From positions 62,001 to 126,000 of the forward strand of contig NZ_JAAQPI010000001.1 of assembly GCF_011683955.1 (NCBI RefSeq): DNA of 64,000 nucleotides. The letters run 5' to 3'. The notes beneath the pieces were generated by a model. That model was not told the origin of the DNA. It saw only the letters and a list, made by a program, of their open reading frames with translations, and did not search any database. Each line of letters starts with the position of its first letter. The stretch's first letter is position 1. The stretch is from Pseudomaricurvus alkylphenolicus. GTDB lineage: Bacteria > Pseudomonadota > Gammaproteobacteria > Pseudomonadales > Cellvibrionaceae. Positions 1 to 64,000 of the stretch are shown one piece after another. The position numbers and the translations under genes are program-made.

Positions 1-396
1 GTAGGCTTTCATTGACACTATTTTGCCCTCCTCATTGAACTCCATGACATCTGTGGTCTCGCTGATGCTGTCCCCACTTTTGGCATAGACCAACATTGCC
101 GCAGAGCCCTTGTTTCTACCAGCCCGTACATTGCCCTCCAGAACTATCCTGTCTACATGCGCCATGGCGAATTGGTAGAATACTCGCAGATCTGCCTTGC
201 CCTTGATGGGCGTTGTGTCCACCGGGTCTTCCAGAACCGCATCATCCGCGAACAGCCCCAGGACAGTTTCAATATCATCGTTACTAAAGGCATCAGCGTA
301 CGTCTGGAAGACACTTCTGATATGATCTTCGCGCTCAATATTGCTGGTGTCATGAGCCGCTTCCATAACCTTGATGATGTCAGCTTCAGTTAACAT
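1..396 (-). CDS. Steroid Delta5-3-ketosteroid isomerase-like protein (SnoaL/NTF2 fold), C-terminus cut by window edge
   Basis: Not an obvious annotated ORF because it runs off the left edge; it is open from 396 to base 1 (132 codons). Family members move the double bond of 3-oxo-Delta5-steroids to Delta4. The sequence follows classical Comamonas isomerase closely: an FADDAVLEDPV segment at residues 49-59 matches FADDATVEDPV, and EEGKIVSMKA matches GAGKVVSMRA. The three catalytic residues have counterparts: Tyr33 (Tyr14), Asp57 (Asp38) and Asp116 (Asp99). It is the last visible gene of an SDR-TetR-isomerase unit. An in-frame ATG at 414 is possible; 396 was preferred because AAGGA lies 10 bases upstream of it. 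Family is secure; steroid specificity is inferred from the triad. Confidence 0.85.
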   Translation of the reverse strand, partial: MLTEADIIKVMEAAHDTSNIEREDHIRSVFQTYADAFSNDDIETVLGLFADDAVLEDPVDTTPIKGKADLRVFYQFAMAHVDRIVLEGNVRAGRNKGSAAMLVYAKSGDSISETTDVMEFNEEGKIVSMKAY

Positions 397-425
397 ATTT
401 TTCAATTCCTTCATACATAAACACT

Positions 426-1088
426 TTACTCTCTGGCAGTAGCAGCAAAGAATGACTCCAAAACACAGACAAGCTGTTCGATCATTTGATCTCTTGCCTT
501 GGTTTTCAGAGATTTTCTTTTCTTGATCTGAGTACGATAGATGTCCGCCAGTGAGTGAAAGGCAATATTGACCGCCAAATGAATACGACGCTGCGCCTCA
601 GCTGATGGCAGCGCACTCATGGCATCATCCAGCAATTCTCTCAAGCCCGGCTCCTGAGGGAAGTTGACTCCCATGGCTCCGGTCAGATCATCGGTGACCA
701 CATTCAGCGCCGTCAGCTGTGAGATGATCAGCACATAGTTCACCGCCTTGGGATTGGTATCAATATAGTCGACAACCGGCATCACCAGGCACCGCGCGGC
801 ACCCTCCGGGGCCGTCCACTCGCCGTCTCCGGCCCTTTTCACATACTCCTCACGATGAACACCCACCTGCGAGCTGTGCTTGTCAACGATAGCCTGCAGC
901 AATCCATCCCGGCTTTTAAAGTGATATTGCAGGGCATTTCGATTCCTCTGCCCCGCTGCGGCCGTGATCTCATTCAATGAAACCGCGTCTATGCTGCCAC
1001 TGCCATAGAGTTCTTCTGCGGCTTCGATGAGCTTGTCCCGGGTTTTACCCGAATTTTTCTGGTGTTTATTGAGGGTGGCAGACGTCAT
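426..1088 (-). CDS. TetR-family transcriptional regulator
   Basis: A 220-residue TetR repressor. The N-terminal helix-turn-helix lies around residues 20-65 (AAEELYGSGS, LNEITAAAG, ALQYHFKSRDGLL). The C-terminal half is the variable ligand-binding domain. The start at 1088 is chosen over an ORF extending to 1130 because AAGGA sits 8 bases before this ATG and the longer form would overlap the upstream SDR. It lies between the SDR and the isomerase-like gene on the same strand, with 13 bases to the SDR stop, so it is probably co-transcribed and may repress its own operon. A perfect inverted repeat at 1946-1965 upstream of the operon is a candidate operator. Ligand unknown. Confidence 0.85.
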   Translation of the reverse strand: MTSATLNKHQKNSGKTRDKLIEAAEELYGSGSIDAVSLNEITAAAGQRNRNALQYHFKSRDGLLQAIVDKHSSQVGVHREEYVKRAGDGEWTAPEGAARCLVMPVVDYIDTNPKAVNYVLIISQLTALNVVTDDLTGAMGVNFPQEPGLRELLDDAMSALPSAEAQRRIHLAVNIAFHSLADIYRTQIKKRKSLKTKARDQMIEQLVCVLESFFAATARE

Positions 1089-1101
1089 GTACCGTTCCTT
1101 A

Positions 1102-1848
1102 TCACATGCCGATTGTGAACCCGCCATCAACCGACAAAGTTTGACCTGTAATCCAGCTCGCCGCCGGAGACGTCAAGAATAACACAGCCGCGGCGATATC
1201 CTCAGACTCCCCTACCCGCTTCAGGCCCTGGCGCACAAACATCTCTTCAACCAATGCCGGCATATGCTCAATGACTGACTCGGTGAGATTGGTGCGTGTG
1301 AATCCCGCCGCCACGGCGTTGGCGCGAATGCCGGATTTCGCCCAGCTGTGGCCCAGCGTTTTGGCCAATTGCACAATACCGGCCTTGGCCGGGCCGTACC
1401 CGGGCGTCCACTCGGAACCGAAGAACGACGTCATGGAGGCAATCCCGATGATACTGGCTCCGCCTTCGAATTCACTCGCTTTCAAGAGCGGCTCACAGGC
1501 TTTGCTCAGATGAAATGCACTGGCCAGATTGATATTCAGGGATTGATCAAAACCGTCGTGACTCCATTCGTCATCCTGAGTGCCTCCTGCGTTATTGATC
1601 AGAATATCCAAACCGTCCAGACCGGCCGCCAGCTCCAACAACTGCTCTCTCGAACTGACCTCAAGCTGACGATACTCAAATTGACCGAGATCCGCTCCGT
1701 ATTCTTCAGCTGATGCTTTGCGACCGGTAATGATGACCGACGCTCCCGCCTCCTGGTACGCTTTTGCGCAGGCCAGGCCAATTCCGCTGGTGCCACCGGT
1801 AACCAGGACCTTTGCACCGCTGTAGTCATACTGAATGCCTTTAAACAT
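1102..1848 (-). CDS. Short-chain dehydrogenase/reductase
   Basis: Classical SDR of 248 residues, expected to oxidise or reduce a hydroxyl/ketone with NAD(P). TGGTSGIG cofactor loop at residues 17-24, NNAGG at 85-89, catalytic Ser138, Tyr151 and Lys155 (YGPAK), and a typical C-terminal end with VDGGF. GGAGAGAAAG precedes the ATG. It is first in a minus-strand unit followed by TetR and a ketosteroid-isomerase-like gene; a 3-hydroxysteroid dehydrogenase role next to such an isomerase would make biochemical sense but is inferred from context only. Specificity cannot be read from the sequence. Confidence 0.9.
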   Translation of the reverse strand: MFKGIQYDYSGAKVLVTGGTSGIGLACAKAYQEAGASVIITGRKASAEEYGADLGQFEYRQLEVSSREQLLELAAGLDGLDILINNAGGTQDDEWSHDGFDQSLNINLASAFHLSKACEPLLKASEFEGGASIIGIASMTSFFGSEWTPGYGPAKAGIVQLAKTLGHSWAKSGIRANAVAAGFTRTNLTESVIEHMPALVEEMFVRQGLKRVGESEDIAAAVLFLTSPAASWITGQTLSVDGGFTIGM

Positions 1849-1945
1849 AACTTTCTCTCCAACTCTCCAATTTCATTGCGCACGGCTATGGGATTCGATG
1901 ACACAGACGGTCGTCATCGTCATGTAGATTCAACAGGTTTGAAAT

Positions 1946-1965
1946 TATAATACGCACATATTATA
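1946..1965. promoter_or_regulatory. Inverted repeat in divergent promoter region (candidate operator)
   Basis: TATAATA-N6-TATTATA is a perfect 7-6-7 inverted repeat between the divergent SDR (start 1848) and VOC gene (start 2035). Position and symmetry fit a TetR-type operator, most simply for the TetR gene at 426-1088. The arms are only A and T, so chance is a real alternative. Confidence 0.4.
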
Positions 1966-2034
1966 TTTTAGTAAATATCTTCAACCACCAACTACCTGCG
2001 GTCTGATTGCGGCTGCAATAACGAGAGATTGACT

Positions 2035-2490
2035 ATGAATAAAGAATTAAAGAATGCGCTGGGATTGTCATCGGTAAACCAAGTGGGGTTTGTCGTGAAA
2101 AACCTCGAAGAAGCTATAAAACTCTATGAACCGCTGTTTGGGCAGAGCTACGTCATGAACCTTCCTGATTTGGAGTGGGAATATCGAGGTCGTCAGGAAA
2201 AATCCTCCTTGAAAATTGCATTGTTTATGGAAGGTGATGTCGAGATCGAGCTGATTGAATGCGTATCCGGTGAAACACCCTATAAAGAATTCATCGAAGC
2301 CGGACGCGAAGGTGTTCAGCATATTCGCTGTTCCGTCGATGACATCGAAAAGACCGAAGAAAAGGCAAAGGAATTTGGTTACTCACGAGTCTTTTTCAAG
2401 CGTTTCGAAGACGCCGGGGTAGCCTCTATGTACCTGGAACGTGAAAACGACCCTGTGATGCTTGAATTATATGAAGAGAAACAAGCATAA
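2035..2490 (+). CDS. VOC (glyoxalase/bleomycin-resistance fold) protein
   Basis: A 151-residue single VOC domain with beta-alpha-beta-beta-beta repeats: VNQVGFVVKNLEEAIKLYEPLFG opens the first half, and GVQHIRCSVDDIEKT opens the second. It resembles methylmalonyl-CoA epimerase-like proteins, which bind a divalent metal through His and Glu side chains; candidate ligands are His in VQHIRC and the Glu residues of the ELIE and MLELYE strands. ATG 2035 is preferred to the in-frame TTG at 2029 because of the GAGAG upstream. It is divergent from the SDR operon and 147 bases before an AraC gene. An epimerase or dioxygenase role cannot be told apart here. Confidence 0.75.
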   Translation: MNKELKNALGLSSVNQVGFVVKNLEEAIKLYEPLFGQSYVMNLPDLEWEYRGRQEKSSLKIALFMEGDVEIELIECVSGETPYKEFIEAGREGVQHIRCSVDDIEKTEEKAKEFGYSRVFFKRFEDAGVASMYLERENDPVMLELYEEKQA

Positions 2491-2537
2491 CGCTCATAGT
2501 AACTTGCCCAATCCGATCACCGGTCGACCCTGGAATC

Positions 2538-2566
2538 AAAAACTTGTCACCTTGAGACAAGTTTTT
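2538..2566. terminator. Possible Rho-independent terminator after the VOC gene
   Basis: Perfect 11-base stem AAAAACTTGTC / GACAAGTTTTT with a 7-base loop, ending in five T on the plus strand, 48 bases after the VOC stop. The stem is AT-rich, so termination is likely partial. It separates VOC from the AraC gene. Confidence 0.55.
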
Positions 2567-2637
2567 GAGATCTGGCGCTATTTAAGCAATGAAAATTCAA
2601 AGGTTAACTTGCATCAACAGATCAAGAGGCTATCGGG

Positions 2638-3675
2638 ATGTCGGCTGAAAATTTAATCGATCGATATGTTCGGGTAATTATGAGAAGCGCCGAGACTTCA
2701 GGCTGGGACGTAGAGACCGTCTGCCAGGCCGCCGGCTTTGAAGTCTCTGCGATACATGACGACAACCATCGTTTTACACCGCGACAACTGGCGATAGTTA
2801 CCCGCGAGATCAGAAAGTACGACGACTTTATGGGTCAGATACCCAGAGACCAGGGCCGCAGTAACTTTGAGTTTATGTGTGAAATAGCCATGACAAAACA
2901 CAATCTCAGGGATGCATTGAAGCTTGGTTTTCGATATTTTGACACTGCGGTCTCAGAATTCAGGTTTCATCTGGAGGAGACAGGTGACGGTAAATCTGAG
3001 ATTAGAATCGCGTTCAACAACCCCCACGTGGATCCGGAAAACATCATGAAGGAGTGGTGGTTACGTTCCTGGCATCGTCTTAGCGGTTGGCTCATCGGCA
3101 AAAATGTTCCTCTTTTGGAGGTGAACTTTAGCCATCAACCCTCTGTCGCACCGGAAGAGTATGATGCGGTGTACGGTTGCGAATGTCAGTTTGAACAGCC
3201 CCACAACAGTATCGTATTCGGCTCCCGATATCTGTCTGACCGCATCGTTCGAACCAAAGAGCACCTTGAAGAATATGTCAATCACCCACAGATCGACCTG
3301 ATTACCTTCCCTCACAACAGAGGTTCGTTTAAAGAACGAGTAACACGCAGCTTACACGATCACTTTACAAAAAATCGCCAGTTTCCCACTATCGACCAGA
3401 TCGCAAGCGAGTGCTACGTCGGCAGCCAGACCCTGAGACGCCGCCTGCGAGAAGAAGACACCAGCTACAGCTTGATCAAAGAACAAATCAGGCGACAGGT
3501 TGTGGAGGAATACCTGACGGGCAGTAATCTGCCGCTGTCTGAAATCGGACGTCTTGGTGGATTTGCAGAACCCAGCGGATTCGCTCGTGCAGTGAAAAGC
3601 TGGTCCGGTCTTAGCCCTCGGGAATTTCGCAAGAAGCACGCAGAGGCCCGACAACGGGCCTACAGCAACTACTGA
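2638..3675 (+). CDS. AraC-family transcriptional regulator (long form with N-terminal effector domain)
   Basis: 345 residues with the layout of the OruR/ArgR-like AraC regulators: an N-terminal arabinose-binding-type domain (about residues 20-205) and a C-terminal double helix-turn-helix (about 235-335). In the second part, IDQIASECYVGSQTLRRRL is the first recognition region and LSEIGRLGGFAEPSGFARA-VKSWSGLSPREFR is the characteristic AraC signature. GAGG precedes the ATG. Probably activates a neighbouring catabolic operon in response to a pathway intermediate. It ends 16 bases from the convergent Ddn-like gene. Confidence 0.9.
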   Translation: MSAENLIDRYVRVIMRSAETSGWDVETVCQAAGFEVSAIHDDNHRFTPRQLAIVTREIRKYDDFMGQIPRDQGRSNFEFMCEIAMTKHNLRDALKLGFRYFDTAVSEFRFHLEETGDGKSEIRIAFNNPHVDPENIMKEWWLRSWHRLSGWLIGKNVPLLEVNFSHQPSVAPEEYDAVYGCECQFEQPHNSIVFGSRYLSDRIVRTKEHLEEYVNHPQIDLITFPHNRGSFKERVTRSLHDHFTKNRQFPTIDQIASECYVGSQTLRRRLREEDTSYSLIKEQIRRQVVEEYLTGSNLPLSEIGRLGGFAEPSGFARAVKSWSGLSPREFRKKHAEARQRAYSNY

Positions 3676-3691
3676 CCGGCTAATCAGAACA

Positions 3692-4144
3692 TTAGCCTTG
3701 GGGCTGTAATTCGACAACAGGGATCTGGCGATCCGTGCTTTGCTGGTATTGACGATAGACGGGCATCAACTCGCAAATGGCCTCCCAAATCGGGCGACGC
3801 TCCTCCGGCGACAGCACTCTGGCCTGCACTGAAATTTTCTTGCGTCGCTTGCGAATGGAAACGTAAGCCCAAGCTCTGAGATTTTCTACCCAATAGGGGT
3901 CTTTCGGCGCGCCACCTTTAGAACCGACGACAAACAAACGCCCTTCCAGTTCATAGTAAGGTAGCACAACAGGCCGAAGTACGCCGCTCTTTCGGCCTAC
4001 TGTTTCCAGCAACAGTGCCGGCCTGGCCTTAAAACCACCCTGCCGCGCAAATACATGATTCAGAGGCGAAACGCCGAGGTATTTTACGCACCAACGATCC
4101 GTGGCCAAGCCCCTGGGAGACATTAACCAATTAAGCATTCCCAT
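3692..4144 (-). CDS. Ddn-like nitroreductase / deazaflavin-dependent oxidoreductase family (split-barrel fold)
   Basis: 150 residues. The stretch ALLLETVGRKSGVLRPVVLPYY followed by EGRLFVVGSKGGAPKDPYW is diagnostic of the Ddn/DUF385 family; the GRKSG-R and KGG-P-W blocks are its flavin or F420-binding signature. Mycobacterial members use F420, but many proteobacterial ones are uncharacterised, and no F420 biosynthesis gene is visible here. The gene follows the SDR at 4169-4939 by 24 bases and is probably the third gene of the same operon. Substrate unknown; a quinone or enone reductase role is possible. Confidence 0.8.
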   Translation of the reverse strand: MGMLNWLMSPRGLATDRWCVKYLGVSPLNHVFARQGGFKARPALLLETVGRKSGVLRPVVLPYYELEGRLFVVGSKGGAPKDPYWVENLRAWAYVSIRKRRKKISVQARVLSPEERRPIWEAICELMPVYRQYQQSTDRQIPVVELQPQG

Positions 4145-4168
4145 TGACCGGTATTCCTCCAGGGGTTT

Positions 4169-4939
4169 TTAGGGTTCAGACAGCTTAGCGTGTACCGCAC
4201 CGTCAACCGGCATCAAGATACCATTCACAAAAGAAGCCTCATCGGAGCACAGGAACAACGCTGCGTTAGCAATATCCTCCGCCAATCCCAAGCGGCCAAC
4301 CGGAACATGTTCGCTCCACTTCTCGTAACCGTTTGGCAGAGTTTCCAACCAGGTTCTGAGGCCCGGAGTATCCATTGGACCAGGAGAAATCACATTGGCG
4401 CGGATTCCGTATTTGCCATATTCCACGGCTACGCCCCGGGTCAAATGTGCAAGACCGGCTTTTGCGCCCCCGTAGATGCTCAGGCCACCGCAGTATCCCA
4501 GGCCCGCCCCGGACGACATACTGACAATACTGCCGCCACCCTGCTCTTTCATAACCGGCAACGCAGCACGCAGGCCGTAATGGACCGAATGCATATTCAG
4601 CGCCATGATCTTGTGGTATTCCTCAAGGCTCGCATCCAGATACTGATTCGGCAATGCCCCGCCGGCGTTGTTCACCATAATGTCGAGACGACCGAATTTC
4701 GCAACGGCATCACTGACCAGTGCATCCACCTGATCCGCCTGAGTCACATCCGTAATCATGGAAACGGCTTCACCACCATTTTCTGTGATGATTTCCACGG
4801 TTTTGGCAGCATTGTCAGGGTTAATATCACTAACCACGACTTTTGCGCCTTCTGATGCAAACCGAACAGCACAGGCACGGCCGATGCCCAGACCGGCAGC
4901 GGTGACAACGGCGACTTTGTCTTTCACCCGTTGAGACAT
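4169..4939 (-). CDS. Short-chain dehydrogenase/reductase
   Basis: 256-residue classical SDR. The cofactor loop is TAAGLGIG at residues 13-20 (an Ala replaces the usual second Gly). NNAGG follows around 90-94, and the catalytic Ser142/143, Tyr156 and Lys160 are in place (SIYGGAK). GAAGG lies before the ATG. It is the middle gene of a three-gene minus-strand operon (SDR, SDR, Ddn-like) under a palindrome shared with the divergent TetR gene. Likely an alcohol or hydroxysteroid/hydroxyacyl oxidation step; the substrate cannot be assigned. Confidence 0.9.
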   Translation of the reverse strand: MSQRVKDKVAVVTAAGLGIGRACAVRFASEGAKVVVSDINPDNAAKTVEIITENGGEAVSMITDVTQADQVDALVSDAVAKFGRLDIMVNNAGGALPNQYLDASLEEYHKIMALNMHSVHYGLRAALPVMKEQGGGSIVSMSSGAGLGYCGGLSIYGGAKAGLAHLTRGVAVEYGKYGIRANVISPGPMDTPGLRTWLETLPNGYEKWSEHVPVGRLGLAEDIANAALFLCSDEASFVNGILMPVDGAVHAKLSEP

Positions 4940-5028
4940 AACTTCTTACCTTCTTTGTTAATAGGTTTACTGACCACTTGTGTTGCCAAATCCGCCCCGC
5001 ATATTACTGCGGGGCGGTGGATGACAAC

Positions 5029-5862
5029 TTAGTGCATGAACTGTCCACCACTGACAGTAATCATCTGGCCGGTGACATAGCCGGCACGCTCAGAGGCAAG
5101 GAACATACACATGTAGGCCATATCTTCGGGACGACCCAGACGGGGCAATGGCAGGCTGCTCATATTGTAGAGAGTGCCTGCTTCCATATCCTTCTGCATC
5201 TTGTCCGGCTTACCAATTTGCTCGAAACCGAAACGGTTCCAGAAGCTGCCCTCGCCAACCTGTTCCGCCTTATGGGGGACGATCCAGCCGGGGCAAACCG
5301 TGTTAACCCGTACGCCTTTCTTGGCCCACTCCCAAGCCAGAGACTTCGAAAAGCTGTTAACAAAACCCTTTACACCGCCGTAGTGGACCAGGTTGTGAGC
5401 CGCTTCACCCAACAGTGAAGAGGTTGAAGAAATGTTAATGATGCTGCCGGTACCGCGCTCCAGCATATCCTTGGACACCGCCTGGCAACAGTTCACAACA
5501 CCATCAATGTTCAGTTTGATTTCCCAGTCACGACCGGCTTCGTCAAAGTCTTCAAAGTTCGCCGGGTGTGCAACACCACCGGCGTTGTTCACCAAAATAT
5601 CAACGGGACCAAAGTGTTCATGAGCCAGATCTACCATGGCATCCACTGAAGCGCGATCAGTAACATCAGTCGCTACCGCCAGAATTTTTCCGGCAAAGCC
5701 CTGCTCTTGCGCCTCTTGGGCCAATCTCTCTCCGGTCTTGGCGTCCCTGGAGGCACTGACTACATTGCAGCCTTCACGCGCAAATTCCAATACCAGCCCT
5801 CGGCCAATGCCACCACTACCACCAGTGATGATTACCGTCTTACCCGCAATACCTAAATCCAC
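5029..5862 (-). CDS. Short-chain dehydrogenase/reductase
   Basis: 277 residues, with TGGSGGIG at 13-20, NNAGG at 92-96, Ser145, Tyr161 and Lys165 (HYGGVK). A 25-30 residue insertion rich in charged and aromatic residues (about 190-225) before the final LPRLGRPEDMAYM helix makes it longer than a typical 250-residue SDR and probably forms the substrate lid. GTG at 5862 is chosen as start because GGAGG lies 6 bases upstream; a TTG at 5868 would abut the same ribosome site. First gene of the SDR-SDR-Ddn operon, divergent from TetR. Confidence 0.88.
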   Translation of the reverse strand: MDLGIAGKTVIITGGSGGIGRGLVLEFAREGCNVVSASRDAKTGERLAQEAQEQGFAGKILAVATDVTDRASVDAMVDLAHEHFGPVDILVNNAGGVAHPANFEDFDEAGRDWEIKLNIDGVVNCCQAVSKDMLERGTGSIINISSTSSLLGEAAHNLVHYGGVKGFVNSFSKSLAWEWAKKGVRVNTVCPGWIVPHKAEQVGEGSFWNRFGFEQIGKPDKMQKDMEAGTLYNMSSLPLPRLGRPEDMAYMCMFLASERAGYVTGQMITVSGGQFMH

Positions 5863-5933
5863 AGTCAACCTCCAAACATAGTTTTTCTCAGGATATACAG
5901 AGTTCTCAATGATTTTTGAGCATCTATATTTTT

Positions 5934-5950
5934 ATATGACAATGTCATAT
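5934..5950. promoter_or_regulatory. Palindromic operator candidate, site 1 (GACA-A-TGTC core)
   Basis: ATATGACA-A-TGTCATAT is a perfect palindrome around a central A, in the 183-base gap between the SDR operon (start 5862) and the divergent TetR gene (start 6046). The same core recurs at 6686-6700 on the other side of the TetR gene. Likely the operator of the TetR protein encoded between them. Confidence 0.75.
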
Positions 5951-6045
5951 TAAAATGAGATGTCACCCGGAGTCAATCGTCTATGTCGATCTAAGAGGCC
6001 ATGTTACAATGCCCTGCAAGCATAAATAAGCAAACTGGACAGACT

Positions 6046-6639
6046 ATGCCAAAGATTGTTGATCATCAGGAACGCCGCAACCTGATCGCCGAAGTCGTGT
6101 TTCGCACCCTCGCTGAAGAAGGCTCTGAGAAGGTGACCATCCGCGATACCGCCAAGGCCTGCGGTTTCTCAAAAGGTGTTATCGAGCACTATTTTGAGAA
6201 CAAAGAAGAGCTCTTATACGCCGCCTTATCCTGGGGCAATGATCGCTATCTGCAACGGGTCAAGGAAAATGCCGGCACGGAAACCGACATGCCAGCGCTG
6301 CATCAAAGAGTCTATTCAGTCCTGCCCATCAACAAGAGCAGCCGAGACGAATGGAAGGTTCGAGTGGCGCTTTGGAATCTGTCGAATTTCAATGAGCGCT
6401 TTTACACTCTGCAAAACAGCACCATGCACCGCACTCGTGCTCACTATAAGCAAAGCATTGAAGAATCTCAGAAAAACGGTGAGATCAATCCGGATTTGGA
6501 TCCGGAATTGATTGCTAAACGGGTGAGCTATATGGTCATAGGACTAAGCCTTTCAGCACTGAGAGAACGCCGCTACTACACCAAAGCCAGAATCCTCGAA
6601 GAGGCCTTCGGCTATATAGACGATCTCGTCAAAATCTAG
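6046..6639 (+). CDS. TetR-family transcriptional regulator (BetI-like)
   Basis: 197 residues. The helix-turn-helix is at about 8-55: RRNLIAEVVFRTLAEEG, then VTIRDTAKACGFSKGVIEHYFENKEELL, which is the BetI/TetR consensus pattern. The C-terminal effector domain has a helix-rich WKVRVALWNLS segment. Start 6046 (MPKIV) is preferred over the ORF start at 6001, since it places the DNA-binding helices at the usual distance and has GGACAG upstream. Two palindromes with the same GACA-A-TGTC core flank the gene, suggesting autoregulation and control of both the divergent SDR operon and the downstream DUF1214-sulfotransferase-dehydrogenase operon. Confidence 0.9.
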   Translation: MPKIVDHQERRNLIAEVVFRTLAEEGSEKVTIRDTAKACGFSKGVIEHYFENKEELLYAALSWGNDRYLQRVKENAGTETDMPALHQRVYSVLPINKSSRDEWKVRVALWNLSNFNERFYTLQNSTMHRTRAHYKQSIEESQKNGEINPDLDPELIAKRVSYMVIGLSLSALRERRYYTKARILEEAFGYIDDLVKI

Positions 6640-6685
6640 CTATTAACCAAAAATACCAGCAATGGTATTTTTTTATTTGCTTTTA

Positions 6686-6700
6686 TAGGACAATGTCCTA
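6686..6700. promoter_or_regulatory. Palindromic operator candidate, site 2 (GACA-A-TGTC core)
   Basis: TAGGACA-A-TGTCCTA, perfect around the central A, between the TetR stop (6639) and the DUF1214 start (6758). It shares TA-GACA-A-TGTC-TA with site 1 at 5934-5950, differing only in the paired bases next to the core. Confidence 0.75.
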
Positions 6701-6757
6701 CATAATAAAAATCGCTCTATAACCAATATTTCTGTTGATGTGAAGAATGGTCCGAAT

Positions 6758-7945
6758 ATGAACGAAAACACTGAAGACAAGCTATTGCTCCAGGCCTGGA
6801 GTGACTTTTGCGACTCCCTTAAAGCTATGGGCCGTATTCCATTCCGCGAGATGGCACCGGGCACTCCCGTAGACCGTACCGCCGGTTTCCAGCAAATTCT
6901 TCGGAATCTGTCCCTGTCGATGGACTTCGAATACGAATATAAAAACCCCAAGTTTCCGGAACTGGCGAGATACTTTTCCCCCACCCGCAAACAGGGTGGG
7001 GATAATTCCGATTGCTGCTATGTGGGTGCCCAGGTCAACGGCACAGATACCTATCGCATCACTGGCAACCGGGGCTCCTCCAGGTATTTTTCGGTAACTG
7101 CAGTTGAAACCGGTGACACGCCGTGGGGCGGCAAAGTATGCAATGCACTTTTTGGTGAGCAGATTGAAACTGAAGAGGATGGCTCCTTTGAACTGATCGT
7201 CAGCCCGGACCCTCACCCCGGCAACTGGCTGCAGACCACCCCGAACACCTTCCGCATTACCTTCCGCCAGTATTTTGCCGACTGGGAAAATGAAAAACCC
7301 ATGAAGGCGCGCATTGAGCGCCTCGGTGCGGGCAACGAGGTACCGGATGTTCTGTCGCCACAGGCGTTTGCCGAAGGACTGTCACGGGTATCCAACTGGC
7401 TGGAAGAGTCCATTGAATACTGGCCGGCAATGTTGGAAAAGTGGAAGCCCACTCCCAACAAATTCATGTCCTATTGGCAGCTGGAAGACAAAGGCATTGA
7501 CGCCACTCCAGGCGGTGATCCGCTTGTGTGCTATTGGCAGTTACCAAAGGACGAGGCTTTGATTATTCGGGTTCAGCCCGCTGACTGCCTGTACTGGTCG
7601 GTCGAATTTGGCAATTATTATTGGGAAACCGTCGATTATCGCTATCGGTTATCAAACACCAATTGTCACTACGCTACACTACAGGATGATGGTGAGTTGA
7701 TTGTTGTGGTTTCCCACACTGATCCCGGCGTGCCCAACTGGCTCGATTGCTCCGGTCATTCCGAGGGCTATGTCACCTACCGTTGGATGATGTCTGAGCA
7801 TCATCCGGTGCCCGTTGCCGAGCAGGTCAAACTGAGTGAACTGGCAGATAAACTGCCCGGCGACATTAAAAGGGTGGATGCCGATTGGCGCAGAGAACAG
7901 CTCGCCACCCGTCGTCGTGGTGTCAATCAGCGTTTTGGCTACTGA
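6758..7945 (+). CDS. DUF1214 domain protein
   Basis: 395 residues. The C-terminal part matches the DUF1214 family (WQLPKDEALIIRVQPADCLYWSVEFGNYYWETVDYR split over residues 250-285, then VVVSHTDPGVPNWLDCSGHSEGYVTYRW), with an N-terminal all-beta part. Function is not established; members often sit with sulfotransferases and acyl-CoA dehydrogenases in sterol and lipid catabolism loci, as here. No signal peptide is visible. ATG 6758 is used rather than GTG 6740, which lacks a ribosome site; AAGA stands 12 bases before the ATG, so neither is strong. The sulfotransferase follows after 29 bases, in an apparent operon. Confidence 0.75.
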   Translation: MNENTEDKLLLQAWSDFCDSLKAMGRIPFREMAPGTPVDRTAGFQQILRNLSLSMDFEYEYKNPKFPELARYFSPTRKQGGDNSDCCYVGAQVNGTDTYRITGNRGSSRYFSVTAVETGDTPWGGKVCNALFGEQIETEEDGSFELIVSPDPHPGNWLQTTPNTFRITFRQYFADWENEKPMKARIERLGAGNEVPDVLSPQAFAEGLSRVSNWLEESIEYWPAMLEKWKPTPNKFMSYWQLEDKGIDATPGGDPLVCYWQLPKDEALIIRVQPADCLYWSVEFGNYYWETVDYRYRLSNTNCHYATLQDDGELIVVVSHTDPGVPNWLDCSGHSEGYVTYRWMMSEHHPVPVAEQVKLSELADKLPGDIKRVDADWRREQLATRRRGVNQRFGY

Positions 7946-7974
7946 GTTAAATTTTCGTATTTGAGGACAATATC

Positions 7975-9234
7975 ATGTCAAGTTCTTCCCTCTCCTGGAA
8001 GGCGCCGGAAAGACCTGAATGGGTACAACAGTTTAACGCTGAAGCCGGCGCGATGGACATCGATGCCGTGGTACCCCTGGATCCGGCAGAGTTGATAGCC
8101 ACGGCCAAAAAAATGACTGGCAAAGAAAACTTTGGCGGTGACGAATGGCGTGAGCCCTTTGAAGTTCTGGTGAAATCCCTGAACGAAGAAGCGGAGCTCA
8201 ACTTTTTTGGCCGACTGATGGCCCGCCAGGATCTGCTGGTGTGGCTGAACGGACTGCTGGGCGTCCAGGCTGCTTTTGATGAGCACCCTGAAATTGAAGA
8301 GGAACAAGTCGACAATCCTGTCGTCATTGCCGGCCTGTCGCGTTCGGGCACCTCGATTCTGTTTGAACTCTTGGCCCAGGATCCACGTTTCGGAGTACCA
8401 AAACAGTGGGAAATGATGTTCCCCTATCCGCCGCCGGAGAAGGAAACCTATCTCACTGACCCGAGAATTGAACAGTGCCAGCGTATGATCACCCAGTGGA
8501 ACCGGGTCACGCCCAGCTTCAAGACCATGCATGAGCTGGATGCCAATATCCCCAATGAGTGCATTATCGGCCAGGCCTGCAGCTTTATCAGCGAGTATGC
8601 GCCCGCCCTCTACCAGATTCCGTCCTACATGGAATGGCTGGGTAAGAATCCGGATTGGGACTACTCCTACGGGTTTTACAAGCGTATGCTGAAGGTATTG
8701 CAATGGCGCAACCCTCGTCAGCGCTGGTTGTTAAAAGCACCGTCGCACATGAATTATCTGCCCCAGCTGTTTGCAAATTTCCCTGAGGCGAGTGTGATTA
8801 TCACCCATCGCGACCCCATCGTTGCTCAGGCTTCGGTCACCAATATTCAGGGCACGATTTACTGGCAGCGCAGCGACAAACCGCTCGACGTAACCGCCTT
8901 TGAAGGCCTGTTTGACGCCGGCGCCATGTCTGCAAGACTAGAACGTATTGTCGACTGGATTGAAGATGGGGATATTCCCCGTGATCAGGTGATCAGCTCC
9001 CGCTACGCCGATTTGATCAGCGACCCGGCTGCAGCAATCGAGAAGGTATACCGCAAGGCCGGGCTGCCTTTTGACGCAGACGTCACCAAACGTACCGACG
9101 CTTACCTGGAGGCCAAGCCCAAGGGTAAATTTGGTAAACATCAATACGATGTTCCGGAGGGTGAGCGACTGGCTGAGGTGCGTGCGCTCTATCACCGTTA
9201 TCAATCCTATTTCGATGTACCCAACGAGGTATAG
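7975..9234 (+). CDS. Sulfotransferase family protein (Sulfotransfer_3 type)
   Basis: 419 residues. It has the PAPS 5'-phosphosulfate loop GLSRSGTSILFELL (about residues 118-131), the matching 3'-phosphate motif ITHRDPIVAQASVTNIQ (about 277-293), and the conserved LLKAPSHMNYLPQLF segment between them. The first Gly-x-Ser/Thr-x-x-Ser loop reads SRSGTS. GAGG is 8 bases before the ATG. It lies between DUF1214 and an acyl-CoA dehydrogenase in one operon. Such proteins are often annotated only by fold: the loop fits PAPS binding, but whether it sulfates a steroid-like hydroxyl or has another group-transfer role is unknown. A paralogue lies at 32129-33391. Confidence 0.85.
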   Translation: MSSSSLSWKAPERPEWVQQFNAEAGAMDIDAVVPLDPAELIATAKKMTGKENFGGDEWREPFEVLVKSLNEEAELNFFGRLMARQDLLVWLNGLLGVQAAFDEHPEIEEEQVDNPVVIAGLSRSGTSILFELLAQDPRFGVPKQWEMMFPYPPPEKETYLTDPRIEQCQRMITQWNRVTPSFKTMHELDANIPNECIIGQACSFISEYAPALYQIPSYMEWLGKNPDWDYSYGFYKRMLKVLQWRNPRQRWLLKAPSHMNYLPQLFANFPEASVIITHRDPIVAQASVTNIQGTIYWQRSDKPLDVTAFEGLFDAGAMSARLERIVDWIEDGDIPRDQVISSRYADLISDPAAAIEKVYRKAGLPFDADVTKRTDAYLEAKPKGKFGKHQYDVPEGERLAEVRALYHRYQSYFDVPNEV

Positions 9235-9241
9235 CCGAACC

Positions 9242-10393
9242 ATGAACTTCACACTGAACGAAGATCAAAGCGCCCTTCAGAGTCTGGCCAACCAGATTTT
9301 CCAGGGCCAGGTGACCGATGAGTTTCTGCTGGAGCATGATCGTAGTGGCCAAAGTTTCAACTCTGAGCTCTGGTCGCTGTTGGCTGAGCAGGGAATCCTG
9401 GGGCTTGCGATTCCTGAATCCTGTGGAGGCTCTGACCTGGGGTTTTTCGAATTGACGCTGCTGCTGCAGGAACAGGGCCGCTCCGTGGCGCCCGTTCCCC
9501 TGCTCAGCAATCTGGTAATGGCAGGGCTGCCTGTCGCCGCCTTTGGCAGCGACGACCAGAAACGCCAATACCTCACACCCCTGGCTTCCGGACAACACCA
9601 GCTTTCGGCTGCCGTAGCCGAACTCGGTATGGCGGACGCGGTGCAGACCCAAGTGCTGGCCAGCACCCAGGGGGAAGGCTGGGTATTGAACGGTGAAAAA
9701 CACGCGGTTCCCTATGGCCAGGAGGCTTCCGCCATCCTGGTACCGGTTATCGACGAGGATAATCGCTGCTCGGTGTTTATCGTTGATACCGATGCGCCGG
9801 GGGTCGACCTGCAGGCGCAACGGACAATGCTGGGTGACAGTCAGTCCAGGCTGCTACTGAACAACGTCAGTGTGGATCGCAGCAAATTGCTGGGTGAAAT
9901 CGGCGACGGAGAGCATATCCTGTCCTGGATCGAGCTGCGGGCCAATACCGCGCTGTGTGCAATTCAGTTGGGCGTTACCGAAGAGGCCCTGCGACGCACT
10001 GCGGAATACACCTGCGAGCGCACGCAGTTTGGCCGTGCCATTGGCAGCTTCCAGGCCGTCGGCATGCGCGCCGCCGACGCCTTTATTGATATCGAGGCGA
10101 TTCGCTCAACACTTTGGCAAGCCGCCTGGCGTCTGTCAGAAGGGTTGCAAGCCGACGCAGAAGTCAGGGCAGCCAAATACTGGGCCTGTATCGGTGGACA
10201 TCGGGTTGTTCACACCAGCCAGCATCTGCACGGCGGTATCGGCTCGGATCTGGAATACCCGATCCACCGCTTCTACCTGTGGGCGAAAAATACCGAGATG
10301 AGCTTCGGTGCCACTGCACTCCAACTGGGCAAGCTGGGACAGCTGCTGGCCCTGGATGACTCTATCGGAGCGAGCTGGCTGGCGGTATCCTGA
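9242..10393 (+). CDS. Acyl-CoA dehydrogenase
   Basis: 383 residues, FadE-type flavoenzyme making alpha,beta-unsaturated acyl-CoA. N-terminal helical domain (TLNEDQSALQSLANQIF), a weak middle beta domain, and the C-terminal signature TAEYTCERTQFGRAIGSFQAV at about 250-270, ending with HLHGGIGSDLEYPIHRFYLW. The middle domain has lost much of the usual FAD-binding YAMTEP-type motif. Start 9242 lies 7 bases after the sulfotransferase stop; the longer ORF from 9071 is an overlap artefact. In steroid side-chain degradation such divergent subunits often pair as alpha2beta2 with a second dehydrogenase; the gene at 14131-15300 is a candidate partner (inference). Confidence 0.88.
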   Translation: MNFTLNEDQSALQSLANQIFQGQVTDEFLLEHDRSGQSFNSELWSLLAEQGILGLAIPESCGGSDLGFFELTLLLQEQGRSVAPVPLLSNLVMAGLPVAAFGSDDQKRQYLTPLASGQHQLSAAVAELGMADAVQTQVLASTQGEGWVLNGEKHAVPYGQEASAILVPVIDEDNRCSVFIVDTDAPGVDLQAQRTMLGDSQSRLLLNNVSVDRSKLLGEIGDGEHILSWIELRANTALCAIQLGVTEEALRRTAEYTCERTQFGRAIGSFQAVGMRAADAFIDIEAIRSTLWQAAWRLSEGLQADAEVRAAKYWACIGGHRVVHTSQHLHGGIGSDLEYPIHRFYLWAKNTEMSFGATALQLGKLGQLLALDDSIGASWLAVS

Positions 10394-10633
10394 CCCCAGA
10401 CATCGACATGGCGGGTATTCGACTCCGTTCGGTGCCCGCGCCAGCTCCGTCCCCTCACTTCCAGTCCCTCTCTTCAACAGCAATCAGCTCCTGCTCGACT
10501 GCGCCTCGCGCCGCTGCCCGGCTTTGGTAACTTAGGTCAAGGAATTGATCTTTTGAGGAATTCACTTCCCTCCCCTCCTCTCTAAGATGTTAAGCGTCAC
10601 AAGAACATCACGTATCGCTACGGAGTAAATTAT

Positions 10634-13120
10634 ATGCCAAGTCCACTCGAGGGAATCCGCGTACTCGATCTGTCCAGAGGAACCGCCGGTCCGATGACGT
10701 CCATGGTCCTGACCAGCAATGGTGCCGACGTCATCAAGATCGACCCGCCGGGTGGGGACAAGTTTGCATCGCAACTGGGTTACCACTCCTGGCAACGGGG
10801 CAAGCGCAACGCCGTGTTTGACCTGAAAGACAACGCTGATCGCGAGTCCTTTCTGAATTTGGTGAAGACGGCTGATGTGGTGCTGGAAAGCTACGCCCCC
10901 GGCGTTACAACCCGGTTGGGAATCGATTATGACACTCTCGCCAAGATCAATCCGCGTCTGGTGTACTGCTCGATCACAGGTTACGGTCGTGACAACGAAT
11001 GGTCCGACCGACCGGCCTACGATGCCCTGGTAGCGGCACGTCTGGGTTTTCAATACGAACAACGTGGTCGTGTGGGCGGCATCTACTATACCTCGGGTGC
11101 AGAGATTCCATTTGAAGATTTCGACTTTGATCCCAACAGTGTTGAGGGCCCGCGCAATGAAGATCGCGATGGCCCCCTGTTTTCCGCCAATGCCTGGCCC
11201 AGTGCCGGCACCACCTACAATGCCTTGATTGCCATCAGTGCGGCACTGTATGTGCGCGAAACTACCGGACGCGGCCAACTGGTGGAAACCAGTCTGTTGC
11301 GGGGCGCCCTGACGGCCGGCATCATGGCCTATTCACGAGCCGATAAGCCCGATGCCCCGCACTTTGCTTCCTGGATCTCCGACTCCCGCACCTCGAAGGG
11401 CGAGTTTGAGTGTAAGGACGGTCGCTGGGTCACGCACTGTACGCCCAATCCCAGCTTTGTGTATTCCGCCTCAGAGGGTGACACCATCAAGAGCTCTAAA
11501 GAGGCTCAGAAAATGACCCCTCGTCAGGATCCGGATCGCATCATGCCGAACTTCGATGACATCATGGTTCTTAACCACCACTACCCGCAACTGGCTGAAT
11601 CCTTCAAACGCTTTACCGCTGACGAGTGGGCAAAAGCCGGTTCCGAAAGTGGCCAGTGTCTGCAGAAGGTGCGCTCACCGGAGGAGGGTTTTAACGATCC
11701 CGGCTTTTTGCAAGATGGTTGTATTGTTGAAATCGAAGATGACGAGCTGGGTACCACCCGACAGCCCGGTGTGTTGTTCAATCTGGAAAAGAACCCGGTC
11801 ACCATCAAAGGTGGTGTCGCCAAAACCGGTGAACATACCGAGGAGATCAAACGCGAGGCAGAACAGGCCAAGTCACTGGATGTTGAACGCAGCACAGCAC
11901 CCGCCCCCAAGCAGCCATTAGCGGGCATTACCGTGCTTGACCTGGGGATGGCCATCGCCGCACCTTTCAGCGGGCAGCTGCTTTCTGATTTGGGAGCAGA
12001 CGTTATTAAAATCAATGCCACCTATGACTGGTTCTGGCATTCCACTGCCATCGCCATGTGCTCCAACCGTGGCAAACGCAGCATTGCCGTTGATATGCAA
12101 ACCCAGGAAGGCGTGGAGATTATTCAGAAGCTGGTAGAAAAGGCCGATGTGCTTCTCCACAACATGCGCTACAAAGCAGTAGAGGGAAAAGGACTTGACT
12201 ACGAATCCCTGAAGAAAATCAACCCCCGCTTGATCTACTGCCATACCCGCGGCTTCGAAAAAGGGCCACGCGAATTACTGCCAGGTAACGACCAATCCAG
12301 CTCCGCGCTGGTAGGTACCCAGTGGGAAGACGGTGGCTGCAGTCGCGGCGGACGCCCCTACTGGACCATGACGACACTGGGTGACACCGGTAACGGTTGT
12401 CTGGCAACGATTGCCATTCTGCAGGCACTGCGTCAGAGAGAATTAACCGGCGAAGGGCAATTTGTGGATACTTCCATTGTTAATGCGCATCTGCTCAATA
12501 CCTCCCACGTTGTCGTTCCTGCGGGTGAAGGCAGCTTCGACAGACCACACCTTTCCGGAGATGGTCTTGGATTCGCCGCCGGCTATCGACTCTATAAAAC
12601 CGCCGATGAGTATCTCTGTGTTGTCGCTCATACAGAGTGCCACTGGAGTGCCCTGCTCTCGAGCGTTCTCGGTGCGGATTCAGCAAGCGAAGATCGATTT
12701 GCAACCGCAGAGGCTCGAAAAACCAATAATGCCGAACTTGAACAACTGCTGGAGCAGGCCTTTGCGGGTCAGTCCGCAAGTGAGTGGTTTGAGCGTTTGG
12801 ATGGCGCAGGTGTACCCTGTGAAATCAGTGATCCCAAGTTTACCCGCACCATGTGGGAAGAAGATTCCTTTATCAGAGAAAACGGCTGGCTGGTTAACCA
12901 TCCACATCGCGTGGTGGGGCACTCAGGCAACGTCGGCTGTTCATTTGACCTGTCAGAAACGCCGCCCACTATTCAAAGCGGCCCCCTGATCGTGGGGGAA
13001 AGAACCCGCGAAATTTTGACAGAACTCGGATACTCAGAAGAGCAACAAGAGGCCCTGTTTACGGACAAGGTCGTTGCCGACGAATCCTGCTACATGTATG
13101 ACATTGGCGAAGCGGTTTAA
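10634..13120 (+). CDS. Double-domain CaiB/BaiF (family III) CoA-transferase
   Basis: 828 residues, about twice the normal length: two complete family III CoA-transferase domains in tandem (about 1-400 and 425-828), each opening with an LxGIxVLDL-G-x-GP/AP block. These enzymes move CoA between acyl groups through an Asp-bound anhydride. Domain 2 keeps the catalytic motif LGDTGNG with Asp584; in domain 1 the equivalent place reads WPSAGTTYNAL, so the Asp is missing. Normal enzymes are interlocked dimers, so this is a fused pseudo-dimer with one active site. GGAG precedes the ATG. A close paralogue (827 residues) lies at 25135-27618. Substrate is probably a steroid-like or branched acyl-CoA, inferred from context. 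Confidence 0.9.
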   Translation: MPSPLEGIRVLDLSRGTAGPMTSMVLTSNGADVIKIDPPGGDKFASQLGYHSWQRGKRNAVFDLKDNADRESFLNLVKTADVVLESYAPGVTTRLGIDYDTLAKINPRLVYCSITGYGRDNEWSDRPAYDALVAARLGFQYEQRGRVGGIYYTSGAEIPFEDFDFDPNSVEGPRNEDRDGPLFSANAWPSAGTTYNALIAISAALYVRETTGRGQLVETSLLRGALTAGIMAYSRADKPDAPHFASWISDSRTSKGEFECKDGRWVTHCTPNPSFVYSASEGDTIKSSKEAQKMTPRQDPDRIMPNFDDIMVLNHHYPQLAESFKRFTADEWAKAGSESGQCLQKVRSPEEGFNDPGFLQDGCIVEIEDDELGTTRQPGVLFNLEKNPVTIKGGVAKTGEHTEEIKREAEQAKSLDVERSTAPAPKQPLAGITVLDLGMAIAAPFSGQLLSDLGADVIKINATYDWFWHSTAIAMCSNRGKRSIAVDMQTQEGVEIIQKLVEKADVLLHNMRYKAVEGKGLDYESLKKINPRLIYCHTRGFEKGPRELLPGNDQSSSALVGTQWEDGGCSRGGRPYWTMTTLGDTGNGCLATIAILQALRQRELTGEGQFVDTSIVNAHLLNTSHVVVPAGEGSFDRPHLSGDGLGFAAGYRLYKTADEYLCVVAHTECHWSALLSSVLGADSASEDRFATAEARKTNNAELEQLLEQAFAGQSASEWFERLDGAGVPCEISDPKFTRTMWEEDSFIRENGWLVNHPHRVVGHSGNVGCSFDLSETPPTIQSGPLIVGERTREILTELGYSEEQQEALFTDKVVADESCYMYDIGEAV

Positions 13121-13136
13121 TCCCGCTTTTGCTCCC

Positions 13137-13166
13137 AGGGCCTCAATCGAGGCCCTTTTGCTTTTT
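13137..13166 (+). terminator. Rho-independent terminator after the CoA-transferase
   Basis: AGGGCCTC-AATC-GAGGCCCT is a perfect 8-base stem with 4-base loop, followed by TTTGCTTTTT, starting 16 bases after the CoA-transferase stop. Confidence 0.85.
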
Positions 13167-13225
13167 GAACAACCCATATTTCGGGAAATCAAAACACTGC
13201 CAACAAGGTGTTAACGGAGAAAACC

Positions 13226-14008
13226 ATGACTGACAGACTCAAAGACAAAGTTGCCATAATCACTGGCGGGGGTTCCGGTATTGGAGCAGCTATTGCGAAA
13301 CGATTTGCCGCCGAGGGAGCCCGGGTCGTCATCTGCGGACGCCGACTGGAACCTCTTCAAGAGGTGGTTACCGAAATCACCCTCGCGGGTGGTACCGCCG
13401 AAGCCTTTTCCGTGGATGTCAGCGATGAGCATGCCGTCAACGGGCTGATAAGCAATACTGTAGAGAGCTACGGACAACTCAATATTCTGGTGAACAACGC
13501 AGTCTCCATTGCCCCGGGTATGTTGGCGGAACAGAGTACTGAATCATGGAGACAGAATTTTACCGTTACCGTGGACGGCACAATGTTTATGATGCGCGCT
13601 GCGTATCCTCACCTGAAGCATTCCCAGGGTTCCGTCGTTAATATATCTTCCATTTGCGGACAACTGGCTACCCCCTGCATGGCGGCTTACAGTTCTGCCA
13701 AAAGTGCACTGACCACCCTGACACGTAATGCTGCTGTTGAATGGGCTCCGCATAACATTCGCGTCAATGCGGTCGTGCCCGGAGCCATACTGACCCCACC
13801 CACCCAGGCTGTGATGCCTACAGAGGACGCCCAGAAAGCCGGTAGTGCCTTGATACCGCTTAAACGCATTGGTGATCCAGTAGAAGTGGCCAACGCCATT
13901 TTATTCCTGGCATCGGACGAGGCCTCCTATATCACCGGTGTAGCGCTTAATGTTGATGGCGGCCGTGCCGTGGAACTCGTTACCGGTGACGCCAGCTGGG
14001 AGGACTGA
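13226..14008 (+). CDS. Short-chain dehydrogenase/reductase
   Basis: 260-residue classical SDR: TGGGSGIG at 13-20, a NNAV in place of NNAG at 90-93, catalytic Ser142, Tyr155 and Lys159 (YSSAK), and the C-terminal LNVDGGRAVE end. Start at 13226 is set by ACGGAG 7 bases before the ATG; the ORF extends to 13208. A terminator separates it from the CoA-transferase gene upstream, so it has its own promoter. Product type is secure, substrate unknown. Confidence 0.9.
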   Translation: MTDRLKDKVAIITGGGSGIGAAIAKRFAAEGARVVICGRRLEPLQEVVTEITLAGGTAEAFSVDVSDEHAVNGLISNTVESYGQLNILVNNAVSIAPGMLAEQSTESWRQNFTVTVDGTMFMMRAAYPHLKHSQGSVVNISSICGQLATPCMAAYSSAKSALTTLTRNAAVEWAPHNIRVNAVVPGAILTPPTQAVMPTEDAQKAGSALIPLKRIGDPVEVANAILFLASDEASYITGVALNVDGGRAVELVTGDASWED

Positions 14009-14130
14009 GTGAGAAGGGCCGGCAGGCCCTAGCGGGCTCTGAAGGATCGGCTATGGCTGGCACTTTACCGCCGTAGCCTGAACCAGAAGAGCTCAAAGAA
14101 TTTCCTGAAGATCCAAAGTTTGAAAAGCGT

Positions 14131-15300
14131 TTAACGATGCCGTGGCATATTTAAACCAAAGTTTGCAACAATGCCCCGCTGAACCTCGTTAACGCCGCCA
14201 CCAAAGGTATTGATCTGGCAAAGGCGATACTGATGCTCCAGATCCCCTTGCAGGGCCGCCGCCTCCGATCCCGCCCGGACAAGACTTTCCGGACCAATCA
14301 CTTCCATCAGCAGACGACAAACTTCAATCAGTCCCTCAGTGCTGTAGACTTTCATGGCGGACGCCAGTGCCGGATCAAGACGTTTTTGATCCAGCTCCCA
14401 GGCAAGACGCGCGTTCATCAGACGCATAGCCTCAAGTCGAACGTAGGCTTCAGCAAGATTGTTCTGAACCCAGCTGTCGTCAATAGCCCGGCGGCCATGG
14501 GCGCGGGGTTCACGGGCCCAGTCCAGGCAACGTTGATAGAGCTTCCAGCCCTGAATACCCCAGGCTGCCAAACCGACCCGCTCGTGATTGAGTTGCGCCG
14601 TCATAAGCTGCCAACCCTGATTGACCTTACCCACAACCATCGACTCGTGCACGCGCACATTGTCGTAATAGGTCATGTTGGTTTGATAAGTACCTACAGT
14701 ATGAATGGGCGCATGGCTGAAGCCCTCGGCCTTGGTATCCACAATAAAGAGTGTAATGCCCTTGTGCTTGGGAGCCTCGCTGTCGGTTCGGGCCGCCAGC
14801 CAGATATAATCTGCGCCTTCTGCACCACTGGTGAATACCTTGGTGCCATTGATCACCCATTCCTCACCCTCCTTGACAGCGGTAGTGACCAGACTGGCAA
14901 GATCAGTCCCGGACGAAGGCTCGGTATAGCCAATCGCGAAGTGGAGTTCACCTCGCGCAATGCCGGGCAAGAACAAGGCCTTGTGTTTTTCGGAACCATG
15001 CTCCATCAGCGCCGGACCTACCGTATTCAACGCGATAAACGGCAGCGGCGCGTTGGCCAGAAGCGCCTCCTCGAAAAAAGTCATTTGCTCAAGGGTATCA
15101 CGCCCCTGGCCGCCGTATTCTTTTGGCCATCCTATTGCCAGCCAACCGTCTTCACCCATCTGGCGGATCAGCCGATTAAACAGCTCACCACTCTCTTTAC
15201 CTCTCACGGCGTCACGAATTTCCGGTGTAATCAAACCGGAAAAATAGTCACGAAGCTCCTTGCGCAGGTTTTTCTGGTCTTCGGTGTAGTCTACATACAT
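14131..15300 (-). CDS. Acyl-CoA dehydrogenase
   Basis: 389 residues with all three FadE regions. The middle domain carries AIGYTEPSSGTDLASL (about 121-136) and WVINGTKVFTSGAEGADYIWLAARTD split over 148-173. The C-terminus has INTFGGGVNEVQRGIVANFGL, where the usual YEGT of short-chain enzymes reads FGGG; a Glu in LNHERVG (about 244) is in the position used by isovaleryl-CoA dehydrogenase-type enzymes. This arrangement is common among side-chain-degrading FadE proteins. It is divergent from the SDR at 15510 and could be the partner of the dehydrogenase at 9242-10393 (inference). Confidence 0.9.
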   Translation of the reverse strand: MYVDYTEDQKNLRKELRDYFSGLITPEIRDAVRGKESGELFNRLIRQMGEDGWLAIGWPKEYGGQGRDTLEQMTFFEEALLANAPLPFIALNTVGPALMEHGSEKHKALFLPGIARGELHFAIGYTEPSSGTDLASLVTTAVKEGEEWVINGTKVFTSGAEGADYIWLAARTDSEAPKHKGITLFIVDTKAEGFSHAPIHTVGTYQTNMTYYDNVRVHESMVVGKVNQGWQLMTAQLNHERVGLAAWGIQGWKLYQRCLDWAREPRAHGRRAIDDSWVQNNLAEAYVRLEAMRLMNARLAWELDQKRLDPALASAMKVYSTEGLIEVCRLLMEVIGPESLVRAGSEAAALQGDLEHQYRLCQINTFGGGVNEVQRGIVANFGLNMPRHR

Positions 15301-15509
15301 GGCTTATTCAACGGCTCCAATTGGCTTATGTTGTTATTATCCCGCTTCCCATTTGAATTGGGTGTACGCCAGATGACAATTCGTTGGCCAAAGGTTACAG
15401 CTACCTGCCAGCGTATTGAATCTGCCTCTGCCAAGTGCAATATTCGATGTCATCACAATCAAGTCAGTCTGACTGCAGACGAGAGATTACGCACCAGAGG
15501 AATAAAGAA

Positions 15510-16382
15510 ATGACGAACGAAACTACAGCTGAATTACCCGTTTGGATTCCAGCGGAAGCCAAAGGCGAAGCAGAGGTGAGAGCCAGACTGGCCGGACGCC
15601 GAGTTCTCGTTGTGGGCGCAGGCTCCCTCCCCTGTGAGGGGGATAATCCTCCCGTCGGCAATGGCCGTGCCATGGCCATCCTGGCAGCCCGTGAGGGCGC
15701 TCAGGTGGCCTGTGCCGACGTCAATGAAGCTGCTGCCCAGGAAACGCTGGATGTTATCGAGAAAGAGGGCGGCAGTGGCTGCGTACTGAGCGGCGATATT
15801 CAGATGGAAGAGGTATGCCGCGCCCTGGTGACACAAACCGTTGAAAAGCTGGGCGGCATTGATGGCATCATTCTCAATGTGGGCATACCGGCCCGCGCAC
15901 CCGGTCTGGGTATCGATACCGAGGAATGGGATCGTGTCATGGATATTAACCTGCGTGCCCACTACCTGATCGTGAAAGAAGCCATGCCGCTTATGCCTGT
16001 GGGTGGCTCCATTGTCTTCGTAAGCTCCATCGCGGGTCGCCGCTCAGGCAGCCCGTTCCCGGCCTACGATGTCTCCAAGGCAGCACTTGAAGGACTGTGC
16101 CGCGCTTCGGCCGCTGAAGGTGGCAGACTCTGCATACGCTCCAATACTGTTGTGCCCGGTATGGTTGATACACCGTTGGGACGCTGGGGCAACAAAAATG
16201 TGGAGTCACGGGCTGCCACCGAAGCAATCGTACCGCTGGGACGCCAGGGTACCGGCTGGGATATGGCCTACGCCGCCTGCTTCCTGCTCTCTGATGAAGC
16301 CAGTTACATTACCGCGCAGACACTGGTGGTTGACGGTGGTTTCACCAAGATCATGGGTGGCCGCGGAGCGCCACGCAAATAA
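15510..16382 (+). CDS. Short-chain dehydrogenase with enlarged cofactor loop
   Basis: 290 residues. A 30-residue N-terminal extension (WIPAEAKGEAEVRARLAGRR) precedes the Rossmann fold. The glycine-rich loop is unusual: GAGSLPCEGDNPPVGNGRA (36-54) has about nine extra residues compared with TGxxxGIG. The catalytic Ser172/173, Tyr186 and Lys190 (YDVSK) are present, as is the C-terminal VVDGGF. AGAGGA lies 8 bases before the ATG, which sets the start against the longer ORF from 15435. Divergent from the acyl-CoA dehydrogenase and ended by a strong bidirectional terminator. Probably active but with altered cofactor handling. Confidence 0.85.
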   Translation: MTNETTAELPVWIPAEAKGEAEVRARLAGRRVLVVGAGSLPCEGDNPPVGNGRAMAILAAREGAQVACADVNEAAAQETLDVIEKEGGSGCVLSGDIQMEEVCRALVTQTVEKLGGIDGIILNVGIPARAPGLGIDTEEWDRVMDINLRAHYLIVKEAMPLMPVGGSIVFVSSIAGRRSGSPFPAYDVSKAALEGLCRASAAEGGRLCIRSNTVVPGMVDTPLGRWGNKNVESRAATEAIVPLGRQGTGWDMAYAACFLLSDEASYITAQTLVVDGGFTKIMGGRGAPRK

Positions 16383-16406
16383 CATTGGTGCTGATCTTTG
16401 GTCCAA

Positions 16407-16444
16407 AAAAATACCCCGCTCCCAATTGGCAGCGGGGTATTTTT
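16407..16444. terminator. Bidirectional Rho-independent terminator
   Basis: A 14-base perfect stem AAAAATACCCCGCT / AGCGGGGTATTTTT with a 10-base loop, between the convergent SDR (ends 16382) and AraC gene (ends 16483). A-run and T-run on both sides suit both directions. Confidence 0.9.
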
Positions 16445-16482
16445 GCGTTCCGCAACAAGCATTTGATTAGCGAAGGATACTG

Positions 16483-17523
16483 CTAGGATTGGCCAACCAC
16501 CTGCTGGCGATATTCCGACGGACTCACGCCAAACCAATGTTTAACCGCCCTGGAAAGACCGGCTGGTTCCGCGAAGCCACCAATATCCGCGACTTGCTTT
16601 AGTGGAATGGAAGGATTCTCCAGCCACTGAACCACAACCTCACGGCGAATACTCTCCTTCAGATCAGCATAGCGAATACCCTCTTCCTTAAGGCGCCGAC
16701 GCAAGGTCTGGGGGCTTTTGAAAAATCGATCGGCCAACTCATCCAGTGTAGGAAATTGTTGAGTGCTCAAGAAAGACAAGCGCGCCTCCGCCCTTACCGC
16801 TTCTCCAACGGAGGTATCGCCCGGAATAGTCACACCATCCACCTTCTGACTGATTGCCGCCCATAGCTGGGCAAGGTCCTCTTCGCTGCGCACAATGCGA
16901 CGCTCAAGATAGCTCGCATCAAAGGAAATAACGTGACGATCCTGCTCAAACAATACCGGGCAGTGAAAGATCCTGGCGTATTCGATAGCGGGGCCATTGG
17001 CCTTGTGCGTAAACTGAACCTCGCGCAGTTGGATTTGCGCACCGATAAGAAAGCTGGAAAGGCTGTGAACCGCGCGCGGAAGCGTTTCGCGCAGATATCC
17101 ATTGGTATCGACATCAGCTGGATGGATCTGCATGGCCCAATAGGCGACGCCCTCAACCACCGTCAGTTCGAATTTCAGACTGTGGGTGGCAATCCCATAA
17201 AGCGATACCAGTTTTTGCAAGGCCAGGCCCAGGGTCTCTTGATGGGAAATCAATTCAATAAAAAGGCGAAAAGCTCCTGGTTTTATCCTGTCGTGGGTTG
17301 ACCCCATCAGCTCGTCATCCAGTTGCTCGGCAACCTCACGAATCAATGCCGCGTAATTCCCCGGTTGCCAATCATCATCAGCCGCGATCGCTTGCACAGA
17401 GAGCTTGAGATCGTGTTCAAGCGCGGTATTCATGAGTGTGCGACAGTAATGCCCCATTAACTGGGGAATTTCTGTAACGGCCTGAACTTTCAACCCCAAT
17501 ATAGTTGGATTATTAGTTGGCAA
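16483..17523 (-). CDS. AraC-family transcriptional regulator (long form)
   Basis: 346 residues with the N-terminal arabinose-binding-type domain (about 20-210) and C-terminal AraC helix-turn-helix region: LDELADRFFKSPQTLRRRL, then LKQVADIGGFAEPAGLSRA and VKHWFGVSPSEYR. It starts with TTG: no ATG or GTG lies between it and an upstream in-frame TGA, and GAAGGG sits 7 bases before it. Paralogue of the regulators at 2638 and 49881. Located between the plus-strand SDR and the minus-strand kinase-to-DUF35 block; it probably controls one of them. Confidence 0.88.
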   Translation of the reverse strand: MPTNNPTILGLKVQAVTEIPQLMGHYCRTLMNTALEHDLKLSVQAIAADDDWQPGNYAALIREVAEQLDDELMGSTHDRIKPGAFRLFIELISHQETLGLALQKLVSLYGIATHSLKFELTVVEGVAYWAMQIHPADVDTNGYLRETLPRAVHSLSSFLIGAQIQLREVQFTHKANGPAIEYARIFHCPVLFEQDRHVISFDASYLERRIVRSEEDLAQLWAAISQKVDGVTIPGDTSVGEAVRAEARLSFLSTQQFPTLDELADRFFKSPQTLRRRLKEEGIRYADLKESIRREVVVQWLENPSIPLKQVADIGGFAEPAGLSRAVKHWFGVSPSEYRQQVVGQS

Positions 17524-17654
17524 GGCTACGCCCTTCGTCTGGTTCAGCGGGAATTCGGTATGGTTGTCCTGTTTCAGATTACACAGTTAACACCTTTCCG
17601 TGCAAGCCAAAAAGGGGGAATCCCCCTTTTTGGCCTCATGATTTTCTGTCTGAA

Positions 17655-19037
17655 TCACGCCACAGCAAGCGGCTCAACTTCAGGCAAGGGTGCGGTCACA
17701 GCGTTCTGAGCTCTTCCCATTCCTTTGCCCATCAGAGCAACTTGCCTGACCGCATGACGATAGAAGTACTTGATCAGTTTTTCGTTTTGATCAGCGCCTG
17801 CCGCCGACACCAGATCGTTCAGGAGTCTGTGCCCTTCTTTCAAACTCGAAGGTCTTTGCCCCAGCAGCGCTTCCATATCGTCCAGCTCCTGAATATCCAG
17901 TTCACGGCTGAGACCGGCTGTGGCTTTGGCGTGTTCCAGCAACCTCAGATCCATTTTGATGCGGTGCTGCAGGAAACTGTCCTCGGTATTTGGCAACAGC
18001 TCGTCGCTCAGATTCTTAATCAGAATATCGCAAGCCCGCAACCCCGGATTATTGTCCAGGTCGGGAATCGCCGGTGCTTCCACGTCAACGCCTACAGCTT
18101 CCGCCAGCGCTTCTGCGGAGGCCAATTTAGACCAGGCATCCTGCGCCAACCATTCCGCATGATCATCTTCAGCCGACGGTTTTTCTGCAACAGGAGCCAG
18201 CGCCAGTGTTGTAATCAGCATCGCAATCACGTTGTAATAGCGCAGTTTATCGATATCCAGTTCTACACCGGATTTTCGGGCGTATTCATTGAACCACACG
18301 CCAAGATTGCCCGTCGGGTACCAGACATCACGGGTACGGATTTGAGCCAACTCTCTCATGGGATCGCCAAGAAAACCCAACTCGAAGTCAACCACGGCGG
18401 CAATTTTGCCGTCCTTGAAGAGGCATTGTCCCGGTCCTGTATCTCCCTGTACCAGCACGGCTCGTTCGGGAGCCGGCGGTATATTGGCACGCAGCCATTT
18501 ACAGGCAAAGGTAATCAGGGGCACCGGTTCAATCAGGTTATCAAAGCAGCCTTTTTCCCATACCTCCAGATCCTGAAGCACATAGTCCGCGGCGGTTTGG
18601 GGCTTTTTTAAACCCAGAGCTTCAAACTTTGACGCATCGATTGCGTGCCATTTCGCCATAATCGCTGCGAAATCCCTGGCCACAGAATCCCGTTCAGCGC
18701 TGTCTTCGATCTTGGTGAAGTCATTCTCACCTTCTACATACTCCATCAGAAGAACAGGCGGTTCCGCATTGCGAGCGACGATTTTGGGTACTTTGATGCC
18801 CTCGTTATACAATAGCTCCAGTATGTCGCCCTCCGTTTTCAGGCTGTAGCTGCTGGTAAAGCCCCAGTCTTCGTCCCGGCAACCCCGCGCGTAATACCTG
18901 GTGCCGCTTTCCAGAGTCACGAACCACCCCGGCCGACCGCCGGATTCGCGACCTGACTGCCGCTCTATATCAACAATTTTCTCTCCGGCGGTTTTTTCCA
19001 CCCAAGCAAGAACGTCTTTCTCTTTGATTAAGGCCAC
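17655..19037 (-). CDS. Aminoglycoside phosphotransferase-fold kinase (ACAD10/11- or LvaA-like)
   Basis: 460 residues with an APH/choline-kinase fold. LLMEYVEGEN (97-106) is the hinge region, VQGDTGPGQ (196-204) the catalytic loop and VVDFELGFLGDP (215-226) the metal-binding loop with Asp217 and Glu219. The consensus HGDxxxxN reads QGDTGPGQ: Asp199 is kept but both the His and the Asn are Gln. An additional 180-residue helical C-terminus is unassigned. The GTG start has AGGAGG upstream. Relatives phosphorylate hydroxy-acyl-CoAs (ACAD10/11, LvaA) rather than antibiotics. Its position with a thiolase-like aldolase and CoA enzymes supports such a role, as inference. Confidence 0.8.
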   Translation of the reverse strand: MALIKEKDVLAWVEKTAGEKIVDIERQSGRESGGRPGWFVTLESGTRYYARGCRDEDWGFTSSYSLKTEGDILELLYNEGIKVPKIVARNAEPPVLLMEYVEGENDFTKIEDSAERDSVARDFAAIMAKWHAIDASKFEALGLKKPQTAADYVLQDLEVWEKGCFDNLIEPVPLITFACKWLRANIPPAPERAVLVQGDTGPGQCLFKDGKIAAVVDFELGFLGDPMRELAQIRTRDVWYPTGNLGVWFNEYARKSGVELDIDKLRYYNVIAMLITTLALAPVAEKPSAEDDHAEWLAQDAWSKLASAEALAEAVGVDVEAPAIPDLDNNPGLRACDILIKNLSDELLPNTEDSFLQHRIKMDLRLLEHAKATAGLSRELDIQELDDMEALLGQRPSSLKEGHRLLNDLVSAAGADQNEKLIKYFYRHAVRQVALMGKGMGRAQNAVTAPLPEVEPLAVA

Positions 19038-19068
19038 TTGCTTTCCTCCTACAGGTTGATTTTAAGTG

Positions 19069-19485
19069 TTAAAGATTGCCAAACAGTTCACGGGCGACGT
19101 GGGTATCGACATGCTCGCGAAGTTCATTGATTTTCCCGGACTCGTCAAATTTGAAAATAAACACGTAGGTGTTTTCGTAACGGGGACCAATGGTGGTATC
19201 TCCGACAATCACAGTTTCCATGATTACGCAGTTGTCACCGGCGACCTCAAGCAGCACATCGGCTTTTTGAGTATCGGGATGAAAGGCACCGTTGGCAGCC
19301 TCGCTCATCATGGATACGATATTATCTTTTCCTTGATGTTCACCGGGGTAGTCCCCCGCGGCTCCCTTTGGAATCCACCACTTTAAATCTTCCGCGAAAA
19401 TGTCACTCAACGTGTCACGCCAATTTTCCTTGCCCATATCCTCGAAGAATCTGCGTGCCGTTTTCTTGTTTACTTCATTAGTCAT
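19069..19485 (-). CDS. SnoaL-like / NTF2-fold protein
   Basis: 138 residues of the SnoaL/NTF2 cone fold: ARRFFEDMGKENWRDTLSDIFAED, then KWWIPKGAAGDYPGEHQGKDNI and a beta-rich second half ending with IFKFDESGKINELREHVDTHVA. Proteins of this fold act as isomerases, dehydratases or hydrolases on ring substrates, or as scaffold. It does not carry the ketosteroid isomerase triad seen at 1-396. ATG 19485 is used; the alternative TTG at 19506 is less likely. Lies 31 bases before the kinase gene and 37 bases after the hydrolase gene, in the same minus-strand block. Confidence 0.7.
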   Translation of the reverse strand: MTNEVNKKTARRFFEDMGKENWRDTLSDIFAEDLKWWIPKGAAGDYPGEHQGKDNIVSMMSEAANGAFHPDTQKADVLLEVAGDNCVIMETVIVGDTTIGPRYENTYVFIFKFDESGKINELREHVDTHVARELFGNL

Positions 19486-19522
19486 GTTATTTTTTGCCTT
19501 TCCCAATAGATAAATGACGCCA

Positions 19523-20452
19523 TCATTGACGTTTGATGACAGGTACCAATTCGTCCAGCCAACTCAGCATCGCTTCGAAGAGCTGAATACGGGACGGATA
19601 AATAAAATGCATATGGCCGGCATCCTCCAGCAGGTGGCAGGTCACCTCCCTGGCGGCGGGGAACTGCGAGCGCATGGCTTCCAGCGGATCGCAGATATCA
19701 CGATCACCAGCGGCGAGAAATAACGGCATCTCCAGCCTCCGGCATTCGGCTGAGACGCAGCCCGGAATGATACTCAATGCCGCCGGCATGGCCAGCACCC
19801 GTCCTCGGCTTTGGGCCAGAGCCGCAGCCACTGGCGGAGACAAACGCCCGCCTTCGGTTTCGCGACCGCTAAGATCAAGATCCACATAACCGGTACCGAA
19901 CTGGGCGTCCGCTATTTCGGCCAGCACTTCTCTTGCCTGCTCTGCCCGTCCGATAAATGAGCGCGCCCTGTCACATAGCAAGTGAGGAATACCACAGTTG
20001 CTAAAACCGAGCAGGGCGAGTGCGTCAAAACTGGCGCTGACAGACTGCTGCAATATTGTGAGCATTGCCCCCATGGAGTGACCGACACCAATACAAGGCA
20101 CGTTGTTTCCGAATCGTCCGAGTACTTGTTTGACAACATTGGTATTGGCGTCAACGATGGTCTCAATCGCGACGTCGAACCCATTATCAGGTTTTGTGCT
20201 GTCACCAACACCCAAATGGTCAACCGTTACAACTCGATAGCCCCGGGCGCAAAAGTGCAAGCCGAAACTGTAGCTGTCATCCCCTTTCGGGCGCAGATCG
20301 AACCATCCGCGGTTGCATCCTCCGCCAGGAAAACACACCAACAGGGCCTTGACCGGCCCTACCGGTTCGAAAACGGTGGTCGCCAGGATCTGTTGCCCCT
20401 CGAGGTCCAGATCCTTACCGACATCGAAATCACATCGCACTGAAGATTGCAC
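19523..20452 (-). CDS. Alpha/beta hydrolase
   Basis: 309 residues. Oxyanion-side loop FPGGGCNRGWF (about 41-51), nucleophile elbow GHSMGA (Ser about 126), a cap region, late Asp in AAGDRDICDP and His in DAGHMHFIY form a plausible Ser-Asp-His triad. The GTG start lies inside the end of the thiolase-like gene (23-base overlap), indicating translational coupling. Likely an esterase, thioesterase or C-C hydrolase in the same pathway; substrate unknown. Confidence 0.85.
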   Translation of the reverse strand: MQSSVRCDFDVGKDLDLEGQQILATTVFEPVGPVKALLVCFPGGGCNRGWFDLRPKGDDSYSFGLHFCARGYRVVTVDHLGVGDSTKPDNGFDVAIETIVDANTNVVKQVLGRFGNNVPCIGVGHSMGAMLTILQQSVSASFDALALLGFSNCGIPHLLCDRARSFIGRAEQAREVLAEIADAQFGTGYVDLDLSGRETEGGRLSPPVAAALAQSRGRVLAMPAALSIIPGCVSAECRRLEMPLFLAAGDRDICDPLEAMRSQFPAAREVTCHLLEDAGHMHFIYPSRIQLFEAMLSWLDELVPVIKRQ

Positions 20453-21587
20453 CGCTCATACCTGCTGATACCAGGACATTTTCGACGTCGTCAACCTGGT
20501 TGACGGAGGTCCCGCGAACCTGCCTCACCGCTTCGGCTGCATTGTTGACCCCATGAATATAGGCTTCGCCGATCAAACCTCCGTTCGGATTGACCGGGAT
20601 GCTGCCCGCCAATTCAATATGCCCGTCCTTCACAAAATCTTTGGCCTCTCCATAATCGCAGAACCCGAAAGCCTCCAATTGCATCAGTACGATGGGGGCA
20701 AAGTGGTCATAGAGCATCGCCACTTGAAAGTCCTTGGGGCCGAAACCCGTCTGGCGATACAATTCGCGTCCGAGGTATTGCGCTTCTTTAAACTGCGACA
20801 GCTCACCGTGATAGTAATTGGTCACAACCTCAACCGCCTTGGGTACTGCCTGACTGGTTGCCGAAACTCTTACGGGTACCTGCTTCAGGTCTTTGGCCCT
20901 GGCCTCCGTGGTGAGAACCATGGCCACCGATCCATCACTTTCCTGACAGCAGTCTGCACGGCGCAGGGTAGGCTCAATAATCCATCGGGACGCCTGTTGC
21001 TCTTCCAGGGTGATCGGACGTTGGTAATACCAGGCCGCCGGATTGGTTGCCGCGTGTTTGCGCATGGTGACAGACACACGCCCCACATCCTCGTTGGTCA
21101 CGCCATAAACGTCCATATAGCGCTGAAGATTCATGGCCGACCAATTCCCCGGTGACAGCGCCCCAAACGGCATGCTCCACTCCAGAAAACTGGTGCCGGT
21201 TCCCGCACCCGCGTCGTTGCTCTGTGTGGGACCGCCAAAGCGTTTGCCGGAGCGTGAGCGAATCGATCGGTAGACAACAACGACCTCCGCCAGACCCGAC
21301 TGAATCGCAGCGGCGGCGTGGGTAAAGATTCCGCAGGCCCCGCCGCCGCCGTGCCCTACCCGTGAGGAGTAACGCAGATTTTCGATACCCAGAGAGGCGG
21401 TCAGCTCTACATCCTCCACTTTGTCCATGGAGAAAGTACACATGCCATCCACATCCGCCGGGGTAAGACCGGCATCATCCAATGCAGCGGTAATGGATTC
21501 ACAGGCCATATGCCACTCACTGCGACCGGCATCCTTGGAAAATTCGGTTTGACCCAGACCGACAATTGCTGTGTTCAGCTTACTCAT
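20430..21587 (-). CDS. Thiolase-fold lipid-transfer protein / retro-aldolase (Ltp2-like)
   Basis: 385 residues of the SCP-x/Ltp thiolase superfamily, beginning LNTAIVGLGQTEFSKDAG. The position of the thiolase nucleophile Cys has GHGGGGACG (78-86), so it is unlikely to be a true Claisen thiolase, like Ltp2. The C-terminus carries YDHFAPIVLMQLEAFGFC and NPNGGLIGEAYIHGVNN. Ltp2 with ChsH2-type DUF35 domains cleaves the beta-hydroxyacyl-CoA side chain of steroids by retro-aldol reaction. The DUF35 gene overlaps it by four bases (ATGA), which strongly suggests the same complex. The natural substrate is inferred. Confidence 0.85.
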   Translation of the reverse strand: MSKLNTAIVGLGQTEFSKDAGRSEWHMACESITAALDDAGLTPADVDGMCTFSMDKVEDVELTASLGIENLRYSSRVGHGGGGACGIFTHAAAAIQSGLAEVVVVYRSIRSRSGKRFGGPTQSNDAGAGTGTSFLEWSMPFGALSPGNWSAMNLQRYMDVYGVTNEDVGRVSVTMRKHAATNPAAWYYQRPITLEEQQASRWIIEPTLRRADCCQESDGSVAMVLTTEARAKDLKQVPVRVSATSQAVPKAVEVVTNYYHGELSQFKEAQYLGRELYRQTGFGPKDFQVAMLYDHFAPIVLMQLEAFGFCDYGEAKDFVKDGHIELAGSIPVNPNGGLIGEAYIHGVNNAAEAVRQVRGTSVNQVDDVENVLVSAGMSGAIFSAM

Positions 21588-22015
21588 TTGTTGCCCTCCG
21601 GCCGAAACTGAGGCACCGCTCTGCCACCAACTGTCGCCGCAAAGCAGACTTCAACCGGCATGCCTGGTTGCACCGACTCAAGCTCCACATCAACCAGATT
21701 CGACAGCAGGCGAATACCCTCTTCCAAATCGATCAATGCCGTCAACAGCGGATAATCAAAAGCGGGAATTTGTGGATACTGGGGCGAGCAAACGCTGTAC
21801 ACTTTGCCGCGACCGGACAATTGTGTCGGTTGCAGGTCCATGCTCAGACACTCCGGGCACATAGGGCGAGGGGGATGCAGATACTGCTGACACCCTTGAC
21901 ACTGTTGCGCCATAAGTTCGCCACGCTCCGCAGCCTCCCAAAAAAAGGCACTTTCGGCCGTATACATCGGATCGGGCCGCCGTACGGCCGGTACCTGATC
22001 ATCCTGGGGATTCAT
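21584..22015 (-). CDS. DUF35 Zn-ribbon/OB-fold protein (ChsH2/DUF35-like partner)
   Basis: 143 residues: an N-terminal rubredoxin-like zinc ribbon with CQGC at about 39-42 and CPEC at about 53-56, followed by an OB fold (GRGKVYSVCSPQYPQIPAFDYPLLTALIDLEEG over 70-103). DUF35 proteins bind acyl-CoA and dock on thiolase-fold lipid-transfer proteins; without them Ltp2 is inactive. The four-base overlap with the thiolase-like gene and the usual order DUF35-Ltp support a complex. Confidence 0.88.
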   Translation of the reverse strand: MNPQDDQVPAVRRPDPMYTAESAFFWEAAERGELMAQQCQGCQQYLHPPRPMCPECLSMDLQPTQLSGRGKVYSVCSPQYPQIPAFDYPLLTALIDLEEGIRLLSNLVDVELESVQPGMPVEVCFAATVGGRAVPQFRPEGNK

Positions 22016-22180
22016 CGTTCGATCACCTCGCAGCAGTTAGTCAGTATTGGTTATTAGAATGGACGGGATTAGTATGTGGGTTTGCTGTGAATCATAAAGA
22101 TCGCAACCTAACAAAGAATTATCCCTTTCGAACAAACGGTTTAGGATTGAATGAAACCGCATACAAAAGACGTAAAACGA

Positions 22181-22215
22181 AACAAGGCCCGCCCCTTTTG
22201 GGGGCGAGCCTTGTT
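22181..22215 (-). terminator. Rho-independent terminator of the TonB-receptor gene
   Basis: AACAAGGC and GCCTTGTT form the base of a long stem, continued by CGCCCC / GGGGCG over a 4-base loop, 38 bases downstream of the receptor stop on the minus strand. The T-rich TTTCGTTTT on that strand follows. Confidence 0.75.
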
Positions 22216-22252
22216 GCGAGATAAGTGGTTGTAGCCTCAGCGGCAAAACACT

Positions 22253-24793
22253 CTACCAGCTGTACTCAACCCCCATTGACCAGGTCCGCGGAGAATTGTA
22301 ACCGCCAGTCACCACACCCAACCCGAGATCAACGGCATCGGTCAATACGCGCTTGTCACCCAGATTCTTGCCCGCGGCGAATACTCGCCACTGGTCATCG
22401 GCCGAGTACCAGGTTACCTGGGCGTTCCAAAGACCGTGTGATTCCGATATCGCCTCCTGCAAAGCCACGGAACGACTGTCCCAGGGTTGAGTAGCCGGGG
22501 TTTCGTCCACATAGGCATACTGCAAGAAAACCTCGACAGCTCCGGCAGAATCCAGTGACAGGCTATATCGAGTACTGACATTGCCACTCCACTGCGGGGC
22601 GCGTCCCATCTCCATATGTTCAGCGACGTCGACTGTCATAAATTCACCGTCAACTTCCTGCTGTTCCAAAGATTCTGTGACCTCGGCATCGAGGTAACTG
22701 AGGTTCATGTCCAATCGCCAGTCTTCTGTCAAGGCGTAGCCAATGGTCATATCGACACCCTCGGTGATTGCCGAACCGAAATTGCCCACCACGGCCTCCA
22801 GGTCAAGATTCCCTTCCGAGTCTTCCAGAACAATAAAGTTACGGAACTGGACATCATCGATTTCGTTTCTGAACCACTCAACATTGAACAACATACGACC
22901 ATTCATTAGGGTAGACTTAAAACCGATCGCATAGGCGGTCAGGGTTTCTTCATCAAAGGTCGATGTTTCCGGGTCAGGGATACCATTAAAGCCGCCGGAT
23001 TTAAAGCTGGTCGATACGCTGCCGTATACCATACCCAGGTCTGATATGTGGTAACTCAAACCAATCAAATAGTCGAAGCTGCTCCAATTTCCCTCTTCCT
23101 CGATCACATCCACGCCGCCATCCAGGCTCATGACTGATTGGGTGAACAAGGGATCACCGAGCTGTGCTGTCATGGCCTCGGTGGCGCCGGCAATTCTGTC
23201 ATCGTACCAATACTGGTTACCGATGCCATCGACGAACAAGGCACCCACAATGTTAGTGGTCTGGATTATATTGAGACTGTCTTTTTCTTCTTCGGTGTAA
23301 CGGCCACCCAGGTTGAGTGTCAGCTGATCCGTAATATCCCATTGGATGTTGACAAAGGCAGCTTTGCTCTCCAACTCGGATTTCGCTTCCAATGATTCTC
23401 CCTGCACAATCAATCCGGGATTTAATTCTTGTCCGGCCAGAGGCAACCATTGATTAAGAGTATCTTCAACGCTGGGCCGTGATCCCAGGATTCCGGTAAA
23501 GGCGTCGCGGACCCCTTCGACGGTCAGATTATTAAACAGGGCAGATGTTAATACGGTGTCTTCAACACTTGGATTATTCTCATGATCGAAGTAGTAAAGC
23601 CCGGCGATGATATTCAGATTGTCTGAAGAGTAGGACAACTGCAACTCTTGTGAAAACTGTTTGTCATGCGGACCATCTTTAGTGACGATATATCCATACG
23701 CGGTGCCGTCCACCTCCGTGTTACGCAGTGTCTCGTTGCTGTAACTGGAACTGATTGACTTCACCGACCAGAAATCGTTGATGTCATAACTCACCACCAG
23801 ATTGGCGAGTTTGGATTCCACATTGAAAATGCCCAGATCCAGTTCAGTGCTGACATCGTCTACATTGTTATATTGAGCATCTGTTGAGCGATCCGTGGGC
23901 AGAAATTCGTAGGCTTCCAGACCAGTGGGCAGAACAAAGTTTGCCGCTTGCGCAATCTGGAGTTGCTCCTCGCGACTCAGCGAATTGTAAATCGAGGAAG
24001 GAACACGCCCCACCGAGTCGTTTTCAATGGTGCTGTAAGAAAAATTAACCGACAGATTGTCAGTCGGATCCCAGGCCAGAGCGATTCGAGCGCCGCTTAC
24101 ATCCTCAGTCCAGAATTCTTCTCCGGTGTTTACATCGGTTTGAAAACCATCGCGTTCTTTGTAGGTTACAGAAGCAATTGCAGACAAGGTTTCGGTTAGA
24201 GGGCCTGTCACAGTGGCTTTCATACCCAACATGCCGTCACTGCCAACTTGGGCCTCAACGTTCCCGCCAAACTCGTCGGCTGGCTGCTGCGATGTAAATT
24301 TGATTGCCCCCGCCGTGGTATTTCGACCGTACAGGGTACCCTGAGGACCTTTGAGGACTTCAACCTGTGCAATATCCAGTAGATTGACGAACTGCCCGGA
24401 ATTTCCCAGGATGTAGGTATCGTCAATGTAAATCGCAACACTGGGCTCAAAAGAGCCACCAAAGGGAGCACCAACACCACGGATAGAGGCATTGGTGGCT
24501 CCTGAGGTCAGTCCGCCGGTTTCTGCGATATAGACGTTACTGACGGAACTCTGCAGGTCGGTAACATCGTTAATTTGCATTTCTTTCAATGCGTTCTGGT
24601 CGAACGCGGATACCGTAATAGGGACATCCTGCAGGCTTTCCTCACGCTTACGCGCGGTAACGACAATTTCCTCAAGCGCGAAGGTCTCAGTTGCCTGTAC
24701 CTGTACACCGGGAACTGCCAGCTGAATAGCCAGAGCCATCCAGGTGGGTTTAAAGACCTTTTTAGCGTAATGAGTTGCAGTGTTATTGTTCAT
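22253..24793 (-). CDS. TonB-dependent outer-membrane receptor
   Basis: 846 residues. A signal peptide of about 33 residues ends at VQATE; the plug starts with EEIVVTARKREESLQDVPI (about 41-59), followed by plug motifs SIRGVGAPFGG, PSVAIYIDD, VEVLKGPQGTLYGRNTTAGAI. The rest is a 22-strand barrel ending in Trp. Energy-driven uptake of large or scarce compounds; the plug with RGPQGTLYGRN/T is the common type in steroid and terpene degraders. Transcribed away from the CoA-transferase and followed by a terminator, so the unit is monocistronic or ends here. Substrate unknown. Confidence 0.93.
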   Translation of the reverse strand: MNNNTATHYAKKVFKPTWMALAIQLAVPGVQVQATETFALEEIVVTARKREESLQDVPITVSAFDQNALKEMQINDVTDLQSSVSNVYIAETGGLTSGATNASIRGVGAPFGGSFEPSVAIYIDDTYILGNSGQFVNLLDIAQVEVLKGPQGTLYGRNTTAGAIKFTSQQPADEFGGNVEAQVGSDGMLGMKATVTGPLTETLSAIASVTYKERDGFQTDVNTGEEFWTEDVSGARIALAWDPTDNLSVNFSYSTIENDSVGRVPSSIYNSLSREEQLQIAQAANFVLPTGLEAYEFLPTDRSTDAQYNNVDDVSTELDLGIFNVESKLANLVVSYDINDFWSVKSISSSYSNETLRNTEVDGTAYGYIVTKDGPHDKQFSQELQLSYSSDNLNIIAGLYYFDHENNPSVEDTVLTSALFNNLTVEGVRDAFTGILGSRPSVEDTLNQWLPLAGQELNPGLIVQGESLEAKSELESKAAFVNIQWDITDQLTLNLGGRYTEEEKDSLNIIQTTNIVGALFVDGIGNQYWYDDRIAGATEAMTAQLGDPLFTQSVMSLDGGVDVIEEEGNWSSFDYLIGLSYHISDLGMVYGSVSTSFKSGGFNGIPDPETSTFDEETLTAYAIGFKSTLMNGRMLFNVEWFRNEIDDVQFRNFIVLEDSEGNLDLEAVVGNFGSAITEGVDMTIGYALTEDWRLDMNLSYLDAEVTESLEQQEVDGEFMTVDVAEHMEMGRAPQWSGNVSTRYSLSLDSAGAVEVFLQYAYVDETPATQPWDSRSVALQEAISESHGLWNAQVTWYSADDQWRVFAAGKNLGDKRVLTDAVDLGLGVVTGGYNSPRTWSMGVEYSW

Positions 24794-25134
24794 CGTTCTC
24801 TTCTCTGTATTTTTATGACTTCAGATCGAATGGCGTCCACTTGCACACCATTCCACCTACATGCGACTTGTATCCATCATAGTTGACGCAAACAAGAAGT
24901 GAATTGGCAGGGTCACTAATTCTCTTACCATAATCTTCCAAGCCAAAATTCCATCCTGCAGGCAATATACAAGCAAATATATATAACATATTTATATATA
25001 TGAATAGGGAGTTTCATTATTGTGAAAGAGGGGCGTTGATTACGCCCTGAAGGACACAGCGCCTAACGTGGGGTGGATTACGGCTTCGCCTAATCCACCC
25101 CACGCAGAGGAGTTTTCTGAGTGACAGAGTAGGA
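24794..25134. other. Intergenic region with AT palindrome and REP-like hairpins
   Basis: 341 bases without a gene between the TonB receptor start and the CoA-transferase stop. It contains TATATATA-N7-TATATATA at 24978-25000 (possible operator, low complexity) and two hairpins at 25031-25047 and 25067-25104. No coding remnant recognised. Confidence 0.6.
25031..25104. repeat. REP-like double hairpin
   Basis: First hairpin GGGCGT-TGATT-ACGCCC (25031-25047). Second: perfect 14-base stem CGTGGGGTGGATTA / TAATCCACCCCACG (25067-25080, 25091-25104) with a GC-rich loop that can pair GGC-TTC-GCC. The GGTGGATTACGGC...TAATCCACC text is a type of intergenic repeat seen widely in proteobacterial genomes; it may also act as the terminator of the CoA-transferase operon. 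Only one copy exists in this window. Confidence 0.6.
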
Positions 25135-27618
25135 CTAGATAGCCTCACCTATGTCATACATATAACAGGATTCATCCGAGACAACATTTTCGGCAAACAA
25201 CGCTGTCTGCTGCTCTTCTGAATAACCAAGCTCAGCCAGTATTTCCCGGGTTTGTTCACCCACAATCAGCGGTCCGCTCTGAACAACAGCAGGTGTTTCT
25301 GACAGATCCGTGACAATACCGACATGCCCAACCCGCCCCAGGACGCGGTGGGGTAAGTTAACCAGCCACCCGTTTTCCAGTAGGAACGAATTATCCTGCC
25401 ACATAGCCCGACTGAACTCGGAATCCGAGATCTCACAGGGGACACCCGCCTCATCGAGGCGTTTAAACCAGTCTGCGGCAGTGCCCGACGCAAAGATATC
25501 CGCTAACACGGTCTCCAGTGCATCGTTGTTTTCTTTGCGCGCTTCGACCGTGGCAAAACGCCCTTCCTGAACCCATTCGGGGTGACCAACAGCGGTAAAC
25601 AATTGATCCCAGTGCGTCTGTTTGTGGGCGGCAATACACAGGTAATCGTCCGCGGTTTTATAGAGTCGGTAGCCGGCTGAATAACCCATTCCGTCACCGG
25701 AAAGATGTGGCCTGTCAAAGACTCCATCACCGGCAGGCGCTATCACATGCGAGGTATTCAGCAGGTGAGCATTGACAATGGAAGTGTCCACAAATTGCCC
25801 TTCGCCGGTTAATTCCCTTTGCCTCAGTGCCTGCAGAATGCCGATTGAAGCCAAAAACCCGTTACCGGTATCCCCCAGTGTGGTCATGGTCCAATAAGGG
25901 CGACCTCCTCGACGACAACCGCCATCTTCCCATTGGGTACCGGTGAGCGCAGAAGCGGTTTGATCATTGCCCGGGTGTTTCTCACGGGGACCCTTCTCGT
26001 GCCCGCGGGTATGGCAGTAGATCAGACGGGGATTCAATTTCTTCAGGGATTCATAATCCAACCCCTTGTCCTCGACAGCGTTGTAACGCATATTGTGAAT
26101 CACCACATCGGCCTTGGCGATCAGCTTTTTGATGATTTCCACACCTTCCGGACTGCGCATGTCGACCGCGATGCTGCGCTTGCCACGGTTAGCCGACATG
26201 GCAATGGCATTGGAATGCCAGTACCAGTCATAGGTGGCATTGACCTTAATGACGTTTGCCCCCATATCCGCCAGCACCTGCCCGCAATAGGGGCCGGCGA
26301 TGGCCAAACCAAGGTCAATCACCGTGATGCCCGCCAGCGGATGCTCAGGTGCTGGCGCTTTGCCGGCATCAATGGCCAATGACTCGGCCGCCTTGGCCTC
26401 CTGTTTGATTTCTTCCGTGTGCTCCCCGGATTTGGCGACGCCGCCCTTAATGGATATAGGGTTTTTCTCAAGTTTGAACAATACGCCAGACTGACGGGTG
26501 GTGCCCAGCTCCGCATCCTCAACCTCGACAACGCAGCCGTCTTTCAGAAACTCCGGATCATTCAGGGCTTCCTCAGGCGTACGGATTTTTTGAATACACT
26601 GGGTGCCAGCTCCCGCCTCTACCCAGTCATCCGACGGGAATCGCTTATAGGCAGCGGCCAGCTGCGGATGATAGTGATCCAGCACCATCATGTCCTCTAC
26701 ACCCGGCATGATTCGATCGGGGTCTTGCTTCACGGACATGGTGGGGCCTTCCGCCGCGGGTTTTAAAGTATCTCCTTCAGAAGAACCCAAAATAAAGTTG
26801 GGATTGGGCACCCAATTGATGATCCAGCGACCGTCAGAGCATTCGAAATTGCCTTTCGGTGAGCGCGAATCATTGATCCAGGTGGCGAAATGCGGAGCTT
26901 CCGGTTTGTCGGCCCGGCTGTAGGCCAGAATACCGGCACTCAAAGCACCTTGTAACAGACTGGTTTCCACCCACTGGCCACGGCCGCTGGTTTCACGCAC
27001 AAACAGCGCTGCACTGATACCGGTGAGCGCCGCATAGGTAGCCCCTGAACTGAGCCAGTTGTTACCGTTAAATAAAGGGCCATCGCGATCATGGTGCCTG
27101 GGCCCCTCTACCGCGTCCTGATTGAATTCCACATCCTCGAATGGGATTTCGCCACCGGAGGTATGAAAAACCCCGCCAACCCGTCCGCGCTGGTCAAAAT
27201 GGAAACCCAGACGGGCAGCCACCAGAGCCTCGTAGGCAGGCCGATCCGACAACTCATTGTTGCGGCCGTAGCCGGTGATGGAGCAGTACACCAGTCGAGG
27301 ATTGATCTTGGAAACTGTTTCATAATCGATGCCCAGTCTCTGGGTAACCCCGGGGGCATAGCTCTCCAACAGTACATCCGCTGTTTTGACCAGATTCAGG
27401 AAATCGGTGCGATCAGCATCATTCTTCAAATCAAAAACGGCGTTGCGCTTGCCCCGCTGCCAGGCTCTGTATCCCAACTGGGATGCAAAGTCGTCCCCAC
27501 TCGGGGGGTCAATTTTGATAACGTCAGCGCCATTGCTGGTTAAAACCATTGAAACCATCGGCCCTGCGGTACCCCGGGACAGGTCCAGTACACGAACTCC
27601 CTCGAGTGGTGTGGTCAT
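25135..27618 (-). CDS. Double-domain CaiB/BaiF (family III) CoA-transferase, paralogue 2
   Basis: 827 residues, closely similar to the 10634-13120 protein along its whole length. Domain 2 keeps LGDTGNG with catalytic Asp583; domain 1 reads NNWLSSGATYAAL at the corresponding place and lacks the Asp. The C-terminal tail GYSEEQQTALF...SDESCYMYDIGEAI is almost the same as in the paralogue. GGAG precedes the ATG. It is third in a minus-strand unit: small Cys protein, CoA ligase, this gene. The ligase would load CoA onto the first acid and the transferase would recycle it (inference). Confidence 0.9.
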   Translation of the reverse strand: MTTPLEGVRVLDLSRGTAGPMVSMVLTSNGADVIKIDPPSGDDFASQLGYRAWQRGKRNAVFDLKNDADRTDFLNLVKTADVLLESYAPGVTQRLGIDYETVSKINPRLVYCSITGYGRNNELSDRPAYEALVAARLGFHFDQRGRVGGVFHTSGGEIPFEDVEFNQDAVEGPRHHDRDGPLFNGNNWLSSGATYAALTGISAALFVRETSGRGQWVETSLLQGALSAGILAYSRADKPEAPHFATWINDSRSPKGNFECSDGRWIINWVPNPNFILGSSEGDTLKPAAEGPTMSVKQDPDRIMPGVEDMMVLDHYHPQLAAAYKRFPSDDWVEAGAGTQCIQKIRTPEEALNDPEFLKDGCVVEVEDAELGTTRQSGVLFKLEKNPISIKGGVAKSGEHTEEIKQEAKAAESLAIDAGKAPAPEHPLAGITVIDLGLAIAGPYCGQVLADMGANVIKVNATYDWYWHSNAIAMSANRGKRSIAVDMRSPEGVEIIKKLIAKADVVIHNMRYNAVEDKGLDYESLKKLNPRLIYCHTRGHEKGPREKHPGNDQTASALTGTQWEDGGCRRGGRPYWTMTTLGDTGNGFLASIGILQALRQRELTGEGQFVDTSIVNAHLLNTSHVIAPAGDGVFDRPHLSGDGMGYSAGYRLYKTADDYLCIAAHKQTHWDQLFTAVGHPEWVQEGRFATVEARKENNDALETVLADIFASGTAADWFKRLDEAGVPCEISDSEFSRAMWQDNSFLLENGWLVNLPHRVLGRVGHVGIVTDLSETPAVVQSGPLIVGEQTREILAELGYSEEQQTALFAENVVSDESCYMYDIGEAI

Positions 27619-27637
27619 AGATTATTCTCCGAATTTA

Positions 27638-29086
27638 TTATTGACTTAATTGTTCTTTCACAACTCTGCGCAGCAATTTGCCCATATCGTTATAGGGCAG
27701 CTCCTGCATAAATCGAATCTGGCCCGGTACCCGGGATGAACGCATTTGCTCGCGAACCAATGTCTGCAGCTCATCGACGTTCACTTGCACTCCCTGCTTC
27801 AGCACTACCGCGGCGGCCACCGCCTCTCCCCAATCTTGATCGGGAATACCGACAACACAGGCATCGGCTACTGAGTCGTGAGCCAACAGAACGTCTTCGA
27901 TTTCCCCCGGTGAAATATTTTCACCGCCACGCACGATGACATCGTCGGCGCGACCATCCAGATAGAGGTATCCGAACTCGTCAAGGTAGCCCTTGTCTCT
28001 GGTCGGGAACCAGCCATCATCCTGAACGGCCTTGCGTTCCAGATATTCGCCAGACACCTGGCCCCCGCGAACGTAAACTTCTCCGGCCAGATTACTGCCC
28101 AATACGGTTCCGTCGTCGTCGCGGATTTGCACCTCAATGGTCGGCAGTGGCTTGCCGACAGAGCCCAGGCGCTTTCTAATCAGTGGATCGGTACTCGCCA
28201 GTGCCAGCTTGTGATCGTCGGGTCCCAGCAGTGTAATGGTCGAACTGGTCTCCGTCAGACCATAGGCGTTGGTAAAGGCCACCTCTGGAAACAGCTCCAG
28301 GGCACGACGGATAACCGCCACCGGCATCTTACCGCCGCCGTAGGCAACCGCTCTGAGACTCGGCATCCGAGCTGTGCTCTGCGATTCCATGGTTTCAATG
28401 ATTCTGGACAACATGGTGGGAACCACAAAAGCCGTGGTGACCCGCTCCTCGCTGACCAGTCGGAGCCATTCAACCGGATCGAAATTGGGCAACTGCACAA
28501 GACGACGACAGGTGTAAATCGAACTCATAACCGCCGAAATACCGGCGATATGATAAGGAGGGACGGACACCAGACTGGCGTCGGCCTCATCTGCGCTGGC
28601 AAACTCAACAGAGCCAAGGATATAACTCATCAGGTTTTCGTGACGCAGCACTGCCGCCTTGGGTTTGCCGGTGGTGCCGCTGGTAAACAATTGCACGGCG
28701 ATGGCCTGCGGATCTTCCGGCGGTTCCTGGGCTTGCCCGTCAAAGGCCAGAGATTCCTCAATAAAGTTGTCCCGATTGTCCTCTGTCACTATGTAGGCGG
28801 GCTCGATTCGCTCTTTCAGTGCCTGAATCTCATCAACGGTCAAACGATAGTTGATGGGCACATAGGGTAAACCCGCTGCGGCAGCGCCAAACAAAGCTAT
28901 TGGCACCGCCGGGCTACTGACATCAATGACCGATACATATTTGCAGCCGCTGTTGCGAAATCGCTCGGCAGCCCCCTCGGCTGCTTGCAATAACTCACCG
29001 TAACTGATGTGAGCATCGCCACTGGTCAGCGCTATGCGGTCAGGAAAGCACTCCGCGGACATTTTCAGCAAGGTAAAAATGTTCAT
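27638..29086 (-). CDS. AMP-dependent acyl-CoA ligase
   Basis: 482 residues, ANL superfamily. P-loop LFTSGTTGKPKAAV (about 132-145), NAYGLTETS (about 267), the adenylate motif RDKGYLDEFGYLYLDGRADDVIVRGGENI (split over about 372-400), and the C-terminal Lys of NDMGKLLRR (about 473). It forms an acyl-CoA from carboxylate, ATP and CoA. Rather short; the N-terminal domain is compact. Ribosome site is weak and the start lies 7 bases after the small upstream gene, suggesting coupling. CoA-transferase follows after 19 bases. Acid substrate unknown. Confidence 0.9.
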   Translation of the reverse strand: MNIFTLLKMSAECFPDRIALTSGDAHISYGELLQAAEGAAERFRNSGCKYVSVIDVSSPAVPIALFGAAAAGLPYVPINYRLTVDEIQALKERIEPAYIVTEDNRDNFIEESLAFDGQAQEPPEDPQAIAVQLFTSGTTGKPKAAVLRHENLMSYILGSVEFASADEADASLVSVPPYHIAGISAVMSSIYTCRRLVQLPNFDPVEWLRLVSEERVTTAFVVPTMLSRIIETMESQSTARMPSLRAVAYGGGKMPVAVIRRALELFPEVAFTNAYGLTETSSTITLLGPDDHKLALASTDPLIRKRLGSVGKPLPTIEVQIRDDDGTVLGSNLAGEVYVRGGQVSGEYLERKAVQDDGWFPTRDKGYLDEFGYLYLDGRADDVIVRGGENISPGEIEDVLLAHDSVADACVVGIPDQDWGEAVAAAVVLKQGVQVNVDELQTLVREQMRSSRVPGQIRFMQELPYNDMGKLLRRVVKEQLSQ

Positions 29087-29093
29087 GGCAGAT

Positions 29094-29396
29094 TCAATCC
29101 GACGACGGCAGGGTTTGTGCCTGTTTGATACCCAGCGGAGCTTCCCCGAGTGACAGTGAACCCTCTCCCGCCTTGGTGCACAGCAACTCGATGGCGGCGT
29201 CTTCAGTGGTGTAGCGTTTTCCCACCAGAGAGCCGGCAGAGAAATCAGCGTTCAGCTGGCCCTCGCCTTGTTCGGTGGCGTTAACCATTGAGGCGCCACC
29301 GCAGCGAAGGTCAACCTCGCCTGAACCTTTCACGACCATAACTTCGGTATCGCATACCGCACTCTTTAAACGAGCCCCGGGCTTAAGAACTAACAT
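29094..29396 (-). CDS. Small conserved-type protein of unknown function, three Cys
   Basis: 100 residues beginning MLVLKPGARLKSAVCDTEVMVV; Cys16, a second Cys in DLRCGG (about 32), and a third in ELLCTKAGEG (about 78). It has no signal peptide, and ends PSSD. ATG 29396 has AGGAG at an 8-base spacing; the ORF extends to 29462 without a better start. I recognise the sequence pattern (PGARLKSAVCDTEV ... DLRCGG ... GKRY ... LLCTKAGEG) as of a type that accompanies acyl-CoA ligases in degradation clusters, but no function can be stated. A metal-binding or carrier role is possible. Coupled upstream of the CoA ligase. Confidence 0.7.
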   Translation of the reverse strand: MLVLKPGARLKSAVCDTEVMVVKGSGEVDLRCGGASMVNATEQGEGQLNADFSAGSLVGKRYTTEDAAIELLCTKAGEGSLSLGEAPLGIKQAQTLPSSD

Positions 29397-29761
29397 AAAC
29401 TTGTCTCCTGCACTTTTGATAATACTTGCAGAAAAGTTATCCCCAGCGGACAAGCGATACAATTGCGAACCCTTACATTGTCTTATCTCAAAATGACAAA
29501 CCCCGTAGAGGCGATAGAAACAGGTGTCCTAATAGGTATCTATCTGGGGGCGATACAGACCGATAAGAGTGAAATTTTGTTAGCCAAAGATAATTTTTTT
29601 GTCCCTCCGGGATAAACGCCTGCTGTTTTTGTGTGAAAGAATGTCAGTGAAAGTTGCTTGTAGCGATGTGAGTGTCGCTCTGAGCACCCTGAATATAACG
29701 AAGTACACTGACCGGAATAATCACGCCAACTGTTAGGCTACATCACCTAGAGGAAGTTAAC
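29397..29761. other. Divergent intergenic region
   Basis: About 365 bases between the small Cys protein and the Rieske oxygenase gene. It must hold both divergent promoters. The plus-strand ribosome site AGAGGA stands 7 bases before the Rieske ATG. I see no gene, and no clear palindrome longer than six bases. Confidence 0.5.
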
Positions 29762-30769
29762 ATGAGTCAACCACCCAAAGTGAGACATATCGCCACCTCC
29801 AAGGAACTGGAGCGTTGCCCATTCCCGATTCCATTCGGATGGTTCGCCATTGATTTGTCCGCAAAACTCGCCATCGGCGAGGTAAGAACCATCCAGGCGT
29901 TTGATCAAGAATGGGTTCTATTTCGAGGAGAGGACGGCTCCGTCGGCATGAGTGACCCGTTTTGCCCACATCTGGGCGCGCATTTGGGCCACGGTGGTGA
30001 GGTCGTAGGCAATAACATCCGCTGCCCGTTTCATCACTGGCAGTTTGACGCCGATGGCTGGACCAAAGATGTTCCCTACGGTAACACTCCGAAAATCTGC
30101 GAACGCCAATCGGTACTCCGTACCCTCCCGACTCAAGAACGCTACGGATTAATATGGGCCTGGTATCATCCGGACAACGCCGAGCCCAGCTTCTCTATAC
30201 CCGACGTGCCTGAGCTGGAGTCTGATAACTATATCGAGCCGCGCCTGGGCGAGTGGACCATTGATACCTGCATACAGGAGCTGGGAGAGAACTCCGTTGA
30301 TTGCCCCCACATCAAGTATCTCCATCGCAGCCCGATTATGCCAGAGGGCGTCAGCAGCGCCGACGGCCATATCTTTAACTTCGACATCTACGTCGATGAA
30401 CATATGAAGGTGCTCGGCAAGTCCTACGGCCCATCCATTCAGGTGATTCATCACGTTCATGGCGATACCCGCATTTTGATGTTTGCTATTCCACTGCCCA
30501 TCACCACGGAATCGACCTTGAGCCGCTATCTCTTTACATTCGAGAAGCATCCTAAAGGTTCCGAGCAGCAAATCAAAACCGAGCTACTCTACGATCAAGC
30601 CATCGGTTCTTCTGATCTCGGTGAGGCCGCCGGCTTTGCTGAAGTGGACATTCCCGTCTGGAACCATAAGAAGTACCGGCATCAGCCAATCCTCTGTGAC
30701 GGTGACGGTCCCATTGCCCAATGGCGCAAGTATTTCAGTCAATTCTACGCTGAAAAGACCCCGTCCTGA
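29762..30769 (+). CDS. Rieske non-heme iron oxygenase, oxygenase component (KshA/DAF-36-like)
   Basis: 335 residues. Rieske [2Fe-2S] ligands Cys68, His70, Cys88, His91 in CPHLGAHLGHGG and CPFHHW. The mononuclear iron motif is N177-x2-D180-x2-H183-x4-H188 (NSVDCPHIKYLHR), of the type in KshA and the cholesterol 7-desaturase DAF-36/Neverland. These act on steroid rings, which agrees with the ketosteroid isomerase-like gene. Slightly short for KshA (about 380). No reductase or ferredoxin gene lies in this window, so electrons must come from elsewhere. Followed 237 bases later by an Old Yellow Enzyme on the same strand. Confidence 0.88.
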   Translation: MSQPPKVRHIATSKELERCPFPIPFGWFAIDLSAKLAIGEVRTIQAFDQEWVLFRGEDGSVGMSDPFCPHLGAHLGHGGEVVGNNIRCPFHHWQFDADGWTKDVPYGNTPKICERQSVLRTLPTQERYGLIWAWYHPDNAEPSFSIPDVPELESDNYIEPRLGEWTIDTCIQELGENSVDCPHIKYLHRSPIMPEGVSSADGHIFNFDIYVDEHMKVLGKSYGPSIQVIHHVHGDTRILMFAIPLPITTESTLSRYLFTFEKHPKGSEQQIKTELLYDQAIGSSDLGEAAGFAEVDIPVWNHKKYRHQPILCDGDGPIAQWRKYFSQFYAEKTPS

Positions 30770-31006
30770 TGACAGAGGTTGCGGATTCGTGGGTAGACCG
30801 CGGTCCGCAACGCCGCTCTGCGACCAGACCTCTCCCCCGGCTTGGCAAGTCTGATTGCTTCCGATTTCCCGACCTGTCGCTGTAAGCTCAAGAACAGGTT
30901 TCAATTGGTTTTGGCAAGTCCCCCTGTGCCTGATCCGCTATGATCAAGTACTGTAATCTATCCCAAATACCCGTATTAAGTTTTTGAATATATTGAGGAA
31001 AGCGTG

Positions 31007-32062
31007 ATGAGCCGACTGTTAGAGAGTTGCAATTTCGGCAGATTGAGACTGAACAACCGCATAGTTATGGCCCCAATGACCCGCAGTCGCGCCCTTGATG
31101 ACGGCACCCCTTCTGAGATGATGCTGGAGTACTACCGCCAACGCGCCTCGGCCGGACTGATTATCGCCGAGGGTACCTACCCCTCGGAAAACGGCAAGGG
31201 CTACTGTCGCACACCTGGTATTGTCAACCAAGATCAAATCGACGCCTGGAAAAGGATAACTGACGCCGTACACGATCAGGGCGGCACCATTGTGTTGCAG
31301 GTCATGCATGTCGGCCGCTGTTCTCATGCGGATAATAAGAGCAAAACAGCCGAGACGGTTGCGCCCTCCGCCATTGCCGCCGATGGTGCGGTGTACACGG
31401 AAGCAGGTATGAAGCCCTTTTCCATGCCTCGCGAACTCGATGTCGCAGAGATAAAGAACATCGTCCACGAATATGCTCAAGCCACGGCAAACGCCTATGA
31501 AGCTGGCTTCGACGGCGTGGAACTGCACGGCGCCAGTGGCTATCTGCCGGCCCAGTTTCTGTCACCGGGAAGCAATCATCGTACTGATGCCTATGGTGGC
31601 TCACTGGAAAATAGAGTGCGTTTTTTCCTGGAGGCACTTGAGGCCATGGCCGCCGTTGATGGCGCAGAACGAGTGGGGCTGCGTATATGCCCCGGGTTCC
31701 CGTTTAATGATGTTAAGGATCCCGATCCAGAGGAGTCCACACGGGGCCTCTTGCAGGGCATCAGCCACCTCCCCCTTGCCTACCTGCATCTGATGAGAGC
31801 CAGCACCATTGATGTGATTGGTTTGTCCAAACAGTACTTCAAAGGGCCTTTGATTCTAAACGGCGGCTATACCCAGGCTCGCGCGGAAAAGGCAATCGAT
31901 AAGCAGGAAGGGGATGCCATCGCCTTTGGCAATGCCTTTATCGCCAACCCGGATTTGGTTGATCGGTTCCGTAATGACTATCCATTGGCTCCCACAGATG
32001 AAAGCCGACTGTACACCAATACCCGAGAAGGCTATTGCGACTACCCCGCCTACGTCGCCTAA
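31007..32062 (+). CDS. Old Yellow Enzyme-family FMN oxidoreductase (NemA-like)
   Basis: 351 residues, FMN-dependent TIM barrel: [24 protein letters not shown] at the N-terminus, [10 protein letters not shown] (about 104), then [35 protein letters not shown], with active-site His and Tyr in the family positions. Such enzymes reduce the C=C of enones, including steroid 4-en-3-ones. ATG 31007 is used with GAGGA upstream; GTG 31004 is adjacent. Its neighbour is the Rieske oxygenase, so an oxygenation-reduction pair on a ring substrate is plausible. Confidence 0.92.
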   Translation: [351 protein letters not shown]

Positions 32063-32073
32063 GCAATCCGACA

Positions 32074-32099
32074 GCTGCCTTTGAAAAAACAAAGGCAGC
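32074..32099. terminator. Perfect 10-base hairpin between convergent genes
   Basis: GCTGCCTTTG-AAAAAA-CAAAGGCAGC between the OYE stop (32062) and the convergent sulfotransferase stop (32129). No T-run follows the plus-strand stem, so termination in either direction may be weak. Confidence 0.55.
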
Positions 32100-32128
32100 C
32101 TGTTCGCTCAATTCTCAGTGGTTAACTA

Positions 32129-33391
32129 TTAGCCTTTGGTCCGCTTAACGGGGAAAGCATCATAGTAGAAGCTGAAACGCTCACGCAGGTCGTCCGGATC
32201 CACACCAAACTGCCGCTTCAGATCGTAAACAACCCTGCCATAATCGTCTTTATGAGAATCCACAAATTGGCTCAGTTCCGCCCTGGCCTGGTCAGTCATC
32301 TCCAGCCCGGCTTTGCTGTAGATTCTCTCCACCATACCAGTATCGTCTTTGATAAATTCATGGAAAGGTACGTCAATACTCTGTGACTCCGGCAGATTGT
32401 ATCGATCATTGGTACATGCTCGCAGCAACCGCTCGACCCGATCCGTCCAATACTCCAGCAATTGACCTGTCATTACTTTTTTACGATTGAAGCGCTGTCC
32501 ATAGGCTATCATGGTTACCGTGGACTGAATCACCGAGACCGGATCACGGTGTGTTATTGCAATGGTTGCGTCAGGGAATACCTTATTTAACACGGGAAGC
32601 TGCTCCAAATGCTGAGGGCATTTGAGCACCCAACGCGCGGGCCTGTCAGTGTTTCGATCTTGCCAGGTGAGCAGCTTCAGCACATCTCGCATATATTCAT
32701 ACTGATAGGTTTGATCCTCGCCATAGTAATGGTCGCGCCAACGCGGCGAAAAACCGAGCCATTCATAGATGTAAGAACCATAATTAGGGCCCATCAACTC
32801 CAGCTCTTCGTGTATGTGGTCTGGCGTCATGGGGTGCATCGCCTCCAGGTGCGGTAGCATCATTTTCAGATCTTCCCACATCTGGGCACAGCGCTGAAAA
32901 CGGGGATCGGTACCATCCTCCAGGAGGGCCTCACCCGGGGTGGGTACAGGCTCGTAGGATTCCCAGAGTTCCAGAGCCCGCAACCGCGAATCGGCGCCCA
33001 TCAGATTAAGCAGATGCGTGGTACCTGAGCGAGGCAATCCCGCCACAATGATGGGTGCCTCGATTTGCACGGAGTGAATTTCCGGATGCCGATTGAACTG
33101 ATCCTGGATCATCAGTCGGTTTGTGGCGTCCTGCAAGAGCTTGTACCGAAGCGAGTCGCGGCCGAGATTGGTCAGGCCTTGGTCGGCGTTCCATTCCTCG
33201 CACAGCAGGTCCAGCCGCTCTAGAAAGTCCTCTGGCCCCCAGTCGCTTAATCCCGTCTTCCGCTCAGCTTCCGCCAGAATGGATTCGCGACTAAGATCAA
33301 CCACCAAGTCTTGACTCTGCTCTATGATTGCACGTTGCTGCTCGGTAAATACCGGCTCCGACAAATCCTCAATAAAAATATCACCTGGCAC
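32129..33391 (-). CDS. Sulfotransferase family protein (Sulfotransfer_3 type)
   Basis: 420 residues, paralogue of 7975-9234. PAPS loop VAGLPRSGTTHLLNLMGADSR (split 118-137) and 3'-phosphate motif ITHRDPVSVIQSTVTM (about 278-293), with WVLKCPQHLEQLPVLNKVFPDA between. The family Arg/Ser residues of 3'-phosphate binding are present (HRDP-x5-S). It starts with GTG, with a GGAGAGGAG ribosome site. Convergent to the Rieske-OYE genes. A sulfate acceptor is unknown; presence of a second copy in one catabolic island is noteworthy. Confidence 0.88.
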   Translation of the reverse strand: MPGDIFIEDLSEPVFTEQQRAIIEQSQDLVVDLSRESILAEAERKTGLSDWGPEDFLERLDLLCEEWNADQGLTNLGRDSLRYKLLQDATNRLMIQDQFNRHPEIHSVQIEAPIIVAGLPRSGTTHLLNLMGADSRLRALELWESYEPVPTPGEALLEDGTDPRFQRCAQMWEDLKMMLPHLEAMHPMTPDHIHEELELMGPNYGSYIYEWLGFSPRWRDHYYGEDQTYQYEYMRDVLKLLTWQDRNTDRPARWVLKCPQHLEQLPVLNKVFPDATIAITHRDPVSVIQSTVTMIAYGQRFNRKKVMTGQLLEYWTDRVERLLRACTNDRYNLPESQSIDVPFHEFIKDDTGMVERIYSKAGLEMTDQARAELSQFVDSHKDDYGRVVYDLKRQFGVDPDDLRERFSFYYDAFPVKRTKG

Positions 33392-33598
33392 TTGTTTCTC
33401 CTCTCCAGAACTTTGGCCTCATGGGTCGTCCCTAGGTTTTTTGTCCCTATACTCCGTCAATAATTACCCGTAGTACCCACATCGATAAATATCTTCCGGC
33501 TACAAAAACTTGCCCTAAGAGGACAACCGCACACGACCGCAATTCGACGGTACCAGGCTGTAGATTCACTTAGCCTCTGGCAGATGAAAAAAGACGCA

Positions 33599-34564
33599 CT
33601 AATACATCAGAAATTCCGGCAAATACCAGAACGTATACCCGTCAACACGGTAAACCTTGCGCATGGCTCCCAGATAGAATTCCTGTTTGGAGGATTCCTC
33701 ACCAGACGTAATTTTTTTCACCGCAGCCTGTACACGGCTACGTACATGTTTCTCCAACATTTGTGGCCCATGGGTGTTGTAGTGATAGCTCACATTCAAA
33801 CCGCTAAGCACTTTCAGATCTTTGTACAATTCGTCAAAATCCCGCACATAAAAGCCTGCCGGCACAAATACATCGCCGGTAAATAGCAGGCCCTGCTCGG
33901 GTTCAAAGAGAATCAGCGAATCGTCGGTATGACTTCTGGACAGTATCACCTTTAAACGGCGTCCACCCAGATCAATATCCTGATTGACATCCAGTCTGTG
34001 CAGCCTGTCCTTCGGAACAGGCAATACCCCCATGGTTTCCGGGGAGAAAGAAGTTGGCGGTGCGGGATCTCCCGTCACCTCCGCGTAATACGGGACCCAC
34101 ATCGGTTGCCCGGGCACAATGCCTTCGGTCAACTTACGCACCCGCCATTCGTTGTCGTAGAAGTAAATACGGTCGAACTCGTGATTGCCGCCGATATGAT
34201 CCAGGTGACCGTGGCTGTTAAGCACCATAAGTTCCTTTTCAGGAAGACCTTCGGTACGGCGTACTTCGTTGATGGCGGTCTTGATACTGGCTATGCCCAT
34301 ACCCGTGTCGTAGAGGAGATCCCGGGTTTCGCCCAGGATCAGGAAAGACGTTACTTGTTCAATGTGGCCTGGCTCGTGGAAAGCGTAAACCTCCATGGGC
34401 AGCTTGATGACTTCAAACCATCCGTCTGACGTCTCTATACGCTTGGCGCCTTGTAGCACCTGCGAAACATCACCGGAATTTAAAGAGCCGGCAAAGACCG
34501 TATTCGACAGTAGGCAGAATAAAAGGGAAAGAACCCAAAAAGCCGGATATTTCTGAAGATGCAT
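33599..34564 (-). CDS. Exported metallo-beta-lactamase-fold hydrolase
   Basis: 321 residues. MHLQKYPAFWVLSLLFCLLS ending at VFAGS is a signal peptide, so the enzyme is periplasmic. Zinc-binding motif SHGHLDHIGG (HxHxDH) is present, with later ligands in SRSHTDDSLI and GDVFVPAG (Asp) and the C-terminal YNTHGPQ (His). ATG 34564 has AGGA 7 bases upstream; the ORF runs further to 34657 through AT-rich repeats that are more likely promoter. It may hydrolyse an ester, lactone or alkyl sulfate; specificity unknown. Confidence 0.85.
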   Translation of the reverse strand: MHLQKYPAFWVLSLLFCLLSNTVFAGSLNSGDVSQVLQGAKRIETSDGWFEVIKLPMEVYAFHEPGHIEQVTSFLILGETRDLLYDTGMGIASIKTAINEVRRTEGLPEKELMVLNSHGHLDHIGGNHEFDRIYFYDNEWRVRKLTEGIVPGQPMWVPYYAEVTGDPAPPTSFSPETMGVLPVPKDRLHRLDVNQDIDLGGRRLKVILSRSHTDDSLILFEPEQGLLFTGDVFVPAGFYVRDFDELYKDLKVLSGLNVSYHYNTHGPQMLEKHVRSRVQAAVKKITSGEESSKQEFYLGAMRKVYRVDGYTFWYLPEFLMY

Positions 34565-34581
34565 CTGGAGATCCTCACAAT

Positions 34582-34629
34582 TGGCTATATCAATAACTAT
34601 GTCATTAACTATGTCATAAATTACGTCGT
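34582..34629. repeat. Tandem 12-base repeats upstream of the metallo-hydrolase
   Basis: TAACTATGTCAT occurs twice, exact and in tandem (34594-34605, 34606-34617), flanked by degenerate copies at 34582-34593 and 34618-34629. They lie 18-65 bases before the hydrolase ATG. Helical-phase repeats of this kind suggest a cooperative regulator-binding site. Confidence 0.6.
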
Positions 34630-34946
34630 GATACGCCAGGCACTGAAAGGCGATCACCTTAAGGAGGTAATTCTCTCAGATCATTGAGGTTGATTGTAGA
34701 CAGTTATTCTTTTTGTTTTGATAAAGAAGCCTTTGTCAAGTACAAGAACTTACATAATCTTGTTGTAGTCATCCAGTACATACATTCACTTTATGCCTCT
34801 TCGATAGCTGGATCGATTGAACCAGGGCTCCAATCGCCGCCATATTGACTGGGTGTAAATTGCCGTCATTTCATCAAAGTCTCGACATTGACAAGACAAG
34901 GTTTTTGACTTTGTGTAAATACTGGAATCAATGAAAGGAGACATAG

Positions 34947-35105
34947 ATGCGCCCCAGACAATTTGACGAAGAGGTACTTCTCCAGATCGCTTTTGAGCAA
35001 TTCTGGCGCAAGGGCATCAAAGAGAGCGGCATCGGACGTGAGGGCTCCAGATATGGATTGGATGAGCACCTGGAAAGCAAGTATATTTGTATGGGGGGTA
35101 TATAA
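34947..35105 (+). pseudogene. Truncated TetR-family regulator
   Basis: 52 codons starting [23 protein letters not shown], which is the standard N-terminus of TetR proteins of this type (MRPREFD...LFWRKGYE), with AAAGGAG 6 bases before the ATG. It ends at a stop after KYICMGGI before the helix-turn-helix is complete, so it cannot be a functional repressor. A deletion or rearrangement after the RKG segment is the simplest explanation. Confidence 0.6.
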
Positions 35106-35212
35106 CCCCATTATGGATTACTAATCGTACTCGAAAATTGGAATTCAAGGCTGATGGAACGGGCATGTCTCTGTGGAACGAAAAGCACAACCCACTAAGA
35201 GATCATTACCGA

Positions 35213-35449
35213 TCAGCCTATTCTTCCGGCGCACTTCAGAACTTCTGCCTGGTAGCACTCTCCCCGCTCGTTGAGTAGATCCAACGACTGCAGCGATCTT
35301 TGCCAGTCCCGCTGCAGAGCAAGTCGCGTTGGCCGAAGGGACGACAAGTTCAGCCGTTCACAAAATTTATTACCTTTATAGGGTATCAAGTAGGGTTCCA
35401 GATTTCGGGTTATGCTCCTGTCGCAGTAGAATTCGCACCTACCCAGACA
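35213..35449 (-). pseudogene. Gene fragment without start codon
   Basis: A 78-codon open frame on the minus strand between two stops, with no ATG: it reads ...CDRSITRNLEPYLIPYKG, then NKFCERLNLSSLRPTRLALQ and RDWQRSLQSLDLLNERG, ending CAGRIG. The composition is protein-like but no family is recognised. It lies between the truncated TetR gene and the enoyl-CoA hydratase, so this 900-base stretch looks like a rearrangement scar. Confidence 0.35.
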
Positions 35450-35502
35450 TCAGCAGAAAAACCATAATTACATTTTACCAACAGGAGAATTAAAGGCACT
35501 CC

Positions 35503-36288
35503 TTAGTTTCCAGTAAACTTAGGATCACGCTTTTCAAAAAAGGCATTGACCGACTCCTTGAAATCCTGAGTCTGTACTGTCAACATGTATTGGTCCCTGT
35601 CCATATAACTGGTTGCCTGGGCCAGAGCGTTGGCGGTCGCATTGACCGCCATCTTGGTCATCTTCACCGGAAGCGGCGGCAGAGCTGCGACACGTTCGGC
35701 AAAACTCATGGCTCGCTCCAACGTGGTACCATTGTCGGCGAGTTCTTCAACCAGCCCCCAGGATAACGCCTCTTCAGGTTCAATTAACTCGCTCAGGGTC
35801 ACGTACTGTTTTGTCCGAGCCGGACCAATTTGCGCGACTAATCTGGGTATGGTTTGCCAACTCATATTGATACCGAGGCCAATCTCCGGAAGACGCATAT
35901 GCCCTCCCCTAGCCAAGACCCGGTAGTCCAGAGCCGCAACCAATGCAGAAGCCCCCCCAATACAATAGCCTTCAATGGCCGCGATAGTGTAGGCTTCGAT
36001 GTCCTCCCAAGCCTTGCACATATCCGGCCCTAGCTTCATGATGTGACGGAGTTCAAGCAGACTGGCGTCATCGCGGAAATGGCTGGCATCGCTAAGGTCA
36101 GCTCCAGCGGAAAAATTGCCTCCGTCTGTGTATAGCACAACAGCGGTTATCTCTGGCTGATCTTGTAACATTCTTCCGGTATCACGCAGCTCTGTCATAG
36201 CCTGATGGGACAGCGCGTTGCGCCCATCCCCGCGAGACAGCTTCACCTTGGCAATGCGTCCATTGATTTCAGTTTTCACAAATTCCAT
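35503..36288 (-). CDS. Enoyl-CoA hydratase/isomerase
   Basis: 261-residue crotonase. The oxyanion hole is formed by FSAGADLS (about 55-62) and IEGYCIGGASALVAALDYRV (about 98-117); LPEIGLGINM carries the Glu region. Start 36288 (MEFVKTEI) with GAGG 8 bases before it; the ORF extends to 36348 into the SDR. It is the last gene of the TonB receptor-thiolase-MaoC-SDR-hydratase operon, with a 10-base gap to the SDR. Together with MaoC it supplies two alternative hydration chemistries. Confidence 0.92.
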   Translation of the reverse strand: MEFVKTEINGRIAKVKLSRGDGRNALSHQAMTELRDTGRMLQDQPEITAVVLYTDGGNFSAGADLSDASHFRDDASLLELRHIMKLGPDMCKAWEDIEAYTIAAIEGYCIGGASALVAALDYRVLARGGHMRLPEIGLGINMSWQTIPRLVAQIGPARTKQYVTLSELIEPEEALSWGLVEELADNGTTLERAMSFAERVAALPPLPVKMTKMAVNATANALAQATSYMDRDQYMLTVQTQDFKESVNAFFEKRDPKFTGN

Positions 36289-36298
36289 CACATCTACC

Positions 36299-37225
36299 TC
36301 AATCTTTCGGCATTTCGATGCCATAATGTTGCATCGCTTGAGTGACAAACTTTAGGGATTGTTCACCAGCGCCGTGTAATTCCTTTTCACCTTCTCGCGA
36401 AAAAATCTCGCTGCCTCGATCCAAAACTGCTTCGGGTGTCAGCTGCTCAGGCGCTATGTAAGTTCCCGATGTTTCGTACAGATGAGTACTGGCAAAGCCA
36501 CCTGCGCCGGCACAAAGAATCTGCCGATTCGGAGCATTTTCAGCACAGAGCGTTACCAGACCTGCGCTCACGACTTCAGGGCTCATCAGTTTAAACAGCT
36601 CTTCTGGCATCAACTCTTCCGTCATGCGAGTACCCGCCGCTGGGGCTAATGCATTGACTTTGATATTGTTCTTTTCGCCCTCCAGGACCAATGTATTCAT
36701 TAGACCCAACACAGCCATTTTGGCAGCACCATAATTGGCTTGCCCAAAGTTACCGTACATACCACTCGCAGAGGTGGTCATCACGATTCGGCCATAGTTC
36801 TGCTCTCGCATGATATCCCACACAGCCTTGGTACAGTGAACCGAACCCATCACATGCACGTCCATAACTAAGCGAAAATCGTCCAGCGACATCTTGCTGA
36901 AAGTCTTATCACGCAAGATCCCGGCGTTGTTGACCAAAATATCAATACGGCCCCAGCGTTCCATGGCGGTTTTAACCATGTCCTGTACTTCATCGAAGTC
37001 GGCCACATTAGCACCATGTGCGACAGCTTCCCCACCATTTTTTTCAATCAACGTCACAACGTCTTCGGCCGCTTCTGAGGAACGTCCGCTTCCATCACGA
37101 GCACCACCCAAATCATTAACGACTACCTTGGCACCACGCTCGGCCAGCAACAGAGCATGCGCCCTGCCAAGTCCGTTTCCGGCTCCCGTAATAATGGCCA
37201 CTTGACCGTCAAATCGAATTGTCAT
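36299..37225 (-). CDS. (3R)-hydroxyacyl-CoA dehydrogenase, 17beta-HSD4/MFE-2-like SDR
   Basis: 308 residues. TGAGNGLGRAHALLLAERGAKVVVNDLGG (13-41, typical of the MFE-2 dehydrogenase unit), with GARDGSGRSSEAAEDVV and a catalytic Ser152, Tyr165 and Lys169 (YGAAK). A C-terminal 60-residue extension (PEQLTPEAVLDRGSEIF) resembles the linker found after MFE-2 dehydrogenase domains. Expected to oxidise (3R)-3-hydroxyacyl-CoA from the MaoC hydratase encoded next upstream, to feed the thiolase. GAGG is upstream of the ATG. Confidence 0.92.
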   Translation of the reverse strand: MTIRFDGQVAIITGAGNGLGRAHALLLAERGAKVVVNDLGGARDGSGRSSEAAEDVVTLIEKNGGEAVAHGANVADFDEVQDMVKTAMERWGRIDILVNNAGILRDKTFSKMSLDDFRLVMDVHVMGSVHCTKAVWDIMREQNYGRIVMTTSASGMYGNFGQANYGAAKMAVLGLMNTLVLEGEKNNIKVNALAPAAGTRMTEELMPEELFKLMSPEVVSAGLVTLCAENAPNRQILCAGAGGFASTHLYETSGTYIAPEQLTPEAVLDRGSEIFSREGEKELHGAGEQSLKFVTQAMQHYGIEMPKD

Positions 37226-37262
37226 TTTTTACCTCGTAACCTTTAAGTGCTGCAATATATGT

Positions 37263-37727
37263 TCAAACCGGAACGACCAACAGACCCAACCAGTCCGCTA
37301 TTAGGGCCGGTGTATCTTCGCCTTCGATTTCAATGCTGATGTTGTAACGTATTAGAAATTGCCCGGGAGACTTTTGGGTAACTTCCGTCACTTCGGCATG
37401 GGCACGAATCCGAGAATTTACTTTGACAGGCGTTAGAAAACGCACCTTGTCAAAACCGTAATTCAATCCCATAACCGCGTCTTCCGCCACCACAGAAAAC
37501 GATTGCGAGAAATGGGAAATCATCGATAGTGTAAGAAACCCATGAGCAATGGTGCCACCAAATGGAGTTTCCGCCGCCTTGGCGGGGTCCACGTGAATAA
37601 ATTGATGATCGAGCGTGGTATCCGCGAACTTGTTGATTTGATCTTGCGTTACCTCAAACCATTCGGTCGGCTCTGCTTGATAGCCAAGTAGTGATGGCAG
37701 CTCCTTGCTTTTCACAATTTTGATCAT
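37263..37727 (-). CDS. MaoC-like (R)-specific enoyl-CoA hydratase
   Basis: 154-residue hotdog-fold protein. FADTTLDHQFIHVDPAKA (about 34-51) is the hydratase-2 motif with catalytic Asp and His, followed by PFGGTIAHGFLTLSM. It hydrates trans-2-enoyl-CoA to (3R)-hydroxyacyl-CoA. AGGG lies 8 bases before the ATG and the thiolase gene stop is 12 bases upstream. Works with the SDR downstream, whose specificity is (3R), giving a coherent R-type beta-oxidation branch. Confidence 0.92.
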   Translation of the reverse strand: MIKIVKSKELPSLLGYQAEPTEWFEVTQDQINKFADTTLDHQFIHVDPAKAAETPFGGTIAHGFLTLSMISHFSQSFSVVAEDAVMGLNYGFDKVRFLTPVKVNSRIRAHAEVTEVTQKSPGQFLIRYNISIEIEGEDTPALIADWLGLLVVPV

Positions 37728-37739
37728 GTCGCCAACCCT

Positions 37740-38945
37740 TTAATAAACTTCAAACAATCCTGCGGCACCCATTCCTGCGCCAACACACATGGTAACCACA
37801 ACGAATTTTACGCCGCGGCGCTTTCCTTCGATTAAGGCGTGGCCTACTGAACGCGCGCCCGTCATTCCGTAGGGGTGACCAATGGAAATGGCACCACCAT
37901 TAACGTTAAATATATCCGGATCTATTCCCAGCGCATCTCGACAGTACAGACACTGTGAGGCAAACGCTTCGTTTAGTTCCCACAGACCGATATCACTGAT
38001 GCTTAGGCCATTGCGCTCAAGTAAACGGGGCACTGCGTAGACCGGTCCAATACCCATTTCTTCAGGTTCACAGCCGGCTACCGCAAAACCACGAAATGCC
38101 CCTAGCGGAGTCAAATTCTGCTGCTCTGCAAGCTTGGCTTCCATCATCACAACACTGCTGGCGCCATCAGACATTTGACTTGCATTGCCGGCCGTAACAA
38201 AGCGGCCTTCTTTTATCACCAGGCCATCCTTGTGTACGGGCTCCAGCGCTGCTAGAGACTCCAGGGTAGTCTCAGGGCGATTGCACTCATCGCGATCTAC
38301 GCACCTATCGATCAAAGTGGTTTCACCGGTGGCCTTGTCCAGTTTGGCCCACTTGACATCCATAGGAACGATTTCGTCGTCGAAAGCGCCTTTCTCCTGT
38401 GCCGCCGCGGTACGTTGCTGGCTTTGCAGAGCGTACTCATCTTGATCTTCGCGACTAATACCGTATCGCTCCGCCACAATTTCTGCAGTTTCGATCATTC
38501 CCATCCATAACGCGGGTTTACTCGAAAACAGTTCCGCCTCAGTCGCTTGATGCATATTCATTTTGCCGGACATCTGTACCATGGAGATTGATTCCACGCC
38601 GCCGGCAGCCAATACCGGCACCCCTTCGTTGAGAATACGGCCGGCACCCATGGCAATGGCTTGAAGACCGGACGAGCAATAACGATTAACCGTCACACCA
38701 GACGTAGAAACCGGGCAACCGGCTTTCACCGCAGCGGTACGAGCGATATTGAACCCGGTCGCGCCTTCAGGCATACCACTCCCGAGAATCACGTCTTCCA
38801 ATTGATCGGCGCTAATGCCCGCCCTGCTGATGGCATTGTGAAGTGAATGCCCGGCTAAAGCGATGGGGTGCGTATTATTAAAACTGCCTTTGATCGACTT
38901 GGCCATACCAGTGCGAGCGGTGGAAACGATAACGGCTTCGCGCAT
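37740..38945 (-). CDS. Acetyl-CoA acyltransferase (thiolase, FadA family)
   Basis: 401 residues with a complete thiolase active site: nucleophile Cys90 ([12 protein letters not shown]), His357 ([11 protein letters not shown]) and Cys387 ([10 protein letters not shown]). It cleaves 3-ketoacyl-CoA. ATG 38945 (MREAVIV) is taken; a TTG at 38960 would lie before it. It starts 42 bases after the TonB receptor stop on the same strand and leads the beta-oxidation genes; the whole run to 35503 is probably one operon. Confidence 0.95.
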
Positions 38946-38987
38946 AAAGATAAACCTCAATAAAAATAGAAAAAGTGGTTAATAACC

Positions 38988-41270
38988 TTACATTTGGAAC
39001 TTGATGTTCAAACCCAGCTTACGTGGGTAGAGTCGTTGTTCTGGCGCAGGGGTGTAATTTGTTAACCCTATGGGGCCAGCCTGATCAAGAAGGTTTTCGC
39101 CGAAGAGGGTAAATTCCCAGTCGCCAGCTTTTACCCCCAACCGAAGTGACAGATCATTCATTTCTTCAGTGGTACTGCCCGAAGTAACCTCCATCTGTGG
39201 ACGCAGATGAGACCAGGAAAAACGCGCGAAGCCCTCTAGTTCACTAAATACCTGGGTTTGGTAATCCAACGAAAATGTTGCTGATCGCTGAGGGGCGTTG
39301 GCAAGTTCTCCCCCTTTTTCCACACCCGGCAATACGGCAGCAATAACCGGATCCACGGACGTCCATTCTGATCGATTAATATTCGCCGCCAACTGAAGCG
39401 TCAATCCTTTTACAGGAGTGGCATACATAGCACCCAGATCAAAGCCTGTAATCTCAGCATCACCGGCATTGGCGTTGGCAACCACCGTGGCAGTACTGAA
39501 TTGCAGTTGCACATCATCCCATTGGGAGTGGTAGAGCGCTGCATCAAGAACCAAACTACCGTCGAGCAATGTCCACTTGCTGCCCAGCTCAAAACTCCAA
39601 AGAGAGTCTTCGTCCAACAATGTCTCGGTATTAATGCCCATCGCGGCAGCGCCTGCGACCGAATCTGTGCCCTGCACTGAACCGCTTCGGAAACCTTTGG
39701 CTGCAGACGCATAAACCATTCCCTCTTCTGCCAGATTCCATTTAACGGCTAATCGAGGATTCAGCGAGTTCGAGGTTCCGGAAGATGAACCACCCTCGCT
39801 AATACCGGTGAAAGTGCGTTCATCCTCAAAGTACCGAAGGCCCAGACTGGGTTCCAAAACCCCGTCGAACAACATCGCAGATACTTCACCAAATACAGAA
39901 CGGGTGCTGATATCCGCCTTTCCTTTGACAAGGGTATCTCCTGTCAAGCCTCCGATGAGAGGGCCGTAAACCGGTCCCAAATTCGGCAAAGTCGTTAAAG
40001 TTTCGGATTCAAATTCAGCCTCGCTAATGAATACCCCGACTAACCAGTTGAGGTTCGAATCTCCGTTGGAGACCAAACGCAGTTCCTGAGTAACACTCTC
40101 TGTTTCATAGAGGGCTGTGATGTCAGAAAGCCCCCCCGCAAACTCCAGAGTCCAAGGCAACTGGTGATCCATATAACTGGTGCCGCTGACCAGCGTGGCA
40201 AAGCCCAAATCCCAGTCAACCTGGACCGAAGCCATATCCAAGCCCGAATCCAACTCGTTGTGAGACTCAGAACGCGCCTGCAGGTAGTCACTGTAGGCAT
40301 CTTGGTAGAAGGTACCACCAGCCATTGGATCCGGGTTTGGACCCACAACGGCGAAGGTCACGGGGTCGAGAATAACCGCCAGATCAGCAGCGCCGGCAAT
40401 TGGTGCCAAAGTGGCAGCGGTTGCCTGATCCAAAGCTGGATAGAGCTCACCCTTCGCATCCACAAAACTGCTGAAATCCTGGTTGGACTCCATATGCCAA
40501 AGTGTCGCTTCAATGCTCAATTCATCATTGGGTGTGAAGTTGAGTTTCACTCTAACATTACTGGAATCTGAATCGCCCAGCTTGTCTTCATCGGGAAAGT
40601 CCGGGGATTTACCGTAACCGGAAGTCTTATCCATACCACCACTGACACGCAGACCTAGCTTGTCTTCGATCAGCGGCAAATTGACAGAAAAATCTGCATA
40701 GTAACTCAGATCCGCGCCACTGGCGCTGGCGATACCGGTCTGGAATTTCGCCTGAAATTCATTGGGATTAGCATCAGCGGTTATGATTTTCACCGTGCCC
40801 CCCATAGAACCCTGTCCGTAAAGTGTTCCCTGAGGGCCGCGCAGTACTTCAATTCGTTCAAGGTCAAAAAAACGAGCCGGAGGTGCCACCTGCAAATTTG
40901 GCACGCCGAATGCCAACTCATCTATGTAGTATCCTGTGGTTGCCTCTCCGGTCGTACCACTGGAAATCCCACGAATTTGCATCGTCTGCCAACCGGCGGC
41001 GGGAGCGTTTACAAAAGATGCAGAGGGAATCATGCCAGCAATGTCTTCCAGCCCAGTGACACCCAGATTTTCTAAGTTGTCACCGGTAAATGCCTGAAGT
41101 GAGCCAGCCACATCTGTTAATGACTGTTCCCTCTTTTGCGCTGTCACCACAATTTCTTCTATGGAGAAGTCGGTGAATTCATCAGCGTGGATTACGCCAG
41201 GCGACAATGCAGCCAGCAGAGTAGCGCTTATCAGGTTACGGGGAAAACGGATTAAGCCGATATGTTCCAT
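38988..41270 (-). CDS. TonB-dependent outer-membrane receptor
   Basis: 760 residues. Signal peptide of about 29 residues, plug motifs EEIVVTAQKREQSL, MQIRGISSGTTG, IEVLRGPQGTLYGQGSMGGTV, barrel to the C-terminal Met. It is first in the operon leading to thiolase, MaoC, SDR and hydratase. Two copies of the GTTTATAC-type operator lie 75-122 bases upstream of the start (41345-41392), tying uptake to the TetR-regulated set. Ligand unknown; probably the substrate of this regulon. Confidence 0.93.
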   Translation of the reverse strand: MEHIGLIRFPRNLISATLLAALSPGVIHADEFTDFSIEEIVVTAQKREQSLTDVAGSLQAFTGDNLENLGVTGLEDIAGMIPSASFVNAPAAGWQTMQIRGISSGTTGEATTGYYIDELAFGVPNLQVAPPARFFDLERIEVLRGPQGTLYGQGSMGGTVKIITADANPNEFQAKFQTGIASASGADLSYYADFSVNLPLIEDKLGLRVSGGMDKTSGYGKSPDFPDEDKLGDSDSSNVRVKLNFTPNDELSIEATLWHMESNQDFSSFVDAKGELYPALDQATAATLAPIAGAADLAVILDPVTFAVVGPNPDPMAGGTFYQDAYSDYLQARSESHNELDSGLDMASVQVDWDLGFATLVSGTSYMDHQLPWTLEFAGGLSDITALYETESVTQELRLVSNGDSNLNWLVGVFISEAEFESETLTTLPNLGPVYGPLIGGLTGDTLVKGKADISTRSVFGEVSAMLFDGVLEPSLGLRYFEDERTFTGISEGGSSSGTSNSLNPRLAVKWNLAEEGMVYASAAKGFRSGSVQGTDSVAGAAAMGINTETLLDEDSLWSFELGSKWTLLDGSLVLDAALYHSQWDDVQLQFSTATVVANANAGDAEITGFDLGAMYATPVKGLTLQLAANINRSEWTSVDPVIAAVLPGVEKGGELANAPQRSATFSLDYQTQVFSELEGFARFSWSHLRPQMEVTSGSTTEEMNDLSLRLGVKAGDWEFTLFGENLLDQAGPIGLTNYTPAPEQRLYPRKLGLNIKFQM

Positions 41271-41344
41271 GGGAGTCGCCTCTTGTAATTGTCTTTATGA
41301 TAGTTCTCTGCAATGAGCTTTGTTGAAATTCAGTGCCTACCACT

Positions 41345-41392
41345 GTTTATACCGAGCGGTAGTCACTTATGTTTATACTATTTGGTATATAC
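41345..41392. promoter_or_regulatory. Two tandem TetR-type operators (TATAC-N6-GTATA class)
   Basis: Site A, 41345-41366: GTTTATAC-CGAGCG-GTAGTCAC (right arm weak). Site B, 41371-41392: GTTTATAC-TATTTG-GTATATAC. The left arms are identical and start 26 bases apart. They stand between the TonB receptor operon (start 41270) and the alcohol dehydrogenase stop (41527), so they act on the receptor promoter. Confidence 0.75.
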
Positions 41393-41526
41393 ACAGGCAG
41401 TCAAGAAACTTTATGGATAAATTGTTCATTAATATCCCGTTCTTCATTCCGGATTGGCAGCACGAGTCCGAAAAAAGGCCGCAATTGCGACCTAAAGGTA
41501 GAGAAGTAGGAGAGGTAAAACGAGCC

Positions 41527-42549
41527 TCAAGACCAAGGCTCAATTAAGATCTTGGCGTGCTGCTCAGGATCTTTTAACGCCTCAAATGCGTCGCTAACGC
41601 CACGCAGATTCACTCTACCGGTGATCCAGGGTCGCCAATTAAAACGCTCCTCGGCTAATGCCTGAAGCGATTCTGCAAATTCCTCCGGCGTGTAGTAAGT
41701 CACAAATTGCAGGCACAGCTCCTTACTGACAGCTAGCATGGGCATAAACAAATCCTCCTCCATACATATACCCGCTATCACCACTCGAGACCCCTGGGGC
41801 GCTCCGACAATTATCTCGTGGATCAGGCCCTTGAGCCCCACGCACTCGAAAATGATGTTGTCAGTGGCGGTAATTGACTGCAGCGCCTCATAGGGGTTCT
41901 CCTCAGCGGGATTGACGACTCGTGACGCTCCCATTTGCTCCGCCAGCTGGCGGCGACGATTTGAATAATCCGCCGCAATGATCTGCGTAACACCTCGCAT
42001 ACGCAGTGCCGCGACTGTCGCCAAGCCAATAGGCCCGCAACCGATAACGAGCGCCGCGTCGGTGCTAACCGCGTTGGCTTTCGCCACCGCGTGAACCCCT
42101 ATAGCCAGGGGTTCGGCCAACGCCGCGGCGTCATTGCTCATAGATTCAGGAACCAGAACTAACGCAGCCTCTGTCAACAACAAGTACTGTGCGTAGGCAC
42201 CCGTAGTCGCCTTACTGGCACCGATGGGAATTACGACCCCGTCCTTCATCAGGAACGGAACGCTGGTAACCCGATCCCCAACTGCCAAGGCTTCCGTGGT
42301 CTCGGGCCCAAAGGAAACGATTTCGCCCACAAACTCGTGCCCTAACACCATATCAGTGCCAATATCGTCGATTGGGGCGCCTGCGGCAGCCGCTTTGGCC
42401 ACCAAATCCGGCCCCTGATTGAACAAGTGAATATCCGAGCCACAGATCCCACAGCTCAGCACCTTCACTAACACTTGCCCCGGTCCCGGCTGCGGTGTGG
42501 GAATGTCTTCAATCCAGAATTGTTTATCTCGGATGATAGCGGCCTGCAT
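41527..42549 (-). CDS. Zinc-containing alcohol dehydrogenase (MDR family)
   Basis: 340 residues, threonine/sorbitol dehydrogenase-like MDR. SCGICGSDIHLF (about 34-45) and VLGHEFVGEIVSFG (about 69-82) hold the catalytic zinc ligands (Cys and His-Glu), while the usual four-Cys structural zinc loop is not evident. VIGCGPIGLATVAALRMRGV is the NAD(P)-binding fold. Start 42549 has AGGAGG at 7 bases. Third gene of the PF10118-cupin-ADH operon; 19 bases separate it from the cupin. Oxidises a secondary alcohol; substrate unknown. Confidence 0.9.
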   Translation of the reverse strand: MQAAIIRDKQFWIEDIPTPQPGPGQVLVKVLSCGICGSDIHLFNQGPDLVAKAAAAGAPIDDIGTDMVLGHEFVGEIVSFGPETTEALAVGDRVTSVPFLMKDGVVIPIGASKATTGAYAQYLLLTEAALVLVPESMSNDAAALAEPLAIGVHAVAKANAVSTDAALVIGCGPIGLATVAALRMRGVTQIIAADYSNRRRQLAEQMGASRVVNPAEENPYEALQSITATDNIIFECVGLKGLIHEIIVGAPQGSRVVIAGICMEEDLFMPMLAVSKELCLQFVTYYTPEEFAESLQALAEERFNWRPWITGRVNLRGVSDAFEALKDPEQHAKILIEPWS

Positions 42550-42568
42550 GTTGACGCCTCCTGTTCGT

Positions 42569-43135
42569 TCAATCGTCGGTAAGATTTTCGCCCACGACAA
42601 TCAGCTTGTCGTAGCCCAGCCCGAGAGCATCGCAATAAGTTCGGTATCCTTGCAGAACCGCATTGGCATCCACAATAGAAGTCACCTGATTATTGTCATC
42701 AAGATTGATGTTAGCGCCATAGACTGCAAACCAGACTTCAGTCGGCCCATCTTGATCTTCAGGTACCATCAAACTGTGAACGGACATTGGCGGTTCAAAC
42801 AGATAAGATCCGGGGCTGTTGATCTGATCGGGTGTTTCTTTGTAATACCAGCGACCTTTTTGAGTTACAGCAAAAACACTGCCGGTATGGTAGTGCTTTT
42901 CAACCGCAACCCCAGGCTGCATGCGGTTGCGAGTAATCCAAAGCCCCTGAGCAAGATCGACGTGGAGTAATTGGATCTCGGCCCCATTGCCCAGATCTAC
43001 CCAAGGCATGTCTTCAATACCCACATGAAGGGTGTCGGCAACACCGTGCTCAGGAATCAAGGGCATGCTCTTGGCGGATTCGGCGAGCTTCATCAGGATA
43101 GCTTCTTTGTCTTGTGGTTCAGACGTTTTATTCAT
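42569..43135 (-). CDS. Cupin dioxygenase-like protein (2,4'-dihydroxyacetophenone dioxygenase type)
   Basis: 188 residues, single cupin domain. The metal-binding pattern is His81-x-His83 in EKHYHTGSV, a Glu around 100 (YYKET) and His120 (PMSVHSL). WITRNRMQPGVAVEKHYH and FAVTQKGRWYYKE are characteristic of the DHAP/acetylacetone dioxygenase group, which cleave C-C bonds beside a ketone using Fe. It lies between the PF10118 and alcohol dehydrogenase genes. Cleavage of an alpha-hydroxy ketone or diketone is a reasonable guess. Confidence 0.75.
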   Translation of the reverse strand: MNKTSEPQDKEAILMKLAESAKSMPLIPEHGVADTLHVGIEDMPWVDLGNGAEIQLLHVDLAQGLWITRNRMQPGVAVEKHYHTGSVFAVTQKGRWYYKETPDQINSPGSYLFEPPMSVHSLMVPEDQDGPTEVWFAVYGANINLDDNNQVTSIVDANAVLQGYRTYCDALGLGYDKLIVVGENLTDD

Positions 43136-43173
43136 AGTGTTTTCTCACTGAATTGGATTATTGCCCGTGGAGC

Positions 43174-43998
43174 TTAACGGGTAGTCGTGGCCAGTTCGTT
43201 GTACCGTTTTTGTACCTGTGCGAGCACAGCTGGCAGTTCAAATTTACGCGGCGAATACCAAGGCATATAGATATTCAATACCTTGGGCAGCGCCTTAAGC
43301 AGGTATTTGCTTGTGCGTTTTATTCGCAACCAACGCTGGGAGCGACTGTTGTATTTTTGAAAGGTATTTGGGTCTGCGTCACGAAGAATTTTGGCCAACT
43401 TCATGCTCAGAGAAATAAAGTGCCATTGAGCCCAAAGCCCGACGAACAAACGGTAAAAGTAACCGCCACTAACAGCTTCGTAGGCCTCAAACGCCACATT
43501 GCGGTGCTCTAGCTCCTCCAACACATGCCATTCAATTAACTCGCGGATGGGACTGTGCATCGCGTCAAAAAAACCAACTTCAAACTGAGCCCGTGAAGTC
43601 GCAGAGGTCATCGCCTCAAAGCCTTCAGCGTAGGCAAGATTAAAACGCAAGGACTTCTCCTTGCTCAGTCGCTTGTACTCAGCATCGATTGTGTCTTCCA
43701 ATGCCTGCAGTTTATCTGCGGCGCCGCTGCGCAGTCGTACAACTTCATTGGCCTTCGCGTGCTCTTTATAGTGGTTACCCTCCTGCGCGCAAAAACGTTG
43801 CATTTCCTCCTTCAACTCTTGGTCATTAACCTGCTTCATGGCCATGCGCACAGAGCGAATCAGATAGGGCTCCAGATAAGGCAACAGCATCCAGCTGCCG
43901 AGAAACATATAAGACATGGCCGGATCCTGGTCGACAAACACCAGCTCCATGTCTTTGTCAAAATGAAAGTCCATCTGACGCACAGTAATTGAATCCAT
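43174..43998 (-). CDS. PF10118-type metal-dependent hydrolase/oxygenase-like protein
   Basis: 274 residues of the poorly characterised PF10118 family. All-helical with ferritin-like ExxH patterns: Glu73-x2-His76 and His80 (QEGNHYKEH), Glu160-x2-His163 (EWHVLEELEHRNVAFE), and Glu124/Glu126 in YAEGFEAMTS, which would suit a di-iron site. Annotations call such proteins hydrolases, but the carboxylate-His pattern also suits di-iron oxygenation; no function is proven. AGGAG lies 7 bases before the ATG. First gene of the operon with the cupin and zinc dehydrogenase, divergent from TetR with the operator in between. Confidence 0.75.
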   Translation of the reverse strand: MDSITVRQMDFHFDKDMELVFVDQDPAMSYMFLGSWMLLPYLEPYLIRSVRMAMKQVNDQELKEEMQRFCAQEGNHYKEHAKANEVVRLRSGAADKLQALEDTIDAEYKRLSKEKSLRFNLAYAEGFEAMTSATSRAQFEVGFFDAMHSPIRELIEWHVLEELEHRNVAFEAYEAVSGGYFYRLFVGLWAQWHFISLSMKLAKILRDADPNTFQKYNSRSQRWLRIKRTSKYLLKALPKVLNIYMPWYSPRKFELPAVLAQVQKRYNELATTTR

Positions 43999-44118
43999 CG
44001 GTGGGCTCCTGGTGGCACGATAATCGAGTGCAGCTGCCTGTGATTAAATTTGACGATTCCGCACAATGTTGTAAACTTCAACATTAGGTTAGCGGCCCCA
44101 CAGGAGGGCTGTCAACAA

Positions 44119-44140
44119 CTTTTTACCCACTGGTATATAC
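44119..44140. promoter_or_regulatory. TetR-type operator in the divergent PF10118/TetR promoter
   Basis: CTTTTTAC-CCACTG-GTATATAC: the right arm matches the sites at 41371-41392, the left arm is degenerate. It ends two bases before the TetR ATG at 44143, so binding would block its translation start or transcription, and possibly the divergent PF10118 operon. Confidence 0.6.
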
Positions 44141-44142
44141 AT

Positions 44143-44763
44143 ATGAGCTATCACCACGGAAACCTGAGAGAAGCCCTGCTTATAAGAGCCGAGGAGGTCA
44201 TTGAGGAAAAGGGCCTGGACGCAGTGAAACTAAGTGCCCTGGCGAAAGATCTGGGTGTGTCGCACAACGCGCCATCAAGGCATTTTAAGGATAGAAATGG
44301 ACTGATCTCCGTTCTTGCCGCCCGTGCTCTCGATGCGCTCAAGGACTTTGTCGCTGGGGCAGCAGGCATTTCCAGCGACGATCCTATTGAGCGTTTGAAC
44401 ACACTCCTGAAGCATTATGTGCTGCACGCAGCCAAGCGCCCTGCCCACTTTGTAGTGCTCACCCATCCGGAACTCCCACGATTGGCCGGGGAAACGTTTA
44501 CCAAATCTCACCGCGACTACACAGCCTTTGTACACAGTTTCACGCTAGAGGCCCAAAAAGCAGGTTGGCGTAGTGACGACGACAGCGATCAACTGACGTT
44601 GCTAAACCTGTCCATGGCACTGGGTTTAGCGGTGATGGGGCAATATGCTGTCAAAACTGGGTTTGTTACCAGTGAAGAAAGTATGCGCAATATGGAGGCA
44701 TCTATCGATTTGTTTATCCCGGTTCGACAACAGGAGGCCGATCACCGTGAACAGCATCAGTAA
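44143..44763 (+). CDS. TetR-family transcriptional regulator
   Basis: 206 residues starting MSYHHGNLREALLIRAEEVIEEKG, a typical TetR N-terminus, followed by the helix-turn-helix KLSALAKDLGVSHNAPSRHFKDRNGLI (about 34-60). The ORF extends to 44050 but the family start is clearly 44143. It overlaps the downstream alpha/beta hydrolase gene by 17 bases. It is one of two TetR genes in the 35-48 kb regulon (other at 47464); which one reads the shared operator cannot be told from the sequence. Confidence 0.92.
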   Translation: MSYHHGNLREALLIRAEEVIEEKGLDAVKLSALAKDLGVSHNAPSRHFKDRNGLISVLAARALDALKDFVAGAAGISSDDPIERLNTLLKHYVLHAAKRPAHFVVLTHPELPRLAGETFTKSHRDYTAFVHSFTLEAQKAGWRSDDDSDQLTLLNLSMALGLAVMGQYAVKTGFVTSEESMRNMEASIDLFIPVRQQEADHREQHQ

Positions 44764-45667
44764 TATCGATTCACTGGAATCAATTATTCTGCGAAATGGC
44801 GAACGACAGTTCACCGCTCTGAGCGCCGGCTCCGGGCCTCTGGTGCTGTTACTCCATGGATTTCCTGATGGCCCCTGCAGCTTTCGACATCAGCTCACAG
44901 CTCTTGCCGCCGCCGGCTACCGTGCGATAGCCCCGACCATGCGCGGGTATGAGCCTTCTTCCCAAGGCAGCCTCGAAGGGTATCACGCGGCAGATATGGC
45001 TTCAGATGCAGTGGCCTGGCTTGACCAATTGGGCGCAGACAGAGCACATCTGATTGGTCATGACTGGGGATCTACCATAGCAACCGCAGCCGCTTCAATG
45101 GCTCCTGAGCGTTGGCACTCACTGAGCCTGTTATCAGTCCCCCATCCCGGTCGATTTCAACAAGAGGGATTGAGAGTTCCTCAGCAACTTAAGAACTCCT
45201 GGTACTTATTTTTCTTTCAGTTACGAGGCTTTGCGGACTGGTGGGTAAAACGTAAAAATTACGCCTTTCTGGAATATCTTTGGCGCAAGTGGTCTCCGAA
45301 TTGGGCCGGAGTAACTCAGGAACTGCCGGACTTAAAGAGACGCTTTCAGCAAGCCGGTGTACTGAAAGCGAGCCTTCAATATTATCGGCTGGCGCTGGAT
45401 ACAACCTCCCCACAAGGAAAGTTGAGTCGCGAACTGCTGAATGGCGAGATAAGGATCCCAACACTAGGGCTGACAGGCTTGAACGATGGCTGCATCAAGG
45501 CTGAAGCATTTCGGCTATGCATGAAAAAGGAAGATTTTCCCGCAGGCCTTTCTGTTGAGCTAATAGACGATGCGGGGCATTTTTTACAACTCGAGCAACC
45601 TCAAGCAGTCAATCGAGCCTTGCTGGCCTGGCTACGAGAAAATGATGGGTCAGCTCATCCGAGCTGA
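44747..45667 (+). CDS. Alpha/beta hydrolase, epoxide-hydrolase-like
   Basis: 306 residues from a GTG start with AGGAGG upstream, inside the end of the TetR gene. HGFPDGPCSF (oxyanion loop), IGHDWGSTIA (nucleophile Asp, as in epoxide hydrolases and haloalkane dehalogenases) and DDAGHFLQLEQP (catalytic His) mark it; the two cap Tyr of epoxide hydrolases are plausible around SLQYYRLAL. Would open an epoxide to a diol or dehalogenate. Convergent with, and overlapping by 13 bases, the acyl-CoA ligase gene. Confidence 0.85.
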   Translation: MNSISNIDSLESIILRNGERQFTALSAGSGPLVLLLHGFPDGPCSFRHQLTALAAAGYRAIAPTMRGYEPSSQGSLEGYHAADMASDAVAWLDQLGADRAHLIGHDWGSTIATAAASMAPERWHSLSLLSVPHPGRFQQEGLRVPQQLKNSWYLFFFQLRGFADWWVKRKNYAFLEYLWRKWSPNWAGVTQELPDLKRRFQQAGVLKASLQYYRLALDTTSPQGKLSRELLNGEIRIPTLGLTGLNDGCIKAEAFRLCMKKEDFPAGLSVELIDDAGHFLQLEQPQAVNRALLAWLRENDGSAHPS

Positions 45668-47244
45668 CCGCTTTCAATGCGCTCATTCAGATCTTCGCGC
45701 AATCGTTGCTTATCAATTTTCGAGTTGGGCAGCAGCGGCATTTCGGTCAAGAACTCAAATTGCTTGGGGATCTTGAAGTTGGCAATGCGCTCATTCAAGA
45801 AAGCTTTTAGAGCAGGAGCATCCAAGTTGGCGCCGGCCTTTGGTACCACAAACGCAAACCCCACCTCCTGGAATTTTTTATCCGCCATACTCAGCACTGC
45901 CGCTTGTGCAACATCGGCATGTTCACAGATGGCCTGTTCGACTTCCACCGGATACACGTTATAGCCACCGGACTTAAACATCTCTTTGATTCGACCCACA
46001 AACTCATAGTTGCCATCCGCTCTTAACTTGCAGATATCACCGGTGTGCAAGAATCCGTCTTCCGTCAAAGCCTCCGCAGTTGCCTCAGGTCGATTGTAAT
46101 ACCCGCTCATTACAAAAGGCGCTCTCACTAGCAGCTCGCCTGGCTCCCCTACTCCCACCTCGACACCGGAGCTGTTGATCACTTTCAGTTCCACCTCTTC
46201 CAGCGCCACCCCAATGGTCTCGGCCTTTACTTCCAGTGATGCATCAAACGCAGTAGCGGTAACGATACCGCAGGTTTCCGTCTGGCCATATACCGACGAC
46301 ATTTTGGCTCCCAGGGGCACAAACTGTTCGAGAGTACTCTGGGCAGTAGTGGCACCACCATAGACGATAAGTTCAACGAAATCGATCAGACTCAGCTCGA
46401 ACGCCGGGCTGTCCAGCAGCATATTAAAACCCGTTGGACTGGTGACCATATAGGGTGGCCGTTCCTGTTGATTCAGTTGATATAGTGCTATCGGATCGAC
46501 GCGATGATAAAAGATGATGGTTCCACCCCAGGCGAATACATTCATGCAGATATTATTTAAACAGCCGACATGATTGATAGGCGCGGGACAGATTACTTTG
46601 CGCAAGCCCTCACCCATCCAGCGTGCATTGATTTGTGCCGACTTGGCAATAGCCCGCTGTGACAGCATGGCCCCCTTCGGATTGCCCGTGGTACCAGAGG
46701 TGTAGACAATAACCGCCACATCTTCCGGTTGCACAGTGTTGCGAGCCTGATCCAACTGTAAATCAGTTATCCCCTCCCCATGGTCCAGAAAGTTCTCCAA
46801 GGCCAACGCTGATCCTCTCGGCTGCCCAAGGGTAACGAAAGTCTCCACCTTATCCGTCAGGTCCTGCAATTCTTCATCGTAATGTCGCTCATCATAGGGA
46901 GAGAAGGTAAAGACCACCTTTGGCTGGGCATCCTCCAGCAGATACTGATAATCCCGGCTTTTGTAACGAGGATTCAGTCCATGCCAAACGGCTCCAATGG
47001 AAACCGCCGCCAGATAGCTGATAAAGAAAAGCCCACAAGGCGGTGCCAATGTGGCAACACGATCACCCCTCCGAACTCCAGTAGCAAGAAGCGCACGGGC
47101 ATACTGATTGACCCTTTGCTGGAGCTCTCTATACGTGAGACGAACATCCCCATCAATCACTGCCTCATCGTCGGGGTGCATTTTAAGGTTCTTCTGTAAC
47201 AGATCATAAATCCGCAGCTCGTCACTTCCCGATGCGTCAGTCAT
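45655..47244 (-). CDS. AMP-dependent acyl-CoA ligase (FadD type)
   Basis: 529 residues. P-loop VIVYTSGTTGNPKGAM (about 182-197), VYGQTETCGIV (about 324), TGDICKLRADGNYEFVGRIKEM (about 410-432, adenylate motif) and the catalytic Lys of LPNSKIDKQRLR (about 515). ATG 47244 (MTDAS) with GAGGA upstream is chosen over TTG 47262. A perfect operator copy lies 33 bases upstream (47277-47298), so this activation step belongs to the regulon with the receptor. Acid substrate unknown. Confidence 0.93.
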   Translation of the reverse strand: MTDASGSDELRIYDLLQKNLKMHPDDEAVIDGDVRLTYRELQQRVNQYARALLATGVRRGDRVATLAPPCGLFFISYLAAVSIGAVWHGLNPRYKSRDYQYLLEDAQPKVVFTFSPYDERHYDEELQDLTDKVETFVTLGQPRGSALALENFLDHGEGITDLQLDQARNTVQPEDVAVIVYTSGTTGNPKGAMLSQRAIAKSAQINARWMGEGLRKVICPAPINHVGCLNNICMNVFAWGGTIIFYHRVDPIALYQLNQQERPPYMVTSPTGFNMLLDSPAFELSLIDFVELIVYGGATTAQSTLEQFVPLGAKMSSVYGQTETCGIVTATAFDASLEVKAETIGVALEEVELKVINSSGVEVGVGEPGELLVRAPFVMSGYYNRPEATAEALTEDGFLHTGDICKLRADGNYEFVGRIKEMFKSGGYNVYPVEVEQAICEHADVAQAAVLSMADKKFQEVGFAFVVPKAGANLDAPALKAFLNERIANFKIPKQFEFLTEMPLLPNSKIDKQRLREDLNERIESGQLG

Positions 47245-47276
47245 GCAATATTCCTCGATCAAAGCAAATCCGTACT

Positions 47277-47298
47277 GTTTATACTTTGTGGTATAAAC
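47277..47298. promoter_or_regulatory. TetR-type operator upstream of the acyl-CoA ligase (perfect copy)
   Basis: GTTTATAC-TTTGTG-GTATAAAC is a perfect 8-6-8 inverted repeat, 33 bases upstream of the ligase ATG, in the gap before the TetR gene at 47464-48081. This is the best copy of the shared operator. Confidence 0.85.
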
Positions 47299-47463
47299 AG
47301 AGATAAGTCAATCCCCTGGCCGCTTATATTGCGCAATACAGAAAACCAAAAGAAGGGGGAAATGTGGTGGAAAACTGAAACGTCAGCGCTTAACGATCTG
47401 TGAGTTCGATAAGCTGCGTTGAGGAATGAGTGAAAGTGAACAAGGAGACCTACTGGCAGCCTG

Positions 47464-48081
47464 TCAAGGCTTTAGGCCCTCACCAATAACATCAAAGAAA
47501 CCATCAAACAGCTGCTCTGTATCAATTTCCTCTTGGAAATACCACTGGGGAATGAAATTGAAAGCACCAATAATCGCATAAGCACTTAAAACCGGGTCCT
47601 GAGGGCGGATGGAGCCGTCATCGATACCTTCCTGAATCAATCCCTGAACCAAATCTATGAATCGCCGGCGGGCCTTGCCAAATGCCTTGCGGCTCTCTGG
47701 TTTCAACTGCTTGACATCGATAGCCACCAGACATTGCCCAAAGTCGTTGGCAACGTTCTCGGTATAAGCCTTCAACAATCCACGTAATTTATCCATGCCT
47801 GAAAGCTCCTCGCTTTCAAGCTGATTCAGCAGGATATCCAAACCCCTTGTTCCCTGCTTAAGGCACTCAGTAATAATATTCTCTTTGTTACCGACATAGT
47901 GATAGATAGTCGGTTTGGTAACACCCAGTCGACGAGCAATTTCGTCGATGGATGTTTTGGCAACACCATTTTCAACAAAAGCTCGTGCAGCTTCGCGCAA
48001 CACCATATATTTGCGCTCCTCAAAGTCTGCATTGGTGTCTACGCCAATACGTCGGGCAAAGCTTTTGGAACCTTTAGTCAT
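47464..48081 (-). CDS. TetR-family transcriptional regulator
   Basis: 205 residues. Helix-turn-helix TSIDEIARRLGVTKPTIYHYVGNKENII (about 43-70). The N-terminus (MTKGSKSFARRIGVDTNADFEERKYMVLREAARAFVENG) is longer than usual. A C-terminal ligand domain follows (YTENVANDFGQCLVAIDVKQL). It transcribes towards the ligase gene, and the operator at 48105-48126 lies 24 bases upstream of its ATG, suggesting autorepression. A good candidate for the regulator of the TATAC-N6-GTATA sites. Confidence 0.92.
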   Translation of the reverse strand: MTKGSKSFARRIGVDTNADFEERKYMVLREAARAFVENGVAKTSIDEIARRLGVTKPTIYHYVGNKENIITECLKQGTRGLDILLNQLESEELSGMDKLRGLLKAYTENVANDFGQCLVAIDVKQLKPESRKAFGKARRRFIDLVQGLIQEGIDDGSIRPQDPVLSAYAIIGAFNFIPQWYFQEEIDTEQLFDGFFDVIGEGLKP

Positions 48082-48104
48082 TAGAACGCCTCAATCTGTC
48101 CAAT

Positions 48105-48126
48105 CTTTATACTAACAAGTATAGAG
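48105..48126. promoter_or_regulatory. TetR-type operator upstream of the TetR gene
   Basis: CTTTATAC-TAACAA-GTATAGAG, 8-6-8 with one arm mismatch, 24 bases upstream of the TetR start at 48081. Arms match the ligase copy at TTTATAC and GTATA. Confidence 0.75.
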
Positions 48127-48248
48127 ATGCATTCCAAGCAGGTCTGACACATCAGGCTGAAACCATCCATCAAGGAATTGGCTTTTACGAAATTCATCGG
48201 AAGGCTCTACCAAAAATTATGATAGAACCACTTCCGACTCTTGAAGAT

Positions 48249-49043
48249 TTAAAACAACGAGTAGTGCTGCCCGCCATCAATCACAATATTCTGACCCACG
48301 ATAAAACGAGACAGTGGGCTGCACAATAATGCCGCCATCGGCGCCATGTCAGCTGCATCACCCAGGAATCCGGCTGGGATCTTATTGTTCTCGATAAAGT
48401 GATTCATGGCCACCTCTTCATTGGGTTCCAGGCCGAAGGCGTCGGCGTAGGTCAACGCTAATTCACTGGCACCTTCGGTGGCGAACATGCCGGGGAGGAT
48501 GTTGTTGATGTTTACGCCGTATTGGGCAATCTCCCGAGACACACTGGCAGTGTAGTTGATCAGGGCAGAGCGCGCGGGACCTGACATTAACCGCCAGATC
48601 ATCGGGTTCTTTGCAGAAAACGTGGCGATGTTGACGATACGACCAAAGCCCCGCTCCTTCATGCCGGGAATGTAATTGCGCATAATCTCGATGGGGCCGA
48701 TCAGGGCCGTTTCCACGGATTCGCGCCACATGTCCGGAGTTACTTTGAGAAAATCACCATTGGGCGCGGGTGGCTTGATAGTAATTGCGAGGATGTCAGG
48801 GTCGGGGCAAGCCTCAAACAGGGCCTGCCTGCCTTCTTCCTTCGAAGAATCAGCGACGACGGGCGTTACGTTCACCTCATATTTTGCAGATATTTCCTCC
48901 GCTGCCTTTATCAGGCGCTCTTCCCGGCGCGCAGTGATGACCAGATCAGCACCGGCCTCAGCAAGGCGTTCGGCGGTCGCTCGTCCCATTCCGGCGCTGC
49001 CGCCCGCCATGATCGCTTTTTTGCCTCTGATTTGAAGATCCAT
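48249..49043 (-). CDS. Divergent short-chain dehydrogenase lacking the YxxxK motif
   Basis: 264 residues. The Rossmann loop AGGSAGMG (13-20) is kept. The usual NNAG reads LAITIKPPAP (about 85-94), and where YxxxK should be, the sequence is MSGPARSAL: Ser154 at the Tyr place and Arg158 at the Lys place. A C-terminal GQNIVIDGGQ is normal. So it probably binds a nucleotide but is unlikely to act as a classical SDR. GAGAGG precedes the ATG. Co-directional with the HCCA-isomerase-like gene downstream? No: that gene ends 28 bases before it in the same strand, so the isomerase gene is first in this pair. Confidence 0.8.
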   Translation of the reverse strand: MDLQIRGKKAIMAGGSAGMGRATAERLAEAGADLVITARREERLIKAAEEISAKYEVNVTPVVADSSKEEGRQALFEACPDPDILAITIKPPAPNGDFLKVTPDMWRESVETALIGPIEIMRNYIPGMKERGFGRIVNIATFSAKNPMIWRLMSGPARSALINYTASVSREIAQYGVNINNILPGMFATEGASELALTYADAFGLEPNEEVAMNHFIENNKIPAGFLGDAADMAPMAALLCSPLSRFIVGQNIVIDGGQHYSLF

Positions 49044-49071
49044 GTACTCTTACCTCTCTAATTGCGAGTTG

Positions 49072-49716
49072 CTACTTTTTCAGTCCGTATTGGTCCAAAC
49101 GCCAGCGCAGGGTATCAATGCGGTCCTGGCCAAAGAAGGGCTCATTGCGCACCACCATGGTGGGTACACCCCAATGGCCCGCAGCATCCAGTTGCTGCTG
49201 GTTCTGTTCAATTTCAGTCATGTGATCACCATCGGCGCTGGCAGCCTCCAGCTCCGCAAGCTCTAAACCAGCGGAGGCTACCGCGTTGGCCAGGTGATCG
49301 CCCTCGTCCCATTTGTCGGTGCCGCCCATGATCAGGCGTGATACCGCCGCTGCCAAGTCGAGACCCTTGCCACGGCGTTGCGCTTCCACGCCCAGTTTGC
49401 AGAGGCGATAAATGTAGGGTTGTTCTTCCGGCACGGTGAGGGTTGCCATATCCTGGACTACCGGGTCGGGATTAGGTGGAAACCTGTAGGGCATATCCAG
49501 ATACTCGGCCCGGCGCTGGCTATCCATCACGATATACAGCACAGGCTTGAGGTTATCCGGATCGAAGACCTTTTCCGGTGCGCGCACGGCGATGGGAAGC
49601 ACTACTCGCAGTGCGATTTCCACGTCATAATCCTCGCGCAGTTGCAGTAGCCCCGGGATCGCCAGGTACGAATAAGGACTGCGGAAGGACCAGTAAGTAT
49701 CGATAACTTCGCTCAT
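49072..49716 (-). CDS. 2-hydroxychromene-2-carboxylate isomerase-like protein (DsbA/GST kappa fold)
   Basis: 214 residues. Begins TYWSFRSPYSYLAIPGLLQL, the DsbA-fold signature of HCCA isomerases and kappa GSTs, with Ser (SFRSPYSY, no Cys pair) as the glutathione-side residue. HWGVPTMVVRNEPFFGQDRIDTL is the conserved C-terminal block (cis-Pro in GVPT). These enzymes use glutathione to isomerise ring-cleavage products of aromatics. It precedes the divergent SDR gene by 28 bases on the minus strand. The true substrate is unknown. Confidence 0.85.
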   Translation of the reverse strand: MSEVIDTYWSFRSPYSYLAIPGLLQLREDYDVEIALRVVLPIAVRAPEKVFDPDNLKPVLYIVMDSQRRAEYLDMPYRFPPNPDPVVQDMATLTVPEEQPYIYRLCKLGVEAQRRGKGLDLAAAVSRLIMGGTDKWDEGDHLANAVASAGLELAELEAASADGDHMTEIEQNQQQLDAAGHWGVPTMVVRNEPFFGQDRIDTLRWRLDQYGLKK

Positions 49717-49764
49717 GGGTTTGCTCTCTGCGAACGGTTAGTTGATTCAGCCGATGGATAAATG

Positions 49765-49786
49765 TAGCCCGTAAGGGGCCGGGCTA
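49765..49786. repeat. REP-like hairpin
   Basis: TAGCCCG-TAAGGGGC-CGGGCTA, a perfect 7-base stem, between the HCCA-isomerase-like gene and the AraC gene. Similar TAGCCCG...CGGGCTA hairpins are common intergenic repeats. Confidence 0.45.
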
Positions 49787-49880
49787 ACCAGCGCTGAGCA
49801 GGCCAATAACCATGCATATGTGGCCACACCTCTGCCTTGGGGGCGCCCGAGAGGTAGTGTTGTCTCGGCGAGGAAGGGAA

Positions 49881-50900
49881 TTAGCCTTGCAATTGAGCGT
49901 CGTCTCTGGACTCACGGGCTTGCAGCGGACTGATTCCACTCCAACGCTTGAAAGCTCGCGAAAAGGTACTTAACTCGCTATAACCCAACATCAAGGCCAC
50001 ATCGGTCAAGCTGTATTCGGTGTGATAAACGTAGTCCATCGCGATGGAGCTCCGAATCGAATCCACCAATTCGCTAAAAACAATATCCTTGTCACCTAAC
50101 TTGCGCTGCAATGAACGGCTGCTCATACCCATCTGGGTGGCCAGTTTTTTAAGGTCAGGGGCCCCGCTACTCAGAGATATGGCAATCAGGTGTCGGGTTT
50201 TGGCCAGCAGGTCCTTGTCATCGGAGCGGACCTTCAGCCTGTCATCGAGATAAAACGTCAAGGCTTCAAGGAGTCTCGAGTCGGCCGAAACAACCGGATA
50301 GTCCAATACTTTTTTGTCGAATTGAATTCTGTTTGCTCGACGTTCAAACTTGACTTCACAGCCGAACTGTTGCCAGTACCTTTTGGTATCCCCTAAGGAA
50401 CTGTGTTCGAACTCAACGAAATCCGGATGGAATTCCCTTTTCGAAAGGTCACGGATCAAATGTGTAATATAAGCAACAGCAAGCTCGGCATCTTGACGAT
50501 GAAGCCCTGGATGAAGAATTTTCACGGTGTAGGTACACACAGCTTTCCCGCCAGCAATATCCAGCCGAATCGTGTTTGATTGGGCAAAAACATAGAGATA
50601 GCGAGACATTATCGCAAGGGCCTCGCCGATGGTTACCGCAGAGGCCATCGCGTGGCCCAGAACTCCCATATCCTGGGCGGCAAGGCCTTCCCCCATATCC
50701 AGGCCAATAAAAGGGTTGGTATTTCTGGCAACGGCCTCCAGAAGTTCCAGGTATTTAGCGCCAGAGATCTCCACATCCGGGCAGGAAAATATGGTTGCCG
50801 GAATATCAAGTTTGTCGATAAAGGGACGAAACTGGTCCTCAAATCTTTGGAACAGCTTTTCTGAGAAAATGGTTGGCACTACCTTCCCTCCTGGTTTCAT
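49881..50900 (-). CDS. AraC-family transcriptional regulator (long form)
   Basis: 339 residues with N-terminal effector domain (about 20-210) and C-terminal DNA-binding region: LKKLATQMGMSSRSLQRKLGDKDIVF and LTDVALMLGYSELSTFSRAFKRWSGISPLQARE. Its ribosome site is weak. It lies just downstream of a terminator that ends the TonB receptor gene, so it is a separate unit and may regulate the neighbouring receptor, cytochrome and amine oxidase genes or the SDR pair. Confidence 0.9.
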   Translation of the reverse strand: MKPGGKVVPTIFSEKLFQRFEDQFRPFIDKLDIPATIFSCPDVEISGAKYLELLEAVARNTNPFIGLDMGEGLAAQDMGVLGHAMASAVTIGEALAIMSRYLYVFAQSNTIRLDIAGGKAVCTYTVKILHPGLHRQDAELAVAYITHLIRDLSKREFHPDFVEFEHSSLGDTKRYWQQFGCEVKFERRANRIQFDKKVLDYPVVSADSRLLEALTFYLDDRLKVRSDDKDLLAKTRHLIAISLSSGAPDLKKLATQMGMSSRSLQRKLGDKDIVFSELVDSIRSSIAMDYVYHTEYSLTDVALMLGYSELSTFSRAFKRWSGISPLQARESRDDAQLQG

Positions 50901-50918
50901 TCGACCGAAGAACAGCTC

Positions 50919-50950
50919 TAAAAATTGCCCTCGCCACTATGGCGAGGGCA
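50919..50950 (-). terminator. Rho-independent terminator of the TonB-receptor unit
   Basis: A perfect 10-base stem TGCCCTCGCC / GGCGAGGGCA with 5-base loop (50926-50950), followed on the minus strand by ATTTTTAG. It lies 190 bases downstream of the receptor stop. Confidence 0.9.
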
Positions 50951-51139
50951 GGGAAATACGCTAAGTGACTGAATTACAATAACTTCTCTTAAGTCGATTC
51001 CCTAGGAGGAGAAAGCTTTCAATTTCTGGAACTGTCCTTTGACCACTTCTGCTAAGAATAGTCGAATGTTGGCCCGAGCACCCAAATGCCCCCGCCTTGA
51101 GCTTGATGCGCGGTTGCATTTAATTAGCGCGGCGTGCTG

Positions 51140-53482
51140 TTAGAACCGAAAAGTCACATCAGCACCAAAGGTACGTGGAGCACCTACATGGGTATAGTCA
51201 TAACCAAAGAAGGCCTGCAGATCGAGTACAGAGGTGACGTACTCTTCTTCAAACAAGTTTTTACCCCACAAGCTGAAAGCCCAGGCGGAATCAGCCGACT
51301 CAAAGCTAAGCTTACCATTTGTCACCCAATAGGAGTCCGCTTCGGTGTGACCGACATTGGCCACTTCAAAGTACTGATTGTCCGTAAAGCTGGTATCGAC
51401 ATGCAGAGTCAGGGTACCGGTGCTGTTGGTCAGAAGATCCCAGTCTGCCGAAAAGTTGAAGTTCAGGTCCGGCGCCTGCGGCAACTGGTTGCCAGCGAGG
51501 TCCTGACCAGTGAGTATCCCCTCTTTCACCTCGGCGTCAATCAGGCCCACACCGGCGCGCACCATCAACGATTCCAGCGGGCGTGCCACCAGCTCCAACT
51601 CCAGGCCTGAGATTTCAGACTCGTCGATATTGATCAGGGTCTGAATCAGATTCTGATCGACATTCAGGAACTGCTGATTCTCATAGGTATAATGGAAGGC
51701 TGCACCGTTCAACTGCAGGCGGCTGTCCCACACAGTCATTTTGAAACCCACTTCGAAAGCGTCCAGTGTTTCCGGCTCGGCCTGGGTCACTTCAGAAGGA
51801 TCTTGAAATGCCTGGGCATTGAAGGCGCCGGTACGGTAACCGTGGCTGACGCTGGCATAAATCAAGTGGCCAGCTTCGGTGGTATAATCGAGCCCCAATT
51901 TACCGGTGATTTCGTTATCGGTGAACTCCTGCTTGCCAATCGCGATGGTCGGTGCAACCAGCACACTATCGTTGCCATAGTAACCGGCCGCATAATCGGT
52001 CAGCTCGGTCCTGTCTTCGGTGTAGCGCACCCCAAAGCGCAGTGTCCAGCTCTGGTCCAGATGATAGTGACCGTCAAGATAGACCGCCCTGCTGGTTCGC
52101 TCCTGATCGAAACTGTTATTGGTCTGGCAACCGTAGCCAGCCAGGTCCGCCAGACTCATACCAAAACCACCCAGAGTCGCATCCAGGGCGATGCCTTCCG
52201 GCGTTACCAGATCGGGCATCCCCAACGCCAGAAACAGCGGATCGCTACAATCTTCAGCGTTAAGATCCCCATCAACATTTAAATCCAGATCCTGGAGGTA
52301 CTTCAAAGAGGTCTGACTCTGCACTTCCTCTTTGGCATAGAAAAGACCGGCTATAAAATTCAGAGGCCCGTCATAATTCGAGGTAATACGCAGGTCCTGG
52401 GAGAATTGTTCAGCATCTACGGACTGATAGGCGTTGACCAGATCATTAGCAGTTCCATCGGAGTCTTCAGGGGCGAAGGCTTCACCCTCGTCATAGGAGC
52501 TGATGGAAGTCAACGTCAGCTCATCGCTCAGGTCCCAGTTGACGGTGAGGGATACAGAATCACTCTCCACCAGGCGCCTGAGATCCTGTTCGGACTCAAA
52601 CTCCCAGTGATCAAGGCCTGTCCGGAGGGAGTCTGAACGGGTGGTAGCTCCCAAGGAGTTATAGAGACCATAGACGCCCGCGCCAACCCCCAGTGGGCTG
52701 ATATTTTCAGCCACGATCCCGAAATTCACGCCCTCGGCCTTGCCGCTAGCCGCCCGCAGCAGCAATTCGAGGCTCTCGGTTGCGTTCCACAACACACTCA
52801 ACCGCGCACCGTATTCATCAATACTGTTGCCATCGTCAACGCCAGGGGTCTTATTATCGAGCCAGCCTTCGGCATCTATCCAGGTGCCGGCCACCCGCAC
52901 GGCCAGATTATCAGTGAGGGGTAAATTCAGAGCACCCTCACCTTTTTTGAGATCATGGTTTCCTACGCCGAGGGTGATGTATGCCTCATGATCAGGGCCC
53001 GGCTTCTGGGCAATCAGATTTACCGCTCCACCGGTGGAGTTCTTTCCGTACAGGGTGCCCTGCGGACCGCGCAAAACCTCTACGCGCTCCAGGTCATACA
53101 TCTGTACCCCCAGGAACGACGGATTGCCTTTGTAGACTTCATCACTGTAAACGGCAACCGGGCTGTTCTGGTTAAAGCTGTAATCGTTCATGGATACGCC
53201 GCGCAGCGAGAAGATCGGCATACCATCGCCAGCGATACCTGACGCTTGCAAGTTAGGGATTTGCGCGGCGACATCTCCGGTATCTCGCATTTTCAGCCCT
53301 TCGAGGTCTCCAGAAGAGAGTGCGGAGACAGAAACCGGTACATCCTGCAAGCTTTCCGCTCTTTTTTGAGCAGTGACTATAACCTCTTCAATAGCAAAGC
53401 TTTGCGCCTGCAGAGTCATGGGCAAGGTTGCTGCAACTGCTCCACACAGCAGTTTGAATTCGTTCAGATTACTCTTAATCAT
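51140..53482 (-). CDS. TonB-dependent outer-membrane receptor
   Basis: 780 residues. Signal peptide MIKSNLNEF...LPMTLQAQ (about 1-27); plug EEVIVTAQKRAESLQDVPVSVSA, FSLRGVSMND, VEVLRGPQGTLYGKNSTGGAV; barrel ending TFGADVTFRF with the expected C-terminal Phe. AGGAG stands before the ATG. It is the last gene of a minus-strand run amine oxidase-cytochrome c-receptor, 90 bases after the cytochrome stop, suggesting import of the amine oxidase substrate or a related compound. Confidence 0.93.
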   Translation of the reverse strand: MIKSNLNEFKLLCGAVAATLPMTLQAQSFAIEEVIVTAQKRAESLQDVPVSVSALSSGDLEGLKMRDTGDVAAQIPNLQASGIAGDGMPIFSLRGVSMNDYSFNQNSPVAVYSDEVYKGNPSFLGVQMYDLERVEVLRGPQGTLYGKNSTGGAVNLIAQKPGPDHEAYITLGVGNHDLKKGEGALNLPLTDNLAVRVAGTWIDAEGWLDNKTPGVDDGNSIDEYGARLSVLWNATESLELLLRAASGKAEGVNFGIVAENISPLGVGAGVYGLYNSLGATTRSDSLRTGLDHWEFESEQDLRRLVESDSVSLTVNWDLSDELTLTSISSYDEGEAFAPEDSDGTANDLVNAYQSVDAEQFSQDLRITSNYDGPLNFIAGLFYAKEEVQSQTSLKYLQDLDLNVDGDLNAEDCSDPLFLALGMPDLVTPEGIALDATLGGFGMSLADLAGYGCQTNNSFDQERTSRAVYLDGHYHLDQSWTLRFGVRYTEDRTELTDYAAGYYGNDSVLVAPTIAIGKQEFTDNEITGKLGLDYTTEAGHLIYASVSHGYRTGAFNAQAFQDPSEVTQAEPETLDAFEVGFKMTVWDSRLQLNGAAFHYTYENQQFLNVDQNLIQTLINIDESEISGLELELVARPLESLMVRAGVGLIDAEVKEGILTGQDLAGNQLPQAPDLNFNFSADWDLLTNSTGTLTLHVDTSFTDNQYFEVANVGHTEADSYWVTNGKLSFESADSAWAFSLWGKNLFEEEYVTSVLDLQAFFGYDYTHVGAPRTFGADVTFRF

Positions 53483-53572
53483 CGTCGATCTCCTCGTTTA
53501 TATTATATTTTCAGTTGTATCACTCAGGATTCGATTGTCTGTGCAAACACAATTTAGCTGCATACAACCTGA

Positions 53573-53953
53573 CTATTGAAACTGTTGCAGATAACAGATC
53601 AGTGCCTTACGCTGATCACTATTTTGCATGCCACCAAAAGGCATGACCGTTCCAGGCACACTCTGCATGGGCGACTCAAGAAATTGATCCAGCGACTCTT
53701 GCGTCCACACGAACCCCGCCTGCTCCATGGCATAGGAAAAACCAAAGCCTTTAACCGCGCCAGCTTTGCGCCCAATCAGCCCATGCAGGCTAGGTCCCAT
53801 CTTGTGTACACCGGGCTTCACGGAGTGACAGGCGACACACTTGTTGTACTGCGATTTTCCAATCTGTTTGTCACAGCTGTCAGAAGCCGCCAAGGACTCA
53901 CCAGACGCCTGCAGCATTGCCGACATAGTCAGTGCAAAGAGTAACTTTTTCAT
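53573..53953 (-). CDS. Periplasmic class I c-type cytochrome
   Basis: 126 residues. Signal peptide MKKLLFALTMSAMLQASGESLAAS; haem-binding CVACH with Cys39, Cys42, His43; distal Met ligand in TVMPFGG. GPSLHGLIGRKAG is the typical cytochrome c2/c552 loop. 11 bases separate it from the amine oxidase stop. Periplasmic electron acceptor for the adjacent flavoenzyme is the natural role, as known for the nicotine oxidase NicA2 and its CycN (established for that pair, inferred here). Confidence 0.92.
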   Translation of the reverse strand: MKKLLFALTMSAMLQASGESLAASDSCDKQIGKSQYNKCVACHSVKPGVHKMGPSLHGLIGRKAGAVKGFGFSYAMEQAGFVWTQESLDQFLESPMQSVPGTVMPFGGMQNSDQRKALICYLQQFQ

Positions 53954-53964
53954 ACTTCCTTCCT

Positions 53965-55410
53965 TTAACCCAGCAACTGTTTGACTTTCTGGGCAGCCCT
54001 GACGCCTCCACCAATAGCGCCATCAATAGTGCCACGCCAGCCCTCACCGTGGTCTGAAGAACCAAAAAACAGACGTCCGTAGCCCTTCTGAAACTGGTCG
54101 TGATACTTACCTAACCAACCGGGACGGTAGGTCGCCCAAGTGCCTTGCGCATAGGGATCGTTATTCCAGTCGTAGTTCATGGTGCTGAGAACCTTGGTAC
54201 CAGGCAGATGCTCGTCCAGCGCTTTTTCAACCGCATTGTCGTCATAGACATCCAACGCCTGAGTGTCTGCCCCAAAAGCAACCAGCAACGTATGGTCCTT
54301 GCCTTGTTTGTAGGTCAACACAAAGTTCAGCGGCCGACCGGGCGCAACTGTAGAGACGTTACCTACATCGCCTTTGACCTTGATATAGAGCTTCAGCCCA
54401 GCACCGGGATGTCGCTCCTTCCCTGCAGCAACCACACCTGTCGGGAGGGGCGGCTGAAAATCTATATTGACTATCGTATTCATTGGCAGACAACTGATAA
54501 CCGCCCGGCAGGAGAAACTCTCCCCCCTTAGCGTTGTGACCACCGCTCGATCACCCAAGTCGTGTATCGATTTAACCGGGCTGGACATTTTCAGGTCGGG
54601 ACGGCCGTCTTCCACTATTTTGTGGATCAAACTGATGGTGCCGTCTTTCAGTTTAAATCGGATGGTAGTGTCCATAAACGTCGGTAAACAACCCCCGCCG
54701 ATCAGGTATAAACGCAACACCTCAAGATATGAAACCGACTCGGCGACATTGTGGGCGATAGCTTCAATAAAACCCCGATTAAAAGCGCGCTGTAATGGTG
54801 TTAATTTGAGATTATCCAGGTGCGCCAGTGCATTGATTTTTTCGGCTCTTAATGCTTCTTCCCGGTTGTGAAGAATATCGTAGGGACGCGGAATGATTTT
54901 TCTAGCGTCGGCCACATAGGCCTCCCACCCCATGGCCGCTTCCACCAGATCATCTTCCGCCAATGTGAGGCGCTTGCCGTTTTCAAGAATGACGTGCATC
55001 ACATCGGGTACCGCTCCGGGTGTCTCCACCACCTCCAGACCATAGCGTTCGACTTCCGCCCAGACAAAGGGCTGGGTGTTATGGATCCAGGTCCCCCCCA
55101 ACTCGATCGGCACGCCGTCGATTTCACTACTGAAGGTGCGACCTCCGAGACGGTTTCGGGCCTCCAGCAGCAGGGTTTTGTAGCCGTTTTTGACGGAGTC
55201 ACGTGCAGCCACAGCACCGGCATTACCGCCGCCCACAACGATAACGTCGTAGTCACAGCCAGGCGCTTTACAACTGCCTTCGCTCTTCGCTCCGGCAGAA
55301 GCCAGGGCACTGCCCCCGAGCGCAGTTGCCCCGGCGCCCAGGGCCACGGCGCTGCTGACAAACTTGCGGCGACCGAGGTTAATTGGTTCTGAATGTGTTT
55401 TGTCTTTCAT
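53965..55410 (-). CDS. Tat-exported flavin-containing amine oxidase/dehydrogenase
   Basis: 481 residues, FAD amine oxidase family. Tat signal GRRKFVSSAVALGAG at 13-27, then FAD loop DVIVVGGGNAGAVAARD (about 55-71), LLEARNRLGGRTFSS (about 78-92) and a C-terminal RLFFGSSDHGEGWRGTIDGAIGGG (about 450-470, covalent or tight FAD site). The nearest pattern is the pseudooxynicotine/nicotine amine oxidase type. Translocation by Tat agrees with a folded, FAD-loaded protein, and a cytochrome c gene follows within 11 bases, so it is more likely a cytochrome-linked dehydrogenase than an O2-using oxidase. Amine substrate unknown. Confidence 0.88.
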   Translation of the reverse strand: MKDKTHSEPINLGRRKFVSSAVALGAGATALGGSALASAGAKSEGSCKAPGCDYDVIVVGGGNAGAVAARDSVKNGYKTLLLEARNRLGGRTFSSEIDGVPIELGGTWIHNTQPFVWAEVERYGLEVVETPGAVPDVMHVILENGKRLTLAEDDLVEAAMGWEAYVADARKIIPRPYDILHNREEALRAEKINALAHLDNLKLTPLQRAFNRGFIEAIAHNVAESVSYLEVLRLYLIGGGCLPTFMDTTIRFKLKDGTISLIHKIVEDGRPDLKMSSPVKSIHDLGDRAVVTTLRGESFSCRAVISCLPMNTIVNIDFQPPLPTGVVAAGKERHPGAGLKLYIKVKGDVGNVSTVAPGRPLNFVLTYKQGKDHTLLVAFGADTQALDVYDDNAVEKALDEHLPGTKVLSTMNYDWNNDPYAQGTWATYRPGWLGKYHDQFQKGYGRLFFGSSDHGEGWRGTIDGAIGGGVRAAQKVKQLLG

Positions 55411-55895
55411 AATCTGCTCTACCCGAAACTTGTATCATCCCAACACGAAAACCTGATCCCATGAGACCTACTTTAGAGAGATCAGCCCTGGGGCGCTTGG
55501 CATCACGCGCCAGAATGGTTGGCAGCACACGCCAAAGCGGCCTCAATATCCCCCATCGCCTCGGCCGGGTCCGAGCCGTAGGCAACATAGGTATATTGCA
55601 GGAGGTGTTTAGGTCCAATGTTTTCTGAAACGGAACTGGCGCCGAAAAAGTCCGTACCGACAGGACTCCCTGCTTCCGACGAAGAGGTGACGGTTGCCGT
55701 TCTTGTGGGAGGCTTCGGTGTTGTTGACGAGGGCGCTTTCAAGCATGAGCGCAAAGAGGAACATCTATCGCCCACGCTGAAAGTTCAGTGGGACATCAAT
55801 CCCGACCTTATGGGCGATGAAATCGGTTTAAAATCAAGAAGAGGAATCGGAACCTCGCGAATGTGACTGCAGATCCAGCCACACGCATTCCAGGT
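55411..55895. other. Intergenic region with receptor remnant
   Basis: 485 bases between the amine oxidase and RidA genes. Besides the receptor remnant at 55618-55866 nothing is recognised; the minus-strand frame 55503-55775 is antisense to that remnant. Confidence 0.6.
55618..55866 (+). pseudogene. Decayed TonB-dependent receptor fragment
   Basis: The plus-strand frame contains LSPTLKVQWDINPDLM (about 55769-55806), a barrel motif typical of these receptors (SPS-LQWD-NPD-M), directly followed by GDEIGLKSR, the motif that normally lies 30-40 residues later (EIGLKS). The part between is deleted and the rest of the barrel and plug is absent. It is in the opposite direction to the surrounding amine oxidase and RidA genes. 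Confidence 0.55.
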
Positions 55896-56285
55896 TTAAA
55901 TTGGACGACGTGCTGTCATCTCAATTTCTACCAACACATCCGGATGGACGAGCTCGGCAATGATGGTCGTTCTCGCGGGTGGTTCAGTCGGGAAAAACTC
56001 TCCGTAGGCTTCATTGAAACCAGTAAAGTCTTCCCGGTGTTTTAACACCACCAAGGAGCGTGTCACATCCTCAAGTGTACAACCCGCCTTTGCCAGTACC
56101 CGCTCAATGGTCTTCATTGTCAGGACCGTCTGCTCACGAATGTCACCATCCAGTTTGACTTCACCATCTTCTGTCAGGGCGATCCAGCCCGACAGGAGCA
56201 CGTCGTTACCCGCAATCACACCTTCGGAAAGGGAAATCTTTACACCTTCAACAACAATTTCTTCACCAATAATTTGCTTTGGCAT
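55896..56285 (-). CDS. RidA family enamine/imine deaminase
   Basis: 129 residues, RidA/YjgF/UK114 trimer fold. The signature Arg in PPARTTIIAEL (Arg about 108) is present, with GNDVLLSGWIALTEDGE at the N-terminal part and VEIEMTARRPI at the end. Such proteins hydrolyse reactive enamine/imines, which are the immediate products of amine oxidation, so a role next to the flavin amine oxidase downstream is plausible. AGGAG precedes the ATG. Confidence 0.9.
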   Translation of the reverse strand: MPKQIIGEEIVVEGVKISLSEGVIAGNDVLLSGWIALTEDGEVKLDGDIREQTVLTMKTIERVLAKAGCTLEDVTRSLVVLKHREDFTGFNEAYGEFFPTEPPARTTIIAELVHPDVLVEIEMTARRPI

Positions 56286-56312
56286 TATGCAATACTCCTA
56301 TAACTTCAGTTG

Positions 56313-56333
56313 AAAAAAGGGGGCCGGAGCCCC
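56313..56333 (-). terminator. Rho-independent terminator of the ferredoxin-oxidoreductase gene
   Basis: GGGGC-CGGA-GCCCC stem (56320-56333) whose minus-strand continuation is CTTTTTT. Lies 64 bases downstream of the oxidoreductase stop and just before the RidA start. Confidence 0.8.
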
Positions 56334-56396
56334 TCAAACGAGTGGAGAAACAAGCAGCGCACCAGCGATTACCGGGCGCCAATACAACTTGTTCAA

Positions 56397-59300
56397 TCAG
56401 GCTTGGTGAAACTGCACCGCTTCCAGTACGGAGTCACCGATACGCCACTTTCTGAGCAGTTCGGATTGGCGCTGGCGAAACTCCGCCATATGTCTTTCCT
56501 TGACATGACCATAACCACGAATGCACTCAGGCAACCTTGCAATCTCGATTGCCCGAGCGTGGTTGGTTGGTGATAGCTTCTGCAGAATAGCCAGTATCTG
56601 CTGCTCGTATTCAATAACCAGCGCTCTTTCCTGCCGACGCTCCGCTGTATATCCAAACGGATCCAGCGCAGATCCCCGCAGGCGTTTCAGGTGTTTCAGC
56701 ACACCAAATGCCTTCATCATCCAGGGACCGAACTGCATCTTGCGCACCACCCCGGTTCTCTTATCGGGCCGTGCCAGTAAAGGGGGAGCCAGGTTGAATT
56801 GCAGTTTGTAATCGCCTTCGAACTGATCCTCAAGCTTGCGAAGGAATTCCGGGTCGCTATAGAGACGAGCAACTTCATACTCATCTTTGTAGGCCATAAG
56901 CTTGTAGGCGTTCTCGGCGACGGCCTCGGCCAAGCCATTTAAGCCTGCGCCAGCTTTCTTTTCCGCCTCTTCCACCTGGGCGACCAGTTTGCGGTAACGC
57001 TCGGCATAGGCGGCATCCTGGTATTCAACCAAGTCAGCTGCCCGCCTCTGAGCAATTGCCGCAGCCGTTTCCAGCAGTTTTACCGGCGCCGCGGGCTCAG
57101 CCAGTTCAATAACCGCTTCGAGATTATGCGCTGCACGGCGCCCCCAGGCGAAAGCCTGCTGATTCCACTCCACCGCGACACCATTGAGCTCGATAGCCCG
57201 ACTGATGGCTGCGGCACTGATCGGCAGTAAACCCTTTTGCCAGGCGTACCCCACCATAAACAGATTGCTGGCGATGGAATCACCCAGAAGGCGGGTGGCC
57301 AGTCGTGTCGCATTCAAAAGGTCGGTGCGCTCGCTACCGACAACATCCAGCACCCGTGCCTCCAGGGTATTGGCAGGAAATTTCAGATCCGGATTCTGTG
57401 TGAAATCACCGGTAATCGCCTCATTGGTGTTAATGAGCGCGTAGGTGTGGCCCCTGCGAGCAGCCTTCAGCGCAACATCGGTACCGGCCACCAGCGAATC
57501 GCAGCCAAGCAGCAGATCGGCATTGCCGGCATTGACGCGCACGGCCTTGATATCATCAGGGGTATTGCCGAAACGAATGTGGGTGGTGACGGCACCGCCC
57601 TTCTGGGCCATACCCAGCTGATCCACAATGGAGGCACCCTTGCCTTCCAAGTGAGCTGCCATGCCCAGCAGTGCGCCGATGGTCACTACGCCAGTACCAC
57701 CAACACCGTTGACCAGAATATTGTAGGTGCCCTGATGAGGAATGCTCGGCAGCACCGGGTTCGGCAGAGACTCCAGCCCTGCCGGCACACTACCGACTCC
57801 CTTGCCCTTGCGCGGACGCCCACCCAGCACCGTGACAAAACTCGGACAGAAACCTTCCACGCAGGAGAAATCCTTGTTGCAGGAAGACTGGTCGATAGTG
57901 CGCTTGTTGCCGTATTCGGTTTTCAACGGCAGCACCGAGAGGCAATTGGACTTTACGCTGCAGTCGCCACAACCCTCGCACACCCGGTCATTGATAAAGG
58001 CGCGCTTGGCTGGATCTGGAAAGGTACCACGCTTGCGACGGCGGCGTTTTTCCGCCGCGCAGGTCTGGTCATAGATCATGACGGAAACGCCTTTGACTTC
58101 CCGCAACTCTTTTTGTACCCGGTCCAGTTCGCGACGGTGAAACACCTCTACTCCCGATGCAAACGGCTCGTATTTATCGCGCTGGTATTTTTCCGGCTCG
58201 TCGGTAACCACTACGATTTTTTTCACCCCCTCTCCCTGCGCCTGGTGGGTGATTTCCGGTACCGAGATAGAGCCGTCCACGGGCTGACCGCCCGTCATGG
58301 CGACCGCATCGTTGTAAAGAATCTTGTAAGTAATGTTCACTCCCGCTGCCACCGCCTGGCGAATGGCCAGAGAGCCGGAGTGAAAATAGGTGCCGTCACC
58401 CAGATCCTGAAATACGTGATCGGCTTTCACGTAGGGTGACTCGCCTATCCAGGTCATTCCCTCGCCGCCCATATGGGTCCAGTCCACCACGCCGCGGTTC
58501 ATATACATCGCCATGCCGTGGCAGCCCACACCGCCGTGGGCACGGCTGCCCTCGGGAACATTGGTGGACGTGTTGTGCGGACAGCCGGAACAGAAATAAG
58601 GCATGCGTGTGATATTGACTGCAGGAAGCTGTGCCAGGTGCTGACACTGGCTTTGCAGAAAACCGATGCGCGCATCAATTTTTTCGCTGGTGTGAAAATA
58701 CGCGATGCGCTTGGCGATAGCCTGGGCGACCACTTCCGGAGTCAGCTCACCCAGCTCATTGATCAGCAGTTCTCCCGCCTCGTCGGCGCGTCCTACCACT
58801 CTGGGTCGCACATCTTGTGGCAGATCGAAACAGGCATCCTTCACCGCTCGCTCTATGTGCTCGCGCTTTTCTTCCACCACCAGAACTTCGTCAAGTCCGC
58901 GGCCGAAATCACGGTAGCCTTCCAGATCGTGAGGGTAGACCATGCCGACCTTGTACACGACGATTCCAAGCTCCTCCATCAGATCGTCGTTGATGCCGAG
59001 TTCTCGCAGCGCCTCCAATACGTCCAGCCAGGCCTTGCCCGCCGCAACTATTCCGTAGCGCGGTTGGCGACTGTGATGGGACACGCGATTGAGCTGGTTG
59101 GCGCGGGCAAAGGCGATGGCAGCTGGCAATTTATAGCGGCGCAGGCGCTCCTCCTGAAACAGTGGCCAGTCGCGCATACGGGTGTGCAGGCCGCCTTCGG
59201 GCATGTCAAACTCCGGTGTAACCACCTGCACCCGCTGGGGGTCCACATCTACGGATACGCTGGTATCCACGGTTTCGAACACCATTTTGAAACCTACCCA

Positions 59301-59885
59301 GGCACCGCTGAATCGTGACAGCTCTATGCCAAGAATGCCGAAATCCAGAACCTCCTGCACATTCGCCGGGTACAGCAGGGGCATCATCAGATCTTCGTAG
59401 GTCGGCTCACAGTGAGCGGGGGTGTCTGTTGAACGCATGCCATGGTCATCACCGGTCAGTGCCAGTACGCCGCCTTTGGGGGATGTACCGCAGAGGTTGG
59501 CGTGGCGCAGCGCATCGAGGCTGCGATCCAGGCCCGGCCCTTTTGCGTACCAGAACGCAAAAACCCCGTCCTTTTCACCATCGCCGTAGATACCGGCCAT
59601 TTGGGTACCGCGCACGGCGGTGGCCGCCAGGTCTTCGTTAACGCCGGGTACAAATTTGATGTCATGCTGCTCCAGCAGTTCCGGCACCTGCCATAGGGAG
59701 GTGTCGATGGCGTGCATAGGGGATCCGCGATAGCCGGAAATAAAACCCGCAGTGTTGAGCCCTATGGCTTCATCTCGCTGCTTTAACATGAATGCCAAAC
59801 GCACCAGGGCCTGACTGCCTGTCAGGTAGATGCGACCAGACTGCACTTCGTATTTGTCCTCAAGACTGACTTGCGCGAGCTTCAC
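56397..59885 (-). CDS. Fused indolepyruvate-type 2-oxoacid:ferredoxin oxidoreductase
   Basis: 1162 residues, a fusion of the alpha and beta parts of IOR with extra C-terminal domain. N-terminal pyrimidine part (GSQALVRLAFML, GFISGYRGSPMHAID), TPP part PYFCSGCPHNTSTNVPEGSRAH and GVGCHGMAMYMNRGV, ferredoxin-type cluster with Cys636, Cys639, Cys642 (VCEGCGDC) and Cys648, then POR-gamma part GTYNILVNGVGGTGVVTIGALLG. Oxidatively decarboxylates aryl or branched 2-oxo acids to acyl-CoA, giving electrons to ferredoxin. GGAGAGG precedes the GTG start. Next to RidA and the amine oxidase, it would take 2-oxo acids made from amino acids or amines (inference). Confidence 0.9.
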   Translation of the reverse strand: MKLAQVSLEDKYEVQSGRIYLTGSQALVRLAFMLKQRDEAIGLNTAGFISGYRGSPMHAIDTSLWQVPELLEQHDIKFVPGVNEDLAATAVRGTQMAGIYGDGEKDGVFAFWYAKGPGLDRSLDALRHANLCGTSPKGGVLALTGDDHGMRSTDTPAHCEPTYEDLMMPLLYPANVQEVLDFGILGIELSRFSGAWVGFKMVFETVDTSVSVDVDPQRVQVVTPEFDMPEGGLHTRMRDWPLFQEERLRRYKLPAAIAFARANQLNRVSHHSRQPRYGIVAAGKAWLDVLEALRELGINDDLMEELGIVVYKVGMVYPHDLEGYRDFGRGLDEVLVVEEKREHIERAVKDACFDLPQDVRPRVVGRADEAGELLINELGELTPEVVAQAIAKRIAYFHTSEKIDARIGFLQSQCQHLAQLPAVNITRMPYFCSGCPHNTSTNVPEGSRAHGGVGCHGMAMYMNRGVVDWTHMGGEGMTWIGESPYVKADHVFQDLGDGTYFHSGSLAIRQAVAAGVNITYKILYNDAVAMTGGQPVDGSISVPEITHQAQGEGVKKIVVVTDEPEKYQRDKYEPFASGVEVFHRRELDRVQKELREVKGVSVMIYDQTCAAEKRRRRKRGTFPDPAKRAFINDRVCEGCGDCSVKSNCLSVLPLKTEYGNKRTIDQSSCNKDFSCVEGFCPSFVTVLGGRPRKGKGVGSVPAGLESLPNPVLPSIPHQGTYNILVNGVGGTGVVTIGALLGMAAHLEGKGASIVDQLGMAQKGGAVTTHIRFGNTPDDIKAVRVNAGNADLLLGCDSLVAGTDVALKAARRGHTYALINTNEAITGDFTQNPDLKFPANTLEARVLDVVGSERTDLLNATRLATRLLGDSIASNLFMVGYAWQKGLLPISAAAISRAIELNGVAVEWNQQAFAWGRRAAHNLEAVIELAEPAAPVKLLETAAAIAQRRAADLVEYQDAAYAERYRKLVAQVEEAEKKAGAGLNGLAEAVAENAYKLMAYKDEYEVARLYSDPEFLRKLEDQFEGDYKLQFNLAPPLLARPDKRTGVVRKMQFGPWMMKAFGVLKHLKRLRGSALDPFGYTAERRQERALVIEYEQQILAILQKLSPTNHARAIEIARLPECIRGYGHVKERHMAEFRQRQSELLRKWRIGDSVLEAVQFHQA

Positions 59886-59954
59886 TCAAACCTCTCCGTA
59901 CAAAGGGTGATCAACAGTCCCTTATCTTAGAGTAGTCCAGCCGACAGAGTCAAC

Positions 59955-59980
59955 CACTAATAAGTTATACTCACTTAGTG
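59955..59980. promoter_or_regulatory. Inverted-repeat motif in the oxidoreductase promoter (ACTAATAAGT)
   Basis: CACTAATAAGT-TATACTC-ACTTAGTG, with CACTAA and TTAGTG as outer arms and AAGT/ACTT inside, 70 bases upstream of the oxidoreductase GTG start. Its left half differs by one base from ACTAATGAGT found twice before the TonB receptor at 63120-63190. Confidence 0.55.
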
Positions 59981-60125
59981 CGATCGATTAAATATCTTAT
60001 TTTTTCCTATATAAATAGTAGTTTTTGTTATCTTACGAGAATATATTCAATGTGAAAGAATCGAATACGAACTATTAATGAATAATACTTACATTTGAAT
60101 AGCCAGGCTTAAAACCAACTCGCCC

Positions 60126-60695
60126 TTACAGGCTATATTCCCGGCCTATCTGGGACCCAGACTCCTGCTGTAACAGCCCCGCAATCATTTCGGCGATACT
60201 GCAGGTACCTTCCCCAGTAAAGCGGTGGAAGTTTTTCGAATCATCGGCTGCCAAATCAACCAAAGTCACTGGCAATCCGCTTTCCCGCAGCAACCGCCAG
60301 GCCGCAAGGAGCTGCGGGGCGGTCAGATTGACCTCTTGCATCGATTTAGGCGCCGCAGCAGCAACTGGGGGCCACTGACCCGTCACGCGTATCACCTGCT
60401 CCAGGGTTACGACTCCGTAAAGCGCCTCAATCAGATTCCTGGTCACCACGGTTTCATTCGCAAAATCTGAAGAAATCACCACCACACGATGCATTCCCCC
60501 GACGGCACCCCTGAGGGAATTAACACAGTTGGCGTCAATCTTGAGCACCAACGCTCCCGGGAAAACCGTTCGCAAATCCTCAACACCACTGTCGCTGCGG
60601 CTGCCCAAAAACAGATTTACCTCGGCGCAGCCCAACAGATAACGCGCTACGCTGCGACCAATATGACTTCTCGCCCCAATAATCAGAACATTCAT
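60126..60695 (-). CDS. NmrA/atypical NAD(P)-binding protein
   Basis: 189 residues, short for this fold. N-terminal Rossmann start MNVLIIGARSHIGRSVARYL (a GxxxxIG variant), a SSDFANETVVTRNLIEAL part similar to NmrA-type, and a C-terminal helix. No YxxxK. ATG 60695 is used; the ORF starts at 60719 with TTG. Located between the oxidoreductase and the TonB receptor, after the receptor's terminator. Might act as a redox sensor or reductase; no function is assigned. Confidence 0.65.
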   Translation of the reverse strand: MNVLIIGARSHIGRSVARYLLGCAEVNLFLGSRSDSGVEDLRTVFPGALVLKIDANCVNSLRGAVGGMHRVVVISSDFANETVVTRNLIEALYGVVTLEQVIRVTGQWPPVAAAAPKSMQEVNLTAPQLLAAWRLLRESGLPVTLVDLAADDSKNFHRFTGEGTCSIAEMIAGLLQQESGSQIGREYSL

Positions 60696-60717
60696 CGCCT
60701 TTACCCAAACAAAAGAC

Positions 60718-60749
60718 AAAAAAAGCCCCCGCCTGATGGGGCGAGGGCT
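60718..60749 (-). terminator. Rho-independent terminator of the TonB-receptor gene
   Basis: A 10-base stem (AGCCCTCGCC / GGCGGGGGCT on the minus strand, one mismatch) followed by seven T, 40 bases after the receptor stop. The NmrA-like gene then has its own start close by. Confidence 0.9.
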
Positions 60750-60789
60750 GATCGTGTTATTGAATGTCTACACTTAGACCACAGTTGAC

Positions 60790-63051
60790 TCACAAGCCGA
60801 AACGATAAGTCCCCTGCAGCGCCACAGTCCGGGGCGACTTAAGGTAGGAAATGGGTCCGGCAAAATTCACCGAGTTGTTGATGATCTCCTCGTTGGTCAG
60901 GTTATTGCCAATCAGGGCCACGCTCCACTGGCCACCACCACCCTCGATACCGATGCGCGCATCCACCTTTTCATAGGCATCCTGCTCAAAGGCCCTGGCC
61001 AGGGTTGAATCGGTCAGGTAGGAATCACTGAAGGAGAGATAGAGCCCCGCCACCAGCTCCAGCGAATCACCCAGCGGCAGATTCACATCCGCCCCCAGGC
61101 TGCCTGCCCATTCCGGCGCGTAGGGCGTTTCCATCCCGGTGGCATTGGCTGCGGCAGGATTACCGGAGGGAGCCGGAGGCAGTGATCCATCGAACGGCGC
61201 CGGCGCCTCATCGAATGACTTGAACTCCGCGTCCAGGTAGGCCAGCGATCCGGTCAGGGTCAACCAGTCGGTGACGGCCAGACGGCCATCCAGTTCCAGC
61301 CCCTGGGTCACCACCTCGGCGGCATTCTGTATGGAGCCGGCTCCGGTGTCGATGTCGAAGGAATTCACCTGCAAATCATCAAACTCGGTGCGATAAAGGG
61401 TAGCGTTCAACTCGAAGGTCGCAGCCTGGTACTTCAGACCGAACTCGACCCCGGTGGCTTTTTCGTCGTCATATTCGGCCAGCAGATTGCCGTCCGCATC
61501 AGAGGCCAGCACGGTACTGAATCCATAACCGCCTGACTTGGCGCTCTTGCTGACCTTGCCATAAACCATTAACGCCTCGGTGGCGTCCCACTGCAGCGCC
61601 AGCTCCGGCATCAGGTTGTCAGAGCTGCGCCGATCCTTGTAGCCCCTGCCGTTAAAGCAGAAAAAGGCGTCGGGCACGGCATCGATGGTTTCCTGCAAAC
61701 CACCAATCATATCGGTACAGGCATTGTCGCCACGATGATAGTCGATTTCAGTGTCCACCCAGCGCAAGCCACCGGTGACACTCAGCACGTCGGACGCATT
61801 CCAGGTCCCGATGGCAAATACCGAAGTCGCCTCAGTCTCGCTGCCCATTTCAGCATCGAGGAATACCGCCGGCAGATTGGCCTGCACACCCAGCGCCCAG
61901 GCACCGAGAATATTGGGCTGGGCATTGTCCAGCTCACTGTCCTGGTAATAGGCGCCCACAATCCAATCCAGCGCCTGGCCTTCCGGCGAGGTCCAGCGCA
62001 CCTCCAGGCTCCTCTGCTGATATTCTTCATGAACACCGCCAGTCATAATCGCCAGGGAAGTGCCATCAATATCGAACATGGCATCCCACTCCAGATCCGA
62101 GTAACCGGCGATCGCCGTCAGCGTATGACCACCAAAATCCCGCTCGAAGGTTAACCCGATATTGAGAGACTCCTGCTGCAAACCCGGCTTGTCGATACCC
62201 ACTTCCGATCCGGCACTGATCTCAGCGGCACCGGTGGCGTCCATATCCCGGCGCCAGTCCAACAGACTGTCGTCACCGCCAGTCTCACCCAGATCGCCAT
62301 CAAATTCGAAATCGGCGTAATCGACCTTGAAAGTCAATGTGGTTGCATCACTGGGCTCAAACACGGCGGTTCCCCGCAACACCAGCTCTTGTGGAGCGTT
62401 TTCGTCATCGCCAGTAAAGTCGTTTTTGAATGCGCCTTTTTCATCCTTGCGGTACTTACCCGCCAGACGCAGACCAAGCCTGTCAGTAGGAGAGACGCCA
62501 TAGACGCCTTCGACCGTCGTGCCCTCATACTCAAACTCATGCTTGAGAGTCAGGTTGAGCTCTGTTTCGTCGCCAGGACGGGTGGTATTGGAAACCACAC
62601 TCACCGCACCGGCAGTGGAGTTCAATCCAAACAGCACCGCCTGGGGCCCACGCAGAATCTCAACCCGGTTGGCATCCATAAACGGCGCCCGATACTGGCG
62701 CGAGCGAGGCATGTAAATGCCATCGATAAACATACCGACTGACTGCTCGAATCCGCGCTCGGGCTGCGAGCCCATACCACGCATGGAAATATTGGTGGTC
62801 AGGGCGCCGTCCCCCACCTGAAAACTGGGCACCGAGGCGGCCAGCTGGTCGAGGTTGTCGATGCCCTGATTCTTCATTTTCTCGCCGGACATGGCCTGAA
62901 TGGACATGGGCATTTCCTGGATAGTGGTCTCACGCTTGGTGGCGGTAACCACAATTTCCTCGAGTGCAAACTCCTCGGCAAGAACCTGTCCCGCCGTCAA
63001 ACCAGCGGTGATCGTGGCAATCGCGGCTGCCAGCCTGGTCTTCGTTAACAT
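60790..63051 (-). CDS. TonB-dependent outer-membrane receptor
   Basis: 753 residues. Signal peptide MLTKTRLAAAIATITAGLTA ending QVLAEE; plug motif LEEIVVTATKRETTIQEMPMSIQAM; ISMRGMGSQPERG; VEILRGPQAVLFGLNSTAGAV; barrel ending YRFGL. AGGGAAG precedes the ATG at 63051, chosen over a TTG at 63069. Promoter region carries the ACTAATGAGT motif three times in varying form. Followed by a terminator, so it is a single-gene unit. Ligand unknown. Confidence 0.93.
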   Translation of the reverse strand: MLTKTRLAAAIATITAGLTAGQVLAEEFALEEIVVTATKRETTIQEMPMSIQAMSGEKMKNQGIDNLDQLAASVPSFQVGDGALTTNISMRGMGSQPERGFEQSVGMFIDGIYMPRSRQYRAPFMDANRVEILRGPQAVLFGLNSTAGAVSVVSNTTRPGDETELNLTLKHEFEYEGTTVEGVYGVSPTDRLGLRLAGKYRKDEKGAFKNDFTGDDENAPQELVLRGTAVFEPSDATTLTFKVDYADFEFDGDLGETGGDDSLLDWRRDMDATGAAEISAGSEVGIDKPGLQQESLNIGLTFERDFGGHTLTAIAGYSDLEWDAMFDIDGTSLAIMTGGVHEEYQQRSLEVRWTSPEGQALDWIVGAYYQDSELDNAQPNILGAWALGVQANLPAVFLDAEMGSETEATSVFAIGTWNASDVLSVTGGLRWVDTEIDYHRGDNACTDMIGGLQETIDAVPDAFFCFNGRGYKDRRSSDNLMPELALQWDATEALMVYGKVSKSAKSGGYGFSTVLASDADGNLLAEYDDEKATGVEFGLKYQAATFELNATLYRTEFDDLQVNSFDIDTGAGSIQNAAEVVTQGLELDGRLAVTDWLTLTGSLAYLDAEFKSFDEAPAPFDGSLPPAPSGNPAAANATGMETPYAPEWAGSLGADVNLPLGDSLELVAGLYLSFSDSYLTDSTLARAFEQDAYEKVDARIGIEGGGGQWSVALIGNNLTNEEIINNSVNFAGPISYLKSPRTVALQGTYRFGL

Positions 63052-63119
63052 AACTCTTCCCTCTCTCATATCTTCTTTCTAGACGGTGTAATTCGAAACC
63101 TCAAATGGAAGCCCCAACT

Positions 63120-63190
63120 ACTAATGAGTGCCGCCCATTTACTAACTAACATTATCCCTAGCAGTTCGTCATGTCAACGCACTAATGAGT
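63120..63190. promoter_or_regulatory. Repeated ACTAATGAGT motif upstream of the TonB receptor
   Basis: Exact ACTAATGAGT at 63120-63129 and at 63181-63190, 61 bases apart, both upstream of the receptor start at 63051. A third core (TAATGAGT, minus strand) lies at 63322-63329, just before the SDR stop. A related copy lies at 59956-59965. Confidence 0.55.
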
Positions 63191-63342
63191 ACAACTTACT
63201 ATAAGAATTTCTTCGGATATAACAAAAGGCCGCTGTTAACGGCCTTTTTTACGTGGAAAAACGGGATTAACATCAAAAGAGTAGGGGAAATAAAACCATA
63301 GTCAGATTATAGATAAATATTACTCATTATGGGATAGAACAA

Positions 63343-64000
63343 CTAAACCATATTCATTCCACCGTTCACACGCAGCGTCTGCCCGGTAATATAGCCGGCC
63401 AGATCGGACGCCAAAAACAGCATTGCACTGGCAATCTCCGAAGGCTCGGCAAAGCGGCCAACAGGAATCATCTGGCGCACCGCCTCAAGGGAAGACTCGT
63501 CAAACTCTTTCATCATGTCCGTCGCCACCACCCCGGGCGCAACCGCATTCACCGTGACACCACAGGGCGCCACCTCGGCAGCCAGGGAGCGCAACATGGC
63601 AAAAGTCCCCGCCTTGGCCGCGGCACAAGCGGCCAAGGTCGACCCGGCCAAATCGAAACGCTCAGTAATAATTGAGTTTTGCGCCAGAATACGACCACCG
63701 CCCCTGGCTACCATATGAGGTACCGCCGCCCGAGCCAGATAAAAACTGGCGTCGAGCATGCCACCCATACACCTCCGCCAATCGTCATCACTGTGCTCGA
63801 CAAACGGCTTGTCGAGAATCAGACCGGCGTTACTCACCAGAATATCCACCTGACCAAAAGCCTCAATCGACCTTGCGATAAGGCTCTCCGCCTCAGCGCG
63901 GTCGCTCACATCGGCCTGAATCGCAATAGCCTCACTACCCAGCTCGCAAACCTCCCGCACTACGAAATCAGCCTGAGCCACAGAAGAAACACAGTTGATC
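63343..64000 (-). CDS. Short-chain dehydrogenase with Cys in place of catalytic Tyr, N-terminus cut by window edge
   Basis: At least 219 codons are open to the right edge (the Gly-rich loop lies outside). The visible part has VSNAGL, a Ser in QNSIITE, and an SDR-type end ITGQTLRVNGGMNMV. The catalytic YxxxK reads CAAAK: Cys at codon 63625-63627 (TGT, one base from TAT) with the Lys kept. So it may be inactive, or have a different chemistry. FabG/3-ketoacyl reductase-like otherwise. Divergent or downstream relations cannot be judged at the edge. Confidence 0.85.
   Translation of the reverse strand, partial: INCVSSVAQADFVVREVCELGSEAIAIQADVSDRAEAESLIARSIEAFGQVDILVSNAGLILDKPFVEHSDDDWRRCMGGMLDASFYLARAAVPHMVARGGGRILAQNSIITERFDLAGSTLAACAAAKAGTFAMLRSLAAEVAPCGVTVNAVAPGVVATDMMKEFDESSLEAVRQMIPVGRFAEPSEIASAMLFLASDLAGYITGQTLRVNGGMNMV

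Follow-up and report, generated by a model that had tools for sequence, protein, structure and literature searches.

The locus raises the question of whether a set of catabolic genes in Pseudomaricurvus alkylphenolicus is held together by one operator, which regulator would recognise it, and what degradation route the genes may encode. The window analysed, meaning the whole stretch of DNA, is 64 kb long, and the cluster occupies its positions 35503–48126. A preliminary description had proposed a shared TetR-type operator and a local regulon, and both are now supported by the sites, by their rarity in the genome and by the presence of their core at loci of TetR homologues.

Operator-Like Sites of the Cluster

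The search for the 8-6-8 element GTTTATAC-N6-GTATAAAC with at most three mismatches gave five matches in the window (shuffles: mean 0.08, maximum 2), exactly where the preliminary description had placed its operators, and these are all the 8-6-8 matches found in the 64 kb. The sites, given here without strand, are not equally close to the element. The perfect operator at 47277..47298, before the acyl-CoA ligase gene, has no mismatches and bears an exact copy of the tighter 16-mer core TATACY-N4-RGTATA, which was derived from the sites themselves. The site at 41371..41392, before the TonB receptor/beta-oxidation operon, has one mismatch and again the exact 16-mer. Three mismatches each were found at 48105..48126, which retains the exact 16-mer before the TetR gene 47464–48081 and for which autoregulation is proposed; at 41345..41366, a second, weaker candidate lying 26 bp closer to the TonB gene; and at 44119..44140, a weaker candidate in the gap between the divergent PF10118 and TetR genes, immediately 5′ of the ATG at 44143 and with one mismatch to the 16-mer. 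The 12-mer TACY-N4-RGTA is present in all five sites, including 41345..41366, and two further copies in the window (12276 and 50377) both lie within ORFs. The sites stand as described; the 6-4-6 form (TATACY-N4-RGTATA) is more useful as a motif than the 8-6-8 one. The assertion that every transcription unit possesses a site was borne out for 35503–48081, with units delimited from gene order: the divergent PF10118/TetR pair has one in common, and two precede the TonB operon.

Throughout the genome, the 8-6-8 element with up to three mismatches occurs 26 times vs. 15 for the reversed control pattern; sites with zero or one mismatch are found only in the studied cluster, and each of the 21 sites outside it has three mismatches. 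The exact 16-mer has three copies in the 8.88-Mb genome, all of them in the cluster (window positions 41374, 47280 and 48108). Recurrence of the motif elsewhere at a similar density had been named beforehand as contrary to the regulon, and for strong sites it was not observed.

Sites outside the cluster were also inspected for a wider regulon, at 23 distinct places that comprise 10 of the 21 8-6-8 sites and 15 of the 19 one-mismatch 16-mer sites lying beyond it (two in both). At twenty of them the site falls on an ORF of 100 aa or more, although some such ORFs may be spurious, and three (C8:103170, C13:22585, C13:33586) have no overlapping ORF. When the first 60 residues were inspected by eye, no similar catabolic operon was seen behind any of the 23 places, and a regulon extending beyond the cluster was rejected for them. 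In addition, a promoter scan gave 7 hits vs. 7.0 expected from shuffles, and GC content (0.47–0.54) bears no mark of foreign origin.

The Candidate Regulator

Two TetR proteins had been put forward as candidates. One, encoded at 47464..48081 (minus strand), carries the TetR_N and TetR_C_24 domains (PF00440, E 4e-13; PF17932, E 1.7e-18) and is the proposed repressor of the regulon; the other, a second TetR-type regulator, is encoded at 44143..44763 (plus strand). The exact 12-mer was found within 350 bp upstream at 17 of the 33 homologue loci of the 47464–48081 protein, the pattern having been refined on the same 33 loci before the upstream/downstream test, and at none of the 33 downstream controls; shuffles gave an expectation of 0.36. 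With one mismatch allowed, there were 18 loci upstream vs. 4 downstream. The remaining 16 loci are devoid of the exact core, including the two of highest identity in the set (L031, 42%; L033, 43%). As to the 44143–44763 protein, the exact core was upstream at 0 of 21 homologue loci, a test that is less sensitive because these homologues are weaker matches (30–42%, several covering the N-terminal half only). Because the core accompanies the former protein's homologues and not those of the latter, the choice of regulator was narrowed to TetR 47464–48081, the part of the two-candidate proposal that holds; its predicted binding to the sites is the most likely arrangement judging from sequence, and the 44143–44763 protein is disfavoured.

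Other readings of these data have to be weighed. The sites might be chance palindromes within an ordinary, unlinked catabolic patch, and it is true that the 26 matches vs. 15 for the control reveal weak matches as common genome-wide, and that, with up to two mismatches allowed, the 16-mer occurs less often than its reversed control (443 vs. 928). Such a reading is at odds with the three exact 16-mers of an entire genome all standing in front of genes of a single cluster, in a span of 6.8 kb, and with the core being kept upstream of TetR homologues; we rejected it on the genome-wide counts and consider it very improbable. Alternatively, TetR 44143–44763, or both TetRs jointly, might govern the sites, as its mid-regulon position and the candidate site immediately before its start codon would suggest. 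Set against the homologue loci, and even with the lower sensitivity of that comparison, this is improbable.

Gene Content of the Proposed Regulon

Most of the 12 regulon genes lie on the minus strand: enoyl-CoA hydratase/isomerase (35503..36288, start inferred), a short-chain dehydrogenase (SDR) probably specific for (3R)-hydroxyacyl-CoA (36299..37225), MaoC-type hydratase (37263..37727, from a domain search), thiolase (37740..38945, start placed at an internal ATG), TonB-dependent outer-membrane receptor (38988..41270, also from a domain search), zinc dehydrogenase (41527..42549, start inferred), cupin (42569..43135), the PF10118 protein (43174..43998) and acyl-CoA ligase (45655..47244, start inferred). 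An alpha/beta-hydrolase of the epoxide hydrolase type (44645..45667, plus strand) overlaps a TetR gene, and its true start is uncertain. It matches a solved epoxide hydrolase with E 7.8e-38, and its translation contains GHDWGS, HGFP and a C-terminal His, where GHDWGS presumably supplies the Asp nucleophile and HGFP the oxyanion motif. The zinc dehydrogenase, whose nearest solved structure is (R,R)-butanediol dehydrogenase (E 1.3e-36), is proposed to convert a diol into a hydroxyketone. Taken together, the epoxide hydrolase, butanediol-type dehydrogenase, cupin, ligase and beta-oxidation enzymes make a chemically coherent set. Neither an acyl-CoA dehydrogenase nor an oxygenase reductase was found among the 12 regulon genes, and no flavin monooxygenase was recognised there. 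To call the route complete was an overstatement, as the regulon has no acyl-CoA dehydrogenase; to call it undescribed is compatible with the openly licensed literature, among the matches listed.

The cupin, for which C–C cleavage of the hydroxyketone is proposed, shows a profile match to 2,4′-dihydroxyacetophenone (DHAP) dioxygenase, DAD (E 2e-11). The excerpted description of DAD (PMC4219425) gives three iron histidines, a tyrosine near the iron, and Asp63 holding the phenol OH of DHAP. The cupin fold is shared, and H81, H83, H120 and Y98, invariant in 3/3 sequences, correspond to the DAD histidines and tyrosine when aligned by eye; Asp63, in contrast, is replaced by Thr68 (also read by eye). 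As the residue for the phenol OH is not kept, the window protein is a relative of DAD, not DAD itself.

The PF10118 Protein

Pfam names PF10118 a "predicted metal-dependent hydrolase", and the excerpt of one paper places a PF10118 group, by correlation, among candidate lanthipeptide proteases, which is a hydrolase reading as well. In our six-row alignment, E43, E73xxH76, E125 and E162xxH165 are invariant (6/6), i.e., an E/ExxH/E/ExxH pattern, with these residues on four helices of the structure model (26–54, 60–91, 117–140 and 151–176). In a 14-row alignment, with three rows truncated, E162 and H165 are invariant, H76 and E128 reach at least 90%, and E43, E73 and E125 are not listed; the third-helix ligand is therefore ambiguous between E125 and E128. 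The model is confident (pLDDT 88.6), an earlier one from two alignment rows (pLDDT 45) having been of no use. In Foldseek, a de novo helical bundle tops the list, and R2-like oxidases come first among natural proteins (ranks 2, 3 and 5–14, probability 0.95–1.00, TM about 0.38–0.44 at these ranks) as weak matches (E 0.03 or worse, none at or below 0.001; TM about 0.36–0.47 over the R2 types listed). The likeness to R2-like ligand-binding oxidases and ribonucleotide reductase R2 consists in a helical bundle with E/ExxH/E/ExxH, whereas the TM is about 0.4 and the sequence hit on ribonucleotide reductase falls short of significance (E 0.14). From sequence and model, PF10118 looks like a ferritin-like di-iron protein, and we propose it as the oxygen-using entry enzyme of the route. 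As for its distribution, PHROGs matched 0/3 PF10118 proteins, a scan of genome_contigs gave one distant PF10118 (28%), and the viral_contigs protein scan gave none.

Recurrence of the Module

A second, paralogous cluster in the same genome (C18) contains relatives of PF10118 (44%), cupin (62.5%), alcohol dehydrogenase (ADH, 44%), epoxide hydrolase (44%), thiolase (34%) and ligase (27%), and includes an acyl-CoA dehydrogenase. A Prescottella plasmid bears PF10118 (47%), cupin (50%), MaoC (52%), SDR (45%), thiolase (39%), ADH (33%), epoxide hydrolase (33%) and ligase (25%); its annotated cluster possesses a Fer2 reductase, with no further oxygenase of the reductase-dependent kind among the annotations. 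Agrobacterium and Sphingomonas plasmids carry a partial module (ADH, cupin and ligase), from which PF10118 is missing in both and the epoxide hydrolase in Sphingomonas, indicating that neither is needed for the core module. No ligase was found among the plasmids at E 1e-90, and neither window TetR had a match on the TetR-bearing Sphingomonas plasmid L123 (tblastn, 1e-6).

Discussion

From the sites, their rarity, the link to one TetR subfamily, the gene families and the recurrence of the module, we infer a scheme of repression, ligand, substrate and ordered reactions. TetR 47464–48081 would bind TATACY-N4-RGTATA in front of its own gene, of the ligase gene and of the TonB/beta-oxidation operon, and more weakly at the divergent PF10118/TetR pair. 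These units would stay repressed until the protein is released by an intermediate of the pathway, for which a CoA thioester is the most likely candidate. The substrate, containing a C=C bond, would enter through the TonB receptor and be converted into an epoxide by the PF10118 di-iron oxygenase, the least certain step of the scheme. Epoxide hydrolase would then yield a vicinal diol, the butanediol-type dehydrogenase an alpha-hydroxyketone, and the cupin dioxygenase, by breaking the C–C bond, two acids; the ligase may form an acyl-CoA, to be shortened by the MaoC/ECH hydratase, R-type SDR and thiolase. We give this combination of a local, pathway-specific regulon under TetR 47464–48081 and a C=C cleavage route started by PF10118 nearly an even chance of being right.

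Within the same TetR regulon, the substrate might instead arrive already as a diol, hydroxyketone or epoxide, for instance a lignin-type aryl hydroxyketone, with PF10118 being not an epoxidase but a hydrolase, a metal protein in an accessory role or an oxygenase that works elsewhere. Partial modules without PF10118 on Agrobacterium and Sphingomonas plasmids, a reductase not found among the window's regulon genes, and the Pfam name together with the protease correlation would all suit this. So would Novosphingobium MBES04, where, in the excerpted report, a DAD-like dioxygenase gene belongs to an operon-like cluster (G-II, its other three genes called hypothetical) induced by lignin phenylpropanones, including guaiacylhydroxypropanone, so that the module may take in a hydroxyketone directly; the likeness to our module is one of description. 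Speaking against it are the conserved E/ExxH/E/ExxH residues with the R2-like model, the Prescottella Fer2 reductase, beside which no other reductase-dependent oxygenase is annotated, and the absence of the DAD phenol-OH residue from the window cupin. Entry of a pre-oxidised substrate is a substantial possibility, if clearly short of an even one. The epoxidation scheme also has a broader form, in which the PF10118 family would consist of widely distributed ferritin-like di-iron oxygenases and, with epoxide hydrolase, diol dehydrogenase and DAD-type cupin, would provide proteobacteria and actinobacteria, under different regulators, with a new alkene-scission route to two acids; so generalised, it is rather unlikely. 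If the enzyme order is right, a family annotated as hydrolase acquires a testable function, and C=C bonds would be cut without a lactone-forming monooxygenase.

The limonene epoxide hydrolase differs in fold from the alpha/beta enzyme of the window. The limonene 1,2-epoxide route of Rhodococcus erythropolis DCL14, as given in an excerpt (PMC4097962), proceeds through monooxygenase, epoxide, epoxide hydrolase, diol, diol dehydrogenase and hydroxyketone to oxygenative cleavage, the same step order as proposed here. The difference is that a monooxygenase there converts the hydroxyketone into a lactone, whereas a DAD-type cupin dioxygenase is proposed for the window; no flavin monooxygenase for such a lactone-forming step was recognised among the 12 regulon genes.

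As regulation, the system is an ordinary pathway-specific TetR regulon, and acyl-CoA genes are often annotated beside homologues of TetR 47464–48081. In being a TetR_C_24-type protein with a local catabolic regulon, the latter resembles KstR2/FadR-type repressors of CoA-dependent catabolism, from which it differs by moderate to weak similarity (Bacillus-type FadR, E 1.6e-12; KstR2, E about 2e-9); the KstR2 and FadR operators also differ from that of the window. DarR, a mycobacterial TetR-family protein and a relative of TetR 47464–48081 (E 1.5e-13), regulates its own gene, a transporter, cspA and fatty-acid synthesis genes, with c-di-AMP as the ligand. Its published operator, ATACT-N4-AGTAT, has the same core as the window sites and the 12-mer at the homologue loci, a match of sequences with binding predicted; the Thr-Lys pair of the recognition helix is retained, and own-gene regulation is proposed for the window protein too. 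DarR contacts bases through Lys44 and Gly45, whereas TetR 47464–48081 has Pro for Gly45 (Thr-Lys-Pro instead of Thr-Lys-Gly); as this contact pair is not kept, the protein is not classed as DarR, and it sits with catabolic operons in a proteobacterium. The operator core can now be connected with the DarR operator and, across proteobacteria, with a single TetR subfamily, which would allow regulon prediction for many unannotated TetR proteins.

Operator sites of the regulon

The preliminary description had placed five operator-like sites in the cluster of 12 genes at 35503-48081, and we recovered all of them, at 41345, 41371, 44119, 47277 and 48105 (shuffle expectation, 0.08). The genome-wide scan with the 22-mer that it had proposed confined sites with 0 or 1 mismatch to the cluster; with up to 3 mismatches, the whole genome gave 26 sites vs. 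15 with the reversed control. All five sites have the tighter core TACY-N4-RGTA in common, and the exact 16-mer TATACY-N4-RGTATA occurs in 3 copies in the 8.88 Mb genome, every one in the cluster. When up to 2 mismatches were allowed, the 16-mer was rarer than its reversed control (443 vs. 928 sites), so that loose matches carry no meaning. Two further TACY-N4-RGTA 12-mers are present in the window, both within ORFs. The outside sites inspected fell into 23 distinct places, 20 of them overlapping an ORF, and no related operon was seen by eye behind any of the 23.

The predicted repressor

The cluster holds two TetR genes, at 47464-48081 (minus strand) and 44143-44763 (plus strand). For the former, 33 homologue loci were collected (5 from the class sample, 17 from the phylum sample and 11 of the 129 plasmid records). 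The exact core was found within 350 bp upstream in 17 of the 33 loci, where shuffles expect 0.36, and in none of the downstream control stretches of equal length; with one mismatch allowed, the numbers were 18 upstream vs. 4 downstream. The pattern had been refined after inspection of the first locus set, so this test was not blind, and the controls used the identical pattern. L031 and L033, the most similar of all loci in this set by identity, lack the site. The site-bearing annotated homologues adjoin acyl-CoA synthetases, acyl-CoA dehydrogenases, thiolases, hydratases or SDRs. For the 44143-44763 TetR, none of the 21 homologue loci bears the exact core upstream.

A solved relative of the 47464-48081 TetR is DarR (E 1.5e-13), whose operator is ATACT-N4-AGTAT and whose Lys44 contacts the guanine opposite C of the TxC motif, as given in an excerpt of PMC10636190. 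The Thr-Lys pair is kept in the 47464-48081 TetR, whereas Gly45 of DarR is replaced by Pro. The core upstream of the homologues, the DarR operator and the kept Thr-Lys together lead us to read this TetR as the predicted repressor of the local regulon, of the DarR/FadR/KstR2 type; judging from its neighbours, its ligand would be a CoA thioester. The operator core is common to DarR and many relatives of this TetR, and the cognate regulator can be named. In three loci of one genus (L034, L036 and L037), TTACC-N4-GGTAA or a near form lies upstream of the TetR homologue, which suggests a lineage-specific tuning of the core.

Enzymes of the regulon

Pfam and NCBIfam recognized ECH, SDR, MaoC, thiolase, TonB receptor, zinc dehydrogenase, cupin, PF10118, ligase and the two TetRs. 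The nearest solved structures to the alpha/beta hydrolase (44645-45667, plus strand) are epoxide hydrolases (E 7.8e-38), and the sole solved match of the dehydrogenase (41527-42549, minus strand) at 1e-35 is (R,R)-butanediol dehydrogenase (E 1.3e-36). Enzymes of the latter type interconvert diol and hydroxyketone. The profile of the cupin (42569-43135, minus strand) matched 2,4'-dihydroxyacetophenone dioxygenase (DAD) at E 2e-11, and two cupins annotated without function more strongly. In DAD, according to the part of PMC4219425 available to us, iron is held by three histidines, with a tyrosine aiding catalysis and an aspartate holding the phenol OH. The three histidines and the tyrosine are invariant in the cupin alignment, whereas the aspartate is Thr68 in the window cupin, and this replacement points to a non-phenolic hydroxyketone as its probable substrate.

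The regulon had been described as complete, which was not borne out: it contains no acyl-CoA dehydrogenase and is therefore incomplete, unless the acid is formed already unsaturated. Outside the regulon, a Rieske protein (29762-30769) whose C-terminal domain is of the KshA type hints at steroid-like substrates nearby. In the ORF list, 10634-13120 and 25135-27618 encode two similar long proteins of 828 and 827 aa, one on each strand, which look like tandem CoA-transferases.

The PF10118 protein

The most novel element of the cluster is the PF10118 protein (43174-43998, minus strand) as a candidate di-iron oxygenase. Residues E43, E73xxH76, H80, E125, E140, E161, E162 and H165 are invariant among six homologues. 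The top solved-structure match of the profile, ribonucleotide reductase, is not significant (E 0.14); in it, E73/H76/E125/E162/H165 pair with E/H/E/E/H. In a 14-row alignment (three rows truncated; Pfam PF10118 matched by all 14), the third-helix residue moves to E128, and E43 and E73 lie outside the columns conserved at 90%. The model built from it (pLDDT 88.6, pTM 0.87) carries the motif residues on four helices. Foldseek returned a de novo bundle first; the natural proteins were headed by R2-like ligand-binding oxidases, followed by ribonucleotide reductases and, further down the ranking, aldehyde-deformylating oxygenases. No match attained E 0.001, and the R2 types listed had TM values of about 0.36-0.47. 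One of the six members gave a weak Pfam Ferritin-like match (E 0.097). Taken together, the conserved residues, profile alignment, model with Foldseek and Ferritin-like match favour, without proof, a di-iron protein rather than a hydrolase, and its place beside an epoxide hydrolase and, in Prescottella, a reductase suggests a putative oxygenase activity. PMC8960859 counts against the oxygenase reading: among its candidate lanthipeptide proteases, the one that correlates most strongly with a Streptomyces precursor group is a PF10118 group ("metal-dependent hydrolase"); in the portion available, this is based on correlation and co-expression only.

Proteins with PF10118 motifs are also encoded in 17 viral-contig loci of IMG/VR (L102-L118), several mutually identical; the 12 put into an alignment all match PF10118 in Pfam. 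These genes may be phage-carried or host contamination.

Distribution and recurrence of the module

In the family sample of 144, the 47464-48081 TetR was found at E 1e-20 in its own genome only, and PF10118 at E 1e-30 in 4, own genome counted. Distant homologues of this TetR occur in 5 of 369 in the class sample (1e-18) and 18 of 398 in the phylum sample (1e-20), own genome counted in both; PF10118 at E 1e-50 was restricted to its own genome among the 369. These low counts indicate that the cluster is rare among the sampled relatives.

The genome has two PF10118 genes (E 1e-30), each within a similar module. The second module (L077, 25001-45000 of contig C18) matches the cupin at 62.5%, PF10118, the dehydrogenase and the epoxide hydrolase at 44% each, the thiolase at 34% and, over part, the ligase at 27%. 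It carries an AraC-type regulator, its own acyl-CoA dehydrogenase and a hydratase/dehydrogenase fusion, and neither window TetR matched within its 20 kb at 1e-5. The genome scan gave no operator sites with 0 or 1 mismatch on C18, and one 3-mismatch site at C18:8928, about 18 kb from this cluster. The genome measures 8.88 Mb vs. 4.0-5.7 Mb for the five congeners searched.

We inspected 8 of 13 cupin-bearing plasmid records. The Prescottella equi plasmid has eight module functions (MaoC 52%, cupin 50%, PF10118 47%, SDR 45%, thiolase 39%, dehydrogenase and epoxide hydrolase 33% each, ligase 25%) and also a Fer2 reductase; its TetR is distant from the 47464-48081 protein (19% identity, E 6e-5) and has no meaningful match to the 44143-44763 TetR. 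PF10118 is missing from Agrobacterium deltaense, which has dehydrogenase, cupin, epoxide hydrolase (45% over 121 residues) and ligase; Sphingomonas panacis lacks both PF10118 and the epoxide hydrolase and has dehydrogenase, cupin, ligase, thiolase and TonB receptor. In Pseudoalteromonas, oxidoreductase, cupin and ligase are annotated, and the window dehydrogenase had no match in this stretch at 1e-6. A dehydrogenase/oxidoreductase gene adjoins the cupin in these four of the eight records; none lies beside it in Mycobacterium branderi, and no dehydrogenase or ligase match was found in two Cupriavidus stretches and one Paraburkholderia stretch, all unannotated. Dehydrogenase, cupin and ligase are the most constant part of the module, with PF10118 and the epoxide hydrolase as optional inputs.

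Comparison with known systems

The TetR regulon is genuine; it is local, well placed and of a known kind. Its catabolic module recurs elsewhere, and the chemistry of its enzymes fits together as a putative route. In the explanation that we favour, PF10118 as a di-iron oxygenase would epoxidise a C=C bond, the epoxide would pass via diol and hydroxyketone to cleavage by the cupin, and the resulting acids would enter beta-oxidation through the ligase (45655-47244, minus strand). This explanation as a whole, regulon included, has a probability just short of even, and it is unlikely that the PF10118 family consists of di-iron oxygenases epoxidising C=C bonds and feeding oxidative scission to two acids in this module. 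The lanthipeptide paper and that on Novosphingobium MBES04 made us lower both estimates slightly, that for the favoured explanation from even odds.

Judged by titles and abstract starts, the openly licensed literature contained no description of this gene set among the matches listed. PF10118 occurs by name in a single paper of this literature and DAD in 14; COG3687, Metal_hydrol and another name occur in none. In MBES04, an excerpt of PMC10866074 reports a DAD-like gene at the head of a cluster of four, which is induced by guaiacylhydroxypropanone through its promoter and whose remaining three products are termed hypothetical. The nearest described logic is that of the limonene route in Rhodococcus DCL14, as outlined in the accessible part of PMC4097962.
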